Shown here one piece after another: positions 1 through 64,000 of a DNA stretch of 64,000 bases; position 1 is the first letter of the stretch, and each line of letters begins with the position of its first letter. The DNA lies in the IMG/VR virus record IMGVR_UViG_3300045974_000156, positions 1-64,000 of that record. One strand, given 5' to 3'. Made by a program: the position numbers and the translations under genes. Under the pieces are notes generated by a model. The model was not told the DNA's origin. It did no database searches and worked only from the letters and a program-made list of their open reading frames with translations. Origin of the DNA: a virus.

Positions 1-177
1 GTAGCAGGTATGGCTAAAAAGGCAGGACTACAGTCCCAGGGGGCACCAAACGTCCCAGTACCACCAAAGGCAGCAGGTTCCTCCGGTCAACCTAACGCAG
101 CATCGGTTCCGGCATCTCAGCCAGGACAAGCCAAGCCAAAACAAGCTCAACCGGGGCAGGCATCAGGTATAAAATAA
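1..177 (+). CDS. C-terminal end of an unknown Pro/Ala/Gln-rich protein (partial)
   Basis: The first 58 codons are open from the window edge to a TAA at 175-177, in frame 1. The visible tail is low in complexity and rich in Pro, Ala, Gln, Gly and Lys, which suggests a disordered C-terminus. It lies just upstream of the terminase promoter. The start and any folded domain lie outside the window, so no function can be given. The reading frame is convincing because it ends cleanly 60 bases before the next gene. Confidence 0.6.
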   Translation, partial: VAGMAKKAGLQSQGAPNVPVPPKAAGSSGQPNAASVPASQPGQAKPKQAQPGQASGIK

Positions 178-206
178 TTGATTTTATAGGCTGAGTAGTT
201 TATATT
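178..206 (+). promoter_or_regulatory. sigma70-like promoter for the terminase operon
   Basis: TTGATT at 178-183 and TATATT at 201-206 are separated by exactly 17 bases, directly after the stop of the upstream gene. The predicted transcript would start about 25 bases before the ATG at 238. This is a motif-based call only. Confidence 0.5.
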
Positions 207-237
207 CGTGAACAAGTGAGTTACGAACAGGATAACT

Positions 238-1017
238 ATGTCCGATGATGATAAGCAGAACCCCAAGTCCAAATCTAAACAGCCTTATAAATTACCAGGC
301 GGTGTAGGGTTCCATAGAGTAAAGAACTTAAAATGCTTCCCAGAAGTTAGGGAGCGTCTTGCTGATGGATGGTCTCTAGGCAATATAGCTGATTTAATTC
401 AAAAAGAGCACGATGAATATACTGATATAACAAAGCAGTCACTAGTCTCTATATTACACAGATATAGGAAGTCTATACCTCCAGGGGAACTAGCCCGAAA
501 AGCTATGCCCGCTGCTATACAAAACGCAGTTTTGGAAGTATCTGAGAGTCTTGATGAGATCAAAGCATTAAAAGATCTATACGACCTTCAGATAGAGCGC
601 ATCAAGATAGACTTCGGAACAGAAAAGAAAATAGGTAAGCTATTAGGCTCCCTGACACAAGACATTAGGACCCTGCGTGAGATAGTAGAGTCTAGTGCCA
701 AGCTTAAGTCTGACAAGGGGCTCATACCTAAGAATCTAGGCACGATGACCCACGAGATCCAAGGCGGCATTATGCACGCAGACGTATCTAATGTAGTCAC
801 ATCAAAGGTCTTGGAAGACCCCCAGAGTCGCAGCAAGGTTCTGAGCCTGATGCAAAAATTCATGAATCAGTCTAGCAAGATTGACATGGATGAAGTTAAT
901 AAAGCCATGACTCAGCTTCCCCAAGAAGCCAGCAAACAAATAGTAGATCTGGATAATATGGATGCAGAAGAATTGCTTAAGGAAACAGAACAAGAAGACA
1001 AGTCGGACGAATCCTAA
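238..1017 (+). CDS. probable small terminase subunit / DNA-binding packaging protein
   Basis: A 259-residue protein directly upstream of the large terminase, overlapping it by one base (TAATG). This is the usual place for a small terminase subunit. The N-terminus is charged and basic. Residues ~45-80 (around SLGNIADLI and SLVSILHRY) look like a helix-turn-helix DNA-binding segment. The middle (~100-150) is helical and could form the oligomerisation region, and the last 30 residues are very acidic. An AGGA-type ribosome site precedes the ATG. The assignment rests on position, size and the HTH-like segment; no diagnostic motif proves it. An unrelated regulator is possible but less likely. Confidence 0.55.
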   Translation: MSDDDKQNPKSKSKQPYKLPGGVGFHRVKNLKCFPEVRERLADGWSLGNIADLIQKEHDEYTDITKQSLVSILHRYRKSIPPGELARKAMPAAIQNAVLEVSESLDEIKALKDLYDLQIERIKIDFGTEKKIGKLLGSLTQDIRTLREIVESSAKLKSDKGLIPKNLGTMTHEIQGGIMHADVSNVVTSKVLEDPQSRSKVLSLMQKFMNQSSKIDMDEVNKAMTQLPQEASKQIVDLDNMDAEELLKETEQEDKSDES

Positions 1018-3041
1018 TGGCTGTTTCGTATAATAACGGAAGATATCGCAGCGAGATATCTCAAGAAGAAATAGCCAAGGATCTAGCTACCGAGATGGCT
1101 AGGTTGTCCCCGGTAGAGCGGTCTGCATTTGAACAAATAATGAAAGAGATGCAACAGAGCAGCAAGAGCAAGACACTTCAGACACTATTTAATTTAGAGT
1201 ACAAGTCACCACCAGTAGATCTCAGAACCTTCGTATATGATCCCGAGTATCTTGGCGAGACTTGCGATGTTTTATATCCTAAATTATTCAATGACTTACA
1301 TGAATTATTTGGTGGCGCATATCAAGAATGTATTTTAAGTGGCTCGATCGGATGGGGTAAAAGCTATCTTGCAAGTATAGGTATTTGCTACATTATTTAT
1401 CTTATTTCTTTACTTAGGGACCCTCAGAAGTCTCTCGGACTAAGCTCTGGATCTACCATAGACATCGTTGTTTTCTCCACCACAGAAGAACTAGCCCGCA
1501 AGGTCGCGTTCGACAATATTGTTAGTAAGATAAATGCTAGCCCTTATTTCGCAAAGAACTTCCCGTATAGGGAAACCAAGAAAGAACTTACCTTCCCTAA
1601 TAACGTCCGGGTAGCCCCAAGATCTACCAACGGAGAGTCAGCCCTCGGTCTAAACGTCTATGCGTTCTTCTTAGACGAAGCTGACTTCATGGGGCAGAAG
1701 AAAACTAAGAATACAGTTAACGGTGACGTAGATAAGGCAGAATCGATTTACAATATTATTAAGCGCCGTATGAAGTCTCGGTTCCAGAGGCAGGGTAAGT
1801 TACCCGGCATGATGTTCGTGGTTTCTTCTAAGAATACTTCAGATTCGTTTAGTGCCAGACTTATAAAACAATCAATGAATGACACTACTGTCTTTGTAAG
1901 AGATTATGCCACATGGGACGTAAAGCCTGAGCATTATTTTAGTTCTGGATGGTTTCATGTATTAGTAGGGAATGAACAGATAGAGTCCAAGATATTATCA
2001 AAAGAAGAAGCTGAACAATATTTAAAAGAAGGTGCGCCTGAAGGTTGTGTTTTTATAAAAGTTCCAGAAGATTTTAGGGCTGACTTCGTAAGAGACCTTG
2101 AGGGCAGTTGCAAAGATCTGGCCGGGATAGCAGTTATATCAGTTAGTCCATTTATACAAAAAAGAGATACCATAATTAAGGCTGTAAATTTAGGCAAACA
2201 GATGTATGGACCCAGCTTCACGCACCCATTTACGTCTATATCCTTTGAATCAGGCAGTAACGATAGAATAATATGGGATAGACTAGTAACACATGCCAGC
2301 CCTAGAGACTTTCTAGGTAGAGTAGGTCAGGTTTGGCAGCCCATCAGGAATCCCGGTGCGACTAGAAATATACATATAGATCCGTCTTTCACGAACGACT
2401 GTACCGGGTTCTGCATGGCTCATGTTAGTGGATATAAAAATGTCATAAGACGGGCTGGTGACGGTACAGAGTACAGGGAGCGAGCACCTGTCTATGTAGT
2501 AGACTTAGTATTACAGATAACACCACCCACGGGTGGCGAGATCATGATGGGCGATGTGCGCCAGTTCGTATATGACCTATCTGACCATGGGTTTATCATT
2601 GGTCAGATAACGTCAGATACCTATCAATCTAGGGATGGGCTTCAGATCTTATCTCAAAAAGGGTATAGCGCCAGCACCCTATCAGTAGATAAGACGACGG
2701 ATCCTTATGATAATCTAAAACTAGCCCTGTATGAAGAACGACTGCTCATGTACGACTATCAGCCTCTTAAAGATGAATTAATTGCTCTACAGAGAGATGT
2801 CGTTAAACGCAAGATTGACCACCCACCTAACGGTTCAAAAGATCTTGGTGATGCCTTGGCTGGTTGTCTATTTTCTCTTTCCCAGGTCTCGATAGCTGAT
2901 CCACTACCCATTCTAAAGTCCAGCACATCAACCGGACCTATGGTATCCGAATACGGAGCCCCGCTCTCGGAGGATAACAACTGGCATGATGTCATGCCTG
3001 CAATCTTTATAGGTGGTCGAGGCTTTGGTGAAGAAGAGTAA
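1017..3041 (+). CDS. terL: large terminase subunit (ATPase-nuclease packaging motor)
   Basis: This 674-residue protein pumps phage DNA into the prohead and cuts concatemers. The ATPase domain shows a Walker A motif GSIGWGKS at residues 109-116 and a Walker B motif FFLDEAD at 217-223. The C-terminal RNase H-like nuclease has acidic candidates at D455 (HIDPSF), D534 (TSDTY) and D609/D612 (KDLGDALAG), spaced as in TerL nucleases. Its length is slightly above the usual 500-620. It begins inside the stop codon of the preceding gene and is followed 42 bases later by the portal gene. Together the motifs and order make the identification firm. Confidence 0.95.
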   Translation: MAVSYNNGRYRSEISQEEIAKDLATEMARLSPVERSAFEQIMKEMQQSSKSKTLQTLFNLEYKSPPVDLRTFVYDPEYLGETCDVLYPKLFNDLHELFGGAYQECILSGSIGWGKSYLASIGICYIIYLISLLRDPQKSLGLSSGSTIDIVVFSTTEELARKVAFDNIVSKINASPYFAKNFPYRETKKELTFPNNVRVAPRSTNGESALGLNVYAFFLDEADFMGQKKTKNTVNGDVDKAESIYNIIKRRMKSRFQRQGKLPGMMFVVSSKNTSDSFSARLIKQSMNDTTVFVRDYATWDVKPEHYFSSGWFHVLVGNEQIESKILSKEEAEQYLKEGAPEGCVFIKVPEDFRADFVRDLEGSCKDLAGIAVISVSPFIQKRDTIIKAVNLGKQMYGPSFTHPFTSISFESGSNDRIIWDRLVTHASPRDFLGRVGQVWQPIRNPGATRNIHIDPSFTNDCTGFCMAHVSGYKNVIRRAGDGTEYRERAPVYVVDLVLQITPPTGGEIMMGDVRQFVYDLSDHGFIIGQITSDTYQSRDGLQILSQKGYSASTLSVDKTTDPYDNLKLALYEERLLMYDYQPLKDELIALQRDVVKRKIDHPPNGSKDLGDALAGCLFSLSQVSIADPLPILKSSTSTGPMVSEYGAPLSEDNNWHDVMPAIFIGGRGFGEEE

Positions 3042-3083
3042 ATATGCTAGAATGTTCTGAAATATCCCTCCCGGGAGCATAAT

Positions 3084-4910
3084 TTGGGCTTTATAAACAG
3101 GCTTGCTGGTCCTCTCCGGAGGGCCTTTTCATATAACAAGGACCAGCAGAATTCAATTCTAGCAAAGGGATCCCTATACCCACCGAATTTACCCGGAGGC
3201 ATACTTTCGGGTTACGACGGGCAAGGTATTACAGATAGTCTCAGATTAGATTATGATCTTCTTAGTGCTTATGCCGATTATGAGGGCATGGACAACTATG
3301 ATTTGATTTCCAGCGCCTTAGATATTCTAGCCAACGATGTCACGCAGCTAGATTATTCCAACGGAAAGTGCATGTGGACTACTTCCAAGGACGAGAATAT
3401 CAAGATTGTCCTAGACGACCTGTGGCACAAGACTCTCAGGATCGAAGAAGAGGCGTGGGAAATAGCCCGCACAATGGTAAAAATGGGGAATAATTACGAG
3501 GAGATTCTAGTTAATGACAAGGGCGTTTGTGGACTTAATTTCCTAGATCCAAAAACAATCAGGAGAATAGAAGGACCCTACGGTAACTTAGTAGGATTTG
3601 TTCAGGATTTCTCAGGAAAGACCGGATATACACCAGAAGAATACGAACGTGTATTACAAGCCAGTAGGGGCAGAGATAAGACCAGCAAATTTGAGATGAA
3701 CATGGCTATTACTGCTCTGGAACCCTGGGAAGTTACACATTTTAGGCTCAGGAGTAAAAATAGAAGATCTGCTTACGGTGTGAGCCAGATGGATGGAGCC
3801 CGGTGGGTCTGGAAGCGCCTGATGCTCTTAGAAGATGCCGCTACTGTATTCAGGGTCCAACGCGCTCCAGAACGTTATGCCTTCTATGTAGATGTCGGAG
3901 ACTTGCCCGCCAAGGAAGCACTTGCTTACCTGAATCAAGTCAGGTCGATGCACAAGAAAAAGAAGATGATAGATCCCCAGACAGGAAAGATGTCTCTCAG
4001 ATGGGAAGCTATATCTCCAGAAGAAGACATGTATATCCCGGTTCGCAAGGGAGTTCAGGGAGCCAGAGTAGAAGTTTTGCAAAGTCCCGCATGGCAATCG
4101 ACGGAAGACTTGAACTATTTTCAGGATAAATTATTCGGAGCCATGAAGGTTCCCAAGAGCTATCTAGCTCACGAAGCAGGCGTAGCCAAGGCAAGCCTAA
4201 GCAGCCAGGATGTAAATTTTGCAAAGACAGTTCTGCGTATCCAGCGTGAAATGAAAAACGGCTTTAAGAAAGTAGCTCGCACACATTTGGCAGCCCTAGG
4301 TATAGATCCATACGATGTTGATTACGACCTGAAGATGACAGTACCTTCTGCCATATTCGAGCTAGCCCAGCAAGAAGTCAGGGTAGCTCGCGCAGATCTG
4401 GCAAATAGGATGAAGGCAGACGTTTCACAATACTGGCTACTCTCTAACGTCTATAGTCTTAGTGATGATGAGATTAAAAATATATTCTTGCAGCAAAAAG
4501 AAGACATAGAGCGTCAAGCCAAGAACCAAGCCGCTGCCCAGTCAGCCATGGCACCTCCCGGCGGCGGAATGCCGATGGGACCCCCGGGTGGCGCACCCGG
4601 AATGCCGATGGGAGCCTCAGGAGCCCCAATGGGACCGCCGCCCGGAGCAGGACAGCCCCAAGCCCCAGTATCACCAGAACAAGCGGCTCAGATGCCCCCA
4701 GCGGCTCAAGAGAGCCTTCGACTCACAGGTCTACGAACACCGGGTTATGGGCGTATGACAGAGCAGCAGTTATTTGCAGGAAACAGAGAACATGAGAAAC
4801 GCTTAGAGGATAAATTTGATAAAATGCTACAGTCTGATAAGCTGACTCAACACAGGTTAATGGAAATCGGACAATTACTTGGCGAGCTTAGATCCGCCAG
4901 CAAACGTTAA
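3084..4910 (+). CDS. portal protein (T4 gp20-like)
   Basis: This 608-residue protein should form the dodecameric portal ring at the DNA-entry vertex. The body matches gp20-type portals, including the segment around FLDPKTIRRIEGPYG, a Trp-rich stretch near EPWEVTHFRL, and the basic RVQRAPERYAFYVDVG region. Residues ~475-545 are low-complexity Met/Pro/Gly/Gln repeats, and the C-terminus is charged and helical. The start is a TTG at 3084 preceded by GGGAG at 3073-3077. No closer ATG is in frame. It sits between the large terminase and the scaffold/protease genes, as expected. The GGGAG lies in a 10-base palindrome (3068-3077) that could affect initiation. Confidence 0.88.
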   Translation: MGFINRLAGPLRRAFSYNKDQQNSILAKGSLYPPNLPGGILSGYDGQGITDSLRLDYDLLSAYADYEGMDNYDLISSALDILANDVTQLDYSNGKCMWTTSKDENIKIVLDDLWHKTLRIEEEAWEIARTMVKMGNNYEEILVNDKGVCGLNFLDPKTIRRIEGPYGNLVGFVQDFSGKTGYTPEEYERVLQASRGRDKTSKFEMNMAITALEPWEVTHFRLRSKNRRSAYGVSQMDGARWVWKRLMLLEDAATVFRVQRAPERYAFYVDVGDLPAKEALAYLNQVRSMHKKKKMIDPQTGKMSLRWEAISPEEDMYIPVRKGVQGARVEVLQSPAWQSTEDLNYFQDKLFGAMKVPKSYLAHEAGVAKASLSSQDVNFAKTVLRIQREMKNGFKKVARTHLAALGIDPYDVDYDLKMTVPSAIFELAQQEVRVARADLANRMKADVSQYWLLSNVYSLSDDEIKNIFLQQKEDIERQAKNQAAAQSAMAPPGGGMPMGPPGGAPGMPMGASGAPMGPPPGAGQPQAPVSPEQAAQMPPAAQESLRLTGLRTPGYGRMTEQQLFAGNREHEKRLEDKFDKMLQSDKLTQHRLMEIGQLLGELRSASKR

Positions 4911-4919
4911 GGAGTAGTC

Positions 4920-5789
4920 ATGGCAGACATGATCGTATCACCATCACTCTTGGAACCCTTAGTAAAGGGCTCTTATGAGCAGCTTTCTGGAAAAATAAAC
5001 GAGGCTGTAAGCAGAGATAGTGAGAATATCTTTGGTACCGGAACCGAAAAAGTAAGAATAATAGGCACTTTCAAGAATCATGTCATAGTAGTCAACGAAC
5101 ACGCAAAATTTGCAAAGGTCATGTTTGAGCAGACGGACACAGACCAGATAGTCATAACCGGTTTTAATAAACTAGATATCCCTGTAGTTGAATCCGGAGA
5201 TAAGCTGGTAGAAGCTAATTCAGGTCTAGCCAGTAAAGCAATAATGGAAGGCAGCACCGACCTAGCCAGATCCTTGATTCATGACATGATGCGTATGTCC
5301 TCAGGGGATAGAGATCAGGCTAGCAAGATCAAAGTAAACATGTACATGAACGATCTACCCTCAATTTCAGAAACACTAGATACGGTTCAGAAGATGGGGT
5401 TTGAATCGTATAAGAATGAGTACGAAGGCAAGTACACCAGTTTAGTATTAGATCCAGCTTATGCTATGGATCATAGGGTCGGTGAGGCGGTTACTCAGAA
5501 TCTAAACAATCTTCTAAATAATTATTACGAGATGTCTGAGCAAACCCTAGCACTTGTTGCAAAAATGACCAAAGTGACCGAAAATGACCCTACCAATGCT
5601 GAATTGAAGACTTTTATGGAATCCTTTGCAGATGATGTCTCAAAATCACATAGCGCCATGGCTACCTCTATGGCAGACGTTAGATCAATTCAGGCTCTTG
5701 GTATGTTATATGATGTCTCTGCGGAAAGATTCCAGAAGCAAGCGCACGTATTTAGACAACTTTCAAATGCCGTAGGAACTATAACCTAA
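4920..5789 (+). CDS. uncharacterised head-region protein
   Basis: A 289-residue protein starting 10 bases after the portal stop, with a GGAG site. I do not recognise a family. The first ~95 residues look mixed alpha/beta (around VRIIGTFKNHVIVVNEH and QIVITGFNKLDIPVV). The rest looks helical. There is no signal peptide, membrane segment or catalytic motif that I can see. Its position between portal and protease-scaffold suggests a role in prohead assembly or a minor virion component. That is inference from context only. Confidence 0.7.
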   Translation: MADMIVSPSLLEPLVKGSYEQLSGKINEAVSRDSENIFGTGTEKVRIIGTFKNHVIVVNEHAKFAKVMFEQTDTDQIVITGFNKLDIPVVESGDKLVEANSGLASKAIMEGSTDLARSLIHDMMRMSSGDRDQASKIKVNMYMNDLPSISETLDTVQKMGFESYKNEYEGKYTSLVLDPAYAMDHRVGEAVTQNLNNLLNNYYEMSEQTLALVAKMTKVTENDPTNAELKTFMESFADDVSKSHSAMATSMADVRSIQALGMLYDVSAERFQKQAHVFRQLSNAVGTIT

Positions 5790-5806
5790 GGCAAGGAGCA
5801 TTAAAA

Positions 5807-6682
5807 ATGGCACGCAAACCCTTTAGAGTAACAGCATTGCACGAAGACCTCCTCAAAATAGGTCTAATTTCCGAGGAAGACGCTCACGCCGCCGAAGCTG
5901 AAGCCCAGGCTGCTGAACAAGAAGCCGAAGAAGTTAAGGACTTGGACGACAAGTTAGCCCACGAAGGCGACGAAATCGAGCACCAGGGCGAGGAAGACCA
6001 CAACCCAGAAGAGGAAGAAGAAGGACACAAGGTAGAAACAGAAGCCGAGGAAGCCGAGGAGCACGCTCGCAAATTAGAGCAGAAGGTAGCCGAACTAGAG
6101 AAGAAGCTAGCCTCCCTAGAGATGCACCACGATTCTAATTCACCACCCCCTGAAAATAAGAACCCAATGCACGTTCAAAAGCCTGCGGGCGCTGCACTAG
6201 GTATGCTAGGACAGCAGGAGAGCGCCGCACAGCGCATCAGCAATATGCTGGAGTCCTCAAAGCAGACTCTAGCCGAGTCCGATCAGGTTACCGCAGCAGA
6301 CGCCATCAAGGGCTTTGCACAGATCAGCCTAGTTGCTGATAAGCTAGCCGAGCGTCTTGCCGAAGTTGCCGTACAGCTACAGTCAGAGGAACTCGCCCAG
6401 TTCAGCGATGCCTATGACCAGCTAGCCGAAGAAGCTGCCGAGTCAGCCGAAACCCTACTTCACCTATCAGAGTCAGACGAAGACCTAAACGGCTCTGCAA
6501 TCGAAGAGGATTTCACCAGCATGACCAGCGCCCTCGTTGAAGGTCTAGAGATTTATGCAGACCTAGTTGAAGAGGATGAGTCAGAAGAAGACGACAAGAA
6601 GTGCAAGGATTGCGGCAAGGATCCCTGCGAGTGCGAGAAGGAAGAAGAGAAGGAAGAGAAAAAGGAAGAATCAAAAAAATAA
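5807..6682 (+). CDS. acidic coiled-coil protein, possible prohead core/scaffold component
   Basis: A 291-residue, extremely acidic protein. Residues ~25-105 are almost continuous Glu/Ala/Asp coiled coil. Residues ~120-240 are helical and Ala/Glu/Ser-rich. The C-terminus has a Cys cluster (KCKDCGKDPCECE) followed by a Glu/Lys tail. Small acidic helical proteins between portal and protease fit the T4 prohead-core pattern (gp67/gp68), but I see no sequence match that proves this. The Cys cluster could bind a metal. Start ATG at 5807 follows AAGGAG. It is separated from the protease gene by an unusually structured gap. Confidence 0.7.
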   Translation: MARKPFRVTALHEDLLKIGLISEEDAHAAEAEAQAAEQEAEEVKDLDDKLAHEGDEIEHQGEEDHNPEEEEEGHKVETEAEEAEEHARKLEQKVAELEKKLASLEMHHDSNSPPPENKNPMHVQKPAGAALGMLGQQESAAQRISNMLESSKQTLAESDQVTAADAIKGFAQISLVADKLAERLAEVAVQLQSEELAQFSDAYDQLAEEAAESAETLLHLSESDEDLNGSAIEEDFTSMTSALVEGLEIYADLVEEDESEEDDKKCKDCGKDPCECEKEEEKEEKKEESKK

Positions 6683-6960
6683 TTCTCCGGGAGGGTAGGG
6701 TTGCTAGGAACGTAGATCCGGCTACAGGTGGTCCTGAAACGGGCAAGACAAGGACCACTAGAGGTCGGGAATACAACTATCGTAGCAACCGACTTAAGAA
6801 AATCGGAATAACTAAAGATTTTCTTCACCCTTTTAGGTATTTACGAAGAAAGGCTGGCGGTAGGTTTCACAGGATACTCGATATGAAACCTAACCGCCTA
6901 CGCCGAGACATAAAATTGCTAGGCAGGACGCCATACAAGTGGCGAAAATTCTTAAGATAG
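6601..6960 (+). CDS. doubtful small basic protein overlapping a structured region
   Basis: An open frame of 119 codons begins at a GTG inside the previous gene and stops 17 bases before the protease gene. The product would be very rich in Arg and Lys, and its second half (around DFLHPFRYLRRK and TPYKWRKFLR) looks protein-like. Against it, the only early start is an internal GTG without a clear ribosome site. The same bases form many strong hairpins, so the open frame may be accidental. Either the gap encodes a small basic head protein or it is a non-coding RNA; I cannot decide from sequence alone. Confidence 0.25.
   Translation: MQGLRQGSLRVREGRREGREKGRIKKIILREGRVARNVDPATGGPETGKTRTTRGREYNYRSNRLKKIGITKDFLHPFRYLRRKAGGRFHRILDMKPNRLRRDIKLLGRTPYKWRKFLR
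6699..6944 (+). ncRNA. candidate structured RNA between head genes
   Basis: This gap holds an unusual density of perfect or near-perfect inverted repeats. GGTTGCTA 6699-6706 pairs with TAGCAACC 6783-6790. GTGGTCCT 6728-6735 pairs with AGGACCAC 6751-6758. CCGACTT 6789-6795 pairs with AAATCGG 6800-6806 with one mismatch. TTTCTTC 6820-6826 pairs with GAAGAAA 6845-6851. The 14-base arm 6856-6869 pairs with 6884-6898 with one bulged A. CGCCA 6929-6933 pairs with TGGCG 6940-6944. The stems nest as one closing helix with an internal hairpin followed by a row of hairpins. No tRNA or group I intron core motif was recognised. The alternative is a small coding region listed separately. Confidence 0.45.
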
Positions 6961-6976
6961 TAAAGGTGATAAACAA

Positions 6977-8824
6977 ATGACTACCAAGAAACCAACGCTC
7001 AAGCCGGTCGATCTAGCCGAGAATGAGATTATTCAGGGCAGGGATCTGACCGAAGTAATCAGCATAGGCGAATATAAGGTCATTCAGGAAGATACAGGAA
7101 TCGGCAAGCCCAAGAAGATCAAGCTTGAGGGTCATTTTGGTAATGTCGATATTCCTACCGCAAATGGTAGGAGTTATCCAAGGTCACTATGGGAGCGAGA
7201 GCTTGTTAAGCTAGCCCCGGTAGTTGAAAGCCGCTCCATGTACGGAGAGCTAGACCACCCCAGCGATGGCAGGACAATGCTCAGTCGTGCAAGTCACGTT
7301 ATCACTGGTCTAAAGATTGAGGGTCATCAGGTTATAGGTACTGCCGAGGTTTTGGGAACTACCGCAGGAAAGAATCTGGCAGCCCTGTTAGAAGGTGGTT
7401 GCAAAGTAGGTATCAGCAGCCGTGGATTCGGCAGCACCCGCCCCGGACCAAAGGGTGAGGACGTAGTTCAGGACGATTACAAGCTAGTTACTTTCGACCT
7501 AGTAGCAGACCCGGCAGCCGGAGCTTTCCCTGCCGTATTTATCGAGTCAAAGGGTAATAAGATCCCAGCACGCGCCCTCACGGCAGACCAACTAAAAGAT
7601 ATAAACCCATCTCTCTACCAGGAAATTCGTGAGTCTGTAAAGACAGAGCAGAAGGCACCACTGGAAGAGAGCGAAGATCTAAAGTCCAGATTATTGGATC
7701 AGGCTCGTGAAGCACTCAGGAGCGAATTCAGCCGCAGCATGGCGGTTCATATCGCAGAAGCAAAGGCTGATCTTCGTGAAGAAGTAAAGGCAGAACTCAT
7801 GGCAGACCCGACCGTAGCCGGTGCAGCCAAGGCTCTAGATAATATTAAGAAGGCTATCGCGCCGTTCATGACCAGCGGTTATGTCATGGAAGCCGCCCAG
7901 AGCCTCAAGTCTGGACGCCTGACTCTTGCCGAGAGCAAGAACCAGAAGATCATGGAAGACAAGCTAGCTCAGGCTAATAAGGAAATTGAAGACCTAACCG
8001 GCACTCTCCGCACAGTCGGATACAAGTACTACCTAGAAACTCTAGTTAACCAATACAACGACGCAGATGCCATCAGGAAGCTAGTTGGAGATGTTAGCAA
8101 GTTTGATACATCCGAAGAACTAAAAGCAGCCGTAGAGTCTGTTAAGCAGTCTCTTGATACTGAGAAATCCAAGTATGAGCAGGCTACCAAGAAATCAGAA
8201 AAGATCGTAGAGAGTGTTCAGAAAGAAAAGCAGGATAATCTATCCGGTGAACTAAAGGAATACCAGCGTAGAGAACAGTTAGCCATGAAGCGCCTGATGG
8301 AGATGGAGAACGAACTAAAGTCCCTGTCTAGCGAATTCCACAAGGCTCAGTCAATATCAGAGCAGGCTAACTCATCTGTACAGCAAGTAACCGAAGAGAA
8401 GGAAAAACTAAGCGCCAAGGTAGATCGCGCAGTACAGATCATAGAGTCATACGAACAGAAGATCGCAGCCTCTGAAACAGAAACCCAGAAGGTTAAGAAC
8501 GAGTCCGAAGCCCTCAAGTTAAAGCTCTACGCAGAGCAGAAGCTATCTAGACACCCGAAAGCTGGCAAGATCCGTGAAGTACTGGAAGCCTCTAATCCAC
8601 GCTCATCCAGAGACATAGACCAGATCGTTGATAAATTCCGTGAACCAGAAGTAGATTCTGATTTACTAGAAGATGTCAGAGCCAGAACAAAGATGATGTT
8701 GGGTCGCCCCGGTGGTCGTCAGAGCACCCCAATGGAAGAAGAAACAAGAGTAAACAGTAGACCAATCCCGGCAATCGGAATTACACCAAACGACTTCAAG
8801 AAACTAGCCGGTATCAAGGATTAA
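6977..8824 (+). CDS. prohead protease fused to a scaffold domain (T4 gp21-like N-terminus)
   Basis: A 615-residue fusion. Residues ~45-195 match phage T4 gp21-type prohead serine proteases. His94 lies in GELDHP and the Ser147/148 pair in GISSRGFGS, and the segment FDLVADPAAGA is typical. The enzyme should mature the prohead by cutting scaffold and capsid proteins after assembly. Residues ~200-560 are long charged helices with coiled-coil character, consistent with an internal scaffold. The C-terminal ~50 residues (SRPIPAIGITPNDFKKLAG) may anchor to the shell. T4 keeps protease (gene 21) and scaffold (gene 22) separate; here they are one chain. Start ATG follows AAAGGTG. Confidence 0.85.
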   Translation: MTTKKPTLKPVDLAENEIIQGRDLTEVISIGEYKVIQEDTGIGKPKKIKLEGHFGNVDIPTANGRSYPRSLWERELVKLAPVVESRSMYGELDHPSDGRTMLSRASHVITGLKIEGHQVIGTAEVLGTTAGKNLAALLEGGCKVGISSRGFGSTRPGPKGEDVVQDDYKLVTFDLVADPAAGAFPAVFIESKGNKIPARALTADQLKDINPSLYQEIRESVKTEQKAPLEESEDLKSRLLDQAREALRSEFSRSMAVHIAEAKADLREEVKAELMADPTVAGAAKALDNIKKAIAPFMTSGYVMEAAQSLKSGRLTLAESKNQKIMEDKLAQANKEIEDLTGTLRTVGYKYYLETLVNQYNDADAIRKLVGDVSKFDTSEELKAAVESVKQSLDTEKSKYEQATKKSEKIVESVQKEKQDNLSGELKEYQRREQLAMKRLMEMENELKSLSSEFHKAQSISEQANSSVQQVTEEKEKLSAKVDRAVQIIESYEQKIAASETETQKVKNESEALKLKLYAEQKLSRHPKAGKIREVLEASNPRSSRDIDQIVDKFREPEVDSDLLEDVRARTKMMLGRPGGRQSTPMEEETRVNSRPIPAIGITPNDFKKLAGIKD

Positions 8825-8827
8825 TAA

Positions 8828-9460
8828 ATGCCGAAGAGTGCATATCTAGAGAATAAGACCATAGATTGGTTAAGGGGGCAGACATTCCTGTCTCCCCCTA
8901 CCAATACTTATCTTGGACTTCTAGTAGCCACTCGTGGGTATGCTAATTTAGTAAGACAGTCCATGGTATTTATGGGCGACACTGTAATACCGACCACTCC
9001 CAACGGTAGTGTATATTTATGCACTACTCAGGGCGTATGCGGTGGCACAGAGCCAGCTTGGAATACCGCCCCGGGTAGCACCACAGCAGACGGGGCGGCA
9101 GTATGGACTGAACAAACAAATGCTATAAAATCCGGTACGGTAGTGGAAGTTAATTTCACCGGTACGAATTATAGCAGGCTGGCTATACCGTCTAATATGA
9201 CGGTCTGGTCTGGAACCCAAGGGCTTGGAACAACAGGAGCCAGCGTAGGGACCAGCGGTCAAACCAGTAATAATTTCCAGCTAACTATGGCATTACCTAT
9301 AGGCTCTCAATGGGGGCTATGCTGGGCATCATGTTTATGGGATTCCGCAACTGGTGGGAATCTGTTATACTGGGGTCCGTTGGATAATCCTCAGTATGTT
9401 AATGCTAGCTCTATCGCACCAATAATTTCTGCTGCCGCATTAAGAATTACCGAGAACTAG
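8828..9460 (+). CDS. small virion protein, YLENK-type
   Basis: A 210-residue protein starting three bases after the protease-scaffold stop. The N-terminus (YLENKTIDWLRGQTF ... TYLGLLVATRG) follows a pattern I know from many short phage structural proteins. The rest is rich in Thr, Gly, Ser and Trp and looks all-beta. It contains an insert with G-T-x-PAWNTAPGS-type sequence like those in fibre or decoration proteins. It shares the 'LGL / YVGLHS' type segment with the next gene and may be a head-decoration or fibre paralogue. The precise location on the virion is unknown. Confidence 0.65.
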   Translation: MPKSAYLENKTIDWLRGQTFLSPPTNTYLGLLVATRGYANLVRQSMVFMGDTVIPTTPNGSVYLCTTQGVCGGTEPAWNTAPGSTTADGAAVWTEQTNAIKSGTVVEVNFTGTNYSRLAIPSNMTVWSGTQGLGTTGASVGTSGQTSNNFQLTMALPIGSQWGLCWASCLWDSATGGNLLYWGPLDNPQYVNASSIAPIISAAALRITEN

Positions 9461-9462
9461 AC

Positions 9463-9491
9463 TTCACATCTTTTTGTTTTAGTGGTATGCT
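9463..9491 (+). promoter_or_regulatory. promoter for the abundant virion protein at 9536
   Basis: TTCACA 9463-9468 and TATGCT 9486-9491 have a 17-base spacer. A small GGTC/GACC stem-loop follows at ~9508-9521, then a TAGGAG ribosome site before the ATG. The downstream gene has codon use typical of strong expression, which fits a dedicated promoter. Confidence 0.45.
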
Positions 9492-9535
9492 CTTCTTAAC
9501 ACTTTTGGTCTCAAGGGACCTCTTAGGAGTACACA

Positions 9536-10114
9536 ATGGCAATTAAATCAAACGACAAGATTTCCCCTGCTGAAAAAACAGTAGCAGGTATGGCGATGGC
9601 CCGTAATGAGGGTGGCGAGATTTTCGGACCAAAGTTCAGCGCCGACGTAGAGTGCGTGAGTCCAGAAGGGGCCCAGTGGAAAGATCGCTGGAATAACGCA
9701 GTTCAGCTCCAGGGCAAGATCGACCTCATGAACCGCTACTTCGGCACCAACACCGGAGTTGGAGGTCTTTACAACACTTGGTACGTTGGTCTTCACTCCA
9801 TCAACGCAACCAACAACGTCGCAGCAAACATGGGCGCTTGGGTATCAGCCGAAGTTGGCGGCTACGGTACATCCCGTCTAGCCTTTACTAACACAGCCCC
9901 ATTCACTACTCAGTCTAGCACCTGGTCTCTCTCATACGCCTTCACCACCAACACCTACACCGTGTCTGGTCTAGCCGTCTGCAACTATCAGGGTTCCGCT
10001 ACCGGAAACAGCACTGCTGGTATCATCTACTCGATGGGCGTGTTCAACGCAGGTTCCCGTCAGGTAATGCAGGCAGATACTTTAAATGTTACCCTTACTT
10101 TGTCTATGCAGTAG
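9536..10114 (+). CDS. probable highly expressed virion (decoration-type) protein
   Basis: A 192-residue protein with its own promoter, an upstream stem-loop, a strong ribosome site and an intrinsic terminator immediately downstream. It is therefore a single-gene transcription unit. Codons are biased to C-ending forms like those of the capsid gene at 42646, which suggests abundant product. The N-terminus is charged. Residues ~75-190 are beta-rich (NTWYVGLHSINA ... GYGTSRLAF), resembling the previous gene's structural domain. A head-decoration or major tail-surface role is plausible; sequence alone does not say which. Confidence 0.65.
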   Translation: MAIKSNDKISPAEKTVAGMAMARNEGGEIFGPKFSADVECVSPEGAQWKDRWNNAVQLQGKIDLMNRYFGTNTGVGGLYNTWYVGLHSINATNNVAANMGAWVSAEVGGYGTSRLAFTNTAPFTTQSSTWSLSYAFTTNTYTVSGLAVCNYQGSATGNSTAGIIYSMGVFNAGSRQVMQADTLNVTLTLSMQ

Positions 10115-10152
10115 GAACGCTTAATACGTAGGTTGATAGTAACACCATCATT

Positions 10153-10193
10153 GATGGCGGCACCCTAGAATGGGTGACCGCCATCTGTGTTTT
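10153..10193 (+). terminator. intrinsic terminator after the 9536 gene
   Basis: GATGGCGG-CACCC at 10153-10165 pairs with GGGTG-A-CCGCCATC at 10172-10185 around a short loop, followed by TGTGTTTT. The stem has about 13 base pairs with one bulged A. It ends the single-gene unit before the HNH gene. Confidence 0.8.
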
Positions 10194-10198
10194 GAAAT

Positions 10199-10227
10199 TT
10201 GACTTCTTATTTTCAATGGTATACGGT
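10199..10227 (+). promoter_or_regulatory. promoter for the HNH endonuclease gene
   Basis: TTGACT 10199-10204 and TACGGT 10222-10227 have a 17-base spacer. An overlapping TATACG at 10220-10225 is an alternative -10. It sits between the terminator and the HNH gene, so that gene can be transcribed independently. Confidence 0.45.
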
Positions 10228-10261
10228 CCTCTGATAGTTACTCTAACATTGGAGATCACAC

Positions 10262-10936
10262 ATGGCTTTAACTAGACAGAGGAAAGTTACTCCCGAAATA
10301 GAAGCACAAATACGCAAAGAATATGAGGCAGGAGCATCCACTCCGTATCTAGCGGAGAAATATAAGATGTCTAGACCCACAGTTGGCTATTCTATTCAGA
10401 ATGCTGGAGGATCTCTAAGAGGAAGAGGCGGGCACATTTCTTCCCCAATAACTGGATTTGCAAATGATGAGATGCTGGTTAGAGAGGTTCACGCTGAATA
10501 TGAGAATGGTAAATCTCTTAAGGTTATAAAGCAGGAGAGAAATCTGAGTGCCCACGAAAGCATGATACTTAGCTCCTTCCGTAAATATGGTTTAGCAGTA
10601 AGAAACTGCGGAACTGTCCCTACGGTAGAAGCCTATATAGATAACCAAGGATATCGCAGGGTCAGAATAAACATAGAAGATCCCATGTGGAGTATGGCTC
10701 TATCAGGATATTATGGTGATAACAGGCGCACAGCCACAATCCTAGAGCATCGTCTAGTGATGGCTCGCAAGATAGGTCGCCCCTTGCGCGAAGAAGAAAC
10801 AGTCCACCATATAAATAATAACAAGCTAGACAACCGCCCCGAGAACCTTGAGCTTCATGTCGGTAATCATGGCAAGGGCGCGACACAAGCACACTGCCAT
10901 ACCTGTACATGTTTCAACGGCTCACAAAATATCTAG
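10262..10936 (+). CDS. HNH homing endonuclease with N-terminal helix-turn-helix
   Basis: A 224-residue probable mobile endonuclease. Residues ~10-50 form a helix-turn-helix (around TPYLAEKYKMSRPTVGYSI), and a second similar segment lies at ~70-105. The C-terminal HNH domain has EHRLVMA followed by TVHHINNNKLDNRPENLEL, with the His-His pair at residues 182-183 and the N-K-x-D-N-R-x-x-N core. A Cys/His-rich tail (HCHTCTC) ends the protein. It is bounded by a terminator and its own promoter, typical of a self-contained inserted homing gene. It would cut DNA lacking the insertion and spread by repair. Confidence 0.88.
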   Translation: MALTRQRKVTPEIEAQIRKEYEAGASTPYLAEKYKMSRPTVGYSIQNAGGSLRGRGGHISSPITGFANDEMLVREVHAEYENGKSLKVIKQERNLSAHESMILSSFRKYGLAVRNCGTVPTVEAYIDNQGYRRVRINIEDPMWSMALSGYYGDNRRTATILEHRLVMARKIGRPLREEETVHHINNNKLDNRPENLELHVGNHGKGATQAHCHTCTCFNGSQNI

Positions 10937-10943
10937 CCCAGCG

Positions 10944-10972
10944 TTGACAACTAATCTGACCCTTGGTAGTGT
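10944..10972 (+). promoter_or_regulatory. possible promoter for the sugar/methyl-modification cassette
   Basis: TTGACA 10944-10949 and TAGTGT 10967-10972 have a 17-base spacer just after the HNH stop. The ATG at 10974 is so close that the transcript would start inside or just after the first codons. The ATG at 10980 could then be read from a near-leaderless message. The -10 box is weak. Confidence 0.3.
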
Positions 10973-10973
10973 A

Positions 10974-11732
10974 ATGCCCATGACCAAACCCAACGATGAA
11001 GTCGCAGCCGAAGCGCCCCTGGAGCATATTCCCGACGACCCAGGATACCACAATAAAAACCTACCAGAATCAATCACCAGAGTAATAGACGGCGGCACTT
11101 GGAAGAGGCAGGACACGGTGGTCCTGCTCCCAGCGGATACTCTAGTGCCCATGAAGTGCGCTATGTCCTGGTGGGGGCTTATATTTCCAGCCAATAACGG
11201 AGTAGTTAAGATCGGGCTCACCGGTCAGGAAGTCGGGGAAGCATATTCTAATGCTGTTCAGATGGTTCTAGATACCCCTCAACTACATAAATTTAAGTAC
11301 ATTCTTACAATCGAACACGACAATGTTCCCCCTCAGGACGGTGTATTACGGCTAATGAAGCGCATGGAAGAGTTCCCTGAATACAGTGCAATATCAGGAC
11401 TTTATTGGACTAAGGGAGAAGGCGGCGCACCTCAGATCTGGGGAGATATCAACGACCCACAGCTTAACTTTAGACCACAGCCTCCAGATCCGAATGGTGG
11501 TGTAGTTGAATGCTGTGGCATCGGTATGGGATTTGCGCTTTGGCGCATTGATATGTTCAAGGACGAGAAACTACGCAAGCCTTGGTTCAAGACAACATCC
11601 AGTAAAGAAGAAGGCATGTGTACTCAAGACCTATATTTCTGGACTGACGCTAGAAAATTTGGTTATAGGTGTGCCGTGGCGTGCGATGTACTGGTCGGGC
11701 ACTTCGACCACAAGACCGGAATCAACTGGTAG
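10974..11732 (+). CDS. glycosyltransferase-like protein (GT-A type)
   Basis: A 252-residue protein. I start it at the ATG at 10974 because an upstream in-frame start would overlap the HNH gene. The sequence reads like a small nucleotide-sugar transferase of GT-A type. It has a beta strand ending in an acidic motif (ILTIEHDNVPP), a glycine-rich acceptor segment (ECCGIGMGFALW), a TQDLYFW acidic motif and a terminal GHFDHKTG. It is followed after 5 bases by a CmcI-like enzyme and then a methyltransferase. The three probably act together on a glycan, either on virion proteins or on host surface sugar. Donor and acceptor cannot be read from the sequence. Confidence 0.65.
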   Translation: MPMTKPNDEVAAEAPLEHIPDDPGYHNKNLPESITRVIDGGTWKRQDTVVLLPADTLVPMKCAMSWWGLIFPANNGVVKIGLTGQEVGEAYSNAVQMVLDTPQLHKFKYILTIEHDNVPPQDGVLRLMKRMEEFPEYSAISGLYWTKGEGGAPQIWGDINDPQLNFRPQPPDPNGGVVECCGIGMGFALWRIDMFKDEKLRKPWFKTTSSKEEGMCTQDLYFWTDARKFGYRCAVACDVLVGHFDHKTGINW

Positions 11733-11737
11733 AACCG

Positions 11738-12442
11738 ATGAGCGAACCCATTAGTTTTACTGATCCAGAATCTAGAGACTTCATCTGCACACCATACAGC
11801 ATCTGGTTTTTCGAGAACCAGATATGGAACACTATGTCTTGGTGTGGGATAAAGACGATGAAATCGCCTTCTGATATGTGGAATTATCAGGAGATAATTA
11901 GTAGAGTACGTCCTAGCCTTATAGTAGAGTTTGGGACGTATCAAGGTGGATCTGCACTATATATGGCAGAGATCCTGAGAACCCTTGGTCTCAAGTCTAG
12001 GGTCCTGACCGTAGACCCCAATGATTGGGGTATTCCAGATCAGGTCCGTAATCACCCGCTGATAGAGCTACATAGGACTATCTCCATAGACCCTAAGATA
12101 AAAGAAAGAATAAAGCTCCTGCGCGAAGCATACCCTGGTCCGATGTTTGTAATATTGGATGGGGATCACTCGGCAGAGAATGTATATCGTGAGCTACTGA
12201 TCATGAAGGACTTGACAGTTGCTGGCGACTATCTTATAAACGAAGACTCTAACATGAACGGGCATCCGATCATGTTGGATCACGACGGAGGATCAAGAGA
12301 TCCGGCTACATTTAAGCCCGGTCCTTGGGATGCGCTGAGAGCGTATGAAGAACAGTACCCGAATGACTACATTCACGATATAGCTATGGAGCATAGGTTC
12401 GGGTGGACACTAGCAACTGATGGCTATCTCTTGAGAAAGTAA
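11738..12442 (+). CDS. CmcI-like cephalosporin hydroxylase / rhamnosyl O-methyltransferase family protein
   Basis: A 234-residue protein of the CmcI/RhmM-type family, which has a SAM-binding Rossmann fold. It shows MKSPSDMWNYQEII, the SAM loop VEFGTYQGGSALYMAE, a VDPND acidic turn, and the metal-site motif VILDGDHS. Family members O-methylate sugars or hydroxylate small molecules. Beside a glycosyltransferase, sugar O-methylation is the simplest reading. I start it at MSEPIS (11738); the longer open frame would overlap the previous gene. It is followed two bases later by another methyltransferase gene. The family match is good, the substrate unknown. Confidence 0.75.
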   Translation: MSEPISFTDPESRDFICTPYSIWFFENQIWNTMSWCGIKTMKSPSDMWNYQEIISRVRPSLIVEFGTYQGGSALYMAEILRTLGLKSRVLTVDPNDWGIPDQVRNHPLIELHRTISIDPKIKERIKLLREAYPGPMFVILDGDHSAENVYRELLIMKDLTVAGDYLINEDSNMNGHPIMLDHDGGSRDPATFKPGPWDALRAYEEQYPNDYIHDIAMEHRFGWTLATDGYLLRK

Positions 12443-12444
12443 CT

Positions 12445-13458
12445 ATGCCTAAAACAACACCACCAGGATATCCGTGTGGGTCAGCCTGCACAAGTAGAAA
12501 CCACCCCGGAGACTTGCTAGATTGCAATGATGTTAGCCTAATCGGACTACGATGGGCTCATGTAGAAGACACAGATTTACGAATGAGAATAATTCAGGAC
12601 GATTACAAGGAACTAATAAACCAATACAAGGAGCAAAAAATGGGAACACTCGATTACAAGGCAGTTACGACACTACCGGTAGGGCTAGAGGCTGCGAAGC
12701 TGCGTCAGCAGATGGAGGAACTACAGGCTAAGTTAGATAGCCTACCCAAATCTCCAGCAGACGAACTCAAGGCTAATCTAGATAAGCTATCCTCCAAGCT
12801 AACGGCTTTGGAGAATCCACCACCAAAGGTTACACCCGGTCTGAAGCTAGATCTTGGATGTGGTAATGCCGCTGCCAAGAAGCCCGGATTCATCGGCGTA
12901 GATATGGAGCAACGCGACGGTGTAGACTTGGTAGTAGATCTTACCAAGTTCCCGTGGCCATGGGCGGATAACTCAGTAGAGGAGGTTGTATGCTCGCACG
13001 TTGTCGAGCATATTCCAGCCATCGACCACGATTTCGTGCTGGTTAAGGATCCCGGCACCGACCTAGGGGTCTCTGTTCAGCGCGTCACCACCTACCCACG
13101 TATGGCGTTCTTTAATGAGCTATACAGGATTATGAAACCAGGGGCTAAGGCTTTTATCGAGACTCCCCACTGGGCATCAACCCGAGCCTATGGTGACCAG
13201 ACCCATGTATGGCCCCCTGTGTCAGAAATGTTCTTCTTCTATCTAAATAGGGAGTGGCGAGAGAATAATACTCCGCATTTCGACGCTAAACAGCGCCCGG
13301 AAGGGGCTAAGGGCGTCTTTACATGCGATTTCAAGTCCACCTGGGGCTATTCACTAGCCGGGTGGATGCAGGGGCGTAATGAGGAGTGGAAGCGTGACGC
13401 CTTGGATCGCTTCAAGGAAGCCGCTCAGGATACTCTCTGTACTCTGGTTAAGCAATAA
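12445..13458 (+). CDS. class I SAM-dependent methyltransferase with an N-terminal extension
   Basis: A 337-residue protein. The C-terminal two thirds form a class I methyltransferase: SAM motif LDLGCGNAAAKKPGFIGVD, acidic turn D-L-T-K-F-P, and the EEVVCSHVVEHI motif common in small-molecule and sugar methyltransferases. Residues ~65-130 are a charged helix or coiled coil. The first 65 residues contain Cys and Pro and no known domain. A second in-frame ATG at 12640 has a far better ribosome site (AAGGAG, 12628-12633) than the ATG at 12445, so a short form starting there is likely. It ends the glycosyltransferase/CmcI cassette. Confidence 0.75.
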   Translation: MPKTTPPGYPCGSACTSRNHPGDLLDCNDVSLIGLRWAHVEDTDLRMRIIQDDYKELINQYKEQKMGTLDYKAVTTLPVGLEAAKLRQQMEELQAKLDSLPKSPADELKANLDKLSSKLTALENPPPKVTPGLKLDLGCGNAAAKKPGFIGVDMEQRDGVDLVVDLTKFPWPWADNSVEEVVCSHVVEHIPAIDHDFVLVKDPGTDLGVSVQRVTTYPRMAFFNELYRIMKPGAKAFIETPHWASTRAYGDQTHVWPPVSEMFFFYLNREWRENNTPHFDAKQRPEGAKGVFTCDFKSTWGYSLAGWMQGRNEEWKRDALDRFKEAAQDTLCTLVKQ

Positions 13459-13470
13459 CCTTCCCCAAAG

Positions 13471-13506
13471 GGGCTCCCTAGTGTAAAATAGGGCACCAGG
13501 GAGCCC
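13471..13506 (+). promoter_or_regulatory. inverted repeat masking the ribosome site of 13509, with a -10-like box in its loop
   Basis: GGGCTCCCT 13471-13479 and AGGGAGCCC 13498-13506 are perfect complements. The 3' arm contains the AGGGAG ribosome site, and the ATG follows 2 bases later. The 18-base loop contains TAAAAT at 13484-13489. A transcript reading through from upstream would hide the ribosome site; one started at the loop -10 would lack the 5' arm. No clear -35 box was found, and a terminator without a U-tract is an alternative. Confidence 0.5.
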
Positions 13507-13508
13507 TC

Positions 13509-14540
13509 ATGGCTAGTCTTGCTATTACACATTCTTTCGTATCTGGAGTCGCAGACGGGGCAGATACTACTCTAGTCAGACCTTCTGACTGGAATAATAC
13601 ACATTCCATAACAGATCAGACATTTGATATATCCCACCTATCTCCAAGTGTAAGGCTAATAAATCCAAGACAGCTTGCTACTCTACGATGGTATCCGGCT
13701 AATTTGGTTGGACATACACCCCTAACAGGCTACACAGGAATACAAGGTTGCTGTTTTGATGGACTGAATATTTGGATAGGGTGTAATGGTGGGCTAAATA
13801 ATGTCTACAGATATAATCCCTATACTGGTGTGGTCACTACTGCTAAAACGGGAGTCACTACTCAAACTCTTTGTTTTGATGGTACGAATGTTTGGGGCGC
13901 AGCAGGCTCTACAGTTTTCTGGATTAACGCCGGGACACCGACAACGAATGGAACCATAACTGCCGGAACCAGCACTGTAGGTTGTTGTTTTGATGGGCAA
14001 TATATATGGGTTTCCGACGCAGGGTCCAACAATATATATAAAATCAACGCAGCAACAAAGACACTGGTTAGCGGTTATTCGGTCGGGCGAACCACCTATT
14101 CTTGTTGTTTTGATGGAACTTATGTCTGGTTTGGTGGATATCTGAATACAGGGCTAGTAAAATTTAATCCAACCACCAATACAGTAGTTAGTACTTATAC
14201 ATTCCCAACTTTTACAGGACCTGTCTGTTATGATGGTCAGTATTTGTGGACTGCGTATTATAATTCAATCGGACCCGGTGCTGTCTATAAAATTAACCCG
14301 AGTGACGGATCTATATTAAGCACTCTCACTCCGGGTAGCTATTTTTCTGCGGGTATTTGTTTTGATGGGAAATATATATGGGTATCCAGTATTGCTGGTA
14401 GCGTTGTTACTCAGATATCCACGGCAACCGGTACCATAATAGGTAATTACTCTGCAGGTACCAGCCCAATTAATATTTGCTTTGACGGGTCTAAAATTTG
14501 GGTTACTAATAATGGTGTTGGGTCTCTACAGATACTATAG
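13509..14540 (+). CDS. tail-fibre-type protein with a seven-bladed beta-propeller (copy 1)
   Basis: A 343-residue virion-type protein. The N-terminus (ITHSFVSG...DGADTTLVRPSDWNNTHSI) is a motif I know from many tail-fibre proteins and probably attaches the protein to the virion. From residue ~75 there are seven copies of a C-F/Y-D-G-x-x-I/V-W motif about 35-45 residues apart (e.g. CCFDGLNIW, CCFDGQYIW, ICFDGKYIW). This is the hallmark of a beta-propeller with seven blades. Many motifs begin with a Cys pair, which could form disulphides. It is the first of three adjacent paralogues. A receptor- or sugar-binding role is likely; exact ligand unknown. Confidence 0.8.
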   Translation: MASLAITHSFVSGVADGADTTLVRPSDWNNTHSITDQTFDISHLSPSVRLINPRQLATLRWYPANLVGHTPLTGYTGIQGCCFDGLNIWIGCNGGLNNVYRYNPYTGVVTTAKTGVTTQTLCFDGTNVWGAAGSTVFWINAGTPTTNGTITAGTSTVGCCFDGQYIWVSDAGSNNIYKINAATKTLVSGYSVGRTTYSCCFDGTYVWFGGYLNTGLVKFNPTTNTVVSTYTFPTFTGPVCYDGQYLWTAYYNSIGPGAVYKINPSDGSILSTLTPGSYFSAGICFDGKYIWVSSIAGSVVTQISTATGTIIGNYSAGTSPINICFDGSKIWVTNNGVGSLQIL

Positions 14541-14548
14541 GTCAAGAT

Positions 14549-15565
14549 ATGGCTATCACTCACACACTTGTTAATACAAATCTAGATAATTCTAATACAA
14601 CATTGGTGCATCCTGGGGATTGGAACGCCGATCATGTGATCGCCCCCGGGTCTATCACGCAGCAGATGCTAGCCCCCGGTGCCTATGTAAACTATGATCA
14701 GGTAGCACAACTCAGATGGTACGATGTTAATCGGACAGGATATGCTATCTCTACGCAACCGCAGCCTTGGGGTGGCTGTTTTGATGGTCAAAATATTTGG
14801 GTAGCAAACTATGGCGCATCTATTATGTCTAAGATAAATGTCAATACTTTGTCAGTGGCTAATGTAACAGTAGCGGGATCACTCACCGGTTGCTGTTTTG
14901 ACGGTCAGAATATATGGGCCACCAACACGGCTGGTTTATATAAAGTTCTAGCATCTACCGGAGCTACAGTGGGTACCTATACTATGCCATACGCATCATA
15001 CGCAAATTGTTGCTTTGATGGGCAGTATGTGTGGACGGCTAATTATTATAACACTAGTGTAACAAAATTTAATACATCCGGAGGCGTAGTAGGAACCTAC
15101 CCTGTTGGCGGTAATGCTTATTTCATTTGCTTCGATGGCACATATATTTGGACATATAATTATTCTAGTACCGCAGCCTCCATCAGTAAGGTCTTAGCCT
15201 CAAATGGAACCTTGGCTGGTGGACCATATTCAGCCCCTAATGAATCTGGAGGTCAAGGTGGCATTTGTTATGACGGAAAATATATTTGGGCGGGAGGGAC
15301 TTCTGTAGCTAAGTATGATCCATCTACTGGTACTAGAATTCAAACCATATCAACACTTGGTGGAGGAACTTGGGGCATGTGTTCAGATGGTTATTACGTA
15401 TGGACTGGCACAGGTAGTGCATCAGGGTATATTAATAAGATTAGGTGTTACGATGGTGCCCTGATAGCTACCCCGACCATAGGCGGCACTGCTGTGTCAC
15501 CCTGTTATGATGGTGTCAGAACTTGGGCTTTTTCATACGGTGGTAACACAGCGTATATTTTATAG
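14549..15565 (+). CDS. tail-fibre-type protein with a seven-bladed beta-propeller (copy 2)
   Basis: A 338-residue paralogue of the preceding gene, 8 bases downstream. It keeps the anchor-like N-terminus (ITHTLVNTNLDNSNTTLVHPGDWN) and a QLRWYDVN junction. It again has exactly seven C-x-D-G...W blade motifs (GCFDGQNIW to PCYDGVRTW), although the last two are degenerate (MCSDGYYVW, PCYDGVRTW). Loops between blades differ widely from copy 1 while the blade cores are conserved. That pattern is expected if the loops bind different ligands. The three copies could be alternative or heteromeric adhesins. Confidence 0.8.
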   Translation: MAITHTLVNTNLDNSNTTLVHPGDWNADHVIAPGSITQQMLAPGAYVNYDQVAQLRWYDVNRTGYAISTQPQPWGGCFDGQNIWVANYGASIMSKINVNTLSVANVTVAGSLTGCCFDGQNIWATNTAGLYKVLASTGATVGTYTMPYASYANCCFDGQYVWTANYYNTSVTKFNTSGGVVGTYPVGGNAYFICFDGTYIWTYNYSSTAASISKVLASNGTLAGGPYSAPNESGGQGGICYDGKYIWAGGTSVAKYDPSTGTRIQTISTLGGGTWGMCSDGYYVWTGTGSASGYINKIRCYDGALIATPTIGGTAVSPCYDGVRTWAFSYGGNTAYIL

Positions 15566-15580
15566 TATTATGGTAACCAT

Positions 15581-16606
15581 ATGACTATTACTCATCAAAA
15601 AGTTAATACATACTCGGACGGAACACCGGCTACCGTTGTTCAACCTAGCAATTGGAATGCTACTCATACGATTGGGGCAGGGACCATAGGTTTAGCAGAG
15701 CTAGCCACAAATGCCATCCTAAATAGACAACAGATCGCCCAACAAAGATGGTACCAGGCTAACAAGACGGGAACCACTATCACTGTAAGCACAGGACCAT
15801 CTTACTGCTGTTGTGATGGTCAAAATATATGGGTATCTAACTCAGGAACTACAACAATATCAAAGATATCCATAGCAACCAAGACAGTAGTGGGCACCTA
15901 TACCGTAGGGACTAATCCTTATGGATGTTGTTATGACGGTCAAAATATCTGGGTATCTTGTTACGGCTCTAATAGGGTGTACGTTATAAAAGCATCTGAC
16001 GGTAGTGCAGTTAATAATTACGCGACAGGAACTGGACCTATCGGTATCAGTTTTGATGGTCAAAATATATGGTGCTGCAACTATGGTGGCGGCTCAGGTA
16101 ATACAATTACTAAATTACTGGCTAGCAACGGAAGCTTAGTCGGAACGTACTCCACAGGCACAGGTCCAAATTTGTGCTGCTATGACGGCACTTATATATG
16201 GACTAGTAATTACGGACCAGGAACAGGTAGTACTGTATCCAGATTATTGGCGTCGGACGGTAGCTCCCAGGGTACATTCGCGGCAGGTACTACGCCAGTC
16301 GGCATGTGTTTTGACGGTATTTATATTTGGGTATGTAATAACTCTGGAACCACCATTACAAAGCTCAAGGCGTCTGACGGATCCTCAGTAGGAACCTACA
16401 CACTAGGTAGTCAACCACAAAGTTGTTGTTTTGATGGTAGGTATGTTTGGGCAACGAACTATGCCAGCGGAACTGTTTATAAAGTATCCGCTGGAGATGG
16501 AACCATTCTTGGACCTTACACTGTAGGATCACTACCGATGGGGATTTGCTTCGATGGTGCCAATATATGGGCTGTAAATAACGGTGGAAATGTAACTCTT
16601 CTATAG
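15581..16606 (+). CDS. tail-fibre-type protein with a seven-bladed beta-propeller (copy 3)
   Basis: The third paralogue, 341 residues, 15 bases after copy 2. The N-terminus repeats the ITHQKVNT...PATVVQPSNWNATHTI pattern and the QQRWYQANKTG junction. Seven blade motifs are present: CCCDGQNIW, CCYDGQNIW, ISFDGQNIW, CCYDGTYIW, MCFDGIYIW, CCFDGRYVW, ICFDGANIW. Blades carry regular 'ASDGSSVGTYTLGSQP' outer strands, so this copy is the most regular of the three and may be closest to the ancestral form. The function is inferred to be surface recognition. Confidence 0.8.
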   Translation: MTITHQKVNTYSDGTPATVVQPSNWNATHTIGAGTIGLAELATNAILNRQQIAQQRWYQANKTGTTITVSTGPSYCCCDGQNIWVSNSGTTTISKISIATKTVVGTYTVGTNPYGCCYDGQNIWVSCYGSNRVYVIKASDGSAVNNYATGTGPIGISFDGQNIWCCNYGGGSGNTITKLLASNGSLVGTYSTGTGPNLCCYDGTYIWTSNYGPGTGSTVSRLLASDGSSQGTFAAGTTPVGMCFDGIYIWVCNNSGTTITKLKASDGSSVGTYTLGSQPQSCCFDGRYVWATNYASGTVYKVSAGDGTILGPYTVGSLPMGICFDGANIWAVNNGGNVTLL

Positions 16607-16615
16607 GATAATATT

Positions 16616-16894
16616 ATGTCAGACATCAGCGGCGCTACAGGATCACCTCCGTTAATGACTATACTTCCAGCGCGCATAGGACCAATACTTAATTGGCGAT
16701 GCCCAAAGTGCTTATATATACATAGAGCACCAGCCCCCGAGGGCACACAAAAAGTCATTTGTTCCTGTATTGGGACTACCCAAAAGAGAACCACTAACGA
16801 AGTGGCTACAATATGGGTTTTTGATCCCATGGACCCACAGATGGCTGGGCACGTTTCAGTAAATAGTTGTACAATAATGGAGAGGGTTACCTAA
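16616..16894 (+). CDS. small protein with a possible zinc ribbon
   Basis: A 92-residue protein starting 9 bases after propeller copy 3. Cys29, Cys32, Cys49 and Cys51 (RCPKC ... ICSC) could chelate one zinc ion. The rest is Pro/Gly-rich at the N-terminus and beta-like at the C-terminus. I recognise no family. It is in an operon with the propeller genes and the giant gene, so a small virion or assembly role is possible. The start is an ATG after AGGATAATATT. Confidence 0.55.
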   Translation: MSDISGATGSPPLMTILPARIGPILNWRCPKCLYIHRAPAPEGTQKVICSCIGTTQKRTTNEVATIWVFDPMDPQMAGHVSVNSCTIMERVT

Positions 16895-16899
16895 TAAAA

Positions 16900-17100
16900 A
16901 TGGACTGCCAAGCCGCTATATCATGTCGCTCGACCATCAGGGAGACTCTTGCCCCCAGTGATGAGTCGTGTGATATGGAAATCCAGATCCCCATCGAGAT
17001 AGTGTACAGGGTCAGGTCTAGACCGAGCCGCGTGATCATTCCGCGCCGTAGACCAGATCCGGCTACCTATCCGACCGGACCACCGGCTAGAGGTATCTAG
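16900..17100 (+). CDS. small Cys/Arg-containing protein, unknown
   Basis: A 66-residue protein started at the ATG at 16900, six bases after the previous stop. A longer TTG start would overlap the preceding gene. It contains three Cys (DCQAAISC ... ESCDME) and a basic, Pro-rich C-terminus (RSRPSRVIIPRRRPDP). There is no recognised domain. It lies in frame order directly before the giant gene, two bases away. It may be a small structural component; confidence rests on tight packing. Confidence 0.45.
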   Translation: MDCQAAISCRSTIRETLAPSDESCDMEIQIPIEIVYRVRSRPSRVIIPRRRPDPATYPTGPPARGI

Positions 17101-17102
17101 TA

Positions 17103-20100
17103 ATGGCTATTCAATTTATAGGCGCAACCACAGCGACAATAACGCTAACAACCTCTGTACAATACCCATTCATTTACGCTACACCCGATTGGCAACCCGG
17201 GGATCTTACTCTTCTACAAATCGTAGGGTGGAGTAAAAACTATATAGATCAGTCAGCCATAGCCGCGTACTGGCCTCAATGGACACTACTGACTAGTGAT
17301 GCAGATCAAACAATATACTACACTACTCAGACTAATCAGATCTGCGCCCAGACATATATATCTGGTTCTGGTGCTAATGTCGTCATTAACATGGCTACAT
17401 ATAGAGGTGTTAGTTCCGCAACATTTATAGGATCTTACGCACCCTCCGGGCTTGGGACAGTAGCAGCCCCTGTCAACGTTTCATGGAATAGCGGAGCTTC
17501 AACTACAGGTCCTTATAACGTTGTTGTATGTCTAGGCGAAGCAGACATGCTCAACTCGTCCGGAAATGCCTCGATTGCGTCATTCCGAGCTACTGGTGCC
17601 ATAACGACAACTAGGATAACAAGTACTAATCTAGTAACTGGTACTGGTGGATATAAGTTTGCTACTTCCGGAGGAATTTGGGATGTAGTAAAACCGACTG
17701 CTAGCGTGATAGGGAATCAAACCATTTCCTTTACTACATCAGGCGTCGGACCTTATTACAATGTCGAAGCAGGTATTGCCGAGGTAGAGTTAACTAGAGA
17801 TTATGCACCACAGTCAATCGAAGATGATAGTGACGCAATAGCTTCAGACTCATGTGACGCAAATGTATCAAGCTGTAACGAGGAATCCGAAGTCACTTCA
17901 ACGGCAGATGACTACCGTGCTGGATTCTATGTAAACGTAGTAGAGAACGAAGCCCCTATTCCGTCAGATCCTAGTGATGCAAGATTCTCCATAAATCTAG
18001 GCGAATCAGAGTCTCAGTCAGTAGATGATACTCATTGCTGGGACATACTCCACTCTGGTCATTGGGTCCGCAATACTAGTTATGCTGATATCGGATTAAT
18101 GACGACCGTAACCGTAACCATAACAGTACCTACATTGGTAGGATATGGCACCGCAGTATTTAAGAATGATGCAGGTACACTAACCCTGGGTATGCCAGCG
18201 GGCATACAATCTGGCGATATATTAATTGTTGCAATGAACGTCAATGGGGGTGCCTCAAGCACCACGCCTGCCGCCCCGTCAGGCTGGACACAAAAAGGTT
18301 GGGTAGTAAACAACCAGTTATCAATGTACTGGAAGCGCACGGATGGAACTGATACGAACGTAACCTTCTCTACAGCCATCAACAGTAGGTGCCTTGGTTT
18401 TGTCGTAGCATATAGAAATTGCATCGCCTCTGGAGATCCGTTTGATGTAGTCGGAACCTGCGCGAATGTATCAGGCTCATCCAATGCAACAGCACCTTCA
18501 ATAACAACAACTACTGCTAATAATAAAACTATAGCCTTAGGTATGGGTGTAAGTTTTTCAGGAAGCAGCGCCGCGTTGTCAGCCACATCCGGACCAGCCC
18601 TAAACCTAGTATCGCAGCAGATAAATTATTGGGCCGGGGCAGCATATCTGTATGGTGTCGGCGTATGGGATGTTACTAGTGCAACACCCGGGGCAACTGG
18701 AGCAGAAGTTATAAACTGGAGTGGTGGTGCCACTAACGTATTTACCGGCGCTCAGTTATTTTCATTACTCGGATCTACATTTACCAGTGCAGCGATAGCT
18801 CCAAGTAATTTTGTAGCTTCAGATTCTTTCGGGTCTATCAATAAAGCAGTCTCGATAGAAACTGAATCCATACAACCGTTAGATAACGTAGATAAAGCCG
18901 CCACTCTAGCTGGACGACTGCCGACTGCTGATTACGCAACACCTTCAGACGCTAATTTATATACTATGCGCTTGAATGCAGGAGGGGCTCGGGCGTCAGA
19001 AACTCAGGTACTGGTTGACAGCCTTGACGCTCGCGTAAAGTCTAGAAATATTGAAAATGACGTAAGTTCTATAGGTACTATCTCGTATGTAGGATCTGGC
19101 GCAACTGCACTGAGCCATAGATCCGCAGTAGAGGTATACGCCCCAATAGGTATCCTACCGGGGGATGTATTATTTCTAGTAATCGATACACTTTATGACC
19201 AGAACCAAACGGGTGTATACCCATCCATAGAAGGAACTTGGAGTACTCTGGCTGGTTTTGGAAACTGTGCAGCCATATTCTGGAAGTATGCAGAAGGTAC
19301 CGAGACATCATTTACATTAGACGGTACAAATGGCTCCTACGCATCAGCGTTTACCTTCGCATATCGCAATTGTAGCCCAGTTAATGCGGTAGGGTCTTAT
19401 AACTACAGTCAGGTAGGAGGTTCCACCACCTCGTTAACGACTATGACCCCGCAGATTCCTGGTTCTACTTTGGTGATGATAGGTGGAGGGTTAGTTCAAG
19501 ATCCTTCACTTATCTGGAATAATCCAGTAGTCGGTCCAATACCCACGACACTAAGAAACTCTACTTACTCAAGCTTCATAGGGTCGTACCAAACAAGTAT
19601 GGCTCTGTGGGATACTGTACAGACAGTCCCTGGAGCCACAGGATCTCCTACTATCTCTTACTCTGACGCGACCAGCGTCACATTATTCGGACAGTTCATA
19701 GCCCTATCCCCTGTATATAGCTATGTTGAGGAAGACGATACCGCAGGATTAATGATAAGTGCCAAGGAGGTAGAATCTACATACCTAACCCCCGTTGTTC
19801 TACCCGCACCAAGACCCTCGTTCGTAGCTGCCGGTGCGGTAGTCAATACATACGCAGCAACTACCTTATCAGTACCCCTCCCGGCAGGAATTCAGACAGG
19901 CGATTTACTAATAATCCAAGCCAACAACATAGGCGCAGGTCAGACAACTCCGGTCCCTGTGGCTCCAGGTTGGACCCTTCTTAATAGCTACGCAGCGTGT
20001 CTGGATGCCTTCTGGTACAAGATAGCAGTTCTTCCAGAGCAGCCAGTAACACTACAGACAACAACGCCCAACTGCTCTTTCTCTGCCGTGATGGTCGCCT

Positions 20101-23100
20101 ATAGGGGTGTAGACCAGAATAACCCCATAGATGTTTATCATGACTATGAAGCAGAATGTGGTGCTAATTCTCAAGTAAGCTCCACTGTTACCCCGAATTA
20201 CGCCAATGATACCCTACTTTATTTTGCATACTACTGGACCTCCGGTACCGTTTCAGCTTTCGTTTCGCTTACCGGAGCCACACCTACCCAGAGAGCTATC
20301 GCTAATATTCATGATACTTGGGGATATACAGGTACAGCAATATATGAAGGGGCTGGACCTACCAAGCCAGGTATAGCCTCCGGTACCACTACAGTAAATA
20401 TAAACGGAACTGCGGCTAATAACTGTATAGCGGGTATGATGGTAGCCCTTAAGGGAGCCACGGTAGCCGATATACTAGTTGGCAACGTATCTTTTGGTAC
20501 CAAAGATGACGGTACCATGTATGCAACACCGATAGATGGTAATCAGTCAAAGAATCATGTTAGTGTTTCAGAGTCAGAAGATAATGATACTTACGACTCC
20601 TTCGATGTCGGTGTTCGTGTTAAGGCACAAGAGATCGAAACTGAGAACATAAATCTAACTACTATCCCGACACTAGTTGGTTGGGGTGTGACAGCCTATT
20701 CAGAAGGTCCGACAATCACGGTACAGGTACCTACAGATCTTCAGGTCGGTGACTTGCTACTTCTCCCTTGGTTTAATTTTGGTCCACAACTAGTGCCACC
20801 AACAGGGTGGACAGCAGCCGGTGCTAACCTATATTGGGACTTATACGATGGTACACAGACATCCGTAACCCTGACAGGCGGCTCACCAGGAGCATCAGGA
20901 GCGTCAGCAGCTAACATCATCGCATACAGAGGTGCAGACCAGAATAACCCCATAGATGTTCAGGCGACATCCTTTGGTACCAATGTTCTTTCACTGATCA
21001 TACCTTCTGTAACCACAAGAAATGCAAACGAGAGAATACTAGACGTAGGCTTATTTTTTAATATTTATACTGATCCTGTATGGAACGGTGGTCCGATAAC
21101 CTATTCCAGTAGTATCTACCCACTTACAGGTACTTTTGCAAATTGGTCAGAAGGCTTTGCTTTTTGTGACTCGACAAAGCCTGTCGCGGGTGCCACGGGT
21201 ACCACAACCTTAACAACCGCAACAAATTCAGCTAATTTTTATGGTTGGAAGTATGCGATCAACCCAGCCACAGGGGACGACTACTCAGTAGGTTTCTGGT
21301 CAGCCAGAACAGAGTTAGATACATATACTTACGCACTAGATAGCGATGTACAAAGAGGCGGTATTAATCTAGGCAGAATGGGTATACTGGAGGCTTATAC
21401 ACCTGTAGATAATTGTGACAGTAAATTAAAGTCAGCAAATAGAGAAAATGACATAACTACGCCGAACAGTATTACCTATATCGGCAATAGCCCTCCGACT
21501 ATTTGGCAAAGTAATGTAGCTACAATACAAGTTCCAGATAACGTCCAAGCGGGTGATGTTCTCATATTCGTAGCAAGCTGCATCGTTGTAAACGGGTATC
21601 CTCCGACTATATCGGGAGCCTGGAACACCATCTATGGTGGACCGTACATAGGGGCTTATTGGAAGTATCACGATGGAATCGATACATCATTTACGGTAAA
21701 TGGTGTTGGATACTACGGAACTGGAGTTATAGAAGCTTATAGGGGTTGTGATCCCATAAACCCAATCGGCGCAACACTTTCAGCCGGTAATGCAGCCTTA
21801 TCGACCTACACCATAGGATCCATTACACCCTATGATGGTCAATCTACCGTAATCGCAGTCGGAGTATCAGTTAGTCAAAGTCAAGCGATGTCGTGGTTAC
21901 CTCCAACCGGATTAGCAACCAACCTAAGAGATCAGACCTTAGCAAACGTCTATGCTCAATACTGGGACAGTATAAGCATATGGGACGCACCTCAGTACAT
22001 TCAGGGCGCGACAGGCACAGAGACCCTCTCATGGACCGCAGGGACTTATGACAACCTAGCTGGTCTATTATTCTCCCTATCACCAGTATCTTCATACCCA
22101 GATGAAGATGAAGACATGGGTCTATTTCTAGGTAAAAAAGCACTAGAGACCTACACCTTCGCTGCTCAAGATCTACCACTTAAGAATATAAGCTTCGGCA
22201 CTGTTTATGGCGATGGGGTTCTTAATGCAACCCCTATTGATGGGCAGACACTTAAGTTAAAGTCTGGCGATGAATTTGTTGATTCTGTATCACCTCAAGA
22301 CGGAAACGAAGCTAAATATAAGTCAACCAATGCCGAGTTAGAATACGTTTCACCACAAGAATCTGCTACCTATGAGTACTACGGGGTCTCTGGTCATGAC
22401 CTAGTAGCACGAGATATCATCGAGTCAGAGGCTATATTACAGGACTCGAATAACGCTAAGTTCAAAATAACAGCCGCAGAGATAGAATACCCAACACCTC
22501 AAGAAGACTGTGATTTTTCATACTCATCTGCTAACAAAGAGGCAGAGTCCACTCAATTAAGCATAAGCCCGTTACCATACTTTGTCGGGGCAGGACCTCT
22601 AGTATTCACCTACACTGCACTCGGAGGCGTTACACCGTCGATCCCCAGCGGAACACTAGCTGGCGACTTAATGCTGTTAGTTACATTCACATCTAACTAT
22701 AATGGTGCAGGATTAACAAAACCGTCTGCTGACTGGACTTTAGTCGATCCGTCTGGTTATAGGGAATGGACTCTATACTATAAGTTTGCTACAGGGAGTG
22801 ATACCTCTCCGACAGTATATGGTGTAAGTAACAACAATGGTGCCGCCTATATAGCTACATATAGAAATGTAGATAACACAACCCCGTTTGATAGCTATGC
22901 TTCTGCCGGTGGAGCTTTTAACGCTTCCACAACATACACATCGGATCCTTATACTTTACCAGTATCTCTACTAAGTAATTACTTTTTTTCAATATCGATA
23001 AGTGGATCAGCCACAACGCAACGCTTTGCACAGGGCGATCCAAACAGCTTCACACAATATGTACTAGACGGACCATTCGCCTACAGTACAAAAACAAATA

Positions 23101-26100
23101 CAGAGACAGTGACGGTCGGAGGAAACGGTGCAATTAACATATTTTCGTTCTCACTGAATGCAAAAAACCCATTCACAGTAGATTCAAACACTCTAGGTCT
23201 AATTACACAAAAAGAAGAGTCCGAGGCAGCAATACCTCAAGAAGTCCAGACCGGAAGATACGGTACCAATAACTCCCAGTCCGAGACTTATGTCGTTGCA
23301 CAGGATATTTATGCGACAGGCAACAGACCTCCAGGTACTTTTGCTGATTCTACCCAGCCACTAGATTCATTCGATGTCGGAATAGCCTTCGCAGGTAAAG
23401 AATCTGATTCTGGTCAACCTGCGGATACTTATGCAAAAAGTAACAATCCTAATCGCGATCTTCAGGACTATGTAACACCTCAAGACTCTAATAATCTAAA
23501 ATTCCGGGCAGGTATATCTTATGACGACGGACCTATACCCCAAGAAGATCTAGATCTTGGTCTAAAGGTAAATGGAAAAGAACTAGAGCCTGTAGCACCA
23601 CTATTTTACTTCCAAGGCATAACTCCCACGGAGTTCCCGCCTGAGATAAATAATTTTTATACCTATACTTCTACACTGAGCGGACCATACGGGTCTCCAC
23701 TGGCCCCAGACGGCACAGCTACAGCGTATAGCGTAGGTACTCCACTTGGAACCGGACCTAACGCATTCTACCTACTAGGACCATCTCCTACTTATGTTAC
23801 AGGTAATCAATATGAGATAGGGTTCTGGGCAAAATATGGCGGTGGGACTCAGCCTGTTGTATATACCTGTACAGATAAAGTAAACGTATTTTTCGATGTC
23901 TCTACCGGTCTAGTTAATAATACATACCAACCCTTGGTCCCGGGTGTAGATTACGACACCATAAGCATGACCCAACTAGGTTCTACCGGTTGGTACTACT
24001 GTTACTGTAAGTTCACAGCAAGACAGACGTATACAAACGCCACATTTGGTCAGTTGATTTGGGGACTTACCAATAACACAGGATATTCTACATCTGGCGA
24101 TCTTATTTACATCTGGAAAGGCACTGTTGCGCTACCAGGTTCAAGTATAAATACACCGCAGGATGATGTTGACTACTTGTTGGTTAGCCCAAGAGAAGAA
24201 CAGGACACACTAGTAGTTAGCGGTGATAATCAAACACTTAAACTTAATAGCGGTTCGCCAGAGCTAGAGGTTCTATTCCCACAAGAGGATGTTGATGCTG
24301 CGTTTAGCATACAAGCTCAAGAAGCAGATGCTGGAGATCCGGAAGATGCATACTCTTATGACTTCCTAGATAGCTCTGGAAGAGGTAATAGCTATAGCAA
24401 AGATCAATCTGAATCCGTCATGGCGTCAGATTCTAGCAAGTCCAGCTTCAGGATCAACTTATCTGAAGCAGAAGCAGTAGCGGCTCAAGACCAAGAAATT
24501 ATCGGAAGCGTAAAGCTTACACGCCAAGAAGTAGATCTAAGCAGCGGAATGATTAATCTAACCGCTACACAGGCTCTACCATCACAAATAGGTAGCTGGG
24601 TCACCAGCACGGCGACGTTATCAGGTCCACTAGGATCCCCAGGTGCGGCTGACGGTTCTCCAGATGCCTACAGCATCAGCACCCCGATAGCCGCTGGTCC
24701 CAATACCTATTACTTAACAGGAACCACACAGACATATGTAGTTGGAAACACCTACTCGTTCGGATTCTGGGCCCTAAAAGGACCTGGGTCGAGCAATTAC
24801 GTTTGGTACAGCACAGATTCCGCCAAACTCTACTTCGATCTTTATAACGGGGTGTTCTACCCCAATGGCGCAGTACAGAATACAGACTACAGCACAGTAA
24901 GCATAATCGAATATGGCGACACTGGTTGGTACTACTGCTACGGTACATTCAAGGCTAGAGTCACTTCTAAGCAAGAGCAATGGGGTATATATAACGGCAC
25001 AGCATATTCGCAAGCTGGCGATACTATTTATGTCTGGAACGATACCGACCGCTCTCTAGCTCAGACTGGTAGTGGATTATTCGGACGAATATACGGAAAC
25101 TCTACCCCACTAGATGCTCAAGTTTCAATGTTTGGTATCAATGCGGAAGAGTCAGAAACCCTAACGCCTTCAGACAGCATACCTGCAACCACCATATCAT
25201 ACACGGTAGCTTATCAAGATTCTGTAACAGCACAGGACTCTAGCAACTCAAGACTAAAGAGCGCAAATCAAGAGCTTGATTACTTAGAAGCAGGACAAGA
25301 TAATGATGATCAAGACGCTAGATTCAAGGTAAGAGCAGCAGAGTCTGAATCCGAATCTCTAGGTAAGACTCCTCCTACGTTTGTAAACACAGGGGCATTT
25401 ACAGCCACTCCATCTACACTTATACAGGTACCTATACCGGCAGAAACTCAGGCTGGTGATGCGCTAATATTCTACTTCTACGGTGGTTATTATCCGCCAA
25501 CACTATCTGGGTGGAATCAGTTTTGTGTAAATACTATAAATAATGGTAATAACAGCGCCATATACTGGAAGATTGCATTAGGTAGCGGGCTAGATATCTA
25601 CCCGATCATAGGCGATGGTGTTAATTTTGCGACAGCAATGATAGTTGCATATCGTAATTGTAATCCAGTTAACCCTATAGATAGTTACGGAATAGGTGGG
25701 AATACTAGTACAACATCAGCTTCGATTGCAGGCGTAAGAACGCTATCAAGCAACACACTTCCAATAGTTATTGCTACCAACAATACATCAGGTACCCCAG
25801 CAGGATTTAATACCCCGACAGGGGCATGCACTACCCAGAGGGCTTTCGGATCTGGATTGGCAGGAAATACTATTGGTCAGGTACTCTGGGAAGGCAGCGT
25901 GCAGCCCAGTGCCGGATTCACGAATGCTGGCGAAACAATTACAGCTACAGCACTCTCATATTCAGTAAGCGGAATATTAATAAACTTAGCATCTTCCGGG
26001 GGCATAGATTCCGAAGATAGCGAATTAGTTACTATCGGACAGAAAATAGAGACTCAGATAGTTAGTGATGAATCACAAAAGTCTAACTTTAGTATTACCC

Positions 26101-29100
26101 AGTCAATTAAAGAAATCATATTAGGTGCCTCAGATACTGGTTCTTGGGACTACCTATCGGGCTCGCACACAGGGAATGTTTATAACAGAAATCAGTCAGA
26201 TTCTATACAGCTTATAGATGTAAATGGACAGTCACAATTCGTATTGACTGAGATATCAGAATCCATAATACCTCAAGACCTAGCAGCAGGTTCCCCTTCG
26301 TTTATCATGGACGAAGTAGAGTCTGTGGCTGGATTTGATGATATCTACACCGGACAAAGTATCACTGCAACGCAAGTCGAGACCGAGATACCTCTAGACT
26401 TTGACCAGGGAGGTAGGGCGTATCTAGCATCAGAGCAGGATCTGGACGTTGTAGCTATAGAACTTGAGTCTGACGCCGAACAGGTTGGCACAGCAGAGAT
26501 CGAGACACAGGTCATCACTCCAGACGAAGAGTCTGATTCTTATCAGATTTCCACAAATCTAAGTGAACAAGTCGAAGCACTCGATAGCCAGTACGTCAGT
26601 ATAATTAGCGGAGCAGACTACTCACAAGAAGACAGTTTATATCCTGACGACTCTCAAGACGTTGGACAAACATACAACGGCGAGCAGTTAGACGGTGATT
26701 TACAAGCTAGCGATGAGGAAGATCTGCTATCTAGCAACGGTGTTGATCAGCTAGAAGGCGATACCACACCTGTTGACGACCAGATCGCTGGAGTCCTAAA
26801 TGCATCAGATCTGTCCCAGGAAGATGACTTATACGCAGATGAATCACAGGACGGTGGTGTACTGAATGGATCTGATCAGTCCATAGAAGACAACATAACA
26901 TTAAGCGATGAACAGGATCTAGGTCTAGGTCTAGGATCTCAGATCGATGAAGAAGTATATCCTGATGAACTACATGACTCAAATATAGATATTAACTGCG
27001 AGACTCTTGAGGGTGATCTATACGCCGACGACTCACAATATGCAGGCATAGCACAAGGGTCGGATAACTCCCAAGAAAATAGTCTATATACTGATGACCA
27101 ACAAGATTTGGGTCTAAATGTCGGAAGTGAGACACAAGAATCATCTATCTCCACTGATGATCAACAAGAGTTGGGTCTGGACCTAGGCTCTGAGATACAA
27201 GAGTGGGACCTGTACACTGTCGAATCGCAAGATAATGGAACCTTGATAGGTTATGGAATCTCTCAAGAGGAGATCGCACAGTCCGAAGACTCACAAGATT
27301 CAGGTGTAACACCTGGTTCTGATAACTCTCAAGAGGACACCCTATACGCTGACGACCAACAGGAGCTAGGTCTAGACCTTGGTTCCGATACACAAGAAGA
27401 AGCCCCTTACGCCAGTGACGCACAGGAATTAACCATAATAAGTAGCTCCGAGTACCAAGATTACGACATATACGCAGGCGAGTCGCAAGAGGCAGGACTA
27501 GCTCAAGGGTCTGATAACTCTCAAGAAGAGGTTCTATATACTGACGATCAGCACGATTTGGGTCTAGGGCTCGGCTCAGACATACAAGAGGTAGATGTTT
27601 ACACCTCAGAGCAGCAAGATCTGATCTTATATATAGCTACTGAGGAATCCGAATCTGATCAGATTCTAGAATCGCAAGATTCTAACTACACCATAACCGC
27701 CGACGAATCAAACTCCGTTGAGGGTGTAGACCTTGAGATAGAGTCAGAAGACTGTACAACAAATATTTCTGAAAAGCTGACAACATATGCTCAAGAAGAG
27801 GTAAGTGCGTCTATAAGTTCCGAGGAATCAGATGATCTAGAACCGGTTGATGGACAGGACTTTACATTAACAGTAATTGGAGAGCTATTTGAATCAGGGC
27901 AGGGGTCGGATCTAGAAGAAATTAATCAGATCCTAGCAGGCGAATTAGATGAATCTGCCACAGGAGAAACACAAGAGGGTGTAGCACTAGCATTAACCAG
28001 AGCAGAACTAGAGTATGAGACTATATCTGATGAGCAAGAAGATGCTTATTTTGATATAACCGCCGAGTCCAGTGATTATGCTCAAGGTTCAGATCTTGAA
28101 GACTCTATACTGTCTGCAACAGTAGAAATATCCGAGCAGGCAGAGGCGTCCAGCGAAGAGACTACAAATAAAACATTGTGGGCATCAGAATCTGATGATT
28201 GGCAGCCATCCGACGAAATAACTGTCGGTAACACAATAGGGTTAGACGATTCTGCATATACATCCGCTGACGAATCTGAAGACTCCATTTACAGCATCCC
28301 GGCATCCCTGTACGAAACTGCCGAAGGCTCGGATGAGGGAACCGGCTCAGTGGTGGCTACATCTGATATCAACGAATCTACCTTGGGGTATGGCGAAGAA
28401 GACACTGCATTAAATCTAGGCTCTGATAACTCACAAGAGGAGAGCCCATATCTGGATGACTCACAAGAGTCAGGCTTAATCCAAGGATCTGATAACGCAC
28501 AAAACGATGATCTACAGTCTAGCGAGTTACAAGACTCAATCCAAGTATCTAGTCTAGATACACAGGATCAGGTCCCCTACGCTGACGATGTTCAGGATTT
28601 TGCAACAATAATAGGGCTGGATTCTTCTCAAGAACTGTACGCAGATGAATCACAGATCGGGGCGATACCTCATGCTGTAGAACTGCCCGAGTCCACCGAA
28701 GCCCAGGATTCTCAAGATCTATTGGTATATGCTTCGGACGACGAATCAGAGTCCACAGAGGCTCAAGAGTCACAGGATGTCAGCTACGTCATAACAGCCG
28801 AGCAGTCTGAATTTATCGTAGGCGTCGATGAAGAGGTAGATTCAGAATACTGCACTACGAACATATTAGAATACGTTATTACAAAAGATGAGCTAGAATC
28901 CGGATCATTTATAAACTCTGTGCTCTCGGATAGCCTAGAGGCTAGCGATGAAGTAGGGGCTAGTGTTGCCTTCGCAGAAGACTTATACGACTCAGAAGAG
29001 GCTCAAGATTCAGAAACTCTTGAGCTTAACCTTGGATCTTCCGAACTTGATCTTAACGAAGTTTCTCCAGAAGATTACGAGGTCGAAGGACTTGACTTAA

Positions 29101-32100
29101 GTGTATCAATATTAGATTACCAAGAGACCAATGATAGTTATGCATCGCTGCCTTCTCTAGAGTTAACAGAGTCAGAATCAGCAGAACCTTCAGACCTAGG
29201 GGAAGCCTCAGTCCAGACCACTTCAGCCCAAGCTGACGATACCCAAGGGGATGATTTTGAGCAAGCCGTAGGTGAATTCGCCGGGGAACTATCTGAATCC
29301 GTAGAAGGGGTTGACCAGCAGGATGCTTATGAATCTCTCTCAGGAGAATTATCTGAATCAGGACAAGGATCTGACCCCCAAGATGCTTCTTATCTATCAG
29401 CTAATGAGCTAAACGAACAAGCTCAGGTTGAGGATTCATGCTCTGCGTCAGTACTAGCTACTGCGGAATTATCAGAACAAGAGGAAGGATCCTCTCAGGA
29501 AACCACTGGGCTAACTATATCTGAGGTTGCAGAGGAGGCTATACAGCCTCTCGATGAACAGGAACTCCAGTTAGTACTAACATCTTCTGAGGCTGAGTTG
29601 TGGCAAGGTGAGTATTCTGAAGACTCTAGCTACGATATAACAGCAGAGGAATCCAACCATCTAATTTCAGCAGAGTTAGAAACAGAGTCTGAGGATGTAA
29701 ACTCAAATATAAATGAATCATCGAAGCCTGAAGATGAACAGGACGCATCCCACTCAATCGCACTAGGCTTAGAGGAGCAGGCTCAGGGTCTGGATTTTAG
29801 TGATTCTGCAACCGAGATAACCCTAGATGTAGTTGAGTATGCGACATCATCTGATGACCAGGACTTATTACTTGAAATAAGGTCAGACCTAGAAGAATAT
29901 GTATCAGGTCAGGATATCCAAGATCTAGGCAATGTATTACTAGCAGACGAGTCTGAATCAGTACAACCAGAAGATAACCAAGAGCAGTTATATAGCCTGT
30001 CGCTAGATCAGTCAGAGTCAGTGTCCGGACAGGACAACCAAGATCCAAGCATCACCATAGCTCAAGATATATCAGAATCGGTGTCAGGACAGGATAGTCA
30101 GGAAACCGTCGCCAGCCTGTCGCTGGACACATCTGACTCAGCCATGGGGGTTGATGAGCAGAACTCCTCAGAAACGGTCCACGGGGCACTAGAGGGATCG
30201 CAGGAGACATCCGCAGAACAAGACCAGACCCTAGCTCTCGGGTCAGAACAGTCAGAAAGCCCAGTACCCAGTGATGATCAGGAATACCTACTACTTCAGA
30301 TCTTCTACGATGAAGCCTCTGAAACTATCTCAGGCTCCGACGAGCAGAACTGCGCCCTTATTGCTCATGTTGAAGTATCAGAGTCTCAGGAATCCGATGA
30401 TCAACAGGACCTAGGTCTACAGCTATCCTCGGATATGCAAGAGGCTACTGAACCTGAAGATTACGAGTCAGCTTGCAACTTAATAGTCTCTATCGAGTAT
30501 GAGGATATAGGTGTAGTTGCCGACGAGGAGATTGAATCAGAGACATGCACCACAAACATGTCAGAGCGTCTGCATAGCAGCGAGTCTGAGGATTCTCAAT
30601 ACAGCATCACAGCAGAGGAGTTTGAAGAATTAACATGGCTCGACCCACAAGATTCTGCAAACACCTTAGATCAGAGCATCGAAGAGTACTTCACAGGATC
30701 TGACGACCAGAATCTAGAAATCACACTACAGTCTAGCCTGGCAGATTATGTCGAACCCAGCGACGAGACCGACTGCACATTACATGTAGCTTCAGAGATA
30801 GCTGAAGTTCAGGTAGCTGACGATTCCCAAGACTATATATTGTCATCCCTGATAGAAGAAGAGGAGTTCGTATCAGGATATGAAAATCAAGATAGCAACA
30901 TAGGTGTCAGCACATACTCTTCAGAATCCCAAGGTACCTATGATAACGAAGACTCCTCAGGGATCGTACCTGTAGAGTTATACGAAGAAGAGGTGACCTT
31001 AGACGATCAATCCGTTACTAACTCCGTAACTGCTGATTACATAGATTCACAAATTTCGGAAGATTCCCTTGATTCGATAGAGTCCCTAAGCGCAAGCACC
31101 TCAGACCACGCTACATGTCATGATGACCAAGTAAGCGCCATAGTTACACCATCCGAAGAACTAGAGTCTCAAGAATTTAATGAATCTTCTGACATAGCTA
31201 TGTTGCTAGGTCTAGACCTTGAGGAATCTGAAGAAGCAACAGAATACAGCATAGAGACAACTAGTTTGATGTCGGAAGAGTACGAGGTCATCGTAAATCC
31301 TGCCGATGATGAAGTTAACGCCGAAGATTGCACCACAAATATAAATGAGTTCTCCAACCCAGCAGAAGGGCAAGATTCTAGATTCCAGGTACTAAATAGC
31401 CAAGAAGAATCACAGTTGGCTGATGATAATCAGGAAATAGGGCTAGGCGTAGGTACTGAGACACTAGAGTCCTCTGATCAAGCCTCAGATGAGTCAGTAA
31501 TAGTTATAGGCTCAGGTGCCACAGACGTAGGCACTCCGCACGCAGCACCTTATGAGAGTGAAGCTACACAAATCGCCATTGGTTCCGAAGATTACAACGA
31601 TTCCGCAACAGCACTAGATTATCAGACCGATGGTATTCACTACGGTGCAAATTCAGGTAGTGATCAGATAGAAAACCCGATTACTCAAGACATCTACGAT
31701 ACTGCTATCAAGCTCGGTAGTGCTTCGGTTCTTGAGCAGTATACAGTCGTTAGTGATAATTTTGATCGCGGGCTAAATATATCTGCCTTTATGGCTGATT
31801 ATCAGGGCTCTGCTTCTTCTGGTGATGGATTCGGTACTGGTTTCCAGACAGATGCGTTCCAAGTGGGTATCGTATCAGTAGCAGGATCTCAGGTTCAACC
31901 TGCCGATGCAGAGATCAGCACAATCGATCTAGGTGCCCAGCCTGTAAATGGACACTATATCTATAGCAGGAACCTATCCGAGTACACTGCACCAAGCGAA
32001 ACAGAACAACTTAAGCTCTTAATTTCAGGGCTATACTCAGACAGCATATCTGACTTGGCTGACCTAGTATCCAATACCTACGTATTGTCTACAAATAGCC

Positions 32101-35100
32101 TAGAGACCGCTCAACCTAAGGATGATGGAGATCATAAACTTAACATCGTTGCAGAAGAGTCAGACAGTGTGCAGCCTTCTGATGATCAAGATATAGGTAT
32201 ATTATCAGGTTCTGATTACTCTCAGATGGAATTCGTACAAGCTCCTGACGAGTCCCTAGAGCTAGGATTAAACCTAAGTGCTTATAATCTAGATAGCACC
32301 CAGCCGCAAGATGACGAAGACATGTCGCTGGCTGTAGGATCTGACCAAACAGAAGGTGATCTACAGTCCAGTGACTCTCAAGAGTCTATTTTCCAGGTAT
32401 ATGTTCTCTCTGAATCAGTACAAGCCGCAGAGGATATCTCAGACTTATCATTAAACGTATTCTCCGAGGAAGAGGACTCTGACGCTCAAGGATCTGATCA
32501 GGATAATGCTAACGTAATACTAACATCGGATATAGATGAGAATGTACAGGGCTCAGAGTCAGAGGATGCTCAAGCCGCCTATACTGCTGATACATCAGAA
32601 TACGGGCAAGCTCTAGAATCAGAAGAAGTTAATAACATACTGTCTTCTGATCTATCAGAGGAAGCCTCTGGGTATGATAACCAAGATCTGGTCATTTACC
32701 TACTGGTAACTCAATCCGACGACATCCTGGGGTATGAGTCTGCTGATGCCCAGGTAGCCGTCTCACTAGATATATCAGAATCCGTATCAGGGTATGAAAA
32801 CGAAACCCAGGCTATAGAAGGCGGGGCTCAGAGCGAGTACGCCCAAGGTTCTGACGAGCAGGATTGTATATTACTGATGGTATCCGTGGATGAGTCAGAG
32901 TCTGCCGAGCCTTCCGATGCATTAGATATCACACTGCTGGTAGGTACCGAAGAATTAGAGCAGGCTCTCGCAGCCGATCAGGAAGTTGACTCGATTAATA
33001 TAGAATCAGCAGAATCTTACGATATCTGGGAAGCCTCAGATCTTGAGCAAGCATCAGCTATCTACTCAGATTCTGTCTCTGAGTACGAATTAGGCTATGA
33101 CGAAGATGATAGTGGTCTAGTACTAGGAACCGAACTTTCAGAATCCAGCATAGGATCTGACCTAAGTGACGTAACTTCAATAATAACCTCTGAGACTTCC
33201 GAATATGTATCTCCTGATGATCAGGGTGACTCCTCACTAGACTCAAATAATGACCAGATTGATAGTCTACAGGTTTCTGACCTAGAATCTGCCGCAGGAT
33301 TACTACAACCTGCCGATTCTGAAGAAGACATCACCTCTGACGACAATTACGATACTGTTGAAAATCTGGCTGCGTCCGAAATAGAATCCCTAGAGAGCAC
33401 CGACGAACAAGACAATATAGGGAACCTAGTAGCCGAGTCCCTAGAATACTTGGCAGGTTCTGACGACCAAGATGCTGATTTCAATATAACTGCATCACTA
33501 GATGAATCTGTAAACCCGAGTGACGAATCTGATTGTGCGTTAATCCTTGAGCTAGATATTACCGAAGATGCAGATCCTATGGATCTGGAGTCTGAGTCGG
33601 AAGATCTGACCACTAACCTCAAGGACTTCTCAACACCAAGCGACGAAAATGATTCTTCTCTAGATTCAAGCAACGAGGAAGTTGATGAACTGCTAGGATC
33701 TGATTTAGAAGCTGCCGGGTTAATGCAGCCTGCGCTAGATGAAGAGGATTACAACACTACTTATGACAATTCCGATCTAGGGCTCAACCCAGGTGTATCT
33801 GAAATAGACTCTCTAGAAGGCTCCGAGGCACAAGATAGTTCAGGTATCTTCGTAACACAGGCTGTAGACTATTCAGAAGGTTCTGATGAGCAGAATTCTA
33901 ATTTCAGCATACAGGTATCCGTAGACGAGTCCTCAAGTCCAAGCGATGAGTCCGATTGTGCGCTAGGATTAGTACTAGAGCAATACGAAAATATCTCTGC
34001 CGCTGAAGATGAGTCAGACAAGACAGAGAGCTTCTCTGCTGTTATAAGTGATTCCTCCGCTTCAAGCGAGGAGCAAGATTGCCTATACAGCATATCAGCA
34101 CAGACATCAGATGCCCCCGAAGGTGTAGATTACGAATACTCCGGTATTTCAAGAACCCACGACGAAGCCGAGTACACTGAAGCTGTCGATGAGCAGAATT
34201 GCACCATAAGAACACCTGTATATTATGTAGACTCCGGGTCATCGGCTGACGATTCAGACCTAGGTCTAAACGTATCTTGCTCTGATTCTGAAAGCCCCAG
34301 AGCCCTAGATGTCAACGAACTAGGACTAAACCTATCAGTAGAAGAACAAGAGCAAGCTCAAGGATCTGATACTGAAATCGGGGCAATACCTATTGCGGAG
34401 AATATCAGCGAGTTCTCTGAGCCTAGCGATATATCAGACGCAGCACCTTCTATCACCAGTGTCGAGTCAGACGACCAGGTAGCCGACGATTCTTACCTGA
34501 GTGCTTACTCCGGAGTCCTGACCCACTCAGAGTCCCTTGACGCAGCAGACGACCAGACTTTATCTCTAGACAGCTTCAGCGAAGAATCTGAAACCTGCAT
34601 AGGCTCTGATGATTGCACGATGTCGCTAGATCTTGGAACTGGTTATCAGGCTTCCCAGATATCGGTTGATTCTGAAGAAACAACCATGGTGTTCAGAAAT
34701 GGTTACAAGACCGGAAGCATAACACTATCTCTATTCGATGCCGGGTCGATGTTTGATCGAGACATATCAGACCAAGTATTCTCTTACGACGACTGCGACT
34801 CGATCCAGCCTCTCGGAGCCACAGAGCTTGAGTCCCTGACCCCCTCTGATTCACAGAATCAATCTAGCCAAAACGGAAATAACAGTACAGAAAGTGTCAA
34901 CGCTTCGGACGGGTCTATAGCCGGTGTGGTCATAAACCCAAGAATTTCAGAATCCTGCATCTCAACTGATGGTAATGACGTAATAGAGCGTATCGCTTCT
35001 CGTTTATCTGAATCCGCTGTCGCATCTGATAGGTATGTGGTTGGAATTGCGTTCGGTAGAACCTCAAGCGAGCGCAGCGTCCCGACTGACTTGATGACTC

Positions 35101-35954
35101 AACGCGCCCGCATGGTCGCAGGATATATCGACAGCCCAGTAGCTTACGAAGAGTCGGGTATATTCGGAATGGCACCTGGTACACAGGTCGAGTACATAAC
35201 CCCGGATGACTCTCAGGGCTCAACAGTCTCTACGGTGAACCACTCTGTTGAAGTCCTCGACCCAAGCGAAGGTCAGCACAGCGGCGTATCTCACAATGTA
35301 TTTGGGTCTGAATACTTTGACGGGTCTGACGAGAGCGAAGGCAAGCTTGGAGTAGCCCACATAGCTGTAAATATGCAATCATCTTCGATATTCAGCGAGG
35401 ACCTATCTGTCGTAGCTAGCATCTCTGGAAACGATATCTCTACTGGTAACGTAAACACACTTATGGGTACAGGTATTTTATTAAATATCGACATGAGTTC
35501 AGTGTCTTCCATGACCAACAAGATAATAAGTCGTCAACGTCACGAGGATGATATAAGCTACATCTCCGATGCAACGCAAGATAACAATAACTACACTTAT
35601 TTCTATATATTCTGTGGCTTCGATGGAATCTCAACCCTACCGTCCAACAAGAGACTAATGTATAAGAAATACGATAGCTTAGGTCTAAGATTTATGATAG
35701 ATATAGATCAATATCTTGATATGGCTGGACTAGGTTCTGTAGTTGACGCTATCCTGACCACACCTTCAGGTCTAGTAAATATCACAGACTTGAATGTAAA
35801 TGTCATCGACGCTGAACACCACTCCATGATGATTTCGATGCCTGCATACATACTTACAAATCTACAGAAGGGTGCCTATACACTAGACTTAGGCATAACA
35901 GACCCAACCGGAACTCGCAGGTCGCTATATAGAGGACCTGTTATAATTATCTAA
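17103..35954 (+). CDS. giant repetitive virion/fibre-like protein, 6283 residues
   Basis: A single uninterrupted frame of 18.9 kb, ~660 kDa. The N-terminal ~2960 residues carry eight copies of a ~200-residue beta-rich module (residues ~1-235, 335-558, 658-868, 904-1122, 1189-1387, 1456-1661, 1824-2022, 2755-2963). Each has a GDLL strand, a Trp-Thr turn, a YWK/FWK strand and AYRGxxxxNP. Two lectin-like modules (~2169-2343, ~2485-2653) share a GWYYCY strand. Linkers and residues ~2965-6080 are an acidic Ser/Asp/Glu/Gln repeat of ~20 residues. Residues ~6086-6283 form a distinct globular C-terminus. I infer a very long surface fibre or adhesin. It does not look like a tape measure, which would be helical. 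Confidence 0.85.
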   Translation: MAIQFIGATTATITLTTSVQYPFIYATPDWQPGDLTLLQIVGWSKNYIDQSAIAAYWPQWTLLTSDADQTIYYTTQTNQICAQTYISGSGANVVINMATYRGVSSATFIGSYAPSGLGTVAAPVNVSWNSGASTTGPYNVVVCLGEADMLNSSGNASIASFRATGAITTTRITSTNLVTGTGGYKFATSGGIWDVVKPTASVIGNQTISFTTSGVGPYYNVEAGIAEVELTRDYAPQSIEDDSDAIASDSCDANVSSCNEESEVTSTADDYRAGFYVNVVENEAPIPSDPSDARFSINLGESESQSVDDTHCWDILHSGHWVRNTSYADIGLMTTVTVTITVPTLVGYGTAVFKNDAGTLTLGMPAGIQSGDILIVAMNVNGGASSTTPAAPSGWTQKGWVVNNQLSMYWKRTDGTDTNVTFSTAINSRCLGFVVAYRNCIASGDPFDVVGTCANVSGSSNATAPSITTTTANNKTIALGMGVSFSGSSAALSATSGPALNLVSQQINYWAGAAYLYGVGVWDVTSATPGATGAEVINWSGGATNVFTGAQLFSLLGSTFTSAAIAPSNFVASDSFGSINKAVSIETESIQPLDNVDKAATLAGRLPTADYATPSDANLYTMRLNAGGARASETQVLVDSLDARVKSRNIENDVSSIGTISYVGSGATALSHRSAVEVYAPIGILPGDVLFLVIDTLYDQNQTGVYPSIEGTWSTLAGFGNCAAIFWKYAEGTETSFTLDGTNGSYASAFTFAYRNCSPVNAVGSYNYSQVGGSTTSLTTMTPQIPGSTLVMIGGGLVQDPSLIWNNPVVGPIPTTLRNSTYSSFIGSYQTSMALWDTVQTVPGATGSPTISYSDATSVTLFGQFIALSPVYSYVEEDDTAGLMISAKEVESTYLTPVVLPAPRPSFVAAGAVVNTYAATTLSVPLPAGIQTGDLLIIQANNIGAGQTTPVPVAPGWTLLNSYAACLDAFWYKIAVLPEQPVTLQTTTPNCSFSAVMVAYRGVDQNNPIDVYHDYEAECGANSQVSSTVTPNYANDTLLYFAYYWTSGTVSAFVSLTGATPTQRAIANIHDTWGYTGTAIYEGAGPTKPGIASGTTTVNINGTAANNCIAGMMVALKGATVADILVGNVSFGTKDDGTMYATPIDGNQSKNHVSVSESEDNDTYDSFDVGVRVKAQEIETENINLTTIPTLVGWGVTAYSEGPTITVQVPTDLQVGDLLLLPWFNFGPQLVPPTGWTAAGANLYWDLYDGTQTSVTLTGGSPGASGASAANIIAYRGADQNNPIDVQATSFGTNVLSLIIPSVTTRNANERILDVGLFFNIYTDPVWNGGPITYSSSIYPLTGTFANWSEGFAFCDSTKPVAGATGTTTLTTATNSANFYGWKYAINPATGDDYSVGFWSARTELDTYTYALDSDVQRGGINLGRMGILEAYTPVDNCDSKLKSANRENDITTPNSITYIGNSPPTIWQSNVATIQVPDNVQAGDVLIFVASCIVVNGYPPTISGAWNTIYGGPYIGAYWKYHDGIDTSFTVNGVGYYGTGVIEAYRGCDPINPIGATLSAGNAALSTYTIGSITPYDGQSTVIAVGVSVSQSQAMSWLPPTGLATNLRDQTLANVYAQYWDSISIWDAPQYIQGATGTETLSWTAGTYDNLAGLLFSLSPVSSYPDEDEDMGLFLGKKALETYTFAAQDLPLKNISFGTVYGDGVLNATPIDGQTLKLKSGDEFVDSVSPQDGNEAKYKSTNAELEYVSPQESATYEYYGVSGHDLVARDIIESEAILQDSNNAKFKITAAEIEYPTPQEDCDFSYSSANKEAESTQLSISPLPYFVGAGPLVFTYTALGGVTPSIPSGTLAGDLMLLVTFTSNYNGAGLTKPSADWTLVDPSGYREWTLYYKFATGSDTSPTVYGVSNNNGAAYIATYRNVDNTTPFDSYASAGGAFNASTTYTSDPYTLPVSLLSNYFFSISISGSATTQRFAQGDPNSFTQYVLDGPFAYSTKTNTETVTVGGNGAINIFSFSLNAKNPFTVDSNTLGLITQKEESEAAIPQEVQTGRYGTNNSQSETYVVAQDIYATGNRPPGTFADSTQPLDSFDVGIAFAGKESDSGQPADTYAKSNNPNRDLQDYVTPQDSNNLKFRAGISYDDGPIPQEDLDLGLKVNGKELEPVAPLFYFQGITPTEFPPEINNFYTYTSTLSGPYGSPLAPDGTATAYSVGTPLGTGPNAFYLLGPSPTYVTGNQYEIGFWAKYGGGTQPVVYTCTDKVNVFFDVSTGLVNNTYQPLVPGVDYDTISMTQLGSTGWYYCYCKFTARQTYTNATFGQLIWGLTNNTGYSTSGDLIYIWKGTVALPGSSINTPQDDVDYLLVSPREEQDTLVVSGDNQTLKLNSGSPELEVLFPQEDVDAAFSIQAQEADAGDPEDAYSYDFLDSSGRGNSYSKDQSESVMASDSSKSSFRINLSEAEAVAAQDQEIIGSVKLTRQEVDLSSGMINLTATQALPSQIGSWVTSTATLSGPLGSPGAADGSPDAYSISTPIAAGPNTYYLTGTTQTYVVGNTYSFGFWALKGPGSSNYVWYSTDSAKLYFDLYNGVFYPNGAVQNTDYSTVSIIEYGDTGWYYCYGTFKARVTSKQEQWGIYNGTAYSQAGDTIYVWNDTDRSLAQTGSGLFGRIYGNSTPLDAQVSMFGINAEESETLTPSDSIPATTISYTVAYQDSVTAQDSSNSRLKSANQELDYLEAGQDNDDQDARFKVRAAESESESLGKTPPTFVNTGAFTATPSTLIQVPIPAETQAGDALIFYFYGGYYPPTLSGWNQFCVNTINNGNNSAIYWKIALGSGLDIYPIIGDGVNFATAMIVAYRNCNPVNPIDSYGIGGNTSTTSASIAGVRTLSSNTLPIVIATNNTSGTPAGFNTPTGACTTQRAFGSGLAGNTIGQVLWEGSVQPSAGFTNAGETITATALSYSVSGILINLASSGGIDSEDSELVTIGQKIETQIVSDESQKSNFSITQSIKEIILGASDTGSWDYLSGSHTGNVYNRNQSDSIQLIDVNGQSQFVLTEISESIIPQDLAAGSPSFIMDEVESVAGFDDIYTGQSITATQVETEIPLDFDQGGRAYLASEQDLDVVAIELESDAEQVGTAEIETQVITPDEESDSYQISTNLSEQVEALDSQYVSIISGADYSQEDSLYPDDSQDVGQTYNGEQLDGDLQASDEEDLLSSNGVDQLEGDTTPVDDQIAGVLNASDLSQEDDLYADESQDGGVLNGSDQSIEDNITLSDEQDLGLGLGSQIDEEVYPDELHDSNIDINCETLEGDLYADDSQYAGIAQGSDNSQENSLYTDDQQDLGLNVGSETQESSISTDDQQELGLDLGSEIQEWDLYTVESQDNGTLIGYGISQEEIAQSEDSQDSGVTPGSDNSQEDTLYADDQQELGLDLGSDTQEEAPYASDAQELTIISSSEYQDYDIYAGESQEAGLAQGSDNSQEEVLYTDDQHDLGLGLGSDIQEVDVYTSEQQDLILYIATEESESDQILESQDSNYTITADESNSVEGVDLEIESEDCTTNISEKLTTYAQEEVSASISSEESDDLEPVDGQDFTLTVIGELFESGQGSDLEEINQILAGELDESATGETQEGVALALTRAELEYETISDEQEDAYFDITAESSDYAQGSDLEDSILSATVEISEQAEASSEETTNKTLWASESDDWQPSDEITVGNTIGLDDSAYTSADESEDSIYSIPASLYETAEGSDEGTGSVVATSDINESTLGYGEEDTALNLGSDNSQEESPYLDDSQESGLIQGSDNAQNDDLQSSELQDSIQVSSLDTQDQVPYADDVQDFATIIGLDSSQELYADESQIGAIPHAVELPESTEAQDSQDLLVYASDDESESTEAQESQDVSYVITAEQSEFIVGVDEEVDSEYCTTNILEYVITKDELESGSFINSVLSDSLEASDEVGASVAFAEDLYDSEEAQDSETLELNLGSSELDLNEVSPEDYEVEGLDLSVSILDYQETNDSYASLPSLELTESESAEPSDLGEASVQTTSAQADDTQGDDFEQAVGEFAGELSESVEGVDQQDAYESLSGELSESGQGSDPQDASYLSANELNEQAQVEDSCSASVLATAELSEQEEGSSQETTGLTISEVAEEAIQPLDEQELQLVLTSSEAELWQGEYSEDSSYDITAEESNHLISAELETESEDVNSNINESSKPEDEQDASHSIALGLEEQAQGLDFSDSATEITLDVVEYATSSDDQDLLLEIRSDLEEYVSGQDIQDLGNVLLADESESVQPEDNQEQLYSLSLDQSESVSGQDNQDPSITIAQDISESVSGQDSQETVASLSLDTSDSAMGVDEQNSSETVHGALEGSQETSAEQDQTLALGSEQSESPVPSDDQEYLLLQIFYDEASETISGSDEQNCALIAHVEVSESQESDDQQDLGLQLSSDMQEATEPEDYESACNLIVSIEYEDIGVVADEEIESETCTTNMSERLHSSESEDSQYSITAEEFEELTWLDPQDSANTLDQSIEEYFTGSDDQNLEITLQSSLADYVEPSDETDCTLHVASEIAEVQVADDSQDYILSSLIEEEEFVSGYENQDSNIGVSTYSSESQGTYDNEDSSGIVPVELYEEEVTLDDQSVTNSVTADYIDSQISEDSLDSIESLSASTSDHATCHDDQVSAIVTPSEELESQEFNESSDIAMLLGLDLEESEEATEYSIETTSLMSEEYEVIVNPADDEVNAEDCTTNINEFSNPAEGQDSRFQVLNSQEESQLADDNQEIGLGVGTETLESSDQASDESVIVIGSGATDVGTPHAAPYESEATQIAIGSEDYNDSATALDYQTDGIHYGANSGSDQIENPITQDIYDTAIKLGSASVLEQYTVVSDNFDRGLNISAFMADYQGSASSGDGFGTGFQTDAFQVGIVSVAGSQVQPADAEISTIDLGAQPVNGHYIYSRNLSEYTAPSETEQLKLLISGLYSDSISDLADLVSNTYVLSTNSLETAQPKDDGDHKLNIVAEESDSVQPSDDQDIGILSGSDYSQMEFVQAPDESLELGLNLSAYNLDSTQPQDDEDMSLAVGSDQTEGDLQSSDSQESIFQVYVLSESVQAAEDISDLSLNVFSEEEDSDAQGSDQDNANVILTSDIDENVQGSESEDAQAAYTADTSEYGQALESEEVNNILSSDLSEEASGYDNQDLVIYLLVTQSDDILGYESADAQVAVSLDISESVSGYENETQAIEGGAQSEYAQGSDEQDCILLMVSVDESESAEPSDALDITLLVGTEELEQALAADQEVDSINIESAESYDIWEASDLEQASAIYSDSVSEYELGYDEDDSGLVLGTELSESSIGSDLSDVTSIITSETSEYVSPDDQGDSSLDSNNDQIDSLQVSDLESAAGLLQPADSEEDITSDDNYDTVENLAASEIESLESTDEQDNIGNLVAESLEYLAGSDDQDADFNITASLDESVNPSDESDCALILELDITEDADPMDLESESEDLTTNLKDFSTPSDENDSSLDSSNEEVDELLGSDLEAAGLMQPALDEEDYNTTYDNSDLGLNPGVSEIDSLEGSEAQDSSGIFVTQAVDYSEGSDEQNSNFSIQVSVDESSSPSDESDCALGLVLEQYENISAAEDESDKTESFSAVISDSSASSEEQDCLYSISAQTSDAPEGVDYEYSGISRTHDEAEYTEAVDEQNCTIRTPVYYVDSGSSADDSDLGLNVSCSDSESPRALDVNELGLNLSVEEQEQAQGSDTEIGAIPIAENISEFSEPSDISDAAPSITSVESDDQVADDSYLSAYSGVLTHSESLDAADDQTLSLDSFSEESETCIGSDDCTMSLDLGTGYQASQISVDSEETTMVFRNGYKTGSITLSLFDAGSMFDRDISDQVFSYDDCDSIQPLGATELESLTPSDSQNQSSQNGNNSTESVNASDGSIAGVVINPRISESCISTDGNDVIERIASRLSESAVASDRYVVGIAFGRTSSERSVPTDLMTQRARMVAGYIDSPVAYEESGIFGMAPGTQVEYITPDDSQGSTVSTVNHSVEVLDPSEGQHSGVSHNVFGSEYFDGSDESEGKLGVAHIAVNMQSSSIFSEDLSVVASISGNDISTGNVNTLMGTGILLNIDMSSVSSMTNKIISRQRHEDDISYISDATQDNNNYTYFYIFCGFDGISTLPSNKRLMYKKYDSLGLRFMIDIDQYLDMAGLGSVVDAILTTPSGLVNITDLNVNVIDAEHHSMMISMPAYILTNLQKGAYTLDLGITDPTGTRRSLYRGPVIII
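25996..35330 (+). repeat. acidic ~20-residue protein repeat block, roughly 150 units
   Basis: About 9.3 kb encodes a degenerate 60-base / 20-residue repeat. A clean run near 29280-29640 reads GELSESVEGVDQQD, GELSESGQGSDPQD, NELNEQAQVEDSCS, AELSEQEEGSSQET, each starting 20 residues after the last. A consensus by eye is x-E-x-S-E-S-x-x-x-x-S-D-x-Q-D with a following hydrophobic strand (L-x-L). Near 26630-27600 a subtype ends in LGLxLGS. The block is diverged at DNA level, so the copies are not recent duplications. Confidence 0.85.
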
Positions 35955-35986
35955 GGTATACTAGACCAGATTTTATAGGAACTAAC

Positions 35987-36076
35987 GTGAAAAAGACTTT
36001 TACAATTATCCCTAATATGACTGACGGGTGGGACTATATCCTACAGATAACTAACGTCAATAAGGTTCGGAGATAA
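35987..36076 (+). CDS. possible 29-residue leader or small ORF between the two giant genes
   Basis: A GTG at 35987 preceded by TAGGAAC opens a 29-codon frame (KKTFTIIPNMTDGWDYI...) that stops at 36076, two bases before the ATG of the next giant gene. The spacing suggests translational coupling. A TATACT -10-like sequence lies upstream at ~35957. There is no conserved motif, so it could be a real micro-gene or chance. Confidence 0.35.
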   Translation: MKKTFTIIPNMTDGWDYILQITNVNKVRR

Positions 36077-36077
36077 T

Positions 36078-39000
36078 ATGACAGTCGTTACTAGCGCGAG
36101 CGCCTCTGTGTCAGGTACCAACATAACAGTTAGCTGGTCGTGCCCATATTATCCTTATAGTTGGACGATCAGTGGAAGTATTTACAATTCAGTTCCTGGA
36201 GGCAGTAGAAGTTATACATTTACAGGGGTAGGGGCTGGCACTTATTCATTTCAGGTAGGTCCAACGCCTGGTGGTGGTATAGCTGATACATCTACAAGGG
36301 CAACCAACTCAGTAACAGTATTTACACCGCCTAGCGCGCCAAGAACCATAGTAGCCTCACTGGGTACTATAGATGCAAATGGCAATTACCCCATAAACCT
36401 GTCTTGGCTAGCACCCTCCAGTACAGGAGGATCGGCTATCACCGGATATACAGTCACACCCTCTCCTGCTGCACCTGGTTCTACTATATCAATAACAGGT
36501 ACTACAGCGGTAGTCAGTAAATTAGCTAGAGGGCAAACATACATATTTACGGTACGGGCTGGTAATGCATATGGTACAGGACTTGGGGCGAATTCAAACT
36601 CTATCCAGGATGGTATTCAGACAGTACCGGGAGCCTCAACTGGTGTAGTAGCCTCAACATCCGGAATAGGTGCAGGGGTAACGATAAATCTAAGCTGGAC
36701 TGCCCCTGTGGATACCGGAGGTGTGGCGATCACTGGCTACAACGTAGCACCTTCACCAGCCATACCGGGCAGTACTACCGTGGTGAACCTGGCTGCCAAG
36801 ACTGCTGTTATTTCAAATATTCCATACTCTGCACCTCCCACTCTGTATACAAATACGTTCACTGTAAGTGCTAGCAATATAGTAGGCACAGGTCCGGATA
36901 GCGACCCTTCCAACAGCATATATCTGTTATACGGTACTCTACACAACAATGGGTATCTGGATTACCAAACAACATCACAAGATCCGTTCGATTCTGGTAA
37001 TAATCTAAGACCCAAATTAGAGGTAGACACCCTAACACTAACAGGACCGACAGTAGATAAATATGCCAAGAGTAATAATCCATTTGGCGAAAGAGAAGAA
37101 TACGTAACACCATATGATAATTACAAAGGTGGTTTCAAGCTTGGAAATAACACCTACATAGACGACCAATTAGCAGTACCTGAAGATGCCTGTGATGGAA
37201 TAAAGTCACTAAAGGTAAAACAAGAAGAGTACTCGACACCAAAAGATAACCTATTCGATGCAGCTAAGATCGTCAATAAAGAGATACAGGAAAGTCCCAC
37301 AACATTTGATAAGGTCAACGCCGGTCTTCATGTGTTTTCAGAACAGGAGGACGACCTACTCTCACCTTTAGAATATAACGATCTCAAGTTAAAAATCAGT
37401 GTTTCATTCTTAGAGCAAATGCCAGAACCCCAGGATGGGATAGAGTGGGAGTATATCTCCGGGCTTCACTACGGTATTTATCGTCGCAACCAAGAAGAAT
37501 ACCCACACCCAGACGATGCATGTGATTGTAGGTATAGTATCGGGGCTAAGGCTAAGGGGGCTGAAGCCCCAACCCTTAGCGATGGTTGCCTTACAGCTCT
37601 ACCTTACAACGATAAGATAAAAGAATACGTATCAGGCCCTGCGGATGGTTATATAGGTGGGCATCATGTGATGGCTGAGTATATAGACTCTGAGACACAA
37701 CCTATATTGCAAGATGGTAATGATGCTGGTTTTGGGTATTTTGCAGAACAACATGATGATAACGATACAATATTTACAGACTCTGAAACGTCCTTTAGAT
37801 ACTATGGCACTACAGGATTTGAAAAAAATCTAGAAGGACCCCTGGACAAATGGGCTAATAATATAAGTTATGTAATAGGCTTCAAGGATGACGGACCTAT
37901 ATGCTATGAGGACCAAAAAGCAGGCATTATTTGGGGTGTAAATCAAGAAGATTATGCCACTGCATCGGCTGAAGGGACCAGTGAGAAGATCGGTTCTCTC
38001 GTGTATGGCGAGGAGCTTGATTATAATTCTGCCTGGCAGGACACCAAAGATCCTATTCAGTTCTGGGTACCTGCCTCACAACCATGGCTTGCTAGCTCAG
38101 GTATAAGTTCTGTAAATAGAACGACAGTAACACTTCCACCAGAAATGTTAAAGGGTGATGTACTGATCCTTGTATTTATTCATTATAACAGCAGCATAGA
38201 TGCTGCCGGGTATACAAAACTGGGTACTAGACAACTATTAGATTGGGGCGACGGTGCCTTCAGTTATGCAGATATTTATTGGAAACGTGCAACTGGGCTA
38301 GAGTCACCACTCCCCATAGAAGTTAACGATGTAGGCACATTTGCCCAGATATATGCTTTCCGAGATTGTAATCCTGAAAACCCGCCAATCGAGCAGTTCC
38401 AGATGGGCGATGGCAGTACACTATCATTTACGTCCAGTATAGATAGCACAGAACCAATATACATCGGTATTACTTCTACCTTGGGAGATTATGGTCCACT
38501 CATTTCCGTAGCCGATCCTTTGTACTTCCCAGTCTCAGGTGTCAATCTTTTTAATCTCGGAGTCGGCGTAAACGTAGAAATATGGGAGGGTTACCAACCA
38601 CAGGCTGGTTCCATCTTGTCAGGTACCTCTTCTCCGACTGGTGGTGGTTGTGTAAATGCGTTATTTAATTTCATTGCCATACCTGGGTACTGGACCAATG
38701 TTTCGACCGCAGCAATTATCACTACTGGTGAGATAAATGAAGAAAAAAATGTCATAGCTTTTGATGACTATACCTTCGATTATAAGAGCGGTCATGGTGG
38801 CTATGTATATAATAGAGCCCTAGAAGAGACAATAACCCTACAGGATCAGCCGTTATTCCATGACGAAATGTTCTTGATAGATCCCTATAAATATGCGGAA
38901 GAGTCTGATATGTGTGATGTGACCCCATCAGACGACTCTAGGGCTGGTAAGTATGTACTGGTTGAGTCAGATCAGGGTGATGTCATAGACCTGGATTACA

Positions 39001-42000
39001 AATTCACTACCGTACAGTTCCTACTATTAGGTCAAAAAGAAGATAAGATATCCGCCCCGAAGGATAAATGCGACTGTCATATTTCAGTTAATAGTGATAA
39101 ATCAGAGTCCATAACAACCAACGTGGCTCCATTCTTCGTCGGAAATGGACCCCCAGCAGTCATATCAAAGCCTGCATTAAATAACGGAAGAACACCCAAT
39201 CTAAGCATTACACCATGGGCAGCAATACTACCGAGAGATTTTCTATTAGCCACAGTTCATGCCTCAGACGTTCCTCCTGCATCAGCATATGCCGCTAATG
39301 CCGCAGTAGCCGTAGCAGCAGCTACCGCAGCAAATGATGTTGCTGTCGCCGCAGCCGCAGCCGCAGCCGCAGCCCCTAGTGACGTAAACCTTGCAGCAAT
39401 TGCTGTATCCACCGCTGCTGCCGCATCCAAGGCTGCAACGACTTCTGCCATAGCATCATCTGTAGCCACAGATGCAGCCGATCCTGCTGGTGCTGCAATG
39501 CGGGCTGCCACCAACGCTGCCGCAACTGCCGCAACTGCCGCCAGAACAGCAGCTAATGCAGCTACTGCTGCCGCTAATGCCGCCGCCGCCATCGTGGCTG
39601 CCGCCGCCGCCTTAGAGGCTGTAGATCCTGGCGCTGCCTTACGAGCCGCAGAGGCTACTGCCGCCGCAGCCTCCGCATATGTACTTGACACCATAGCTGC
39701 TGCAATTTCAGCCACCAGTGACGCAGCCATTGCAATCTCTAACGCCCGTAATGCCGCTGCAACTGCCGCTAATGCCGCCGCCGCCGCAGCCAACATAGCC
39801 ACGATTGCTGCCACCTCGGCATCAAACGCATCAAACTCTTTAATCAATGCCGCCGCTGCAATGGTAGCTGCTGCCTTGGGTAATGCAAATCTCATTGCCG
39901 CAAACTCTGCTGCCCGAACTGCTGCAACCTCAACCTCAACCGCCGCAGTGGCTGCCAATACCAGAAGTCTCGCAGCAGCAAATGCATTAACTGCCGCCGG
40001 GGCTGCTGAAGCCGCAGCTTCGATAGCCACCATAGCCATAAACGACGCTGCGGCTTCTCCTTATGATCAGGATCTAGCTAACGCTGCCGCATCCGCTGCT
40101 AGTGCTGCTGCTAGTGCCACCGTCGTCGCCGCAACTGCCGCAGCACAAAATCATGCAGCCTTTGTAACTGCCATTATCCCTGCATCGAGCCGCGCAGACG
40201 CAGCCACTACAATTGCCAATAATGCCTCTAGTGCTTCAGATGCTGTTGCTTCCATAGCAGTAGCTTCTCCATTAAATATTCACATAGTCGCAGCCTCTAA
40301 TGCAGTAAACGCCGCAGCGATTGCTGCATCCACTTACGCTTCTGACGCCGCAGATGATGCTGTTGCGATTACCAATGCTTCTCTGGCTGCCGATGCTGCC
40401 GAAATAGCAACTTCCGATGCTGCTAGCGTGACTACGCCAATCGCAACCGCTGGGTTTATTAATAGCCAAGCAGTCCTGAATGCTATATCTACAGCCGCAG
40501 CCGCAGATCCTGCTGCTGTTATCGCTCATGCCTCCAGAGCCTCCACAGCCGCCGACATAGCTCTCGCCGCTGCCGCTGCCGCAACAACTGCTGCTGATGC
40601 CGCTGATGCTGCTGCAATTGCAACTGCCGCAGCCACGACACCAACTGCCGCTGCAACTGCCGCCGACGCTACAGCTACAGCCACCGCAACTGCCGCCGAC
40701 GCTACAGCTACAGCCTCGGGTAATGCAGGACTTGTGGTTTTCACAACGGAAGACTCAAACCTCGTTACAACCGCAAAAACTTCTGCTGGGTATGCAGACT
40801 CTGCCGCAACTGCTGCATTCCGAGCAGCAGATAGGGCTACTGCCACAGCCTTAGATCCTTCCGTTATTGCCGCAGCCAGAGCAACAACAGCCATTGCCGC
40901 AGCCGCAGCCGCTCCAGATGACCAGAATCTAGCTCATGCCGCAACTGTTGCTATTGCTAATGCAGCCGCAAACCCACCCAAGGGTATAGTATTCCATAGT
41001 GATTGGACCGTCTTACCAGTCTGCGGTCCAATGCACGCCTTCTGGAAGATAACGACAGGCGCAGAGCCACCTGTCATAATACCTTCAGTCCAGAACCATG
41101 TAGTTATGGGATCCATTACTGCTTATAGAGGTGTCGATGTAGCTTATGCTGATCCTATTACTGATATAGGACCAAGCATGTCTGATACGAAGAAGGGTCC
41201 CACTTCTGGTTATGGTGGTCAAACTTACGACGGATCTACACCTTATGTCCCGGGTGAACAGCAATACCCTATATACATATATTATCCAAAGCTTGTACCC
41301 CTCCAAACACTGAGTTATCAATTACCATCACCCTCACCAAAGGGACCTCATGAGAGGATGATTGCAATCACAGGGTACAATCTAAACGGCGGCGGTTCCG
41401 GCTTTTATCCATCTACTACTAAAGATCCAGATCCTAAGACACACATCTTGCCTGGGCTCATGCCTTATACAAGAAATGTACTGAGCGGGAATGGACCTAC
41501 GATACCCTATACATACAATGATGTCCTTCAAGTAATTAATGGATCCGGGTCAACGATCTCTAAAACAAATCAAGTTGGAACCGGATGGGGAACTTATATA
41601 TTCGACGGTGACACTATTAATGAAGGTCCATCCGAAGCACCTCTCCCAGTTTTACAGGTGTACGCACCGACTAGGACCACATTCTATGGATTTGTGATAT
41701 CTCTACGGGGTTCGTTTATCTCAAATACAGAGAATGCTGGCGTTAATATGAATCGGGTGTCAGATGACCCTAATTATGTAACATCTCTGGATAATTACGA
41801 AGTAGAAGTTAGACCTACTAGGGCTGCACAAAAAGGACCTATAGATCCACCAGATGTTGAAAGTGAACGTCTTTGGATGCCAGGTGGTCCGTGTAAAGAG
41901 AGAGATGTCAAAGGTCCTATAGATTATTGTGATTATGAATACGTACCTGCAAACATGTTAGTATCCTATGATGATCGCCTATTAACAGCTAAACCTTCGG

Positions 42001-42491
42001 ATGCCTGCAAGTCATTACTTCGCAGTGCAAATAAGTACTCCGATTCCGAGTACTCTGCCAAACCAATGGACGAAGGTATCGGCGGTACATCACTTTACGG
42101 TATAGATTCTTCTACAGATGAGTACACCGCACCTTCGGACGAATACGGAGCCCCGCAAGAAGGTGAACAAAAATATGATATAGGGGTACCTGTAGATGAT
42201 TGTGGTGGTGGTGTTCAAGGTCCAAAGGGTCCTAGAAATATCGTAGAGTACCTCGGTGGAATGGAAGCAGAAGAACCAGGTATAAAGAGCAATAACTACC
42301 AAGAAGAAGATCTATATCCAAGCGAAGAATCGGACGTAGATGTTAAGTGGGGTTATCGTGCTGTTAATGTTGGCGAGAGGGCGCGTCCGTTAGATTATTA
42401 CCTCGAAGCTAACAAAATAGGACGGGATATACCTACCGACTCTGTAGAGGTCTTGGGGTGGGAAGATGCCGTTGTTATCAAGTCTCCATGA
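36078..42491 (+). CDS. second giant fibre-like protein with FN3 domains and an alanine-rich insertion, 2137 residues
   Basis: Residues ~1-84 are an Ig/FN3-like domain. Two clear fibronectin type III domains follow (~85-183, ~184-290; PSAPRTIVAS ... NLSWLAPSSTGGSAITGY; LSWTAPVDTGG). The ~20-residue acidic repeat seen in the 17103 gene then occurs in a less acidic form (EEYSTPKDN type). Two beta modules of the same kind follow at ~667-871 and ~1016-1888. The second is split by ~560 Ala-rich residues (1068-1631). The C-terminus returns to the repeat. FN3 and the shared modules point to a surface-exposed virion fibre or adhesin working with the first giant. It begins 2 bases after the small ORF stop. 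Confidence 0.82.
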   Translation: MTVVTSASASVSGTNITVSWSCPYYPYSWTISGSIYNSVPGGSRSYTFTGVGAGTYSFQVGPTPGGGIADTSTRATNSVTVFTPPSAPRTIVASLGTIDANGNYPINLSWLAPSSTGGSAITGYTVTPSPAAPGSTISITGTTAVVSKLARGQTYIFTVRAGNAYGTGLGANSNSIQDGIQTVPGASTGVVASTSGIGAGVTINLSWTAPVDTGGVAITGYNVAPSPAIPGSTTVVNLAAKTAVISNIPYSAPPTLYTNTFTVSASNIVGTGPDSDPSNSIYLLYGTLHNNGYLDYQTTSQDPFDSGNNLRPKLEVDTLTLTGPTVDKYAKSNNPFGEREEYVTPYDNYKGGFKLGNNTYIDDQLAVPEDACDGIKSLKVKQEEYSTPKDNLFDAAKIVNKEIQESPTTFDKVNAGLHVFSEQEDDLLSPLEYNDLKLKISVSFLEQMPEPQDGIEWEYISGLHYGIYRRNQEEYPHPDDACDCRYSIGAKAKGAEAPTLSDGCLTALPYNDKIKEYVSGPADGYIGGHHVMAEYIDSETQPILQDGNDAGFGYFAEQHDDNDTIFTDSETSFRYYGTTGFEKNLEGPLDKWANNISYVIGFKDDGPICYEDQKAGIIWGVNQEDYATASAEGTSEKIGSLVYGEELDYNSAWQDTKDPIQFWVPASQPWLASSGISSVNRTTVTLPPEMLKGDVLILVFIHYNSSIDAAGYTKLGTRQLLDWGDGAFSYADIYWKRATGLESPLPIEVNDVGTFAQIYAFRDCNPENPPIEQFQMGDGSTLSFTSSIDSTEPIYIGITSTLGDYGPLISVADPLYFPVSGVNLFNLGVGVNVEIWEGYQPQAGSILSGTSSPTGGGCVNALFNFIAIPGYWTNVSTAAIITTGEINEEKNVIAFDDYTFDYKSGHGGYVYNRALEETITLQDQPLFHDEMFLIDPYKYAEESDMCDVTPSDDSRAGKYVLVESDQGDVIDLDYKFTTVQFLLLGQKEDKISAPKDKCDCHISVNSDKSESITTNVAPFFVGNGPPAVISKPALNNGRTPNLSITPWAAILPRDFLLATVHASDVPPASAYAANAAVAVAAATAANDVAVAAAAAAAAAPSDVNLAAIAVSTAAAASKAATTSAIASSVATDAADPAGAAMRAATNAAATAATAARTAANAATAAANAAAAIVAAAAALEAVDPGAALRAAEATAAAASAYVLDTIAAAISATSDAAIAISNARNAAATAANAAAAAANIATIAATSASNASNSLINAAAAMVAAALGNANLIAANSAARTAATSTSTAAVAANTRSLAAANALTAAGAAEAAASIATIAINDAAASPYDQDLANAAASAASAAASATVVAATAAAQNHAAFVTAIIPASSRADAATTIANNASSASDAVASIAVASPLNIHIVAASNAVNAAAIAASTYASDAADDAVAITNASLAADAAEIATSDAASVTTPIATAGFINSQAVLNAISTAAAADPAAVIAHASRASTAADIALAAAAAATTAADAADAAAIATAAATTPTAAATAADATATATATAADATATASGNAGLVVFTTEDSNLVTTAKTSAGYADSAATAAFRAADRATATALDPSVIAAARATTAIAAAAAAPDDQNLAHAATVAIANAAANPPKGIVFHSDWTVLPVCGPMHAFWKITTGAEPPVIIPSVQNHVVMGSITAYRGVDVAYADPITDIGPSMSDTKKGPTSGYGGQTYDGSTPYVPGEQQYPIYIYYPKLVPLQTLSYQLPSPSPKGPHERMIAITGYNLNGGGSGFYPSTTKDPDPKTHILPGLMPYTRNVLSGNGPTIPYTYNDVLQVINGSGSTISKTNQVGTGWGTYIFDGDTINEGPSEAPLPVLQVYAPTRTTFYGFVISLRGSFISNTENAGVNMNRVSDDPNYVTSLDNYEVEVRPTRAAQKGPIDPPDVESERLWMPGGPCKERDVKGPIDYCDYEYVPANMLVSYDDRLLTAKPSDACKSLLRSANKYSDSEYSAKPMDEGIGGTSLYGIDSSTDEYTAPSDEYGAPQEGEQKYDIGVPVDDCGGGVQGPKGPRNIVEYLGGMEAEEPGIKSNNYQEEDLYPSEESDVDVKWGYRAVNVGERARPLDYYLEANKIGRDIPTDSVEVLGWEDAVVIKSP
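39279..40977 (+). repeat. alanine-rich insertion inside a beta module
   Basis: About 1.7 kb of GCN-rich sequence encodes residues ~1068-1631, about half alanine. Helices of A-x-x-A-A type are broken by Pro/Asp turns that themselves repeat: APSDVNLAAIA, SPYDQDLANAA, APDDQNLAHAA, DPGAALRAA, DPAAVIAHA. Before and after it, the sequence is the two halves of one module (AILPRDFLLATVHAS ... DWTVLPVCGPMHAFWKI). Long minus-strand open frames here are by-products of GCC/GGC richness. Confidence 0.8.
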
Positions 42492-42508
42492 GTAATTTCC
42501 AAAATAAT

Positions 42509-42537
42509 TTGACAAAAACCAACAAATACTCCAAAAT
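42509..42537 (+). promoter_or_regulatory. promoter for the major capsid gene
   Basis: TTGACA 42509-42514 and CAAAAT 42532-42537 have a 17-base spacer, directly after the second giant gene. A CCCC-GGGA-GGGG hairpin (42567-42578, GNRA-type loop) follows in the untranslated leader and could stabilise the message. Confidence 0.5.
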
Positions 42538-42645
42538 CCGCATTGTTATCGAGTTACCCCGATGGACCCCGGGAGGGGCACCCAGAGGGCAGCAAGTAAA
42601 TCCCCAGACCCGTATTTTACGGACAACAAAAGGACAATAAAGATT

Positions 42646-44241
42646 ATGGCACCTTCAGCAAGAATGCTAGCCGAAAAGGCTGGAATAGAATCCCGCAAGA
42701 CAATCATGGACGAGTCCTACATGGGCGCGCTCTCCTCAAAGTGGGGAGAGTTCCTAGAGGGCGTTCCTGGTCGCAGCGAGTCAGACCGTTATCTACGCGG
42801 CTGCACCGCAATCCTGATGGAGAATCAGTCAGAGTGGCTACAGAGCATGGACGAGGACACCCGTCAGGCTAACGTAGGTACTTTCACCAAGTTCATCTTC
42901 CCAATCCTCCGCAGGGTATTCCCAAACCTCATCGCTAACGAGATCGTATCCGTTCAGCCGATGACTGCCCCAACTGGCGCTGTATTCTTCCTAGACTACG
43001 TTTACGCTAGCTCCAAGGGTCAGACCGGTTATACCCCGGGCGCAAATGGCGCAGCAGTAGGCGCAACTCCTGGTTATAACTCCTCTGGAACTAACCCTAA
43101 CGCAACCTTCCCTGACCAGTTTGACCAGAATTACTCAGCCGAGTTCATCAACGGCGAGCCTCTAGTCACAGGCGGCAGCGGCAAGTACGGCGGCGTCGGC
43201 GCAGCAATCAGCACCGTTAAGCTAGCTTGGGCTCCAGTTCGTGACGTAGACTCCGTTAACAGCTACTCCGTAGTTATCTCCGAAGTAGCCCAGAGCACTG
43301 GCGCAGTAGTTCAGAGCGCCACTATGAACGCTGGCGGCGGATCCTTCACCTTCAGCACTGGTGCAATCACCAATGCAGCCGGATCACTGAGCCTCAACGA
43401 CGGAACCCTAACCGGTTTCAAGTTTGAGAACGCAGTTGGCGCAGGTAATCAGGTTTTGGCTTACTACTTCTACAACGGTGAAGCCAATAGCTCGATCCCA
43501 CAGATCAGCCTAAACGTTCGCCAGCTACCTGTTCAGGCAATTCCTCGCCGCCTCAAGGCGCTATGGTCCAGCGAAGCTGCTGAAGATCTACGCGCTCTAC
43601 ACGGCGTAGACGCCGAAGCAGAAATGGTCGCCACTATCGCCCAGGAAATCGCGCTAGAGATCGACCGTGAAATCATCCAGGACCTCTTCAAGAACAGCAC
43701 CGGAACCACCGCTTCTTGGGACAGGACCCCTCCTGCCGCAATCTCTGAGCACGATCACATCCGCTCACTGATTACCCAGATCAGCACCGTATCAAACCTC
43801 ATTCACAAGAAGACCCTCCGTAGCCCTGCAAACTTCATCGTTACTTCTCCGGAAGTCAGCGCCCTGTTTGCTCAGTTAACTACTCATGGTGATTTCAATA
43901 CCATCTTTAGCTCTGACACTGGCACCCCATACGGAAGCCGCGACGTTCCCCGCCCCCTAAGCCGTCAGGGACAGTTCGGCGTATACAAGGTCGGAACCCT
44001 CATGGGCAAGTGGACCGTATATGAGGATCCATACTTCACCCGTAACCAGATGCTAGTCGGTCTAAAGGGCGATGGATATCTGAACGCCGGATATGCATGG
44101 GCTCCTTATGTCCCGCTTCAGGTCACTCCTACGTTCCTCGATCCAGCTGATATGACAATGAGGAAGGGTCTCCGTACTCGCTATGCCAAGAAACTTCTCC
44201 GTTCAGAATTCTACGGAAGCATTGCGGTCTCGAATCTTTAA
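42646..44241 (+). CDS. major capsid protein (T4 gp23-like)
   Basis: A 531-residue shell protein that builds the icosahedral head. I start it at MAPSARM (42646) with an AGGA site; the longer open frame is a leader. The sequence follows the gp23 pattern: an N-terminal helical segment likely removed by the prohead protease, FTKFIFPILRRVFPNLIANEIVSVQPM, a TGAVFFLDYVYA strand, and the conserved SPEVSALFAQL and RTRYAKKLLR regions. Residues ~120-265 hold a variable beta insert. Codon use is strongly biased, with CTA and CTC for Leu. It has its own promoter and a strong terminator, as expected for the most abundant virion protein. Confidence 0.93.
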   Translation: MAPSARMLAEKAGIESRKTIMDESYMGALSSKWGEFLEGVPGRSESDRYLRGCTAILMENQSEWLQSMDEDTRQANVGTFTKFIFPILRRVFPNLIANEIVSVQPMTAPTGAVFFLDYVYASSKGQTGYTPGANGAAVGATPGYNSSGTNPNATFPDQFDQNYSAEFINGEPLVTGGSGKYGGVGAAISTVKLAWAPVRDVDSVNSYSVVISEVAQSTGAVVQSATMNAGGGSFTFSTGAITNAAGSLSLNDGTLTGFKFENAVGAGNQVLAYYFYNGEANSSIPQISLNVRQLPVQAIPRRLKALWSSEAAEDLRALHGVDAEAEMVATIAQEIALEIDREIIQDLFKNSTGTTASWDRTPPAAISEHDHIRSLITQISTVSNLIHKKTLRSPANFIVTSPEVSALFAQLTTHGDFNTIFSSDTGTPYGSRDVPRPLSRQGQFGVYKVGTLMGKWTVYEDPYFTRNQMLVGLKGDGYLNAGYAWAPYVPLQVTPTFLDPADMTMRKGLRTRYAKKLLRSEFYGSIAVSNL

Positions 44242-44266
44242 CAACTAGCCAGAAACCCAGTATTTC

Positions 44267-44305
44267 AGAGGGGCTGTCCGAAAGGGCAGCCCCTCTGTCT
44301 TTTGT
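44267..44305 (+). terminator. strong intrinsic terminator after the major capsid gene
   Basis: AGAGGGGCTGTCC 44267-44279 pairs with GGGCAGCCCCTCT 44285-44297 (13 pairs, one G-U) around a GAAAG loop, followed by GTCTTTTG. It stops transcription before the endonuclease-methyltransferase gene. Confidence 0.88.
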
Positions 44306-44376
44306 GTGTACTCGTAGCGCATGACAAACTGAGAAATTTATAGAATTAAAAATGTAGCTACGTCTACCCGTGCAGC

Positions 44377-44395
44377 ATGACGCTTTTGGCGTCAT
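44377..44395 (+). other. hairpin upstream of the nuclease-methyltransferase promoter
   Basis: ATGACGC 44377-44383 and GCGTCAT 44389-44395 are perfect complements around TTTTG. No T-run follows, so it is not an ordinary terminator. It lies 16 bases before the -35 box and could be an operator or a structure on read-through messages. Confidence 0.4.
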
Positions 44396-44410
44396 ATGAC
44401 AAGGGTATAC

Positions 44411-44439
44411 TTGACAACTAGTATGCTCTGTTGTACTCT
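44411..44439 (+). promoter_or_regulatory. promoter for the nuclease-methyltransferase gene
   Basis: TTGACA 44411-44416 and TACTCT 44434-44439 are separated by 17 bases. The gene is isolated from the capsid operon by the terminator at 44267, so a dedicated promoter is expected. Confidence 0.55.
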
Positions 44440-44474
44440 TCTTTTATGACACTCTCGTGTGTCCGGAAAAGAGT
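44435..44474 (+). promoter_or_regulatory. inverted repeat pairing the -10 box with the ribosome site
   Basis: ACTCTT-C-TTTT at 44435-44445, which includes the -10 box, can pair with AAAAGAGT 44467-44474, which includes the GAG ribosome site of the gene at 44482. The helix has 8 pairs with a bulged C. A small GACAC/GTGTC hairpin lies inside. A transcript from the local promoter would lack the 5' arm. Confidence 0.35.
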
Positions 44475-44481
44475 ATATTGA

Positions 44482-46308
44482 ATGGATTTAAATACATGGT
44501 CCCCTGAACTAGCTTGGTGGCTGGGTGTAACTTTTGGCGACGGCTACTCCAGGCACAATGATACTCACATATCTACTACCCTAACTAGTGGTGACTATGA
44601 TCTGGTCGCTAAGTGGATTATTCTCGGTGGGGGCTCGGTAGACAAAATAACCAAGAGGTATTCTGGAAAATGCTGGGACGCTAATATTTACGATCCCAGA
44701 TATGCCAAATGGCTCTCAGATAAATACGGAATGAACGGTAGGAAGGATGACAAACTTGAGTGGCCCTCCGACCTTCCAGCAGATCTGTACTCTCATTTTG
44801 TTAGGGGACTATGGGACACTGATGGTAATTTAACGCATATCCGGCCAACTGATACCCGAGCAGGAAAACTAGCCGTAACTTTTTTCAATAAAGGATATAA
44901 ACTAGTTGAAGGATTGGTGTCCAACTTTCCAGAACTTAAGCTTAAAGACGGAACCATGACTTCAGGACCATACAAAGGCTACAAGTACATGAAGGCTACA
45001 ATTACTGGACCTGGAGCAGTTATATTTGGAGAGAAGGTATACAAAGATGCACCACAGCATATTAGGTGCGACAGAAAGTACAATATTTTCAATACGTTTT
45101 ATTCTTGGTTTCAGAGTAGTAATAATTCTTGTAAGACTTGTGGGGCATTATGTAAGCGTGGGGAAGATTTTTGTGCATATCATCGCAAGTTCAACGGATC
45201 CAATCCACCTCCGTGTGAATGCGGTGTAGAGCTTATTTACGCCTTTAATAAATGTCAAAAGTGCTACAGGAGAGACTACAGAGGGGGGGTTCGCGATTGG
45301 AGTCCTGCAATTTTACAACAGTTGGCAGATTTTCCAGTAGAGTGCTGGCATGATTATTCGGACTCTTATAAATCAGAAGCCTTGGATGTACTAGAGGGTA
45401 TATTCTCTACTCGCAAGTTTCCAGAGTACATATTTGAAAACCCACCATCAGATCTATCCTCGGTAACACAAGGTAAACTTACCTTTAACCAAATTACTCA
45501 TACTATTTCTAATGTAGGTTGGTCAGGACAACCACTGTGTACTTCTTTTTATAGGCATAGATTTGATGCTAAATATTTAGAGGGTATGTCGATAAGAGAA
45601 GCCTACGCAGATCCAAAATCACTAAGATCCGCACTCAAATACCAACTAGATCACCGCGATCCTATCAGACCCAAGAGAGTTATAAAGGCACTATCAGCAA
45701 AACACAAGACCCCAACCAACTTCGCCCCTGTGCTAGCCCGATGGCTGGTAGACCGGTATTGCCCTCAGGGTGGCACCGTATTTGACCCCTGTTCTGGCTA
45801 TGGTGGTAGATTACTAGGAAGTCTAGCCAGTAATAAGAATGTTCATTATATAGGTCACGATATAGAGCCGCTCACGATAGAGGCTGGTAAGAAAATGTGC
45901 GCTAACCTAGGTACAGATCGCGCCACGCTGGAGATCAAAGCCCTAGAGTCAGATGACCCATTTCCAAAAAGCGACTTACTGATGACATGCCCACCTTATT
46001 ATAATAGAGAGGTCTATGGTGAAGCTTCCGAAGCTTCTGCCAAGTCTTATGAAACCTACGGAGCCTGGCTTCAAGGTTGGATGGGCAAGCTGCTGGATAA
46101 AGCCCAAGCCTCTACAAAGACTCTAGCTATCTGCGTTAGTACTTTTAGGTTAAATAACGACAAGGTAGAGTTTCCAAACGATCTAAGATCCTTAATCCAA
46201 AATAAAGGCATGAAGATCCGAGAGGAGCTATTTTGGGAAACATCTACTTTTGGTAAAAAAGCCAGTGGCAAGGGGCGTCAAGAACATATTTTCGTGGTGG
46301 ACTTCTGA
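44482..46308 (+). CDS. LAGLIDADG endonuclease - zinc finger - DNA methyltransferase fusion
   Basis: A 608-residue multidomain protein. Residues ~1-200 form a LAGLIDADG homing-endonuclease-like domain with both signature helices: AWWLGVTFGDG (11-21) and HFVRGLWDTDG (105-115), each carrying the catalytic-type acidic residue. Two Cys clusters follow: C217, C220, C224, C231, H234 and C245, C247, C258, C261, likely zinc binding. Residues ~290-420 are a linker domain. The C-terminus is a DNA amino-methyltransferase with SAM motif FDPCSGYGG (434-442) and catalytic TCPPYY (502-507). It has its own promoter after the capsid terminator. Inference: it cuts at a target and methylates DNA, perhaps protecting its own site. 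No intein splice motifs were seen. Confidence 0.82.
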   Translation: MDLNTWSPELAWWLGVTFGDGYSRHNDTHISTTLTSGDYDLVAKWIILGGGSVDKITKRYSGKCWDANIYDPRYAKWLSDKYGMNGRKDDKLEWPSDLPADLYSHFVRGLWDTDGNLTHIRPTDTRAGKLAVTFFNKGYKLVEGLVSNFPELKLKDGTMTSGPYKGYKYMKATITGPGAVIFGEKVYKDAPQHIRCDRKYNIFNTFYSWFQSSNNSCKTCGALCKRGEDFCAYHRKFNGSNPPPCECGVELIYAFNKCQKCYRRDYRGGVRDWSPAILQQLADFPVECWHDYSDSYKSEALDVLEGIFSTRKFPEYIFENPPSDLSSVTQGKLTFNQITHTISNVGWSGQPLCTSFYRHRFDAKYLEGMSIREAYADPKSLRSALKYQLDHRDPIRPKRVIKALSAKHKTPTNFAPVLARWLVDRYCPQGGTVFDPCSGYGGRLLGSLASNKNVHYIGHDIEPLTIEAGKKMCANLGTDRATLEIKALESDDPFPKSDLLMTCPPYYNREVYGEASEASAKSYETYGAWLQGWMGKLLDKAQASTKTLAICVSTFRLNNDKVEFPNDLRSLIQNKGMKIREELFWETSTFGKKASGKGRQEHIFVVDF

Positions 46309-46514
46309 TGCACCCACCCTGTAGCGAGTCAGCCCAGTATCTCTATATGGAGTTTCTGGAGGAACAAAGAATGATTAATCTTGGGCTCAATAGTGAAATT
46401 ATGAGTTATGACCACGAGTTCCCAGAGGATCCCATGGTGGGCGATTGGCTTGATTATTTATGGGAAAAACTACCCCGTGGGACCCAGATAGGTAACGAGG
46501 TAATGGCTGGCTAA
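46308..46514 (+). CDS. small acidic protein coupled to the methyltransferase fusion
   Basis: A 68-residue acidic protein whose ATG overlaps the stop of the fusion gene (TGATG), so the two are translationally coupled. It contains several Trp and acidic residues (HEFPEDPMVGDWLDYLWEKL) and no known domain. It ends one base from the 3' end of a minus-strand gene. Possible roles include an accessory or inhibitor of the neighbouring nuclease-methyltransferase; this is inference from coupling only. Confidence 0.55.
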   Translation: MHPPCSESAQYLYMEFLEEQRMINLGLNSEIMSYDHEFPEDPMVGDWLDYLWEKLPRGTQIGNEVMAG

Positions 46515-46515
46515 T

Positions 46516-46962
46516 TTACTTCTTAGCCACCGCTTTCTTAGCTGCACGCCTAGCAAGAACCATTTTTAATCTCTCAGGAGTGACCTTCTGGTCTACCCAC
46601 CAGTCTGCCCAATCTTGGGACATATTGTTTAGGTGGCGGCTTCTGCGCGGGGTCATCATACTACCCGGGACACGCCCAGTCTTATTTCCAGCGATGACAA
46701 GATCTTCATCACTTTCAACTATTCTGTATTTATTTATTGGGTGCTTCTCGCTTTCTTGTGCTACCAATTCTCGCCAAGGCTTGCGAATCCCGGTAGATCT
46801 CAAGGCAGCCGATTTCATGATAGCCCTTCGTTCTTTGTCTTTTTGATCCACAGGTACTTGGTCTATCGCTCTAGGTTTATTCAGACGTTGCGATCCCTGA
46901 GGCATAATCGGAACATCAGAGTGCATAGTCTCATTTAACATATAAGCATCAATCCAGGACAT
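46516..46962 (-). CDS. minus-strand basic protein, unknown
   Basis: A 148-residue protein on the minus strand, convergent with the 46308 gene. The N-terminus is polar, the middle is charged (KDKERRAIMKSAALRSTGIRKPWRELV), and the C-terminus is a Trp-containing helix followed by an Ala/Lys tail (RRAAKKAVAKK). The strongly basic C-terminus suggests nucleic-acid binding. No family was recognised. It is downstream of another minus-strand gene, with a terminator between them. Confidence 0.55.
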   Translation of the reverse strand: MSWIDAYMLNETMHSDVPIMPQGSQRLNKPRAIDQVPVDQKDKERRAIMKSAALRSTGIRKPWRELVAQESEKHPINKYRIVESDEDLVIAGNKTGRVPGSMMTPRRSRHLNNMSQDWADWWVDQKVTPERLKMVLARRAAKKAVAKK

Positions 46963-46995
46963 AAATACCCCGTCAGCAGTTTCAATTATTTTATC

Positions 46996-47028
46996 ATAAA
47001 ACTAAAAAACCACCCCTGAGGGTGGTTT
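46996..47028 (-). terminator. intrinsic terminator for the 47054-47368 minus-strand gene
   Basis: AAACCACCC 47007-47015 and GGGTGGTTT 47020-47028 form a 9-pair stem with a CTGA/TCAG loop. Read on the minus strand it is followed by a TTTTTT-AGTTTT tract. This places it immediately after the minus-strand gene ending at 47054. Confidence 0.75.
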
Positions 47029-47053
47029 CTCGTCCCGCCGATGCTGTCTAGCT

Positions 47054-47368
47054 CTAGCAACCAGTGCCGAGATCAGGGGTCTGATCGACCTGAAAGATGC
47101 TCAGGAGAAACTTATCCCAAGTGGTCTGGTCTTCCTTCGGTGACTTCTCAGGTGCGCCGCTGCTGACCACAAGCCGGTGACGAATTCCGGGCTTCTGGCA
47201 GCCAAGTCGATTCTGGGCAATCAGCCGCCCACGGGCTCGGCTCCACTGATCGTGAGGATTAGCCCTAGAGTAAGCCACAATCACCTTCTGCCCCTCAAGC
47301 TTATATGCAAAAGTAAGACGCTGCTCAGGGAAGTGCCGGATCTCGATCTTCTGGTTCTCGTTTGTCAT
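47054..47368 (-). CDS. minus-strand small protein, unknown
   Basis: A 104-residue protein. I start it at MTNENQ (47368 on the minus strand), which has a GGAG site 6 bases upstream. The N-terminal ~45 residues look like an antiparallel beta sheet (KIEIRHFPEQRLTFAYKLEGQKVIVAYS). The middle is basic. It has its own promoter and terminator and so is an independent unit, unlike its late-operon neighbours. A regulator is possible, but nothing in the sequence proves it. Confidence 0.6.
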   Translation of the reverse strand: MTNENQKIEIRHFPEQRLTFAYKLEGQKVIVAYSRANPHDQWSRARGRLIAQNRLGCQKPGIRHRLVVSSGAPEKSPKEDQTTWDKFLLSIFQVDQTPDLGTGC

Positions 47369-47399
47369 CTCTTTCTCCTTTGTGTACTTCGCAGGAAGA

Positions 47400-47429
47400 A
47401 CCATAGACCAGATAGCAAGCCAGAGTCAA
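47400..47429 (-). promoter_or_regulatory. minus-strand promoter of the divergent pair
   Basis: On the minus strand TTGACT (47429-47424) and TATGGT (47405-47400) have an 18-base spacer, 31 bases before the start codon at 47368. It is back to back with the + strand promoter at 47438. Confidence 0.45.
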
Positions 47430-47437
47430 GATCTTTG

Positions 47438-47465
47438 TTGACCCCACCAGCAACCATGCTACAAT
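47438..47465 (+). promoter_or_regulatory. promoter for the 47500 operon
   Basis: TTGACC 47438-47443 and TACAAT 47460-47465 are separated by 16 bases, 34 bases before the ATG at 47500. The -10 box differs from TATAAT at one base, making this one of the best sigma70-like matches in the window. Confidence 0.65.
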
Positions 47466-47499
47466 CAGCTTTAGATTTTATCCTACGGAGATTTCAAAA

Positions 47500-47778
47500 A
47501 TGAAAAAGACAGTCTATACTTTACGTCCCGGTATTTCGATTCTTGCCTATAAGGGTCGCCGCGTAATGCCTGGCGAGTGGATCGATGACAATACTCTAGT
47601 CAATAATCCTTCTTTCATGCCAATGGTTGCCGACTTTCCGGAACCTCAGATTAGGGAGCAGATGCCTGTCCCGGTAGCCCCGCTACTAACTGAACAGATG
47701 CCCGTCAGCAAGCCCACAGTGGTTCAGGAAGCCCCCGTAGAGAAGCTTGAGAAGCCTCACAAGGGTAAGAGGGGCTAG
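47500..47778 (+). CDS. small Pro-rich virion-region protein
   Basis: A 92-residue protein, first gene of a four- to five-gene + strand set. Residues 1-45 form a compact beta-like domain (YTLRPGISILAYKGRRVMPGEWIDD). The rest is Pro/Val/Gln-rich and disordered, ending in a basic tail. ACGGAG precedes the ATG. I do not recognise the family; small proteins of this type commonly accompany capsid genes. Confidence 0.6.
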   Translation: MKKTVYTLRPGISILAYKGRRVMPGEWIDDNTLVNNPSFMPMVADFPEPQIREQMPVPVAPLLTEQMPVSKPTVVQEAPVEKLEKPHKGKRG

Positions 47779-47779
47779 T

Positions 47780-48313
47780 ATGTCAGAAATAGACATAGGG
47801 GCTTTGAAATCTATTGTTGATAAACAGAGGGCTGATTTCATTGAGAGGTTAGAAAAAGAAATCGGACCTGTTACCGGTGCAAAATTGGAAGATCTGCGGG
47901 AGCAGTATTGGATTGATACAAAAAACGCAGAAGCACTCCATAACCTGTATACAAAATCCGCCATAGTAGCCATTGCCACCGATAATTATATGGGGCAGTT
48001 CGGAATAACAGAGGAGATCCGTAATCAAGCCAACGATTTGATGCAAAAAATAGATGCGCTAGTTAGGGCTCAGAATATCAGAAAAAATGAATCAGATGAT
48101 AGGCTTATGGTAGCCAATAAGGCTATGTTCGATCAACTAAGTACGGAAAATAAAACAATCGGACTAGATTTCTTAGATTCACGATATCTAAAAAAGGAAG
48201 AATCAGAGGAGGCGATGAAGGCTCCACTTCCAGAAGCGTATGGTGTTAATTTGAAAAGATTTAAGGAGTTGGCTTACAAGGACACTACTCATACTGTTGG
48301 AGGTAAGATCTAA
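47780..48313 (+). CDS. helical protein of unknown function
   Basis: A 177-residue, mainly alpha-helical, charged protein. I start it at MSEIDIG (47780), one base after the previous stop, with GAGG upstream. Residues ~10-110 look like long amphipathic helices (IVDKQRADFIERLEKEIG; IRNQANDLMQKIDALVRAQN). The last 40 residues are less ordered. No enzyme motif is visible. It overlaps the next gene by one base. A scaffold or minor head component is possible. Confidence 0.6.
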   Translation: MSEIDIGALKSIVDKQRADFIERLEKEIGPVTGAKLEDLREQYWIDTKNAEALHNLYTKSAIVAIATDNYMGQFGITEEIRNQANDLMQKIDALVRAQNIRKNESDDRLMVANKAMFDQLSTENKTIGLDFLDSRYLKKEESEEAMKAPLPEAYGVNLKRFKELAYKDTTHTVGGKI

Positions 48314-48555
48314 TGACTGCCACATTACCTGATGGTACCAAGTTAGAAGGTACACCAGAAGAAATTAGTAAAGCTCTGAGCCTCATGGGAACATCAAAAC
48401 AGGCTGTGCCTTATTATGTACCTTATCAACCTATTTGGGTCATTCCACCATATACACAACCATATAATCCGCAGCCGTGGTACACGATATCTTCAAATAC
48501 TATCGGGACATCGGTAGCCGAGAATCCGAAGATAACGTATAGTGTTATAAACTAG
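48313..48555 (+). CDS. small Pro/Tyr-rich protein, unknown
   Basis: An 80-residue protein coupled by TAATG to the previous gene. The N-terminus (ATLPDGTKLEGTPEEISKALSLMG) resembles short domains that precede disordered tails in phage proteins. The C-terminal half is rich in Pro, Tyr and Trp (YYVPYQPIWVIPPYTQPYNPQPWY), suggesting an extended interaction segment. It is the last gene before a 164-base structured gap. Confidence 0.55.
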   Translation: MTATLPDGTKLEGTPEEISKALSLMGTSKQAVPYYVPYQPIWVIPPYTQPYNPQPWYTISSNTIGTSVAENPKITYSVIN

Positions 48556-48719
48556 CCCGGCTTGGTAGTCCCGTAGGATATATAGCCTCGTGGCTGGTAT
48601 CATGGTAGTACCTGAATTTTGTCTAGACTGGTAAAAACTCCAGCCTGTACAACCATGTATAATTATATTATCCTAAGAGGGCTTACCTAACTGGAACATA
48701 GATTCGATTAGAGGGCCCG
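48556..48719 (+). other. structured intergenic region with a -10-like box
   Basis: Within 164 bases there are nested inverted repeats. AGCC 48584-48587 pairs with GGCT 48592-48595. An arm at 48601-48611 pairs with 48647-48657 with one mismatch and encloses a CTGG/CCAG hairpin (48628-48643). A TATAAT at 48658-48663 follows at once. It probably carries a promoter and an RNA structure for the collagen-like gene; no -35 box is clear. A T-loop-like sequence near 48690 does not form a tRNA. Confidence 0.35.
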
Positions 48720-49229
48720 TTGATCCTTCAACCCATCATATCGCGTCCAGGTCCACAAGGTCCAGCAGGAGCTACAGGTCCACAAGGACCCCAAGGTCCC
48801 GAAGGACCGCAAGGACCACAAGGACATACAGGACCCGCCGGACCTCAAAGTAATGGTGGGGCGGTTATTCTTGGGGCAACGTGTACATCACTGGATAATG
48901 TTGGGGATCTGGTGTATATTGCAGGGTCAGGGATGATCGTATCTAGAGCAGATCCTACTAATAACTCGAAAATGCCAGCAGTCGGTTGTATTATTTCCAA
49001 ATCATCAGATACGGATTGTGAAGTGCAAGTAGGCTCTGTTGTTACAAACGTGTATTCAGGATTAGTACCTGGAAAGATTTACTTTGTAGGTACAGATGGT
49101 AGTATTACAGTATCTAGACCGACACCGCAAATAGGAAGGTCGCTCTTGGTACAACCCGTGGGAGTAGCATTAGATATTTCAAAGTTTCTGATCAATCCGA
49201 GCCCCACCATAACCCGATTAATAGGATAA
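48720..49229 (+). CDS. collagen-like virion fibre protein
   Basis: A 169-residue protein with TTG start and a GAGGG site. Residues ~10-42 are eleven Gly-X-Y triplets, mostly GPQ/GPA, which should form a short collagen triple helix. The C-terminal ~120 residues are a beta-rich domain ([13 protein letters not shown] ... [15 protein letters not shown] ... [12 protein letters not shown]). It shares its order and spacing with the C-terminus of the 49667 gene. Collagen-like trimers in phages are usually fibres or capsid spikes. Coupling to a coiled-coil protein 4 bases downstream suggests joint assembly. Confidence 0.75.
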
Positions 49230-49232
49230 TTT

Positions 49233-49601
49233 ATGACAAAAAAGATCAATAATAACAAGCATCTGAAGCCAAAGCAGAAGAAAGCCGAGAAGGTTCAGAA
49301 AGAACTTCAGCTTGATAGCGACACTAGACTTAATTTCTGTAGATTAGAGGCTGAAGTTAGGGCTTCTAAGAATCAGCTAACCATGGAACAGATGAAACTA
49401 ACTCAGCTTATCAAGGATCTGGATAAAGAGGGGGTTATTGCCAAGTCCCAAGTAGCCGTTTATGAGTCTGCCAAGCAATTGCACCTAATGGAAGCTAAAT
49501 ATTTCGAGCTTAAAAAGGACATAGAGAAAAAGCTCAACATAGAATTGAAAGATTATGGATTCGATGATGAGACCGGGATTTTGCATAAAATAGAATCGTA
49601 G
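49233..49601 (+). CDS. coiled-coil protein, unknown
   Basis: A 122-residue basic-then-acidic helical protein. The Lys-rich N-terminus (KKINNNKHLKPKQKKAEK) precedes ~70 residues of continuous helix with heptad-like spacing (RLEAEVRASKNQLTMEQMKLTQLIKDL), followed by a short C-terminal segment. It starts 4 bases after the collagen-like gene. A structural, possibly trimerising, partner of the neighbouring fibres is plausible. Confidence 0.55.
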   Translation: MTKKINNNKHLKPKQKKAEKVQKELQLDSDTRLNFCRLEAEVRASKNQLTMEQMKLTQLIKDLDKEGVIAKSQVAVYESAKQLHLMEAKYFELKKDIEKKLNIELKDYGFDDETGILHKIES

Positions 49602-49633
49602 GCTACACTTTAATTAACGATTCCCCCCACCCA

Positions 49634-49651
49634 GCAGACTCCATTGTCTGC
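49634..49651 (+). promoter_or_regulatory. leader stem-loop before the abundant fibre gene
   Basis: GCAGAC 49634-49639 and GTCTGC 49646-49651 pair perfectly around TCCATT, just before the AAAAGGA ribosome site of the 49667 gene. Similar leader hairpins precede the 9536 and 42646 genes, so they may stabilise strongly expressed messages. Confidence 0.45.
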
Positions 49652-49666
49652 CCAAAAGGATAGATT

Positions 49667-50959
49667 ATGGCCCTACGTAAATTTCTTTTCATGAGTTCTG
49701 AAGGCTATTACCAAGAAGCACAGCCGACTGACTCGCTAGACCTCGGTGGACTAACGATGAGCGGTGCCATCGACATGTCCCCCGATGGCGGAACTACAAC
49801 CTACAAAGTTACCAATGTAGCTGCTGCTACTGTTGCCGGTGACGCGCTAATCTTCGGACAGAGCGGCGTAACCCTAGGCGATAGCATCATCCTAGGTGGA
49901 ACTTCACTCGCCAGCGGAAAGAGCTTGACTCTATCCGGCGGTGGAACAATCACCGGTCTACCCCTAACCCCTGCTGGCGCAACCGAAGCCGCTTCCAAGT
50001 CATACGTTGACTCGGTAGCTCAGGGTCTAAACATCCACACCCCAGTAGACGCCCTAGCAGCCTCTAACATCACCACCCTATCTGGTCTAACCACCACCGT
50101 AGACGGCATCGCCCTAGACACTGACGGTCAGCGCGTTCTATTGAACGGTCAGACCAACCCAGTAGACAACGGCATCTACGTTGTACACTCTGGATCCTGG
50201 ACCCGCGCTGCCGACATGGCAGTTGGTTATCATGCAGCCGGTACCTTCGTATTCGTCCACGCTGGTGGAACTACTTACGGATCCACTGGTTGGGTTGCCA
50301 ACGTTGACAATCCTAACGACGTAGTTGGCACCAATGCAGATACCTTCATCCAGTTCTCAGGCGCAGGCACCTACCTAGGATCTGGTGGTATTCAGCTAGT
50401 CGGTAATACCTTCTCTGTAAACCTAAACACCAATCCCGGTCTACAGATCACCGCTAACAAGCTAGAAGCCAAGCCAGACAACACCCGTGGTATGGCTAAG
50501 GACTCAAGCGGCTTGTTCGTAGAGGTAGATAACACCACCATTACCTTCAACGGTTCTGGTCAGCTAGCCGCAACCAACGCTCAGTCAGCTATCTATGCCA
50601 ACAGGGTAGAGAACTCCGTCACCGCAGGAACTGGCGGCGTATCCGCTGGCGATCCTGTATACGTATCAGCCAACAGCACTGTCGCCAAGGCAGATACCGA
50701 TTCCGACGCTCACTCACGCTGCATCGGTCTAGCACTCGCCAACGTAGCAGCCACCAACCCAGTAGAGATCGTATCCAGCGGACCTCTCGCTGGCGTTCTC
50801 TCTGGCGCTACCGCAGGTCAGCCTTACTACCTAGCCACTGGCGGTGGTATCGCTACCTCTCCCCCGGGCGCAGGCAAGCGCGTAATCCGCGTAGGCGTTG
50901 CTGTCAGCGCAACCGACTTGTTCGTACAGATCCTAGACTATGGCAAAAAGGCTGCTTAA
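49667..50959 (+). CDS. abundant virion fibre/decoration-like protein
   Basis: A 430-residue protein with the same biased codon use as the major capsid gene. The N-terminal ~110 residues contain repetitive beta sequence (GGLTMSGAIDMSPDGG; SLTLSGGGTITGLPLTPAG). Residues ~115-240 match a domain common in phage fibre proteins (LDTDGQRVLLNGQTNPVDNGIYVV ... GSWTRAADM ... TGWVANVDNPNDV). Residues ~310-430 resemble the C-terminus of the collagen-like protein. The combination suggests a trimeric fibre or spike present in many copies. Exact location is not determined. Followed by the GIY-YIG gene with its own control region. Confidence 0.75.
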   Translation: MALRKFLFMSSEGYYQEAQPTDSLDLGGLTMSGAIDMSPDGGTTTYKVTNVAAATVAGDALIFGQSGVTLGDSIILGGTSLASGKSLTLSGGGTITGLPLTPAGATEAASKSYVDSVAQGLNIHTPVDALAASNITTLSGLTTTVDGIALDTDGQRVLLNGQTNPVDNGIYVVHSGSWTRAADMAVGYHAAGTFVFVHAGGTTYGSTGWVANVDNPNDVVGTNADTFIQFSGAGTYLGSGGIQLVGNTFSVNLNTNPGLQITANKLEAKPDNTRGMAKDSSGLFVEVDNTTITFNGSGQLAATNAQSAIYANRVENSVTAGTGGVSAGDPVYVSANSTVAKADTDSDAHSRCIGLALANVAATNPVEIVSSGPLAGVLSGATAGQPYYLATGGGIATSPPGAGKRVIRVGVAVSATDLFVQILDYGKKAA

Positions 50960-50971
50960 GGCAAATTCTAT

Positions 50972-51000
50972 TTGACATAATCCGCACACTGTGGCATGGT
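50972..51000 (+). promoter_or_regulatory. promoter for the GIY-YIG endonuclease gene
   Basis: TTGACA 50972-50977 is a perfect -35 box. Seventeen bases later CATGGT 50995-51000 is a weak -10, which lies in the 5' arm of the hairpin at 50993. Transcripts from here would start near 51007 and lose the hairpin. Confidence 0.45.
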
Positions 51001-51027
51001 AGTCCTCTAACCGGAGGCTACCATGCC
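50993..51027 (+). promoter_or_regulatory. hairpin that hides the ribosome site and start codon of the GIY-YIG gene
   Basis: GGCATGGTAG 50993-51002 pairs with CTACCATGCC 51018-51027, extended by CCTC 51004-51007 with GAGG 51014-51017 and one bulged T. This 14-pair stem buries both the CCGGAGG ribosome site and the ATG at 51023-51025. Any transcript entering from the upstream fibre gene should be translated poorly. Confidence 0.7.
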
Positions 51028-51595
51028 ATTTGTGTATAGTTTGCTTGAACCCCTGACCCACGAAGTACGCTACATAGGCTGTACAAAAGGCTCCTTGAGT
51101 CAGAGACTCTCTACTCATATTTCTAGGGCAAAACAAGGGTTGACCAATGTCAGTTGTTTTGACTGGATTCGTGAATTGTCAGAGCAAGGGCTAAGACCTA
51201 AGATCCTACTAGAATCTGAGCACCTAGATTCGGATGCAGCTTATGCCGAGGAAACTAGGCTGATAGATATGTATCGAAGCAAAGGTGCCAGAATATTGAA
51301 TAAAGCTAGTGGTGGTCCGGGCTGTTCTGGAGCCATCAGAAGTGCAGAAACCAGACTCAAGATGGGTTTAGCTAAGAAAGACATTCCAAAGACACAAGAG
51401 CACAGGCTGAATCTAGCAATTGCAAACGGCGGCAAAGATTTCATAGACAACACTGGTGCTGTCTATAAGAATATTCATGAGGCTGGAGAAAAACTCGGCA
51501 TCGCGTACCAAAATATATGGAAAGTATTAGCCGGTAAACGCAAGTCAGCCGGTGGCAGAACCTTTAAGTATATTGAGCAGTCCAGTAATTTGTAG
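51023..51595 (+). CDS. GIY-YIG homing endonuclease with a C-terminal DNA-binding repeat
   Basis: A 190-residue mobile nuclease. The N-terminal GIY-YIG domain shows VYS (4-6) and RYIG (16-19), R28, H32, the catalytic Glu region YAEETRLI (74-81) and ILNKASGG. Residues ~145-187 are an IENR1-type DNA-binding repeat (GAVYKNIHEAGEKLGI ... GGRTFKYIE) found in intron-encoded nucleases. A middle segment (SAETRLKMGLAKKD) resembles a NUMOD3-type motif. It is a free-standing homing gene between virion genes, under the hairpin and promoter described separately. Confidence 0.9.
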   Translation: MPFVYSLLEPLTHEVRYIGCTKGSLSQRLSTHISRAKQGLTNVSCFDWIRELSEQGLRPKILLESEHLDSDAAYAEETRLIDMYRSKGARILNKASGGPGCSGAIRSAETRLKMGLAKKDIPKTQEHRLNLAIANGGKDFIDNTGAVYKNIHEAGEKLGIAYQNIWKVLAGKRKSAGGRTFKYIEQSSNL

Positions 51596-51653
51596 TTACT
51601 GATCTTACCTGTTATTCTTATTTTGGACTTACACTTTATCCCAAGAGGCTATC

Positions 51654-51884
51654 ATGGCTATTATGAAATGGATTTTCAACCAAGGCGTAAATACTGCTAG
51701 GATGCCGTTGCCCGCAGGCACCAGGAATCTAGCTATTTACAAGCACTCTCCTCTACAGGGCGAGATTCACCAGCTTACCTTTGCCCCAAATGCCACTAGT
51801 GCCTCAGTTGCTATCGGCACAGGATCCATCGCTCAGGTACGAGCCCTAGCAGCAGAGCACTATCGTTACCAGAACGCAGACTAG
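51654..51884 (+). CDS. small virion-region protein, unknown
   Basis: A 76-residue protein with a CAAGAGG ribosome site. It reads like a small beta-rich structural protein (MKWIFNQGVNTARMPLPAGTRNLAIYKHSPLQGEIHQLTF). It has no transmembrane or catalytic motif. It lies between the GIY-YIG gene and the fibre genes. Its codon use is similar to its neighbours, supporting a real gene. Confidence 0.55.
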   Translation: MAIMKWIFNQGVNTARMPLPAGTRNLAIYKHSPLQGEIHQLTFAPNATSASVAIGTGSIAQVRALAAEHYRYQNAD

Positions 51885-51899
51885 ATGTAACTCAGGCTG

Positions 51900-51952
51900 G
51901 TTCTGGCTGATTTTTTGTGGGATAATGCTATGGATCCTACCGGAGCCAGAAC
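51900..51952 (+). promoter_or_regulatory. inverted repeat ending at the ATG of 51953, with a -10-like box inside
   Basis: GTTCTGGCT 51900-51908 is perfectly complementary to AGCCAGAAC 51944-51952, which includes part of the GGAG ribosome site and touches the ATG at 51953. Inside the 35-base loop GATAAT 51921-51926 is a -10-like box. A transcript started there would lack the 5' arm. Confidence 0.5.
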
Positions 51953-52465
51953 ATGCCTGCAATTAATCTCATCATACCCACCAAAGATTCGGTTGAGGGG
52001 TATGAAGAAGAAATAGAGACACATACAGACGGTCTCGCGGCAGCAGGGTTCTACCCACAAATAGGTAGTGTTAATAATTTACTTGCTGGAATGGAACGAG
52101 ATACCTCCGGTAACCTGACATTCAAGGATCAGGTTGCCGGAGGTCCTTATACCCTTACTCAATTACTAGCATCCGGTGGAAGCGGGACTACTAACGTAGT
52201 TTCGACTTTCTCTATTTCACTAAATCCCCCTACAAGCGAGATATTTGGAACTGTCACGGGGCTTGCTGGCGCACCTGTGAGGGTCGCTGGCTTTTCTGTA
52301 ATGGAGCAAGGTGTTTCCGTTACCACTGGTTTAGTTTATGATGTACAGGTAATAAGTTTGACCGCTGATGGTTTTAACTATAGATTATCTATCGGACGAG
52401 ATGAATGGTGGCCCGGACCCGGAACCATGACTCTTAATGTCCAGTACCTCTGGAGCGCCACATGA
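51953..52465 (+). CDS. fibre-type protein, unknown
   Basis: A 170-residue protein translationally coupled to the following giant gene (ATGA overlap). The N-terminus (INLIIPTKDSVEGYEEEIETHTDGLAAAGFYPQ) is mixed. Residues ~60-170 look all-beta (STFSISLNPPTSEIFGTVTGLAGAPVRVAGFSVME; MTLNVQYLWSAT). The coupling suggests that it is a virion partner, perhaps an adaptor, of the 1984-residue protein. No family was recognised. Confidence 0.6.
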   Translation: MPAINLIIPTKDSVEGYEEEIETHTDGLAAAGFYPQIGSVNNLLAGMERDTSGNLTFKDQVAGGPYTLTQLLASGGSGTTNVVSTFSISLNPPTSEIFGTVTGLAGAPVRVAGFSVMEQGVSVTTGLVYDVQVISLTADGFNYRLSIGRDEWWPGPGTMTLNVQYLWSAT

Positions 52466-55400
52466 GTATTATTCAGGATCCGGCAGGAGCAGGAGCAGCG
52501 AACGTAGTAGACGCTGAGTCTCCTGACTTCACAAGTAAAAAGGCATTAGTTGTCGCCATTAGTGCCGATTATAGCAAGTCAAACCAAACAGTTTCTAACT
52601 CCCTGACCGGAACAGCCAATATATCCATAAGTACGGCTGCCGCCAGTACTTGTGGTATTCAGGTGGCAGGAACATGGACAGGCACCCTTCTATTTGAGTC
52701 TACTCTAGACGGGTCCACATGGGTCTCTGTGTTGGGCGCATCGGTACCTGGAAATATAACATCAACAAGTACAACCTCTAATGGCGTGTGGTTAGTAGCC
52801 ACTTCAGGTATAAATGCCTTAAGGGTCAGGGGTAGCACAGTCGGATCAGGCACAGCTATTGTAACGCTATCAGCATCACTAGTTGCACAAGAGGTGTCGA
52901 TTACATCCACTACTGGGTTAACAGACGCACAGCTTAGGGCTTCTCCCATATCAGTAACTTCATCATTACCGAGTGGAGCCTCCACGGCAGCGTTACAGAA
53001 TTCGATCAATACTACCCTGACCGAGATATCCGGTCAGTTACCTACCACTCTGGGTGCAAAGACAACCGCAAATTCAGTAGCTGTTAATGTAGCTTCGGAT
53101 CAGACAGTGGTGGTATCTGCATCTTCATTACCTCTGCCGACAGGCGCTGCACAAGACTCTACTTTGACAAGTGGAAGCCAGAAAACACAAGTAACAGCAC
53201 TCCCATCAATCCCGGCAGGCACAAATACCATAGGTGCCGTTAACCAAGGTACTGGAGGGGTTAGTGCGTGGAAGATAGATGGCTCAGGATTTACACAGCC
53301 TGTTTCAGCCGCATCTTTGCCCCTACCCAGCGGCGCAGCCACTAGTGCGCTACAAACGAGCGGTAATAGCACCCTAAGCACCATATCAGGGCAGTTACCA
53401 GCATCACTCGGGGCAAAGACTACCTCGGCGTCGGTTGCCGTTAATATAGCATCTGATCAGACCGTACCGGTTTCCGGAACGGTTGTGGCTACTCAGTCCA
53501 CAGCAGCAAATCTAAATGCAACCGTAGTAGGCGCAGGCATAGGCGGAACTCCCGCTGGTGGTGTATTATCTGTTCAGGGCGTAGCTAGCATGACAGCCCT
53601 GAAGGTCGATGGGTCGGGTGTTACCCAACCCGTATCTGCCACCGCCCTACCTCTCCCTACCGGTGCCTCGACAGCAGCACTCCAGACAACTGGAAACTCC
53701 ACACTGACAGCTATCTCAGGGCAGATTCCTTCAACTCTGGGGGCTAAGACAACAGCAGCGTCCCTGGCAGTAAATATAGCGTCTGATCAGACAGTTCCTG
53801 TATCGGTAGCTACATTCCCGTTACCAACCGGAGCAGCTACTTCGGCAAATCAGACCGGAGGCGGTCAGAAGACACAAATAGTAGATGCATCCGGAAATGT
53901 ACAACCGGCAGGAGATACCGTAGCTAGATCTTCGTTTCAAAAGATAACAGACGGATTCAACGGTCCTGTGGCTGTTAAGGCTGCATCTACCGCACCAGCC
54001 GCAACAGACCCCTCCCTGGTAGTTTCTATTTCACCTAATACACCGACCCTACCAGTATCGGCGTCAGCCCTACCGCTACCAACCGGCGCTGCAACAGCAG
54101 TACTACAGTCAACTATCTCCGGTCAGCTACCAGGAACTCTAGGATCCAAGATAACCTCTGCATCGTTGGCGGTTAACATTGCCAGCGATCAGACCGTTCC
54201 AGTTAGTGCGTCTGCTCTACCCCTACCAAGCGGAGCAGCTACTTCAGCAAAACAGCCTGCACTTGGAGTAGCAGGCACCCCGTCAGCAGATGTTTTGACT
54301 ATTCAGGGTAACGCCTCAGGAACGCCGATCCCAGTTTCCGGATCAGTAGCCCTAACCGCCGGATCCAGCACTATCGGTAAAGTAGACCAAGGCGTAGCAG
54401 GAGCCTCGGCTTGGAAAGTTGATGGATCTGCTGTAACTCAGCCTATCTCGGCAGCCTCCTTGCCGTTGCCGACAGGTGCAGCAACATCCGCAAATCTAAC
54501 GACACTGGGCGCTCAGACTACAAAAATTAACGATGGGACAAACACTGTTACCGTAAAAGCAGCCAGTACTGCTGCCGTAGCAACAGACACCGCGATAGTC
54601 GTAGCCATCAGTCCGAATAATCCGATCACTACCTCTGGAACTTCCACTGTTACACAGTCTACCGCTGCCAACCTGAACGCAACCGTGACACAGGGTCCCG
54701 CTGGCGCAGCGGCTTGGAAGGTAGATGGGTCTGCTGTTACTCAGCCTATCTCTGGAACCATTACAGCAAACCAAGGTTCCGCTAGTGTCACAGCTTGGAA
54801 GGTTGACGGATCTGCTGTAACTCAGCCGGTTTCTGGAACCATAACAGCATCCCAGGCAACTGCTGGAAATCTAAACGCAACCGTAGCCCAAGGCGCAGCG
54901 GGGGCTACAGCTTGGAAAGTAGACGGTTCTGCCGTCACTCAGCCGGTCAGCGCCTCCGCGCTTCCGTTACCTGCCGGTGCAGCCACCAGCGCATTACAGA
55001 CAACCGGTAATACATCCCTATCAGCCATAGCAGGGCAGCTACCCTCATCCTTGGGTGCAAAGACTACCGCCAATTCAATGGCTGTTAATATCGCATCCGA
55101 TCAGACTGTACCGGTCAGCGCCCTGATCCTACCTCTTCCATCTGGTGCCTCGACCGCTGCAAAACAGCCAGCACTGGGCGTAGCCGGTACCCCATCTACA
55201 GATGTCCTGACAATTCAGGGTATCACCAGCATGACCGCTCTAAAAGTCGATGGTTCCGGAATTACACAGCCTGTTAGTGGGACATTCTGGCAGACAACCC
55301 AGCCAGTATCGGCAGCCTCGTTACCTCTGCCTATTGGCGCAGCTACATCGGCAAACTTAACTACTATTGGAAGCCAGACTACTAAGATAAACGACGGAAC

Positions 55401-58400
55401 CAACACGGCAGCAGTTAAGGCAGCCTCTACCGCCCCGGTAGCTGCTGATCCTTCACTAGTTGTAGCTATCTCTCCAAATACAGCAACCCTACCTGTATCT
55501 GCCGCCTCCCTGCCTCTTCCTACCGGAGCCGCAACCTCCGCGCTTCAGACAACAGGAAACTCGTCGCTATCTGCAATATCAGGTCAGTTACCAGCCTCGC
55601 TTGGAGCCAAGACCACCGCAGCATCTATGGCTGTAAATATTGCCTCAGATCAGAACGTACCTGTGACCGGCACCATAACAGCGGCGCAGGCAACTGCTGG
55701 AAATCTAAACGCAACCGTTGTTCAGGGTGCAGCCGGTGCGTCAGCATGGAAAGTAGACGGGTCGGCTGTTACTCAGCCCGTGAGCGCCGCAGCACTCCCA
55801 CTCCCTACCGGCGCAGCCACTTCCGCAAATCAGACTACCTTGGGAAGCCAGACTAGTAAGATTAACGACGGCACATATACAGCAACAATTAAGACTGCCG
55901 GTACCGCAGCAGTTACTGGCGACACCGCTTTGGTTGTCGCTCTATCTCCCAACTCATCAACCCCGAACACCCTAGATCTAAATAACACAGGAACATTAGG
56001 ATCCCTTAATGCCACTATAGTATTTAATTGTTCTGGAATGTCCACAGCTACCTTTAGTGTAACAGGGACTTGGGTAGGAACAACCCAGTTCCAAGGTAGT
56101 GTCGATGGTACAAACTGGTTTGCGGCAGACGCATGGAATATGTCTACCGGATTGTTTATAACTAGTATAACCGCTAACGGTAACTTTCTAGTCGGCATTG
56201 CAGGTCTCAAGCAGTTCCGACTAATAATGTCATCTTATACCTCAGGAACAGCCTCTATTGCTTATAATATAAGCGTAAGAGAAAGCGGACAGCAGACCGG
56301 AAACCTGATCGTAGACGCAAATAACAATGGTCCCGTGACCGTGAAGCAAGCCAATACGGCACCTGTAGCTACGGACATGGCTTTGGTCGTAGCTATCTCG
56401 CCAAACTCTCCAACTCTGGCTACTTCCGTATCTTCTCTACCTCTTCCAACCGGGGCATCTACTGCTGCTCTCCAGACTACCGGAAACGCGACCCTGACAA
56501 CCATCTCTGGACAGCTACCGGCTACCCTCGGTGCGAAGACCGTAGCAAACTCAACGTCGGTCAACATAGCTTCTGACCAGACTGTTCCAGTCAGCGCCGC
56601 AGCCCTGCCCCTCCCGAGTGGTGCAGCCACAAGTGCATTACAGACTAGCGGCAACTCAACGCTGACCACAATATCCGGACAGCTTCCTACAACCCTAGGA
56701 ACAAAGACAACTGCAAACTCCGTTGCGGTTAATATCGCATCAGACCAAATAGTACCGGTATCTGGAACCATAACAGCCGCTCAGTCTACTGCTGCAAACC
56801 TTGCCGCAACCGTTACTCAGGGTCCTGCCGGGGCTAGCGCCTGGAAAGTAGATGGAAGCGCAGTTACACAACCCATTAGTGCTACCGCGCTACCCCTACC
56901 GACAGGGGCAGCAACATCCGCCAACTTGACTACAGTAGGGTCACAGACAACTAAAATAAATGATGGGACTAATACAGCCACAGTTAAGGCTGCATCGACA
57001 TCCCCTGTAATCACAGATACATCCTTGGTTGTAGCCATTTCTCCCAATACAGCAACCCTGCCTATCTCAGCAGCATCATTACCTTTACCATCAGGCGCAG
57101 CAACAGCCGCAAATCTAACAACAATCGGTAGCCAGACATCAAAAATAAATGACGGTACAAATACTGCGGCAGTAAAAGCTGCCAGTACCGCAGCAGTAGC
57201 AGCAGATCCTGCTCTGGTCGTAGCAATTAGCCCGAATAATACACTCAACATAAATGCCTCTGCTTTGCCTCTACCATCTGGCGCATCTACTGCGGCTCTA
57301 CAGACTAGTGGTAACTCAACCCTAACCACTATATCTAGCCAATTACCAACTACTCTAGGCACAAAAACCACTGCTAACTCCATAGCAATTAATATTGCGT
57401 CAGATCAGACAGTCCCTGTTAGCGCCATAGCCCTGCCTCTACCTACTGGTGCTGCAACATCCGCAAATCTAACAACCCTTGGTGCCCAGACAACAAAAAT
57501 TAATGACGGGACCAATACTGCGGCTGTTAAGGCAGCCTCGACAGCAGCCCTGGCTACCGACTCTGCCCTTGTGGTAGCAATATCTCCAAACTCTCCATTT
57601 ACATTACCGTCCGGTGCCTCAACTTCAGCAAACCAGACTACCTTGGGATCGCAGACCACTAAGCTAAATGACGGTACAAATACCGTTACAGTAAAGGCAG
57701 CCTCAACCGCCGCACTAGCTACTGATACAGCCTTGGTCGTGGCGATGTCTCCAAATTCTCCATTTGCTTTGCCCTCCGGAGCCTCGACATCCAGTAATCA
57801 GATTACTCTCGGGGCACAGACTACAACCATAAACGATGGCACCAATACCGCTGCTGTTACGGCAGCCTCTACCGCCCCTACTGCAACAGATGCTGCGTTG
57901 GTAGTAGCTATATCTCCGAATTCACATATAAATGGAATCCTGAAGCCTTTATATGGTGCATCAGGTCAGGCTATGACCATAACCCTAGCAAGCCTAACGT
58001 CAACATCCGCCCGAGCAAGTACCGCTGTAGATAATACAACAAACTTATTCGAGGATGTACTGTTCTTTGTAAAGACTACATCAGCAGCAGCCGCCACCAG
58101 CGCCACAGGGTATGTAAATATTTACGGCTATGGCTCTGTGGATGGCGGTACAACATACCCAGAAGGCATTACAGGGGCAGACGCAGCAGTTACCCTATCA
58201 AATCCTCCAAACTTGGTATTACTAGCCCAGATAACGCTAAACGCAAACAGCAAGACAGCTACCGCAGGACCGTTCTCCTTCTGTCGCCAGTATGGCATCG
58301 ACAGACTCCCGGCTAGGTGGGGTCTTGTATTTGTAAATCTAAGTGGTGCAACACTTAACGCAACTGCCGGTAATCATGCTATTACATGGCAGGGCATAAA

Positions 58401-58416
58401 CGGACAACTAATATAA
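52462..58416 (+). CDS. 1984-residue repetitive virion protein
   Basis: The body is a mosaic of three recurring sequence types: LPLPTGAATSALQTTGNSTLSAI ... NIASDQTVPVS; AWKVDGSAVTQPVSGT; and NLTTLGAQTTKINDGTNT ... VVAISPN. They are familiar to me from tail-fibre and structural proteins of large phages. Two copies of a ~100-residue beta domain with TGTWxGTxxFxxSxDGTxW occur at residues ~35-145 and ~1177-1275. The C-terminal ~160 residues (LYGASGQAMTITLASLTS ... TTYPEGITGADA ... GNHAITWQG) are another common phage structural domain. It overlaps the preceding gene by ATGA and the LamG gene by one base. A long extended surface protein is inferred. Confidence 0.85.
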   Translation: MSIIQDPAGAGAANVVDAESPDFTSKKALVVAISADYSKSNQTVSNSLTGTANISISTAAASTCGIQVAGTWTGTLLFESTLDGSTWVSVLGASVPGNITSTSTTSNGVWLVATSGINALRVRGSTVGSGTAIVTLSASLVAQEVSITSTTGLTDAQLRASPISVTSSLPSGASTAALQNSINTTLTEISGQLPTTLGAKTTANSVAVNVASDQTVVVSASSLPLPTGAAQDSTLTSGSQKTQVTALPSIPAGTNTIGAVNQGTGGVSAWKIDGSGFTQPVSAASLPLPSGAATSALQTSGNSTLSTISGQLPASLGAKTTSASVAVNIASDQTVPVSGTVVATQSTAANLNATVVGAGIGGTPAGGVLSVQGVASMTALKVDGSGVTQPVSATALPLPTGASTAALQTTGNSTLTAISGQIPSTLGAKTTAASLAVNIASDQTVPVSVATFPLPTGAATSANQTGGGQKTQIVDASGNVQPAGDTVARSSFQKITDGFNGPVAVKAASTAPAATDPSLVVSISPNTPTLPVSASALPLPTGAATAVLQSTISGQLPGTLGSKITSASLAVNIASDQTVPVSASALPLPSGAATSAKQPALGVAGTPSADVLTIQGNASGTPIPVSGSVALTAGSSTIGKVDQGVAGASAWKVDGSAVTQPISAASLPLPTGAATSANLTTLGAQTTKINDGTNTVTVKAASTAAVATDTAIVVAISPNNPITTSGTSTVTQSTAANLNATVTQGPAGAAAWKVDGSAVTQPISGTITANQGSASVTAWKVDGSAVTQPVSGTITASQATAGNLNATVAQGAAGATAWKVDGSAVTQPVSASALPLPAGAATSALQTTGNTSLSAIAGQLPSSLGAKTTANSMAVNIASDQTVPVSALILPLPSGASTAAKQPALGVAGTPSTDVLTIQGITSMTALKVDGSGITQPVSGTFWQTTQPVSAASLPLPIGAATSANLTTIGSQTTKINDGTNTAAVKAASTAPVAADPSLVVAISPNTATLPVSAASLPLPTGAATSALQTTGNSSLSAISGQLPASLGAKTTAASMAVNIASDQNVPVTGTITAAQATAGNLNATVVQGAAGASAWKVDGSAVTQPVSAAALPLPTGAATSANQTTLGSQTSKINDGTYTATIKTAGTAAVTGDTALVVALSPNSSTPNTLDLNNTGTLGSLNATIVFNCSGMSTATFSVTGTWVGTTQFQGSVDGTNWFAADAWNMSTGLFITSITANGNFLVGIAGLKQFRLIMSSYTSGTASIAYNISVRESGQQTGNLIVDANNNGPVTVKQANTAPVATDMALVVAISPNSPTLATSVSSLPLPTGASTAALQTTGNATLTTISGQLPATLGAKTVANSTSVNIASDQTVPVSAAALPLPSGAATSALQTSGNSTLTTISGQLPTTLGTKTTANSVAVNIASDQIVPVSGTITAAQSTAANLAATVTQGPAGASAWKVDGSAVTQPISATALPLPTGAATSANLTTVGSQTTKINDGTNTATVKAASTSPVITDTSLVVAISPNTATLPISAASLPLPSGAATAANLTTIGSQTSKINDGTNTAAVKAASTAAVAADPALVVAISPNNTLNINASALPLPSGASTAALQTSGNSTLTTISSQLPTTLGTKTTANSIAINIASDQTVPVSAIALPLPTGAATSANLTTLGAQTTKINDGTNTAAVKAASTAALATDSALVVAISPNSPFTLPSGASTSANQTTLGSQTTKLNDGTNTVTVKAASTAALATDTALVVAMSPNSPFALPSGASTSSNQITLGAQTTTINDGTNTAAVTAASTAPTATDAALVVAISPNSHINGILKPLYGASGQAMTITLASLTSTSARASTAVDNTTNLFEDVLFFVKTTSAAAATSATGYVNIYGYGSVDGGTTYPEGITGADAAVTLSNPPNLVLLAQITLNANSKTATAGPFSFCRQYGIDRLPARWGLVFVNLSGATLNATAGNHAITWQGINGQLI
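52960..57910 (+). repeat. tandem coding repeats of the LPLPTGAATSA...NIASDQTVPVS type
   Basis: About 5 kb of repeated coding sequence. The unit LPLP-[TS]-GA-[AS]-T recurs every ~50-130 residues, with the intervening types varying in order. The copies are similar at protein level and partly at DNA level. That makes the region prone to recombination and length change. Confidence 0.8.
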
Positions 58417-59066
58417 TGTCAGCCTTCATAAATGCAGCAAACGCTTATATAAGCGCCACTTATGTCACTACTGCCACCCAACCCTTGACCATCATGTGTA
58501 GGTTTAATCTACCTAGCATTGTGGTTAGGTACCGAGATATCATATCATTGGATCCAAACATAACTCTGCAAACATTCACTGACGGGATCACTCTAAATTT
58601 CGGAACCGGTAACTCAGATAATCTAGGACCACTGCTGGCTATCAATACTTGGTATCACGCAGCATATGTATGCGTACCTACATCGACAACATCTAGACAG
58701 ATATATGGGTACCTGAACGGGGACTTGGTGGTAAACGTAACCGACACAGCGTCTACATTTGCAGCAACTACAAGGCTAGTTGTAGGTAATAATAGAGTAT
58801 CTACAAACGCTGGTCTACAGGGGCAAATTAGAGATGTTCGCGTTTGGAACCGAGCCCTTACAGCAACAAATATACTGGAAGAAAAGAATTCAGTAGTCCC
58901 TTTTAATGACGAGGGTCTAATTTCATTTCTTCCCTTGGACACTAGTCTAGTGAGGGATCAAGGTAGTTCTCGGTTTGTATGGACTAATACCGCAGGAGTA
59001 ACTTTGCAGCATGGTGGTATGCGAGGCTCTTATCCTTCCCGCAATCCCCGTACATTAAGATTTTAG
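58416..59066 (+). CDS. LamG / concanavalin A-like lectin domain protein
   Basis: A 216-residue protein that is almost entirely one LamG-type jelly-roll: YISATYVTTATQPLTIMCRFN at the N-terminus, NTWYHAAYVC, a YLNGDLVVNV strand, RLVVGNN, and the signature GQIRDVRVWNRALTATNI near the C-terminus. Such domains bind carbohydrate or protein at cell surfaces. I start it at 58416 (TAATG overlap with the giant gene). It is probably a receptor-binding or adhesin subunit working with the 1984-residue protein. Confidence 0.85.
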   Translation: MSAFINAANAYISATYVTTATQPLTIMCRFNLPSIVVRYRDIISLDPNITLQTFTDGITLNFGTGNSDNLGPLLAINTWYHAAYVCVPTSTTSRQIYGYLNGDLVVNVTDTASTFAATTRLVVGNNRVSTNAGLQGQIRDVRVWNRALTATNILEEKNSVVPFNDEGLISFLPLDTSLVRDQGSSRFVWTNTAGVTLQHGGMRGSYPSRNPRTLRF

Positions 59067-59075
59067 GAGACCAAG

Positions 59076-60128
59076 ATGGCAAACCAAATCGTAACACTCA
59101 GGACCAGCACCAGTAGCGACGGTAGCTTTACTGTATCTGGCGTATTTTGGCTACCAGCCCCCACTGGCAACGTAGTTCCACAACCCACGTTCACCAGCCA
59201 TGTTCCTTTTATAGATTCCGATACGCTATTGGCACTACAACTAGGCACCTTCGTGGAGGTCCCTTTCACTTCAGGACAATATCCACAGGGAACAAGCGCC
59301 ACTGATATACAGTCAGATCTTGTCAGCAGGTATGACGCCGCCCAGACACAACTAATGAATGCGTCCGTAGGTAGTTCTGCTGCAAGTGTATTCGATAAGA
59401 CTAGTTGGAAATCATGGACCCCGGCTTGCCCATCAGTTCCAGTAAAAGGCTCACCGGTCAGCGTAGGAGCACCCTCTCAGGCAGACGGTAGCCCTTATTT
59501 TAGCCCCTGCATGTTCCCATCAGGAGTATTTTTGTATGTAACAGGTGCCGATGATACCGGGGCACCCTTTTCTGATATAAGTGATGTAGCCGGGGATGAG
59601 ATATCTACATTTTCATTTAATGACTGGATCCTGATAGCTGGCGGCGGTATTATTTTCCAAGGTGCCCAGGTTGGTGATTATTTGACCTTCCAAGTGTATT
59701 GCCCAGCGACACCGGTTACACCTAACTTAACTAATACAGGAAACTGTAATGTAGTGAGTGGCGTAATAGTCCCGGCTGCCGGGAATGGTTCTTATAACGT
59801 AGACCTAACCCTAGCCAATCCAATTCTGACACCCTCTAAGAACGGCTACTGGGAGTGGGATTTCCCCAATACAGGCAGAGGTAATGTCGCGGCTGGTGTT
59901 CCTGGTGAAGCAGGGGCTCAATTAGTAGCCGCCGATGTACCCTTGGCTCAGTTCGCAAACAGGTATCAGCTATTAGGCTCAGGAATAGTTGATTTTACAA
60001 TCCCGGCAATTCAGCCCAAGATTTGCTTACCACACTGGAAAATAAAGACGACGCTGCATAATTCAGGACATACTGGGCTCAAGGCAGTATGGCATATGAC
60101 TACCGCAAGAGTACAGACTATACACTAA
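59076..60128 (+). CDS. virion structural protein, unknown
   Basis: A 350-residue protein with a TAGGAG site. The sequence is rich in Thr, Ser, Pro and Gly and looks all-beta. It contains several Cys (ACPSVP; PCMFPSG; YCPATP; NTGNCNVV; KICLPHW) and ends in IKTTLHNSGHTGLKAVWHMTTARV. There is no signal peptide or membrane segment. Position among fibre and baseplate genes suggests a tail or fibre component; I recognise no named family. Confidence 0.65.
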   Translation: MANQIVTLRTSTSSDGSFTVSGVFWLPAPTGNVVPQPTFTSHVPFIDSDTLLALQLGTFVEVPFTSGQYPQGTSATDIQSDLVSRYDAAQTQLMNASVGSSAASVFDKTSWKSWTPACPSVPVKGSPVSVGAPSQADGSPYFSPCMFPSGVFLYVTGADDTGAPFSDISDVAGDEISTFSFNDWILIAGGGIIFQGAQVGDYLTFQVYCPATPVTPNLTNTGNCNVVSGVIVPAAGNGSYNVDLTLANPILTPSKNGYWEWDFPNTGRGNVAAGVPGEAGAQLVAADVPLAQFANRYQLLGSGIVDFTIPAIQPKICLPHWKIKTTLHNSGHTGLKAVWHMTTARVQTIH

Positions 60129-60137
60129 GAGGTGTTT

Positions 60138-60443
60138 ATGGACTGGTTATGGCCAATCAAAACAGGTAAGACGTTCTTCGATTACTGGTCCCTTATTCAT
60201 TTTTTCTTCTGGGCGGTGGTGGGATCTACGTTCGCCCACACAGCAATGGGGCGCACTAAGGTCTTCGGCATATGTATGGCACTAGCCTACTTGTGGGAAT
60301 TTATGGAGCGTTATCTGGAAGTTAAGTACCCTAATGTGTTTCTGACTCCAGAGAGTTGGGTAAACTCTTATGTCAGTGATCCTCTGATGTGTGTAATTGG
60401 ACTCCTGGTAGCTTGGTACGGGTTTGATAACTGGAGACCGTAG
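60138..60443 (+). CDS. small membrane protein
   Basis: A 101-residue protein with probable transmembrane segments at residues ~16-36 (YWSLIHFFFWAVVGSTFA), ~42-56 (KVFGICMALAYLWEFM) and ~80-96 (PLMCVIGLLVAWYG). I start it at the ATG at 60138, five bases after AAGAGG; the upstream GTG overlaps that site. The pattern of His, Trp-Glu and Asn-Ser-x-x-Ser-Asp between helices recalls VanZ/DUF2585-like membrane proteins. A holin is also possible because a cell-wall-type enzyme gene lies nearby. Confidence 0.6.
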   Translation: MDWLWPIKTGKTFFDYWSLIHFFFWAVVGSTFAHTAMGRTKVFGICMALAYLWEFMERYLEVKYPNVFLTPESWVNSYVSDPLMCVIGLLVAWYGFDNWRP

Positions 60444-60444
60444 T

Positions 60445-60798
60445 ATGACCCACCGCATATTAGTGGTAGACGACGATCTAGTTAATAGGAAGATACTAAA
60501 ACATCTCGTTGAGCGTAGAGGTCACAGGGTAGACCTAGCCATCGACGGTCTTAGAGCCTTGACTATGGCTAACGTGGAAAACTACTCACTAATACTTTTA
60601 GATATCAGTATGCCTGACATGGATGGTATAGAGGTCGCAACTATTCTACGAGAGACAGGGCTAAAAATCCCGATCATTGCTGTCACAGCCACCTCTAATC
60701 TAAAATCCCAATGTTTAGAGGTGGGCATGAACGGGTTTATAGATAAACCTATAAATACTGTTGAATTAGATGAGATTTTAAATAAATGGTGTTCTTAA
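60445..60798 (+). CDS. stand-alone CheY-like response-regulator receiver domain
   Basis: A 117-residue single-domain response regulator with every canonical residue: the acidic pocket D9/D10/D11 (VVDDDLVN), phosphoacceptor D53 (LILLDISMPDMDG), T81 (VTAT) and K101 followed by P102 (DKP). No output domain is attached. It starts one base after the membrane-protein stop and is followed by a papain-like gene. Receiver domains are uncommon among phage late genes. It could intercept phosphoryl groups from a host two-component kinase, or act as a protein-protein switch. The domain call is secure, its role open. Confidence 0.92.
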   Translation: MTHRILVVDDDLVNRKILKHLVERRGHRVDLAIDGLRALTMANVENYSLILLDISMPDMDGIEVATILRETGLKIPIIAVTATSNLKSQCLEVGMNGFIDKPINTVELDEILNKWCS

Positions 60799-60824
60799 AG
60801 TTACCGTAGAAAGTGGGTCCATAA

Positions 60825-61319
60825 ATGACAACCAAGATAGGATTCTCCACCCCTAACTGGTTTAACCCAGTATCTTGGGTGATCAGAAAGATAACGAAAT
60901 CCAAGTGCAGCCACGCCTGGTTCCTGTATCACGATCAGGATTGGGACGCCGATATGGTCATGGAGGCTCACGAGTTAGGTTTTCGCCTTATACCCTATGA
61001 GCATTTCAAGATGAACAACATAGTGGTAGGTGTATTTACACCGCAGCACTCGATAGATGAAGGCATGAAGAGAGTTGCCCTAGAGTATCTTGGTACTCAC
61101 TATAATTATCTAGGGTTATTTGGCATGACTGTGGTAAAGTTAGGTCAGTGGCTGAAGCGAAAATGGAATAACCCTTATAGGACATCCGGTAGCGTTTTTT
61201 GTTCCGAGGCTGTATGCTTGGCTATGCAGTGGTCTAAGGGTTATGAATATTTCGCAGAAGACTCAGAGTCCATGGATCCTGAAACATTGATGGAGCTAAT
61301 GGAGAAAGGTGCCGTCTAG
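60825..61319 (+). CDS. permuted papain-like (NlpC/P60, YiiX-type) protein
   Basis: A 164-residue protein with the permuted NlpC/P60 order. His30 lies in CSHAWF near the N-terminus, acidic and polar residues lie in MEAHELGFRL, and the nucleophile Cys126 lies in the VFCSEAV motif near the C-terminus, preceded by the HYNYLGLFG strand-helix. This is the reverse order of standard NlpC/P60 enzymes and matches the YiiX/YebB family. These act as amidases, thioesterases or lipid-related enzymes. In a phage it may help penetrate or modify the envelope. It stops one base before the next gene. Confidence 0.78.
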   Translation: MTTKIGFSTPNWFNPVSWVIRKITKSKCSHAWFLYHDQDWDADMVMEAHELGFRLIPYEHFKMNNIVVGVFTPQHSIDEGMKRVALEYLGTHYNYLGLFGMTVVKLGQWLKRKWNNPYRTSGSVFCSEAVCLAMQWSKGYEYFAEDSESMDPETLMELMEKGAV

Positions 61320-61976
61320 ATGTCTGATCGTATCCAGACAGGTCAATCCGAAACCGTCGAGTTCTTGGCGGTAGATAATAATGCTGCGTTCATAACAGGC
61401 GCAACAGATATAGTCATAATGGTTAGGCGCGAGTCAGACCAGTTTATACTGGATTGGTCAGACGATACTTTTAAGCATTCAGGGTGGACTAGCCCAAACT
61501 GGACACTGACCGAAGTAGATAGCGTTAACTGCCCTGGACAGTACAGACTAACCAAAACAGGGCATCTGAATGGATTTAACCCGAGTTCTATTACCAATCT
61601 GACGCCGAATGATGACTATTATTTTGTAGTTTTTCAAAAACCAGGTGTATCTACCCGAGCCAGTAATCTACCAGCCACAGGCGAACTCAAGGTTGGTCAA
61701 TATCTAGATATGTTGACACCGTTAGCTATAGCCAGTGCAATATGGAATGCTCAGGAAAACAGCCATCAGCTAGCGGGAAGCCTAGGGCGAGCACTTTCTA
61801 TGGTTAGGAAGTCAAGGACAAATAGAGAAATTGTCTCAGTAGGTAAACATTCCAATTTCGTTCTCTACGACGACGATTCTATTACCCCTATACTGGTATC
61901 TGATGTAACTGGTCCCAGCGGGGAGGCTATCAGTATCCCAAGTGGAACACCGTCTAATAGAACCAAAGGAGCCTAA
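61320..61976 (+). CDS. baseplate/fibre-associated structural protein
   Basis: A 218-residue protein starting one base after the previous stop. Residues ~1-130 are a beta domain with GQSETVEFLAVDNNAAFITGATDIVIMVRRESD, W-rich loops and a Y-x-V strand. The C-terminal third has AIASAIWNAQENSHQLAGSLGRAL, a motif I know from many phage tail-associated proteins, followed by a beta tail. I infer a tail-tip or fibre-adaptor role from this motif. No enzymatic motif is seen. Confidence 0.65.
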   Translation: MSDRIQTGQSETVEFLAVDNNAAFITGATDIVIMVRRESDQFILDWSDDTFKHSGWTSPNWTLTEVDSVNCPGQYRLTKTGHLNGFNPSSITNLTPNDDYYFVVFQKPGVSTRASNLPATGELKVGQYLDMLTPLAIASAIWNAQENSHQLAGSLGRALSMVRKSRTNREIVSVGKHSNFVLYDDDSITPILVSDVTGPSGEAISIPSGTPSNRTKGA

Positions 61977-61978
61977 TC

Positions 61979-62605
61979 ATGGTTACCAATGGTCTAGGGG
62001 TCGGTGGGTTAGTAACCGAGGTCCTTGCGTTCCACAGGTATCCTTTTAGGAAGGTTTGTCCGCAGCCACTACAGATACCAATGTCAAACTACCCATCGGC
62101 AGTACCGATGGGGATGCCCTCTCAGCCAAGCCCCGCCGCGTTTATTGACTCTGGACGTAGCAAAGTCTTTGTATTGCAATCTAGCAGCGTGAATATACAG
62201 CCGATGTCTCAAGCGGGAGCATCACAGCCCCTTGTTTACTTTGCTCAGGCACCAAAGACATTTACACTAGTTCCCGGGACCCTGAATTCTATGAAATTCG
62301 ACGGATCCAAGCCTCTTGGAGTGCCCACCATCGCTCTCCAGGCTGCACAGGCTAATACACCGATGCCTATGGGCTCACCTCCAGAGGTCAGGACAATGCC
62401 CAGCGGCATACCCGCCGATCAAGGTATTACTATGTTGGCTAAGGGTGAAGCCGCCGGGGTATATAAATTGGAATTAACTCCCCCGGCTTCCCCTACACAC
62501 CCAGAGCCAGACCCAAGCGAGATACAAAACCAAGATGTTTACGGATTATTGAAGCTGCCTACCGTGATTATACCTGAGGTAGACTGTGGATGCGATGATT
62601 GTTAA
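61979..62605 (+). CDS. Pro-rich virion-region protein, unknown
   Basis: A 208-residue protein beginning two bases after the previous stop. It is rich in Pro, Ser, Met and Gly (PMGMPSQPSPAAF; NTPMPMGSPPEVRTMPSG) with a beta-like central part (KVFVLQSSSVNIQPMS; KTFTLVPGTLNSMKF). It ends in an acidic Cys cluster CGCDDC that could bind metal. No family was recognised. Likely a minor structural protein. Confidence 0.55.
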   Translation: MVTNGLGVGGLVTEVLAFHRYPFRKVCPQPLQIPMSNYPSAVPMGMPSQPSPAAFIDSGRSKVFVLQSSSVNIQPMSQAGASQPLVYFAQAPKTFTLVPGTLNSMKFDGSKPLGVPTIALQAAQANTPMPMGSPPEVRTMPSGIPADQGITMLAKGEAAGVYKLELTPPASPTHPEPDPSEIQNQDVYGLLKLPTVIIPEVDCGCDDC

Positions 62606-62606
62606 G

Positions 62607-62634
62607 TGAACAACCCCTTGTTTTATGGTATTAT
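62607..62634 (+). promoter_or_regulatory. weak promoter for the neck-protein gene
   Basis: TATTAT 62629-62634 has one mismatch to TATAAT. A TGAACA 62607-62612 lies 16 bases upstream, matching TTGACA only partly. The next gene starts at 62667 with a CCGGAG site. Confidence 0.3.
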
Positions 62635-62666
62635 TGCCAGTAGTTTATCTTTGATCCGGAGCCATC

Positions 62667-63425
62667 ATGCAGAATGAAAGAATGACCAAGGAGGAGATTC
62701 AGACTTGGTGTCTTCATAAACTTGGTGCGCCTTTTACCAAAGTTGAGATTGGTCAAGAAAATCTAGATTATTGTGTAGAAGAGGCTTGTCGTTGGTTTAG
62801 TGCCAAAAAAGGTTATAAAGAGACAATAACAGTTGCTGTTGGTGGCGGTGTAGCCCTATATGATCTGCCAGATCAGGTAGATACAGTTCTGGATTGCACC
62901 TTTTCATCAAGCACACTCGATTATTCTTATCTTGTGGACCCAATGAGCCTAATCGGTGGGCAGATCCCTACTGCAATGTTTGGTTACGGTGGTAGTGGTA
63001 ATATGGGCGGAATGGGTGGTGGGGATTCTGGTGGGTTCTTATCTTCTTATGCTCAATTTACACAATATCTAGGCATGGCGAAGAGAATCCTCAATGCAGA
63101 ATCTGATTGGGTTCAGGTAAATAGGCAACTCCTGGTTCTCCCACCCCCAAGACAGTCAGGTCTTATCGTGATGGAGTACAAGACACACGCCTTCACAGTA
63201 GAGAAGCTTAATGAACGTGATCATGACCTAGTTAAGAGAAAGGTCCTGTGCCTAGTAAAAGAATTCGTAGGGCGTGTACGCTCTAAGTTTGGAAATTATC
63301 CTACAGCACAAGGGCAGGAAGCTGTAGATGGTGGTGCGTTATTACAAGAATCCGAAAAAGAATTCCAGCTACTCGAAGAAGAGATTTTCAACTCAGGCTT
63401 CCCAATGGGAATTCTCGTCGGCTAA
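62667..63425 (+). CDS. probable head-completion/neck protein
   Basis: A 252-residue protein. Its N-terminus (TKEEIQTWCLHKLGAPFTKVEIGQENLDYCVEEACRWFSAKKG) matches a pattern seen in many T4-like and larger phages in proteins at the head-tail neck. A central Gly/Met linker (~112-130) separates it from a beta segment with VQVNRQLLVLPPPRQSGLIVMEY and a C-terminal helix with LVKRKVLCLVKEFVGRVRSKFG. It should seal the filled head or connect it to the tail. The family assignment is by pattern memory. It is the last complete gene in the window. Confidence 0.65.
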   Translation: MQNERMTKEEIQTWCLHKLGAPFTKVEIGQENLDYCVEEACRWFSAKKGYKETITVAVGGGVALYDLPDQVDTVLDCTFSSSTLDYSYLVDPMSLIGGQIPTAMFGYGGSGNMGGMGGGDSGGFLSSYAQFTQYLGMAKRILNAESDWVQVNRQLLVLPPPRQSGLIVMEYKTHAFTVEKLNERDHDLVKRKVLCLVKEFVGRVRSKFGNYPTAQGQEAVDGGALLQESEKEFQLLEEEIFNSGFPMGILVG

Positions 63426-63426
63426 A

Positions 63427-63455
63427 TTGACCTCATTGAGAAACCACTGTATATT
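63427..63455 (+). promoter_or_regulatory. promoter for the endonuclease VII-type gene, nearly leaderless
   Basis: TTGACC 63427-63432 and TATATT 63450-63455 are separated by exactly 17 bases. The ATG at 63462 is only 6 bases after the -10 box, so the message would start at or next to the start codon. No ribosome site is present. Confidence 0.55.
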
Positions 63456-63461
63456 ACTTAT

Positions 63462-64000
63462 ATGCCAAGATCAAAAGAACAACTAAAGGCGTATCAGAGA
63501 GAATATGCCGAGAAAAACAGAGAGAAGATCCGCAAGTACAGCCGAGAGTGGTTAGCTAAGAAGCGTGCTGAGAATCCTGAAAAATATAAAAAACGCAGTA
63601 AGGAGTACAGAGAGGCTAATGCAGAAAAAATCAGGGAGTATGAGAGGCTCAGGTCTATAAAAAGACGGGACTCTGACCCTGAGGGTCATAGAACTTATAT
63701 GAGAAAATACAAGGAGGAGAATCGAGAAAAACTAAACGAGCAGAGTAGGCTTTGGGCTGCCGAACAGCGGGCTACCAATCCGGAATTTAAGTCTAGAGAG
63801 TTAGCCAACAGTAGGAAATTTGAGAAAAGGAATTTCATGAAGCGACGAGAGACTAAACTTTTAGAGAAATACGGTATAACTAATGATGATTATGACCGTA
63901 TGCTAGAACTACAGGACGGTAAGTGCGCCATATGTGGGACAACAGAGCCAGGAGCTAAAAAGAAATACTTTTGCGTCGATCATTGCCATACCACTAAAAA
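63462..64000 (+). CDS. HNH endonuclease of the endonuclease VII type (partial, runs off the window)
   Basis: At least 179 codons, open to the window edge. The first ~125 residues are a highly basic helical array ([18 protein letters not shown] repeats) typical of free-standing homing genes of this type. The C-terminal part matches the endonuclease VII zinc-nuclease fold: [16 protein letters not shown], then CAICG, then VDHCHTTK, where the Cys pairs hold zinc and the Asp-His is catalytic. The 3' end is missing, so the fold is not seen complete. It has its own promoter and no ribosome site. Confidence 0.85.

Follow-up and report, generated by a model that had tools for sequence, protein, structure and literature searches.

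In bacteriophage T4 the genes encoding gp67 and gp68 adjoin the gene of the gp21 protease, and to our knowledge the T4 core proteins are made from separate genes. Both gp67 and gp68 are proteins of the prohead core (PMC9026906). Frameshifting is known in phages from the tail chaperones and from some major capsid proteins (PMC10885494, PMC5009743), the latter including the major head protein of Lactobacillus phage A2 (PMC10885494) and gene 10 of T7 (PMC5009743). A related use of the mechanism is found in the carboxysome, where CsoS2 (cso2), an assembly protein of an icosahedral shell, is produced in two lengths by -1 frameshifting in the presence of a 3' stem loop (PMC5009743). A literature search, most subscription papers being outside its coverage, did not reveal any prohead core or scaffold gene for which frameshifting has been reported.

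Here a locus is described from a 64,000-nucleotide stretch of viral DNA (positions 1 to 64,000 of IMG/VR record IMGVR_UViG_3300045974_000156; hereafter the window), in which programmed -1 frameshifting probably appends a basic tail to a fraction of an acidic core protein. On the sequence comparisons given below, we put the probability of this reading at about 0.85. The mechanism class is known and its gene context appears to be new; the putative frameshift, apparently undescribed, is conserved in dozens of uncultured T4-like phages.

Gene context of the locus

The locus lies within a T4-like head module, as it is flanked by Portal_T4 and Peptidase_S77 genes. The features of the locus and its flanks are as follows.

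3084..4910, + strand: gene of a T4-like portal (Portal_T4, domain match 7e-63), upstream of the gap and given as context
5807..6682, + strand: zero-frame ORF of 291 aa encoding an acidic protein of prohead-core type, assigned by position and N-terminal motif
6673..6679, + strand: slippery heptamer A_AAA_AAA, ending directly before the zero-frame stop
6680..6682, + strand: TAA, zero-frame stop of the acidic gene
6679..6960, + strand: -1 frame extension of 93 codons and a stop, with the basic domain ...Y.S.R...IG..K...RTP..W, assigned by the HMM of the relatives
6682..6696, + strand: weak, small 6-bp hairpin directly 3' of the heptamer
6699..6790, + strand: main hairpin of three nested helices (closing 8-bp helix 6699-6706/6783-6790, then 7 bp and 9 bp), candidate stimulator
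6796..6825, + strand: 9-bp hairpin, from folding
6856..6898, + strand: 14-pair stem with one bulge, within the basic coding region
6977..8824, + strand: prohead protease (Peptidase_S77, T4 gp21-like, domain match 1e-16) fused to a scaffold-like coiled region

With the window protease as query, distant relatives were recovered from viral contigs, the best at 33-36% identity, and the order portal, X, acidic protein, basic protein, S77 protease is common to them and the window. The acidic ORF of the relatives has the same location and a similar N-terminal motif (L-x-E-D-x-x-x-I-G-L), and a protease motif lies 3' of the basic ORF in 44 of the 46 loci examined. No relatives were found with the window portal and the window basic ORF as sole queries, among the genome contigs searched, or by DNA similarity search of phage records, and the basic protein, whether from the window or from a relative, had no match in named phages.

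Several other features of these genomes may be recorded here. One ORF (17103-35954) encodes 6283 aa, including numerous acidic repeat units, and is placed between the head genes and a gene (42562-44241) that, from its size and position only, is likely to be that of the major capsid protein; the latter gene is some 34 kb away from the protease. If this capsid call is correct, large virion genes split the T4-like head module. An ORF of 2137 aa (36078-42491) contains a very alanine-rich, low-complexity inner stretch (39257-41000), and three neighbouring paralogous genes (13509-16606) carry repeated, propeller-like CFDG-x-x-I/V-W units. Two genes resemble homing endonucleases by eye, one HNH-like and one GIY-YIG-like (10262-10936 and 51023-51595), and the portal genes of three relatives (L003, L005 and L006) are apparently broken by an intein-like segment.

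The basic reading frame and its family

Comparison with the relatives identifies the gap between the acidic and the protease gene as a conserved coding sequence in the -1 frame, both in the window and in the relatives. The small ORFs of the relatives encode proteins of one family, recognized by RRTAYSSGRREx(I)G and, at the C-terminus, by RTPFRSNFRW. A family HMM, built from 19 relatives with the window excluded, gave the window -1 ORF 13.7 bits, a score that 10,000 shuffles of equal composition never reached; the match spans Y.S.R...IG..K, and RTP..W is retained at the C-terminus. When run against all window ORFs, the HMM gave the basic ORF a best single-domain E of 0.0023 and a full-length E of just 0.6, because of which the window ORF is regarded as a divergent member of the family, a point that weighs against the frameshift model. 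For the basic family, neither PHROGs nor, with the window member, Pfam gave a match, the acidic protein is likewise without a family match, and AlphaFold predictions of the basic tail from 14 sequences gave no confident fold (mean pLDDT 56, pTM 0.13).

Among the relatives, 258 of 371 differences in the extension fall at third codon positions of the -1 frame, and the codon changes are synonymous in 231 cases versus 74 nonsynonymous, the pairs compared being partly overlapping in both counts. A preliminary description of this DNA had put forward such a comparison as a check on the frame overlapping its proposed RNA, the rival interpretation being a small basic protein. This check, made in the relatives, supports coding; the protein is not free-standing, being a -1 extension of the acidic gene, and the RNA structure holds as well.

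Slippery heptamers at the acidic stop

The 3' end of the acidic gene in the window reads TCA AAA AAA TAA. Its A_AAA_AAA is the sole strict in-frame heptamer (AAA or GGG followed by AAAN) in the 18 window genes that were checked; when the codons of the acidic tail are shuffled, a heptamer falls at that position with a probability of 0.005. This tail is rich in GAG and GAA; its A-richness raises the odds of an A run, which is to be held against the frameshift model. The functional unit extends from the heptamer at 6673 to the stop at 6960, and is thus wider than the interval 6699-6944 to which attention had first been drawn.

A scan with the basic family yielded 64 loci, of which 48 are non-identical, representing 35 lineages at less than 80% identity with the window included. 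In 45 of these 48 non-identical loci, the frame of the basic ORF is -1 with respect to the ORF before it. Strict heptamers are present in the last eight acidic codons of 24 of the 35 lineages, while codon shuffling gives an expectation of 0.2 and a maximum of 3 in 2000 trials; counted over the whole overlap they are present in 29. The sequences involved are GGGAAAC, the commonest in the relatives, GGGAAAA, GGGAAAG, AAAAAAC, AAAAAAG and AAAAAAA, and the use of several different heptamers points to selection on slipperiness. In five lineages (L062, L065, L088, L106 and L116) a stop closes the -1 frame just upstream, so that the frame opens exactly at the heptamer.

These data bear on the idea that the basic protein is the product of a separate small gene, translated without frameshifting from an internal start (GTG 6631 or 6601) or by reinitiation at the acidic stop. 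Both GTG codons lie in frame within the acidic gene, with AAGGA about 9 nt before GTG 6631, and in the window they could start a separate protein. Among the relatives, an ATG or GTG is found at the junction in L112 (ATGA), L091, L088 and L077, the start being ATG in L091 and L112, and the basic gene stands alone in L109 and L114. However, ATG, GTG and TTG are all absent from the tested stretch in 26 of the 35 lineages, most of which carry an exact heptamer at the acidic end, and in five lineages the -1 frame opens at the heptamer itself. This comparative evidence makes an internal start the lesser reading in the window, and we consider it unlikely. Exceptions that speak against the frameshift model nevertheless exist, both in the lineages with a start of their own (L091, L112, L109 and L114) and in L079, L089 and L100, members of the family that lack both a start codon and a canonical heptamer. 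A sequence near the acidic stop, CGCCCTAYC, is common to L079, L091 and L100 and is possibly an alternative shift site. In L014 (2714-2932) the basic ORF is without a start codon and is located in the +1 instead of the -1 frame.

The same fusion protein could also arise by transcriptional slippage on the seven consecutive A residues of the window (6673-6679), which would generate a mixed mRNA pool. Seven A residues are short for slippage by bacterial RNA polymerase, and GGGAAAC, the commonest heptamer of the relatives, is not a homopolymer. On the latter ground transcriptional slippage was rejected as the main mechanism and is considered very improbable.

RNA structure overlapping the coding sequence

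The preliminary description had singled out the stretch 6699-6944 as unusually dense in helices. Its predicted folding energy is -88.9 kcal/mol, compared to -58.3 +/- 4.8 kcal/mol for 200 dinucleotide shuffles (z -6.4), none of which equalled it, and the closing helix and the 14-pair stem that had been described are present, as is a hairpin at 6796-6825. The density had also been said to exceed that of every other gap in the window. In a grid scan (mean z -0.48, sd 1.2) the gap is indeed an outlier, but coding places at 8980 and 51925 reach z -4.6 to -4.7. Strongly folded stretches within other genes extend over 8857-9226 and 51925-52170 (z -4.2 to -4.7, grid scan).

As the gap also encodes protein, its folding was compared to synonymous recodings that keep both the protein and the codons. 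For 6680-6957 this gave z -5.05, with 0 of 500 recodings folding as well, while 28 control tiles from other genes gave a mean of -0.65 (sd 0.9, minimum -3.2). Since no recoding matches it, the folding goes beyond what the overlapping protein needs. The excess is found in the main hairpin (6699-6790, z -3.95, 2 of 500 folding equally well), in the remainder (6791-6957, z -3.55) and around the 14-pair stem (6845-6910, z -3.65). RNA structure is thus a second layer over coding in the gap, and both readings hold together. The proposal of a new structured RNA stands as far as the structure is concerned; the RNA is not a free-standing one, and the slippery heptamer had been missed.

In the relatives, the 80 nt 3' of the heptamer have a mean z of -1.9 against dinucleotide shuffles (controls elsewhere -0.1 to -0.9), and the downstream RNA has a mean z of -1.7 against synonymous recodings. 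In one clade of as few as six sequences, a hairpin beginning 7 nt after the heptamer has four pairs changed on both sides, with a covariation score of 0.207 that was reached in 0 of 500 shuffles (shuffled 0.096, maximum on sliding 0.056). Distant relatives preserve the frame and have other hairpins at this place. The folding excess and the clade covariation make a downstream stimulator likely in the family. In the window the small hairpin begins 2 nt and the main hairpin 19 nt after the heptamer; the role of the latter as the frameshift stimulator is less certain, as hairpins of the relatives are found at about 7 nt, and this distance, too, counts against the frameshift model. In bacterial and phage cassettes the spacing to a stimulatory stem or pseudoknot is about 5-9 nt. 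The frameshift model also gives no role to the folded RNA past 6790.

Rfam was searched at gathering and relaxed thresholds; the window had no hit at gathering score, and around the locus none was credible. The exact DNA pattern of the stem was not found in viral contigs. That the gap is a functional non-coding RNA with an incidental ORF (a prohead or packaging RNA, a processing site or a regulator of protease translation) would fit a folding excess that runs along the whole ORF, including 6791-6957, for which a stimulator alone is insufficient, but it is the least credible reading, given that Rfam returns no match, that the relatives retain protein and frame while their hairpins vary, and that their differences cluster at third codon positions. 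A prohead or packaging RNA, earlier thought conceivable and here taken as the phi29 pRNA type, was rejected as the main function for want of an Rfam match and because the gap is protein-coding in the relatives.

Proposed mechanism

In the programmed -1 frameshifting proposed here, most ribosomes would terminate at TAA 6680-6682 and release the 291-aa acidic protein. A fraction would slip back one base on A_AAA_AAA (6673-6679) and read 93 codons to 6960, giving a predicted fusion of 384 aa in which the acidic protein is followed by a strongly basic C-terminal tail of 93 residues. Pausing at the folded mRNA 3' of the heptamer, chiefly at the hairpin 6699-6790, probably determines how much of each form is made. 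Both forms would then enter the prohead core beside the S77 protease, where the basic tail, judging from its charge and gene position alone, could contact an acidic partner protein, the shell, the protease or DNA. The sequences themselves display the -1 coding, which relatives share, together with the heptamers, the absence of starts in most lineages and the RNA structure; that slippage takes place, and how efficiently, is inferred, as are stimulation by the hairpin, the placement in the core and what the tail does.

A broader statement seems reasonably probable, namely that a large group of uncultured T4-like phages relies on programmed -1 frameshifting to give a defined share of an internal acidic core protein a basic, charge-reversing tail, that the coding RNA of the tail is selected for structure along its full length, and that translation thereby determines what the core is made of. 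Conserved frameshifting in the internal head core would add a new site to those at which phages set the proportions of proteins during translation. It would also account for a gene that otherwise seems absent in these genomes, as gene callers would miss a basic ORF that is usually without a start. The locus constitutes a concrete, testable cassette.

Comparison with known systems

The functional neighbours of the proteins studied here are T4 gp67 and gp68, located like the window locus beside the gp21 protease; the acidic and basic proteins of the window are without a family match. With CsoS2, a non-phage protein, the likeness is one of mechanism. The dnaX gene of E. coli combines an A_AAA_AAN heptamer with a downstream stem loop, as does the window, but its frameshift yields the shorter product and its stem loop is close, whereas the main hairpin of the window is 19 nt away. 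Lambda G/GT and other tail assembly chaperones share with the window a short downstream ORF, which in most relatives of the window is without a start, situated in a phage structural module. Lambda G/GT, however, sits by the tape measure gene in the tail module, while the window locus belongs to the head module, where an acidic core-type gene precedes it and the S77 protease gene follows, and its extension is a short basic tail of no described PHROGs or Pfam family. In T7 gene 10 and in phage A2, frameshifting gives a minor, extended head protein, as proposed for the window; there it is the major capsid protein that is extended, and in the window it would be an internal, acidic core-type protein.
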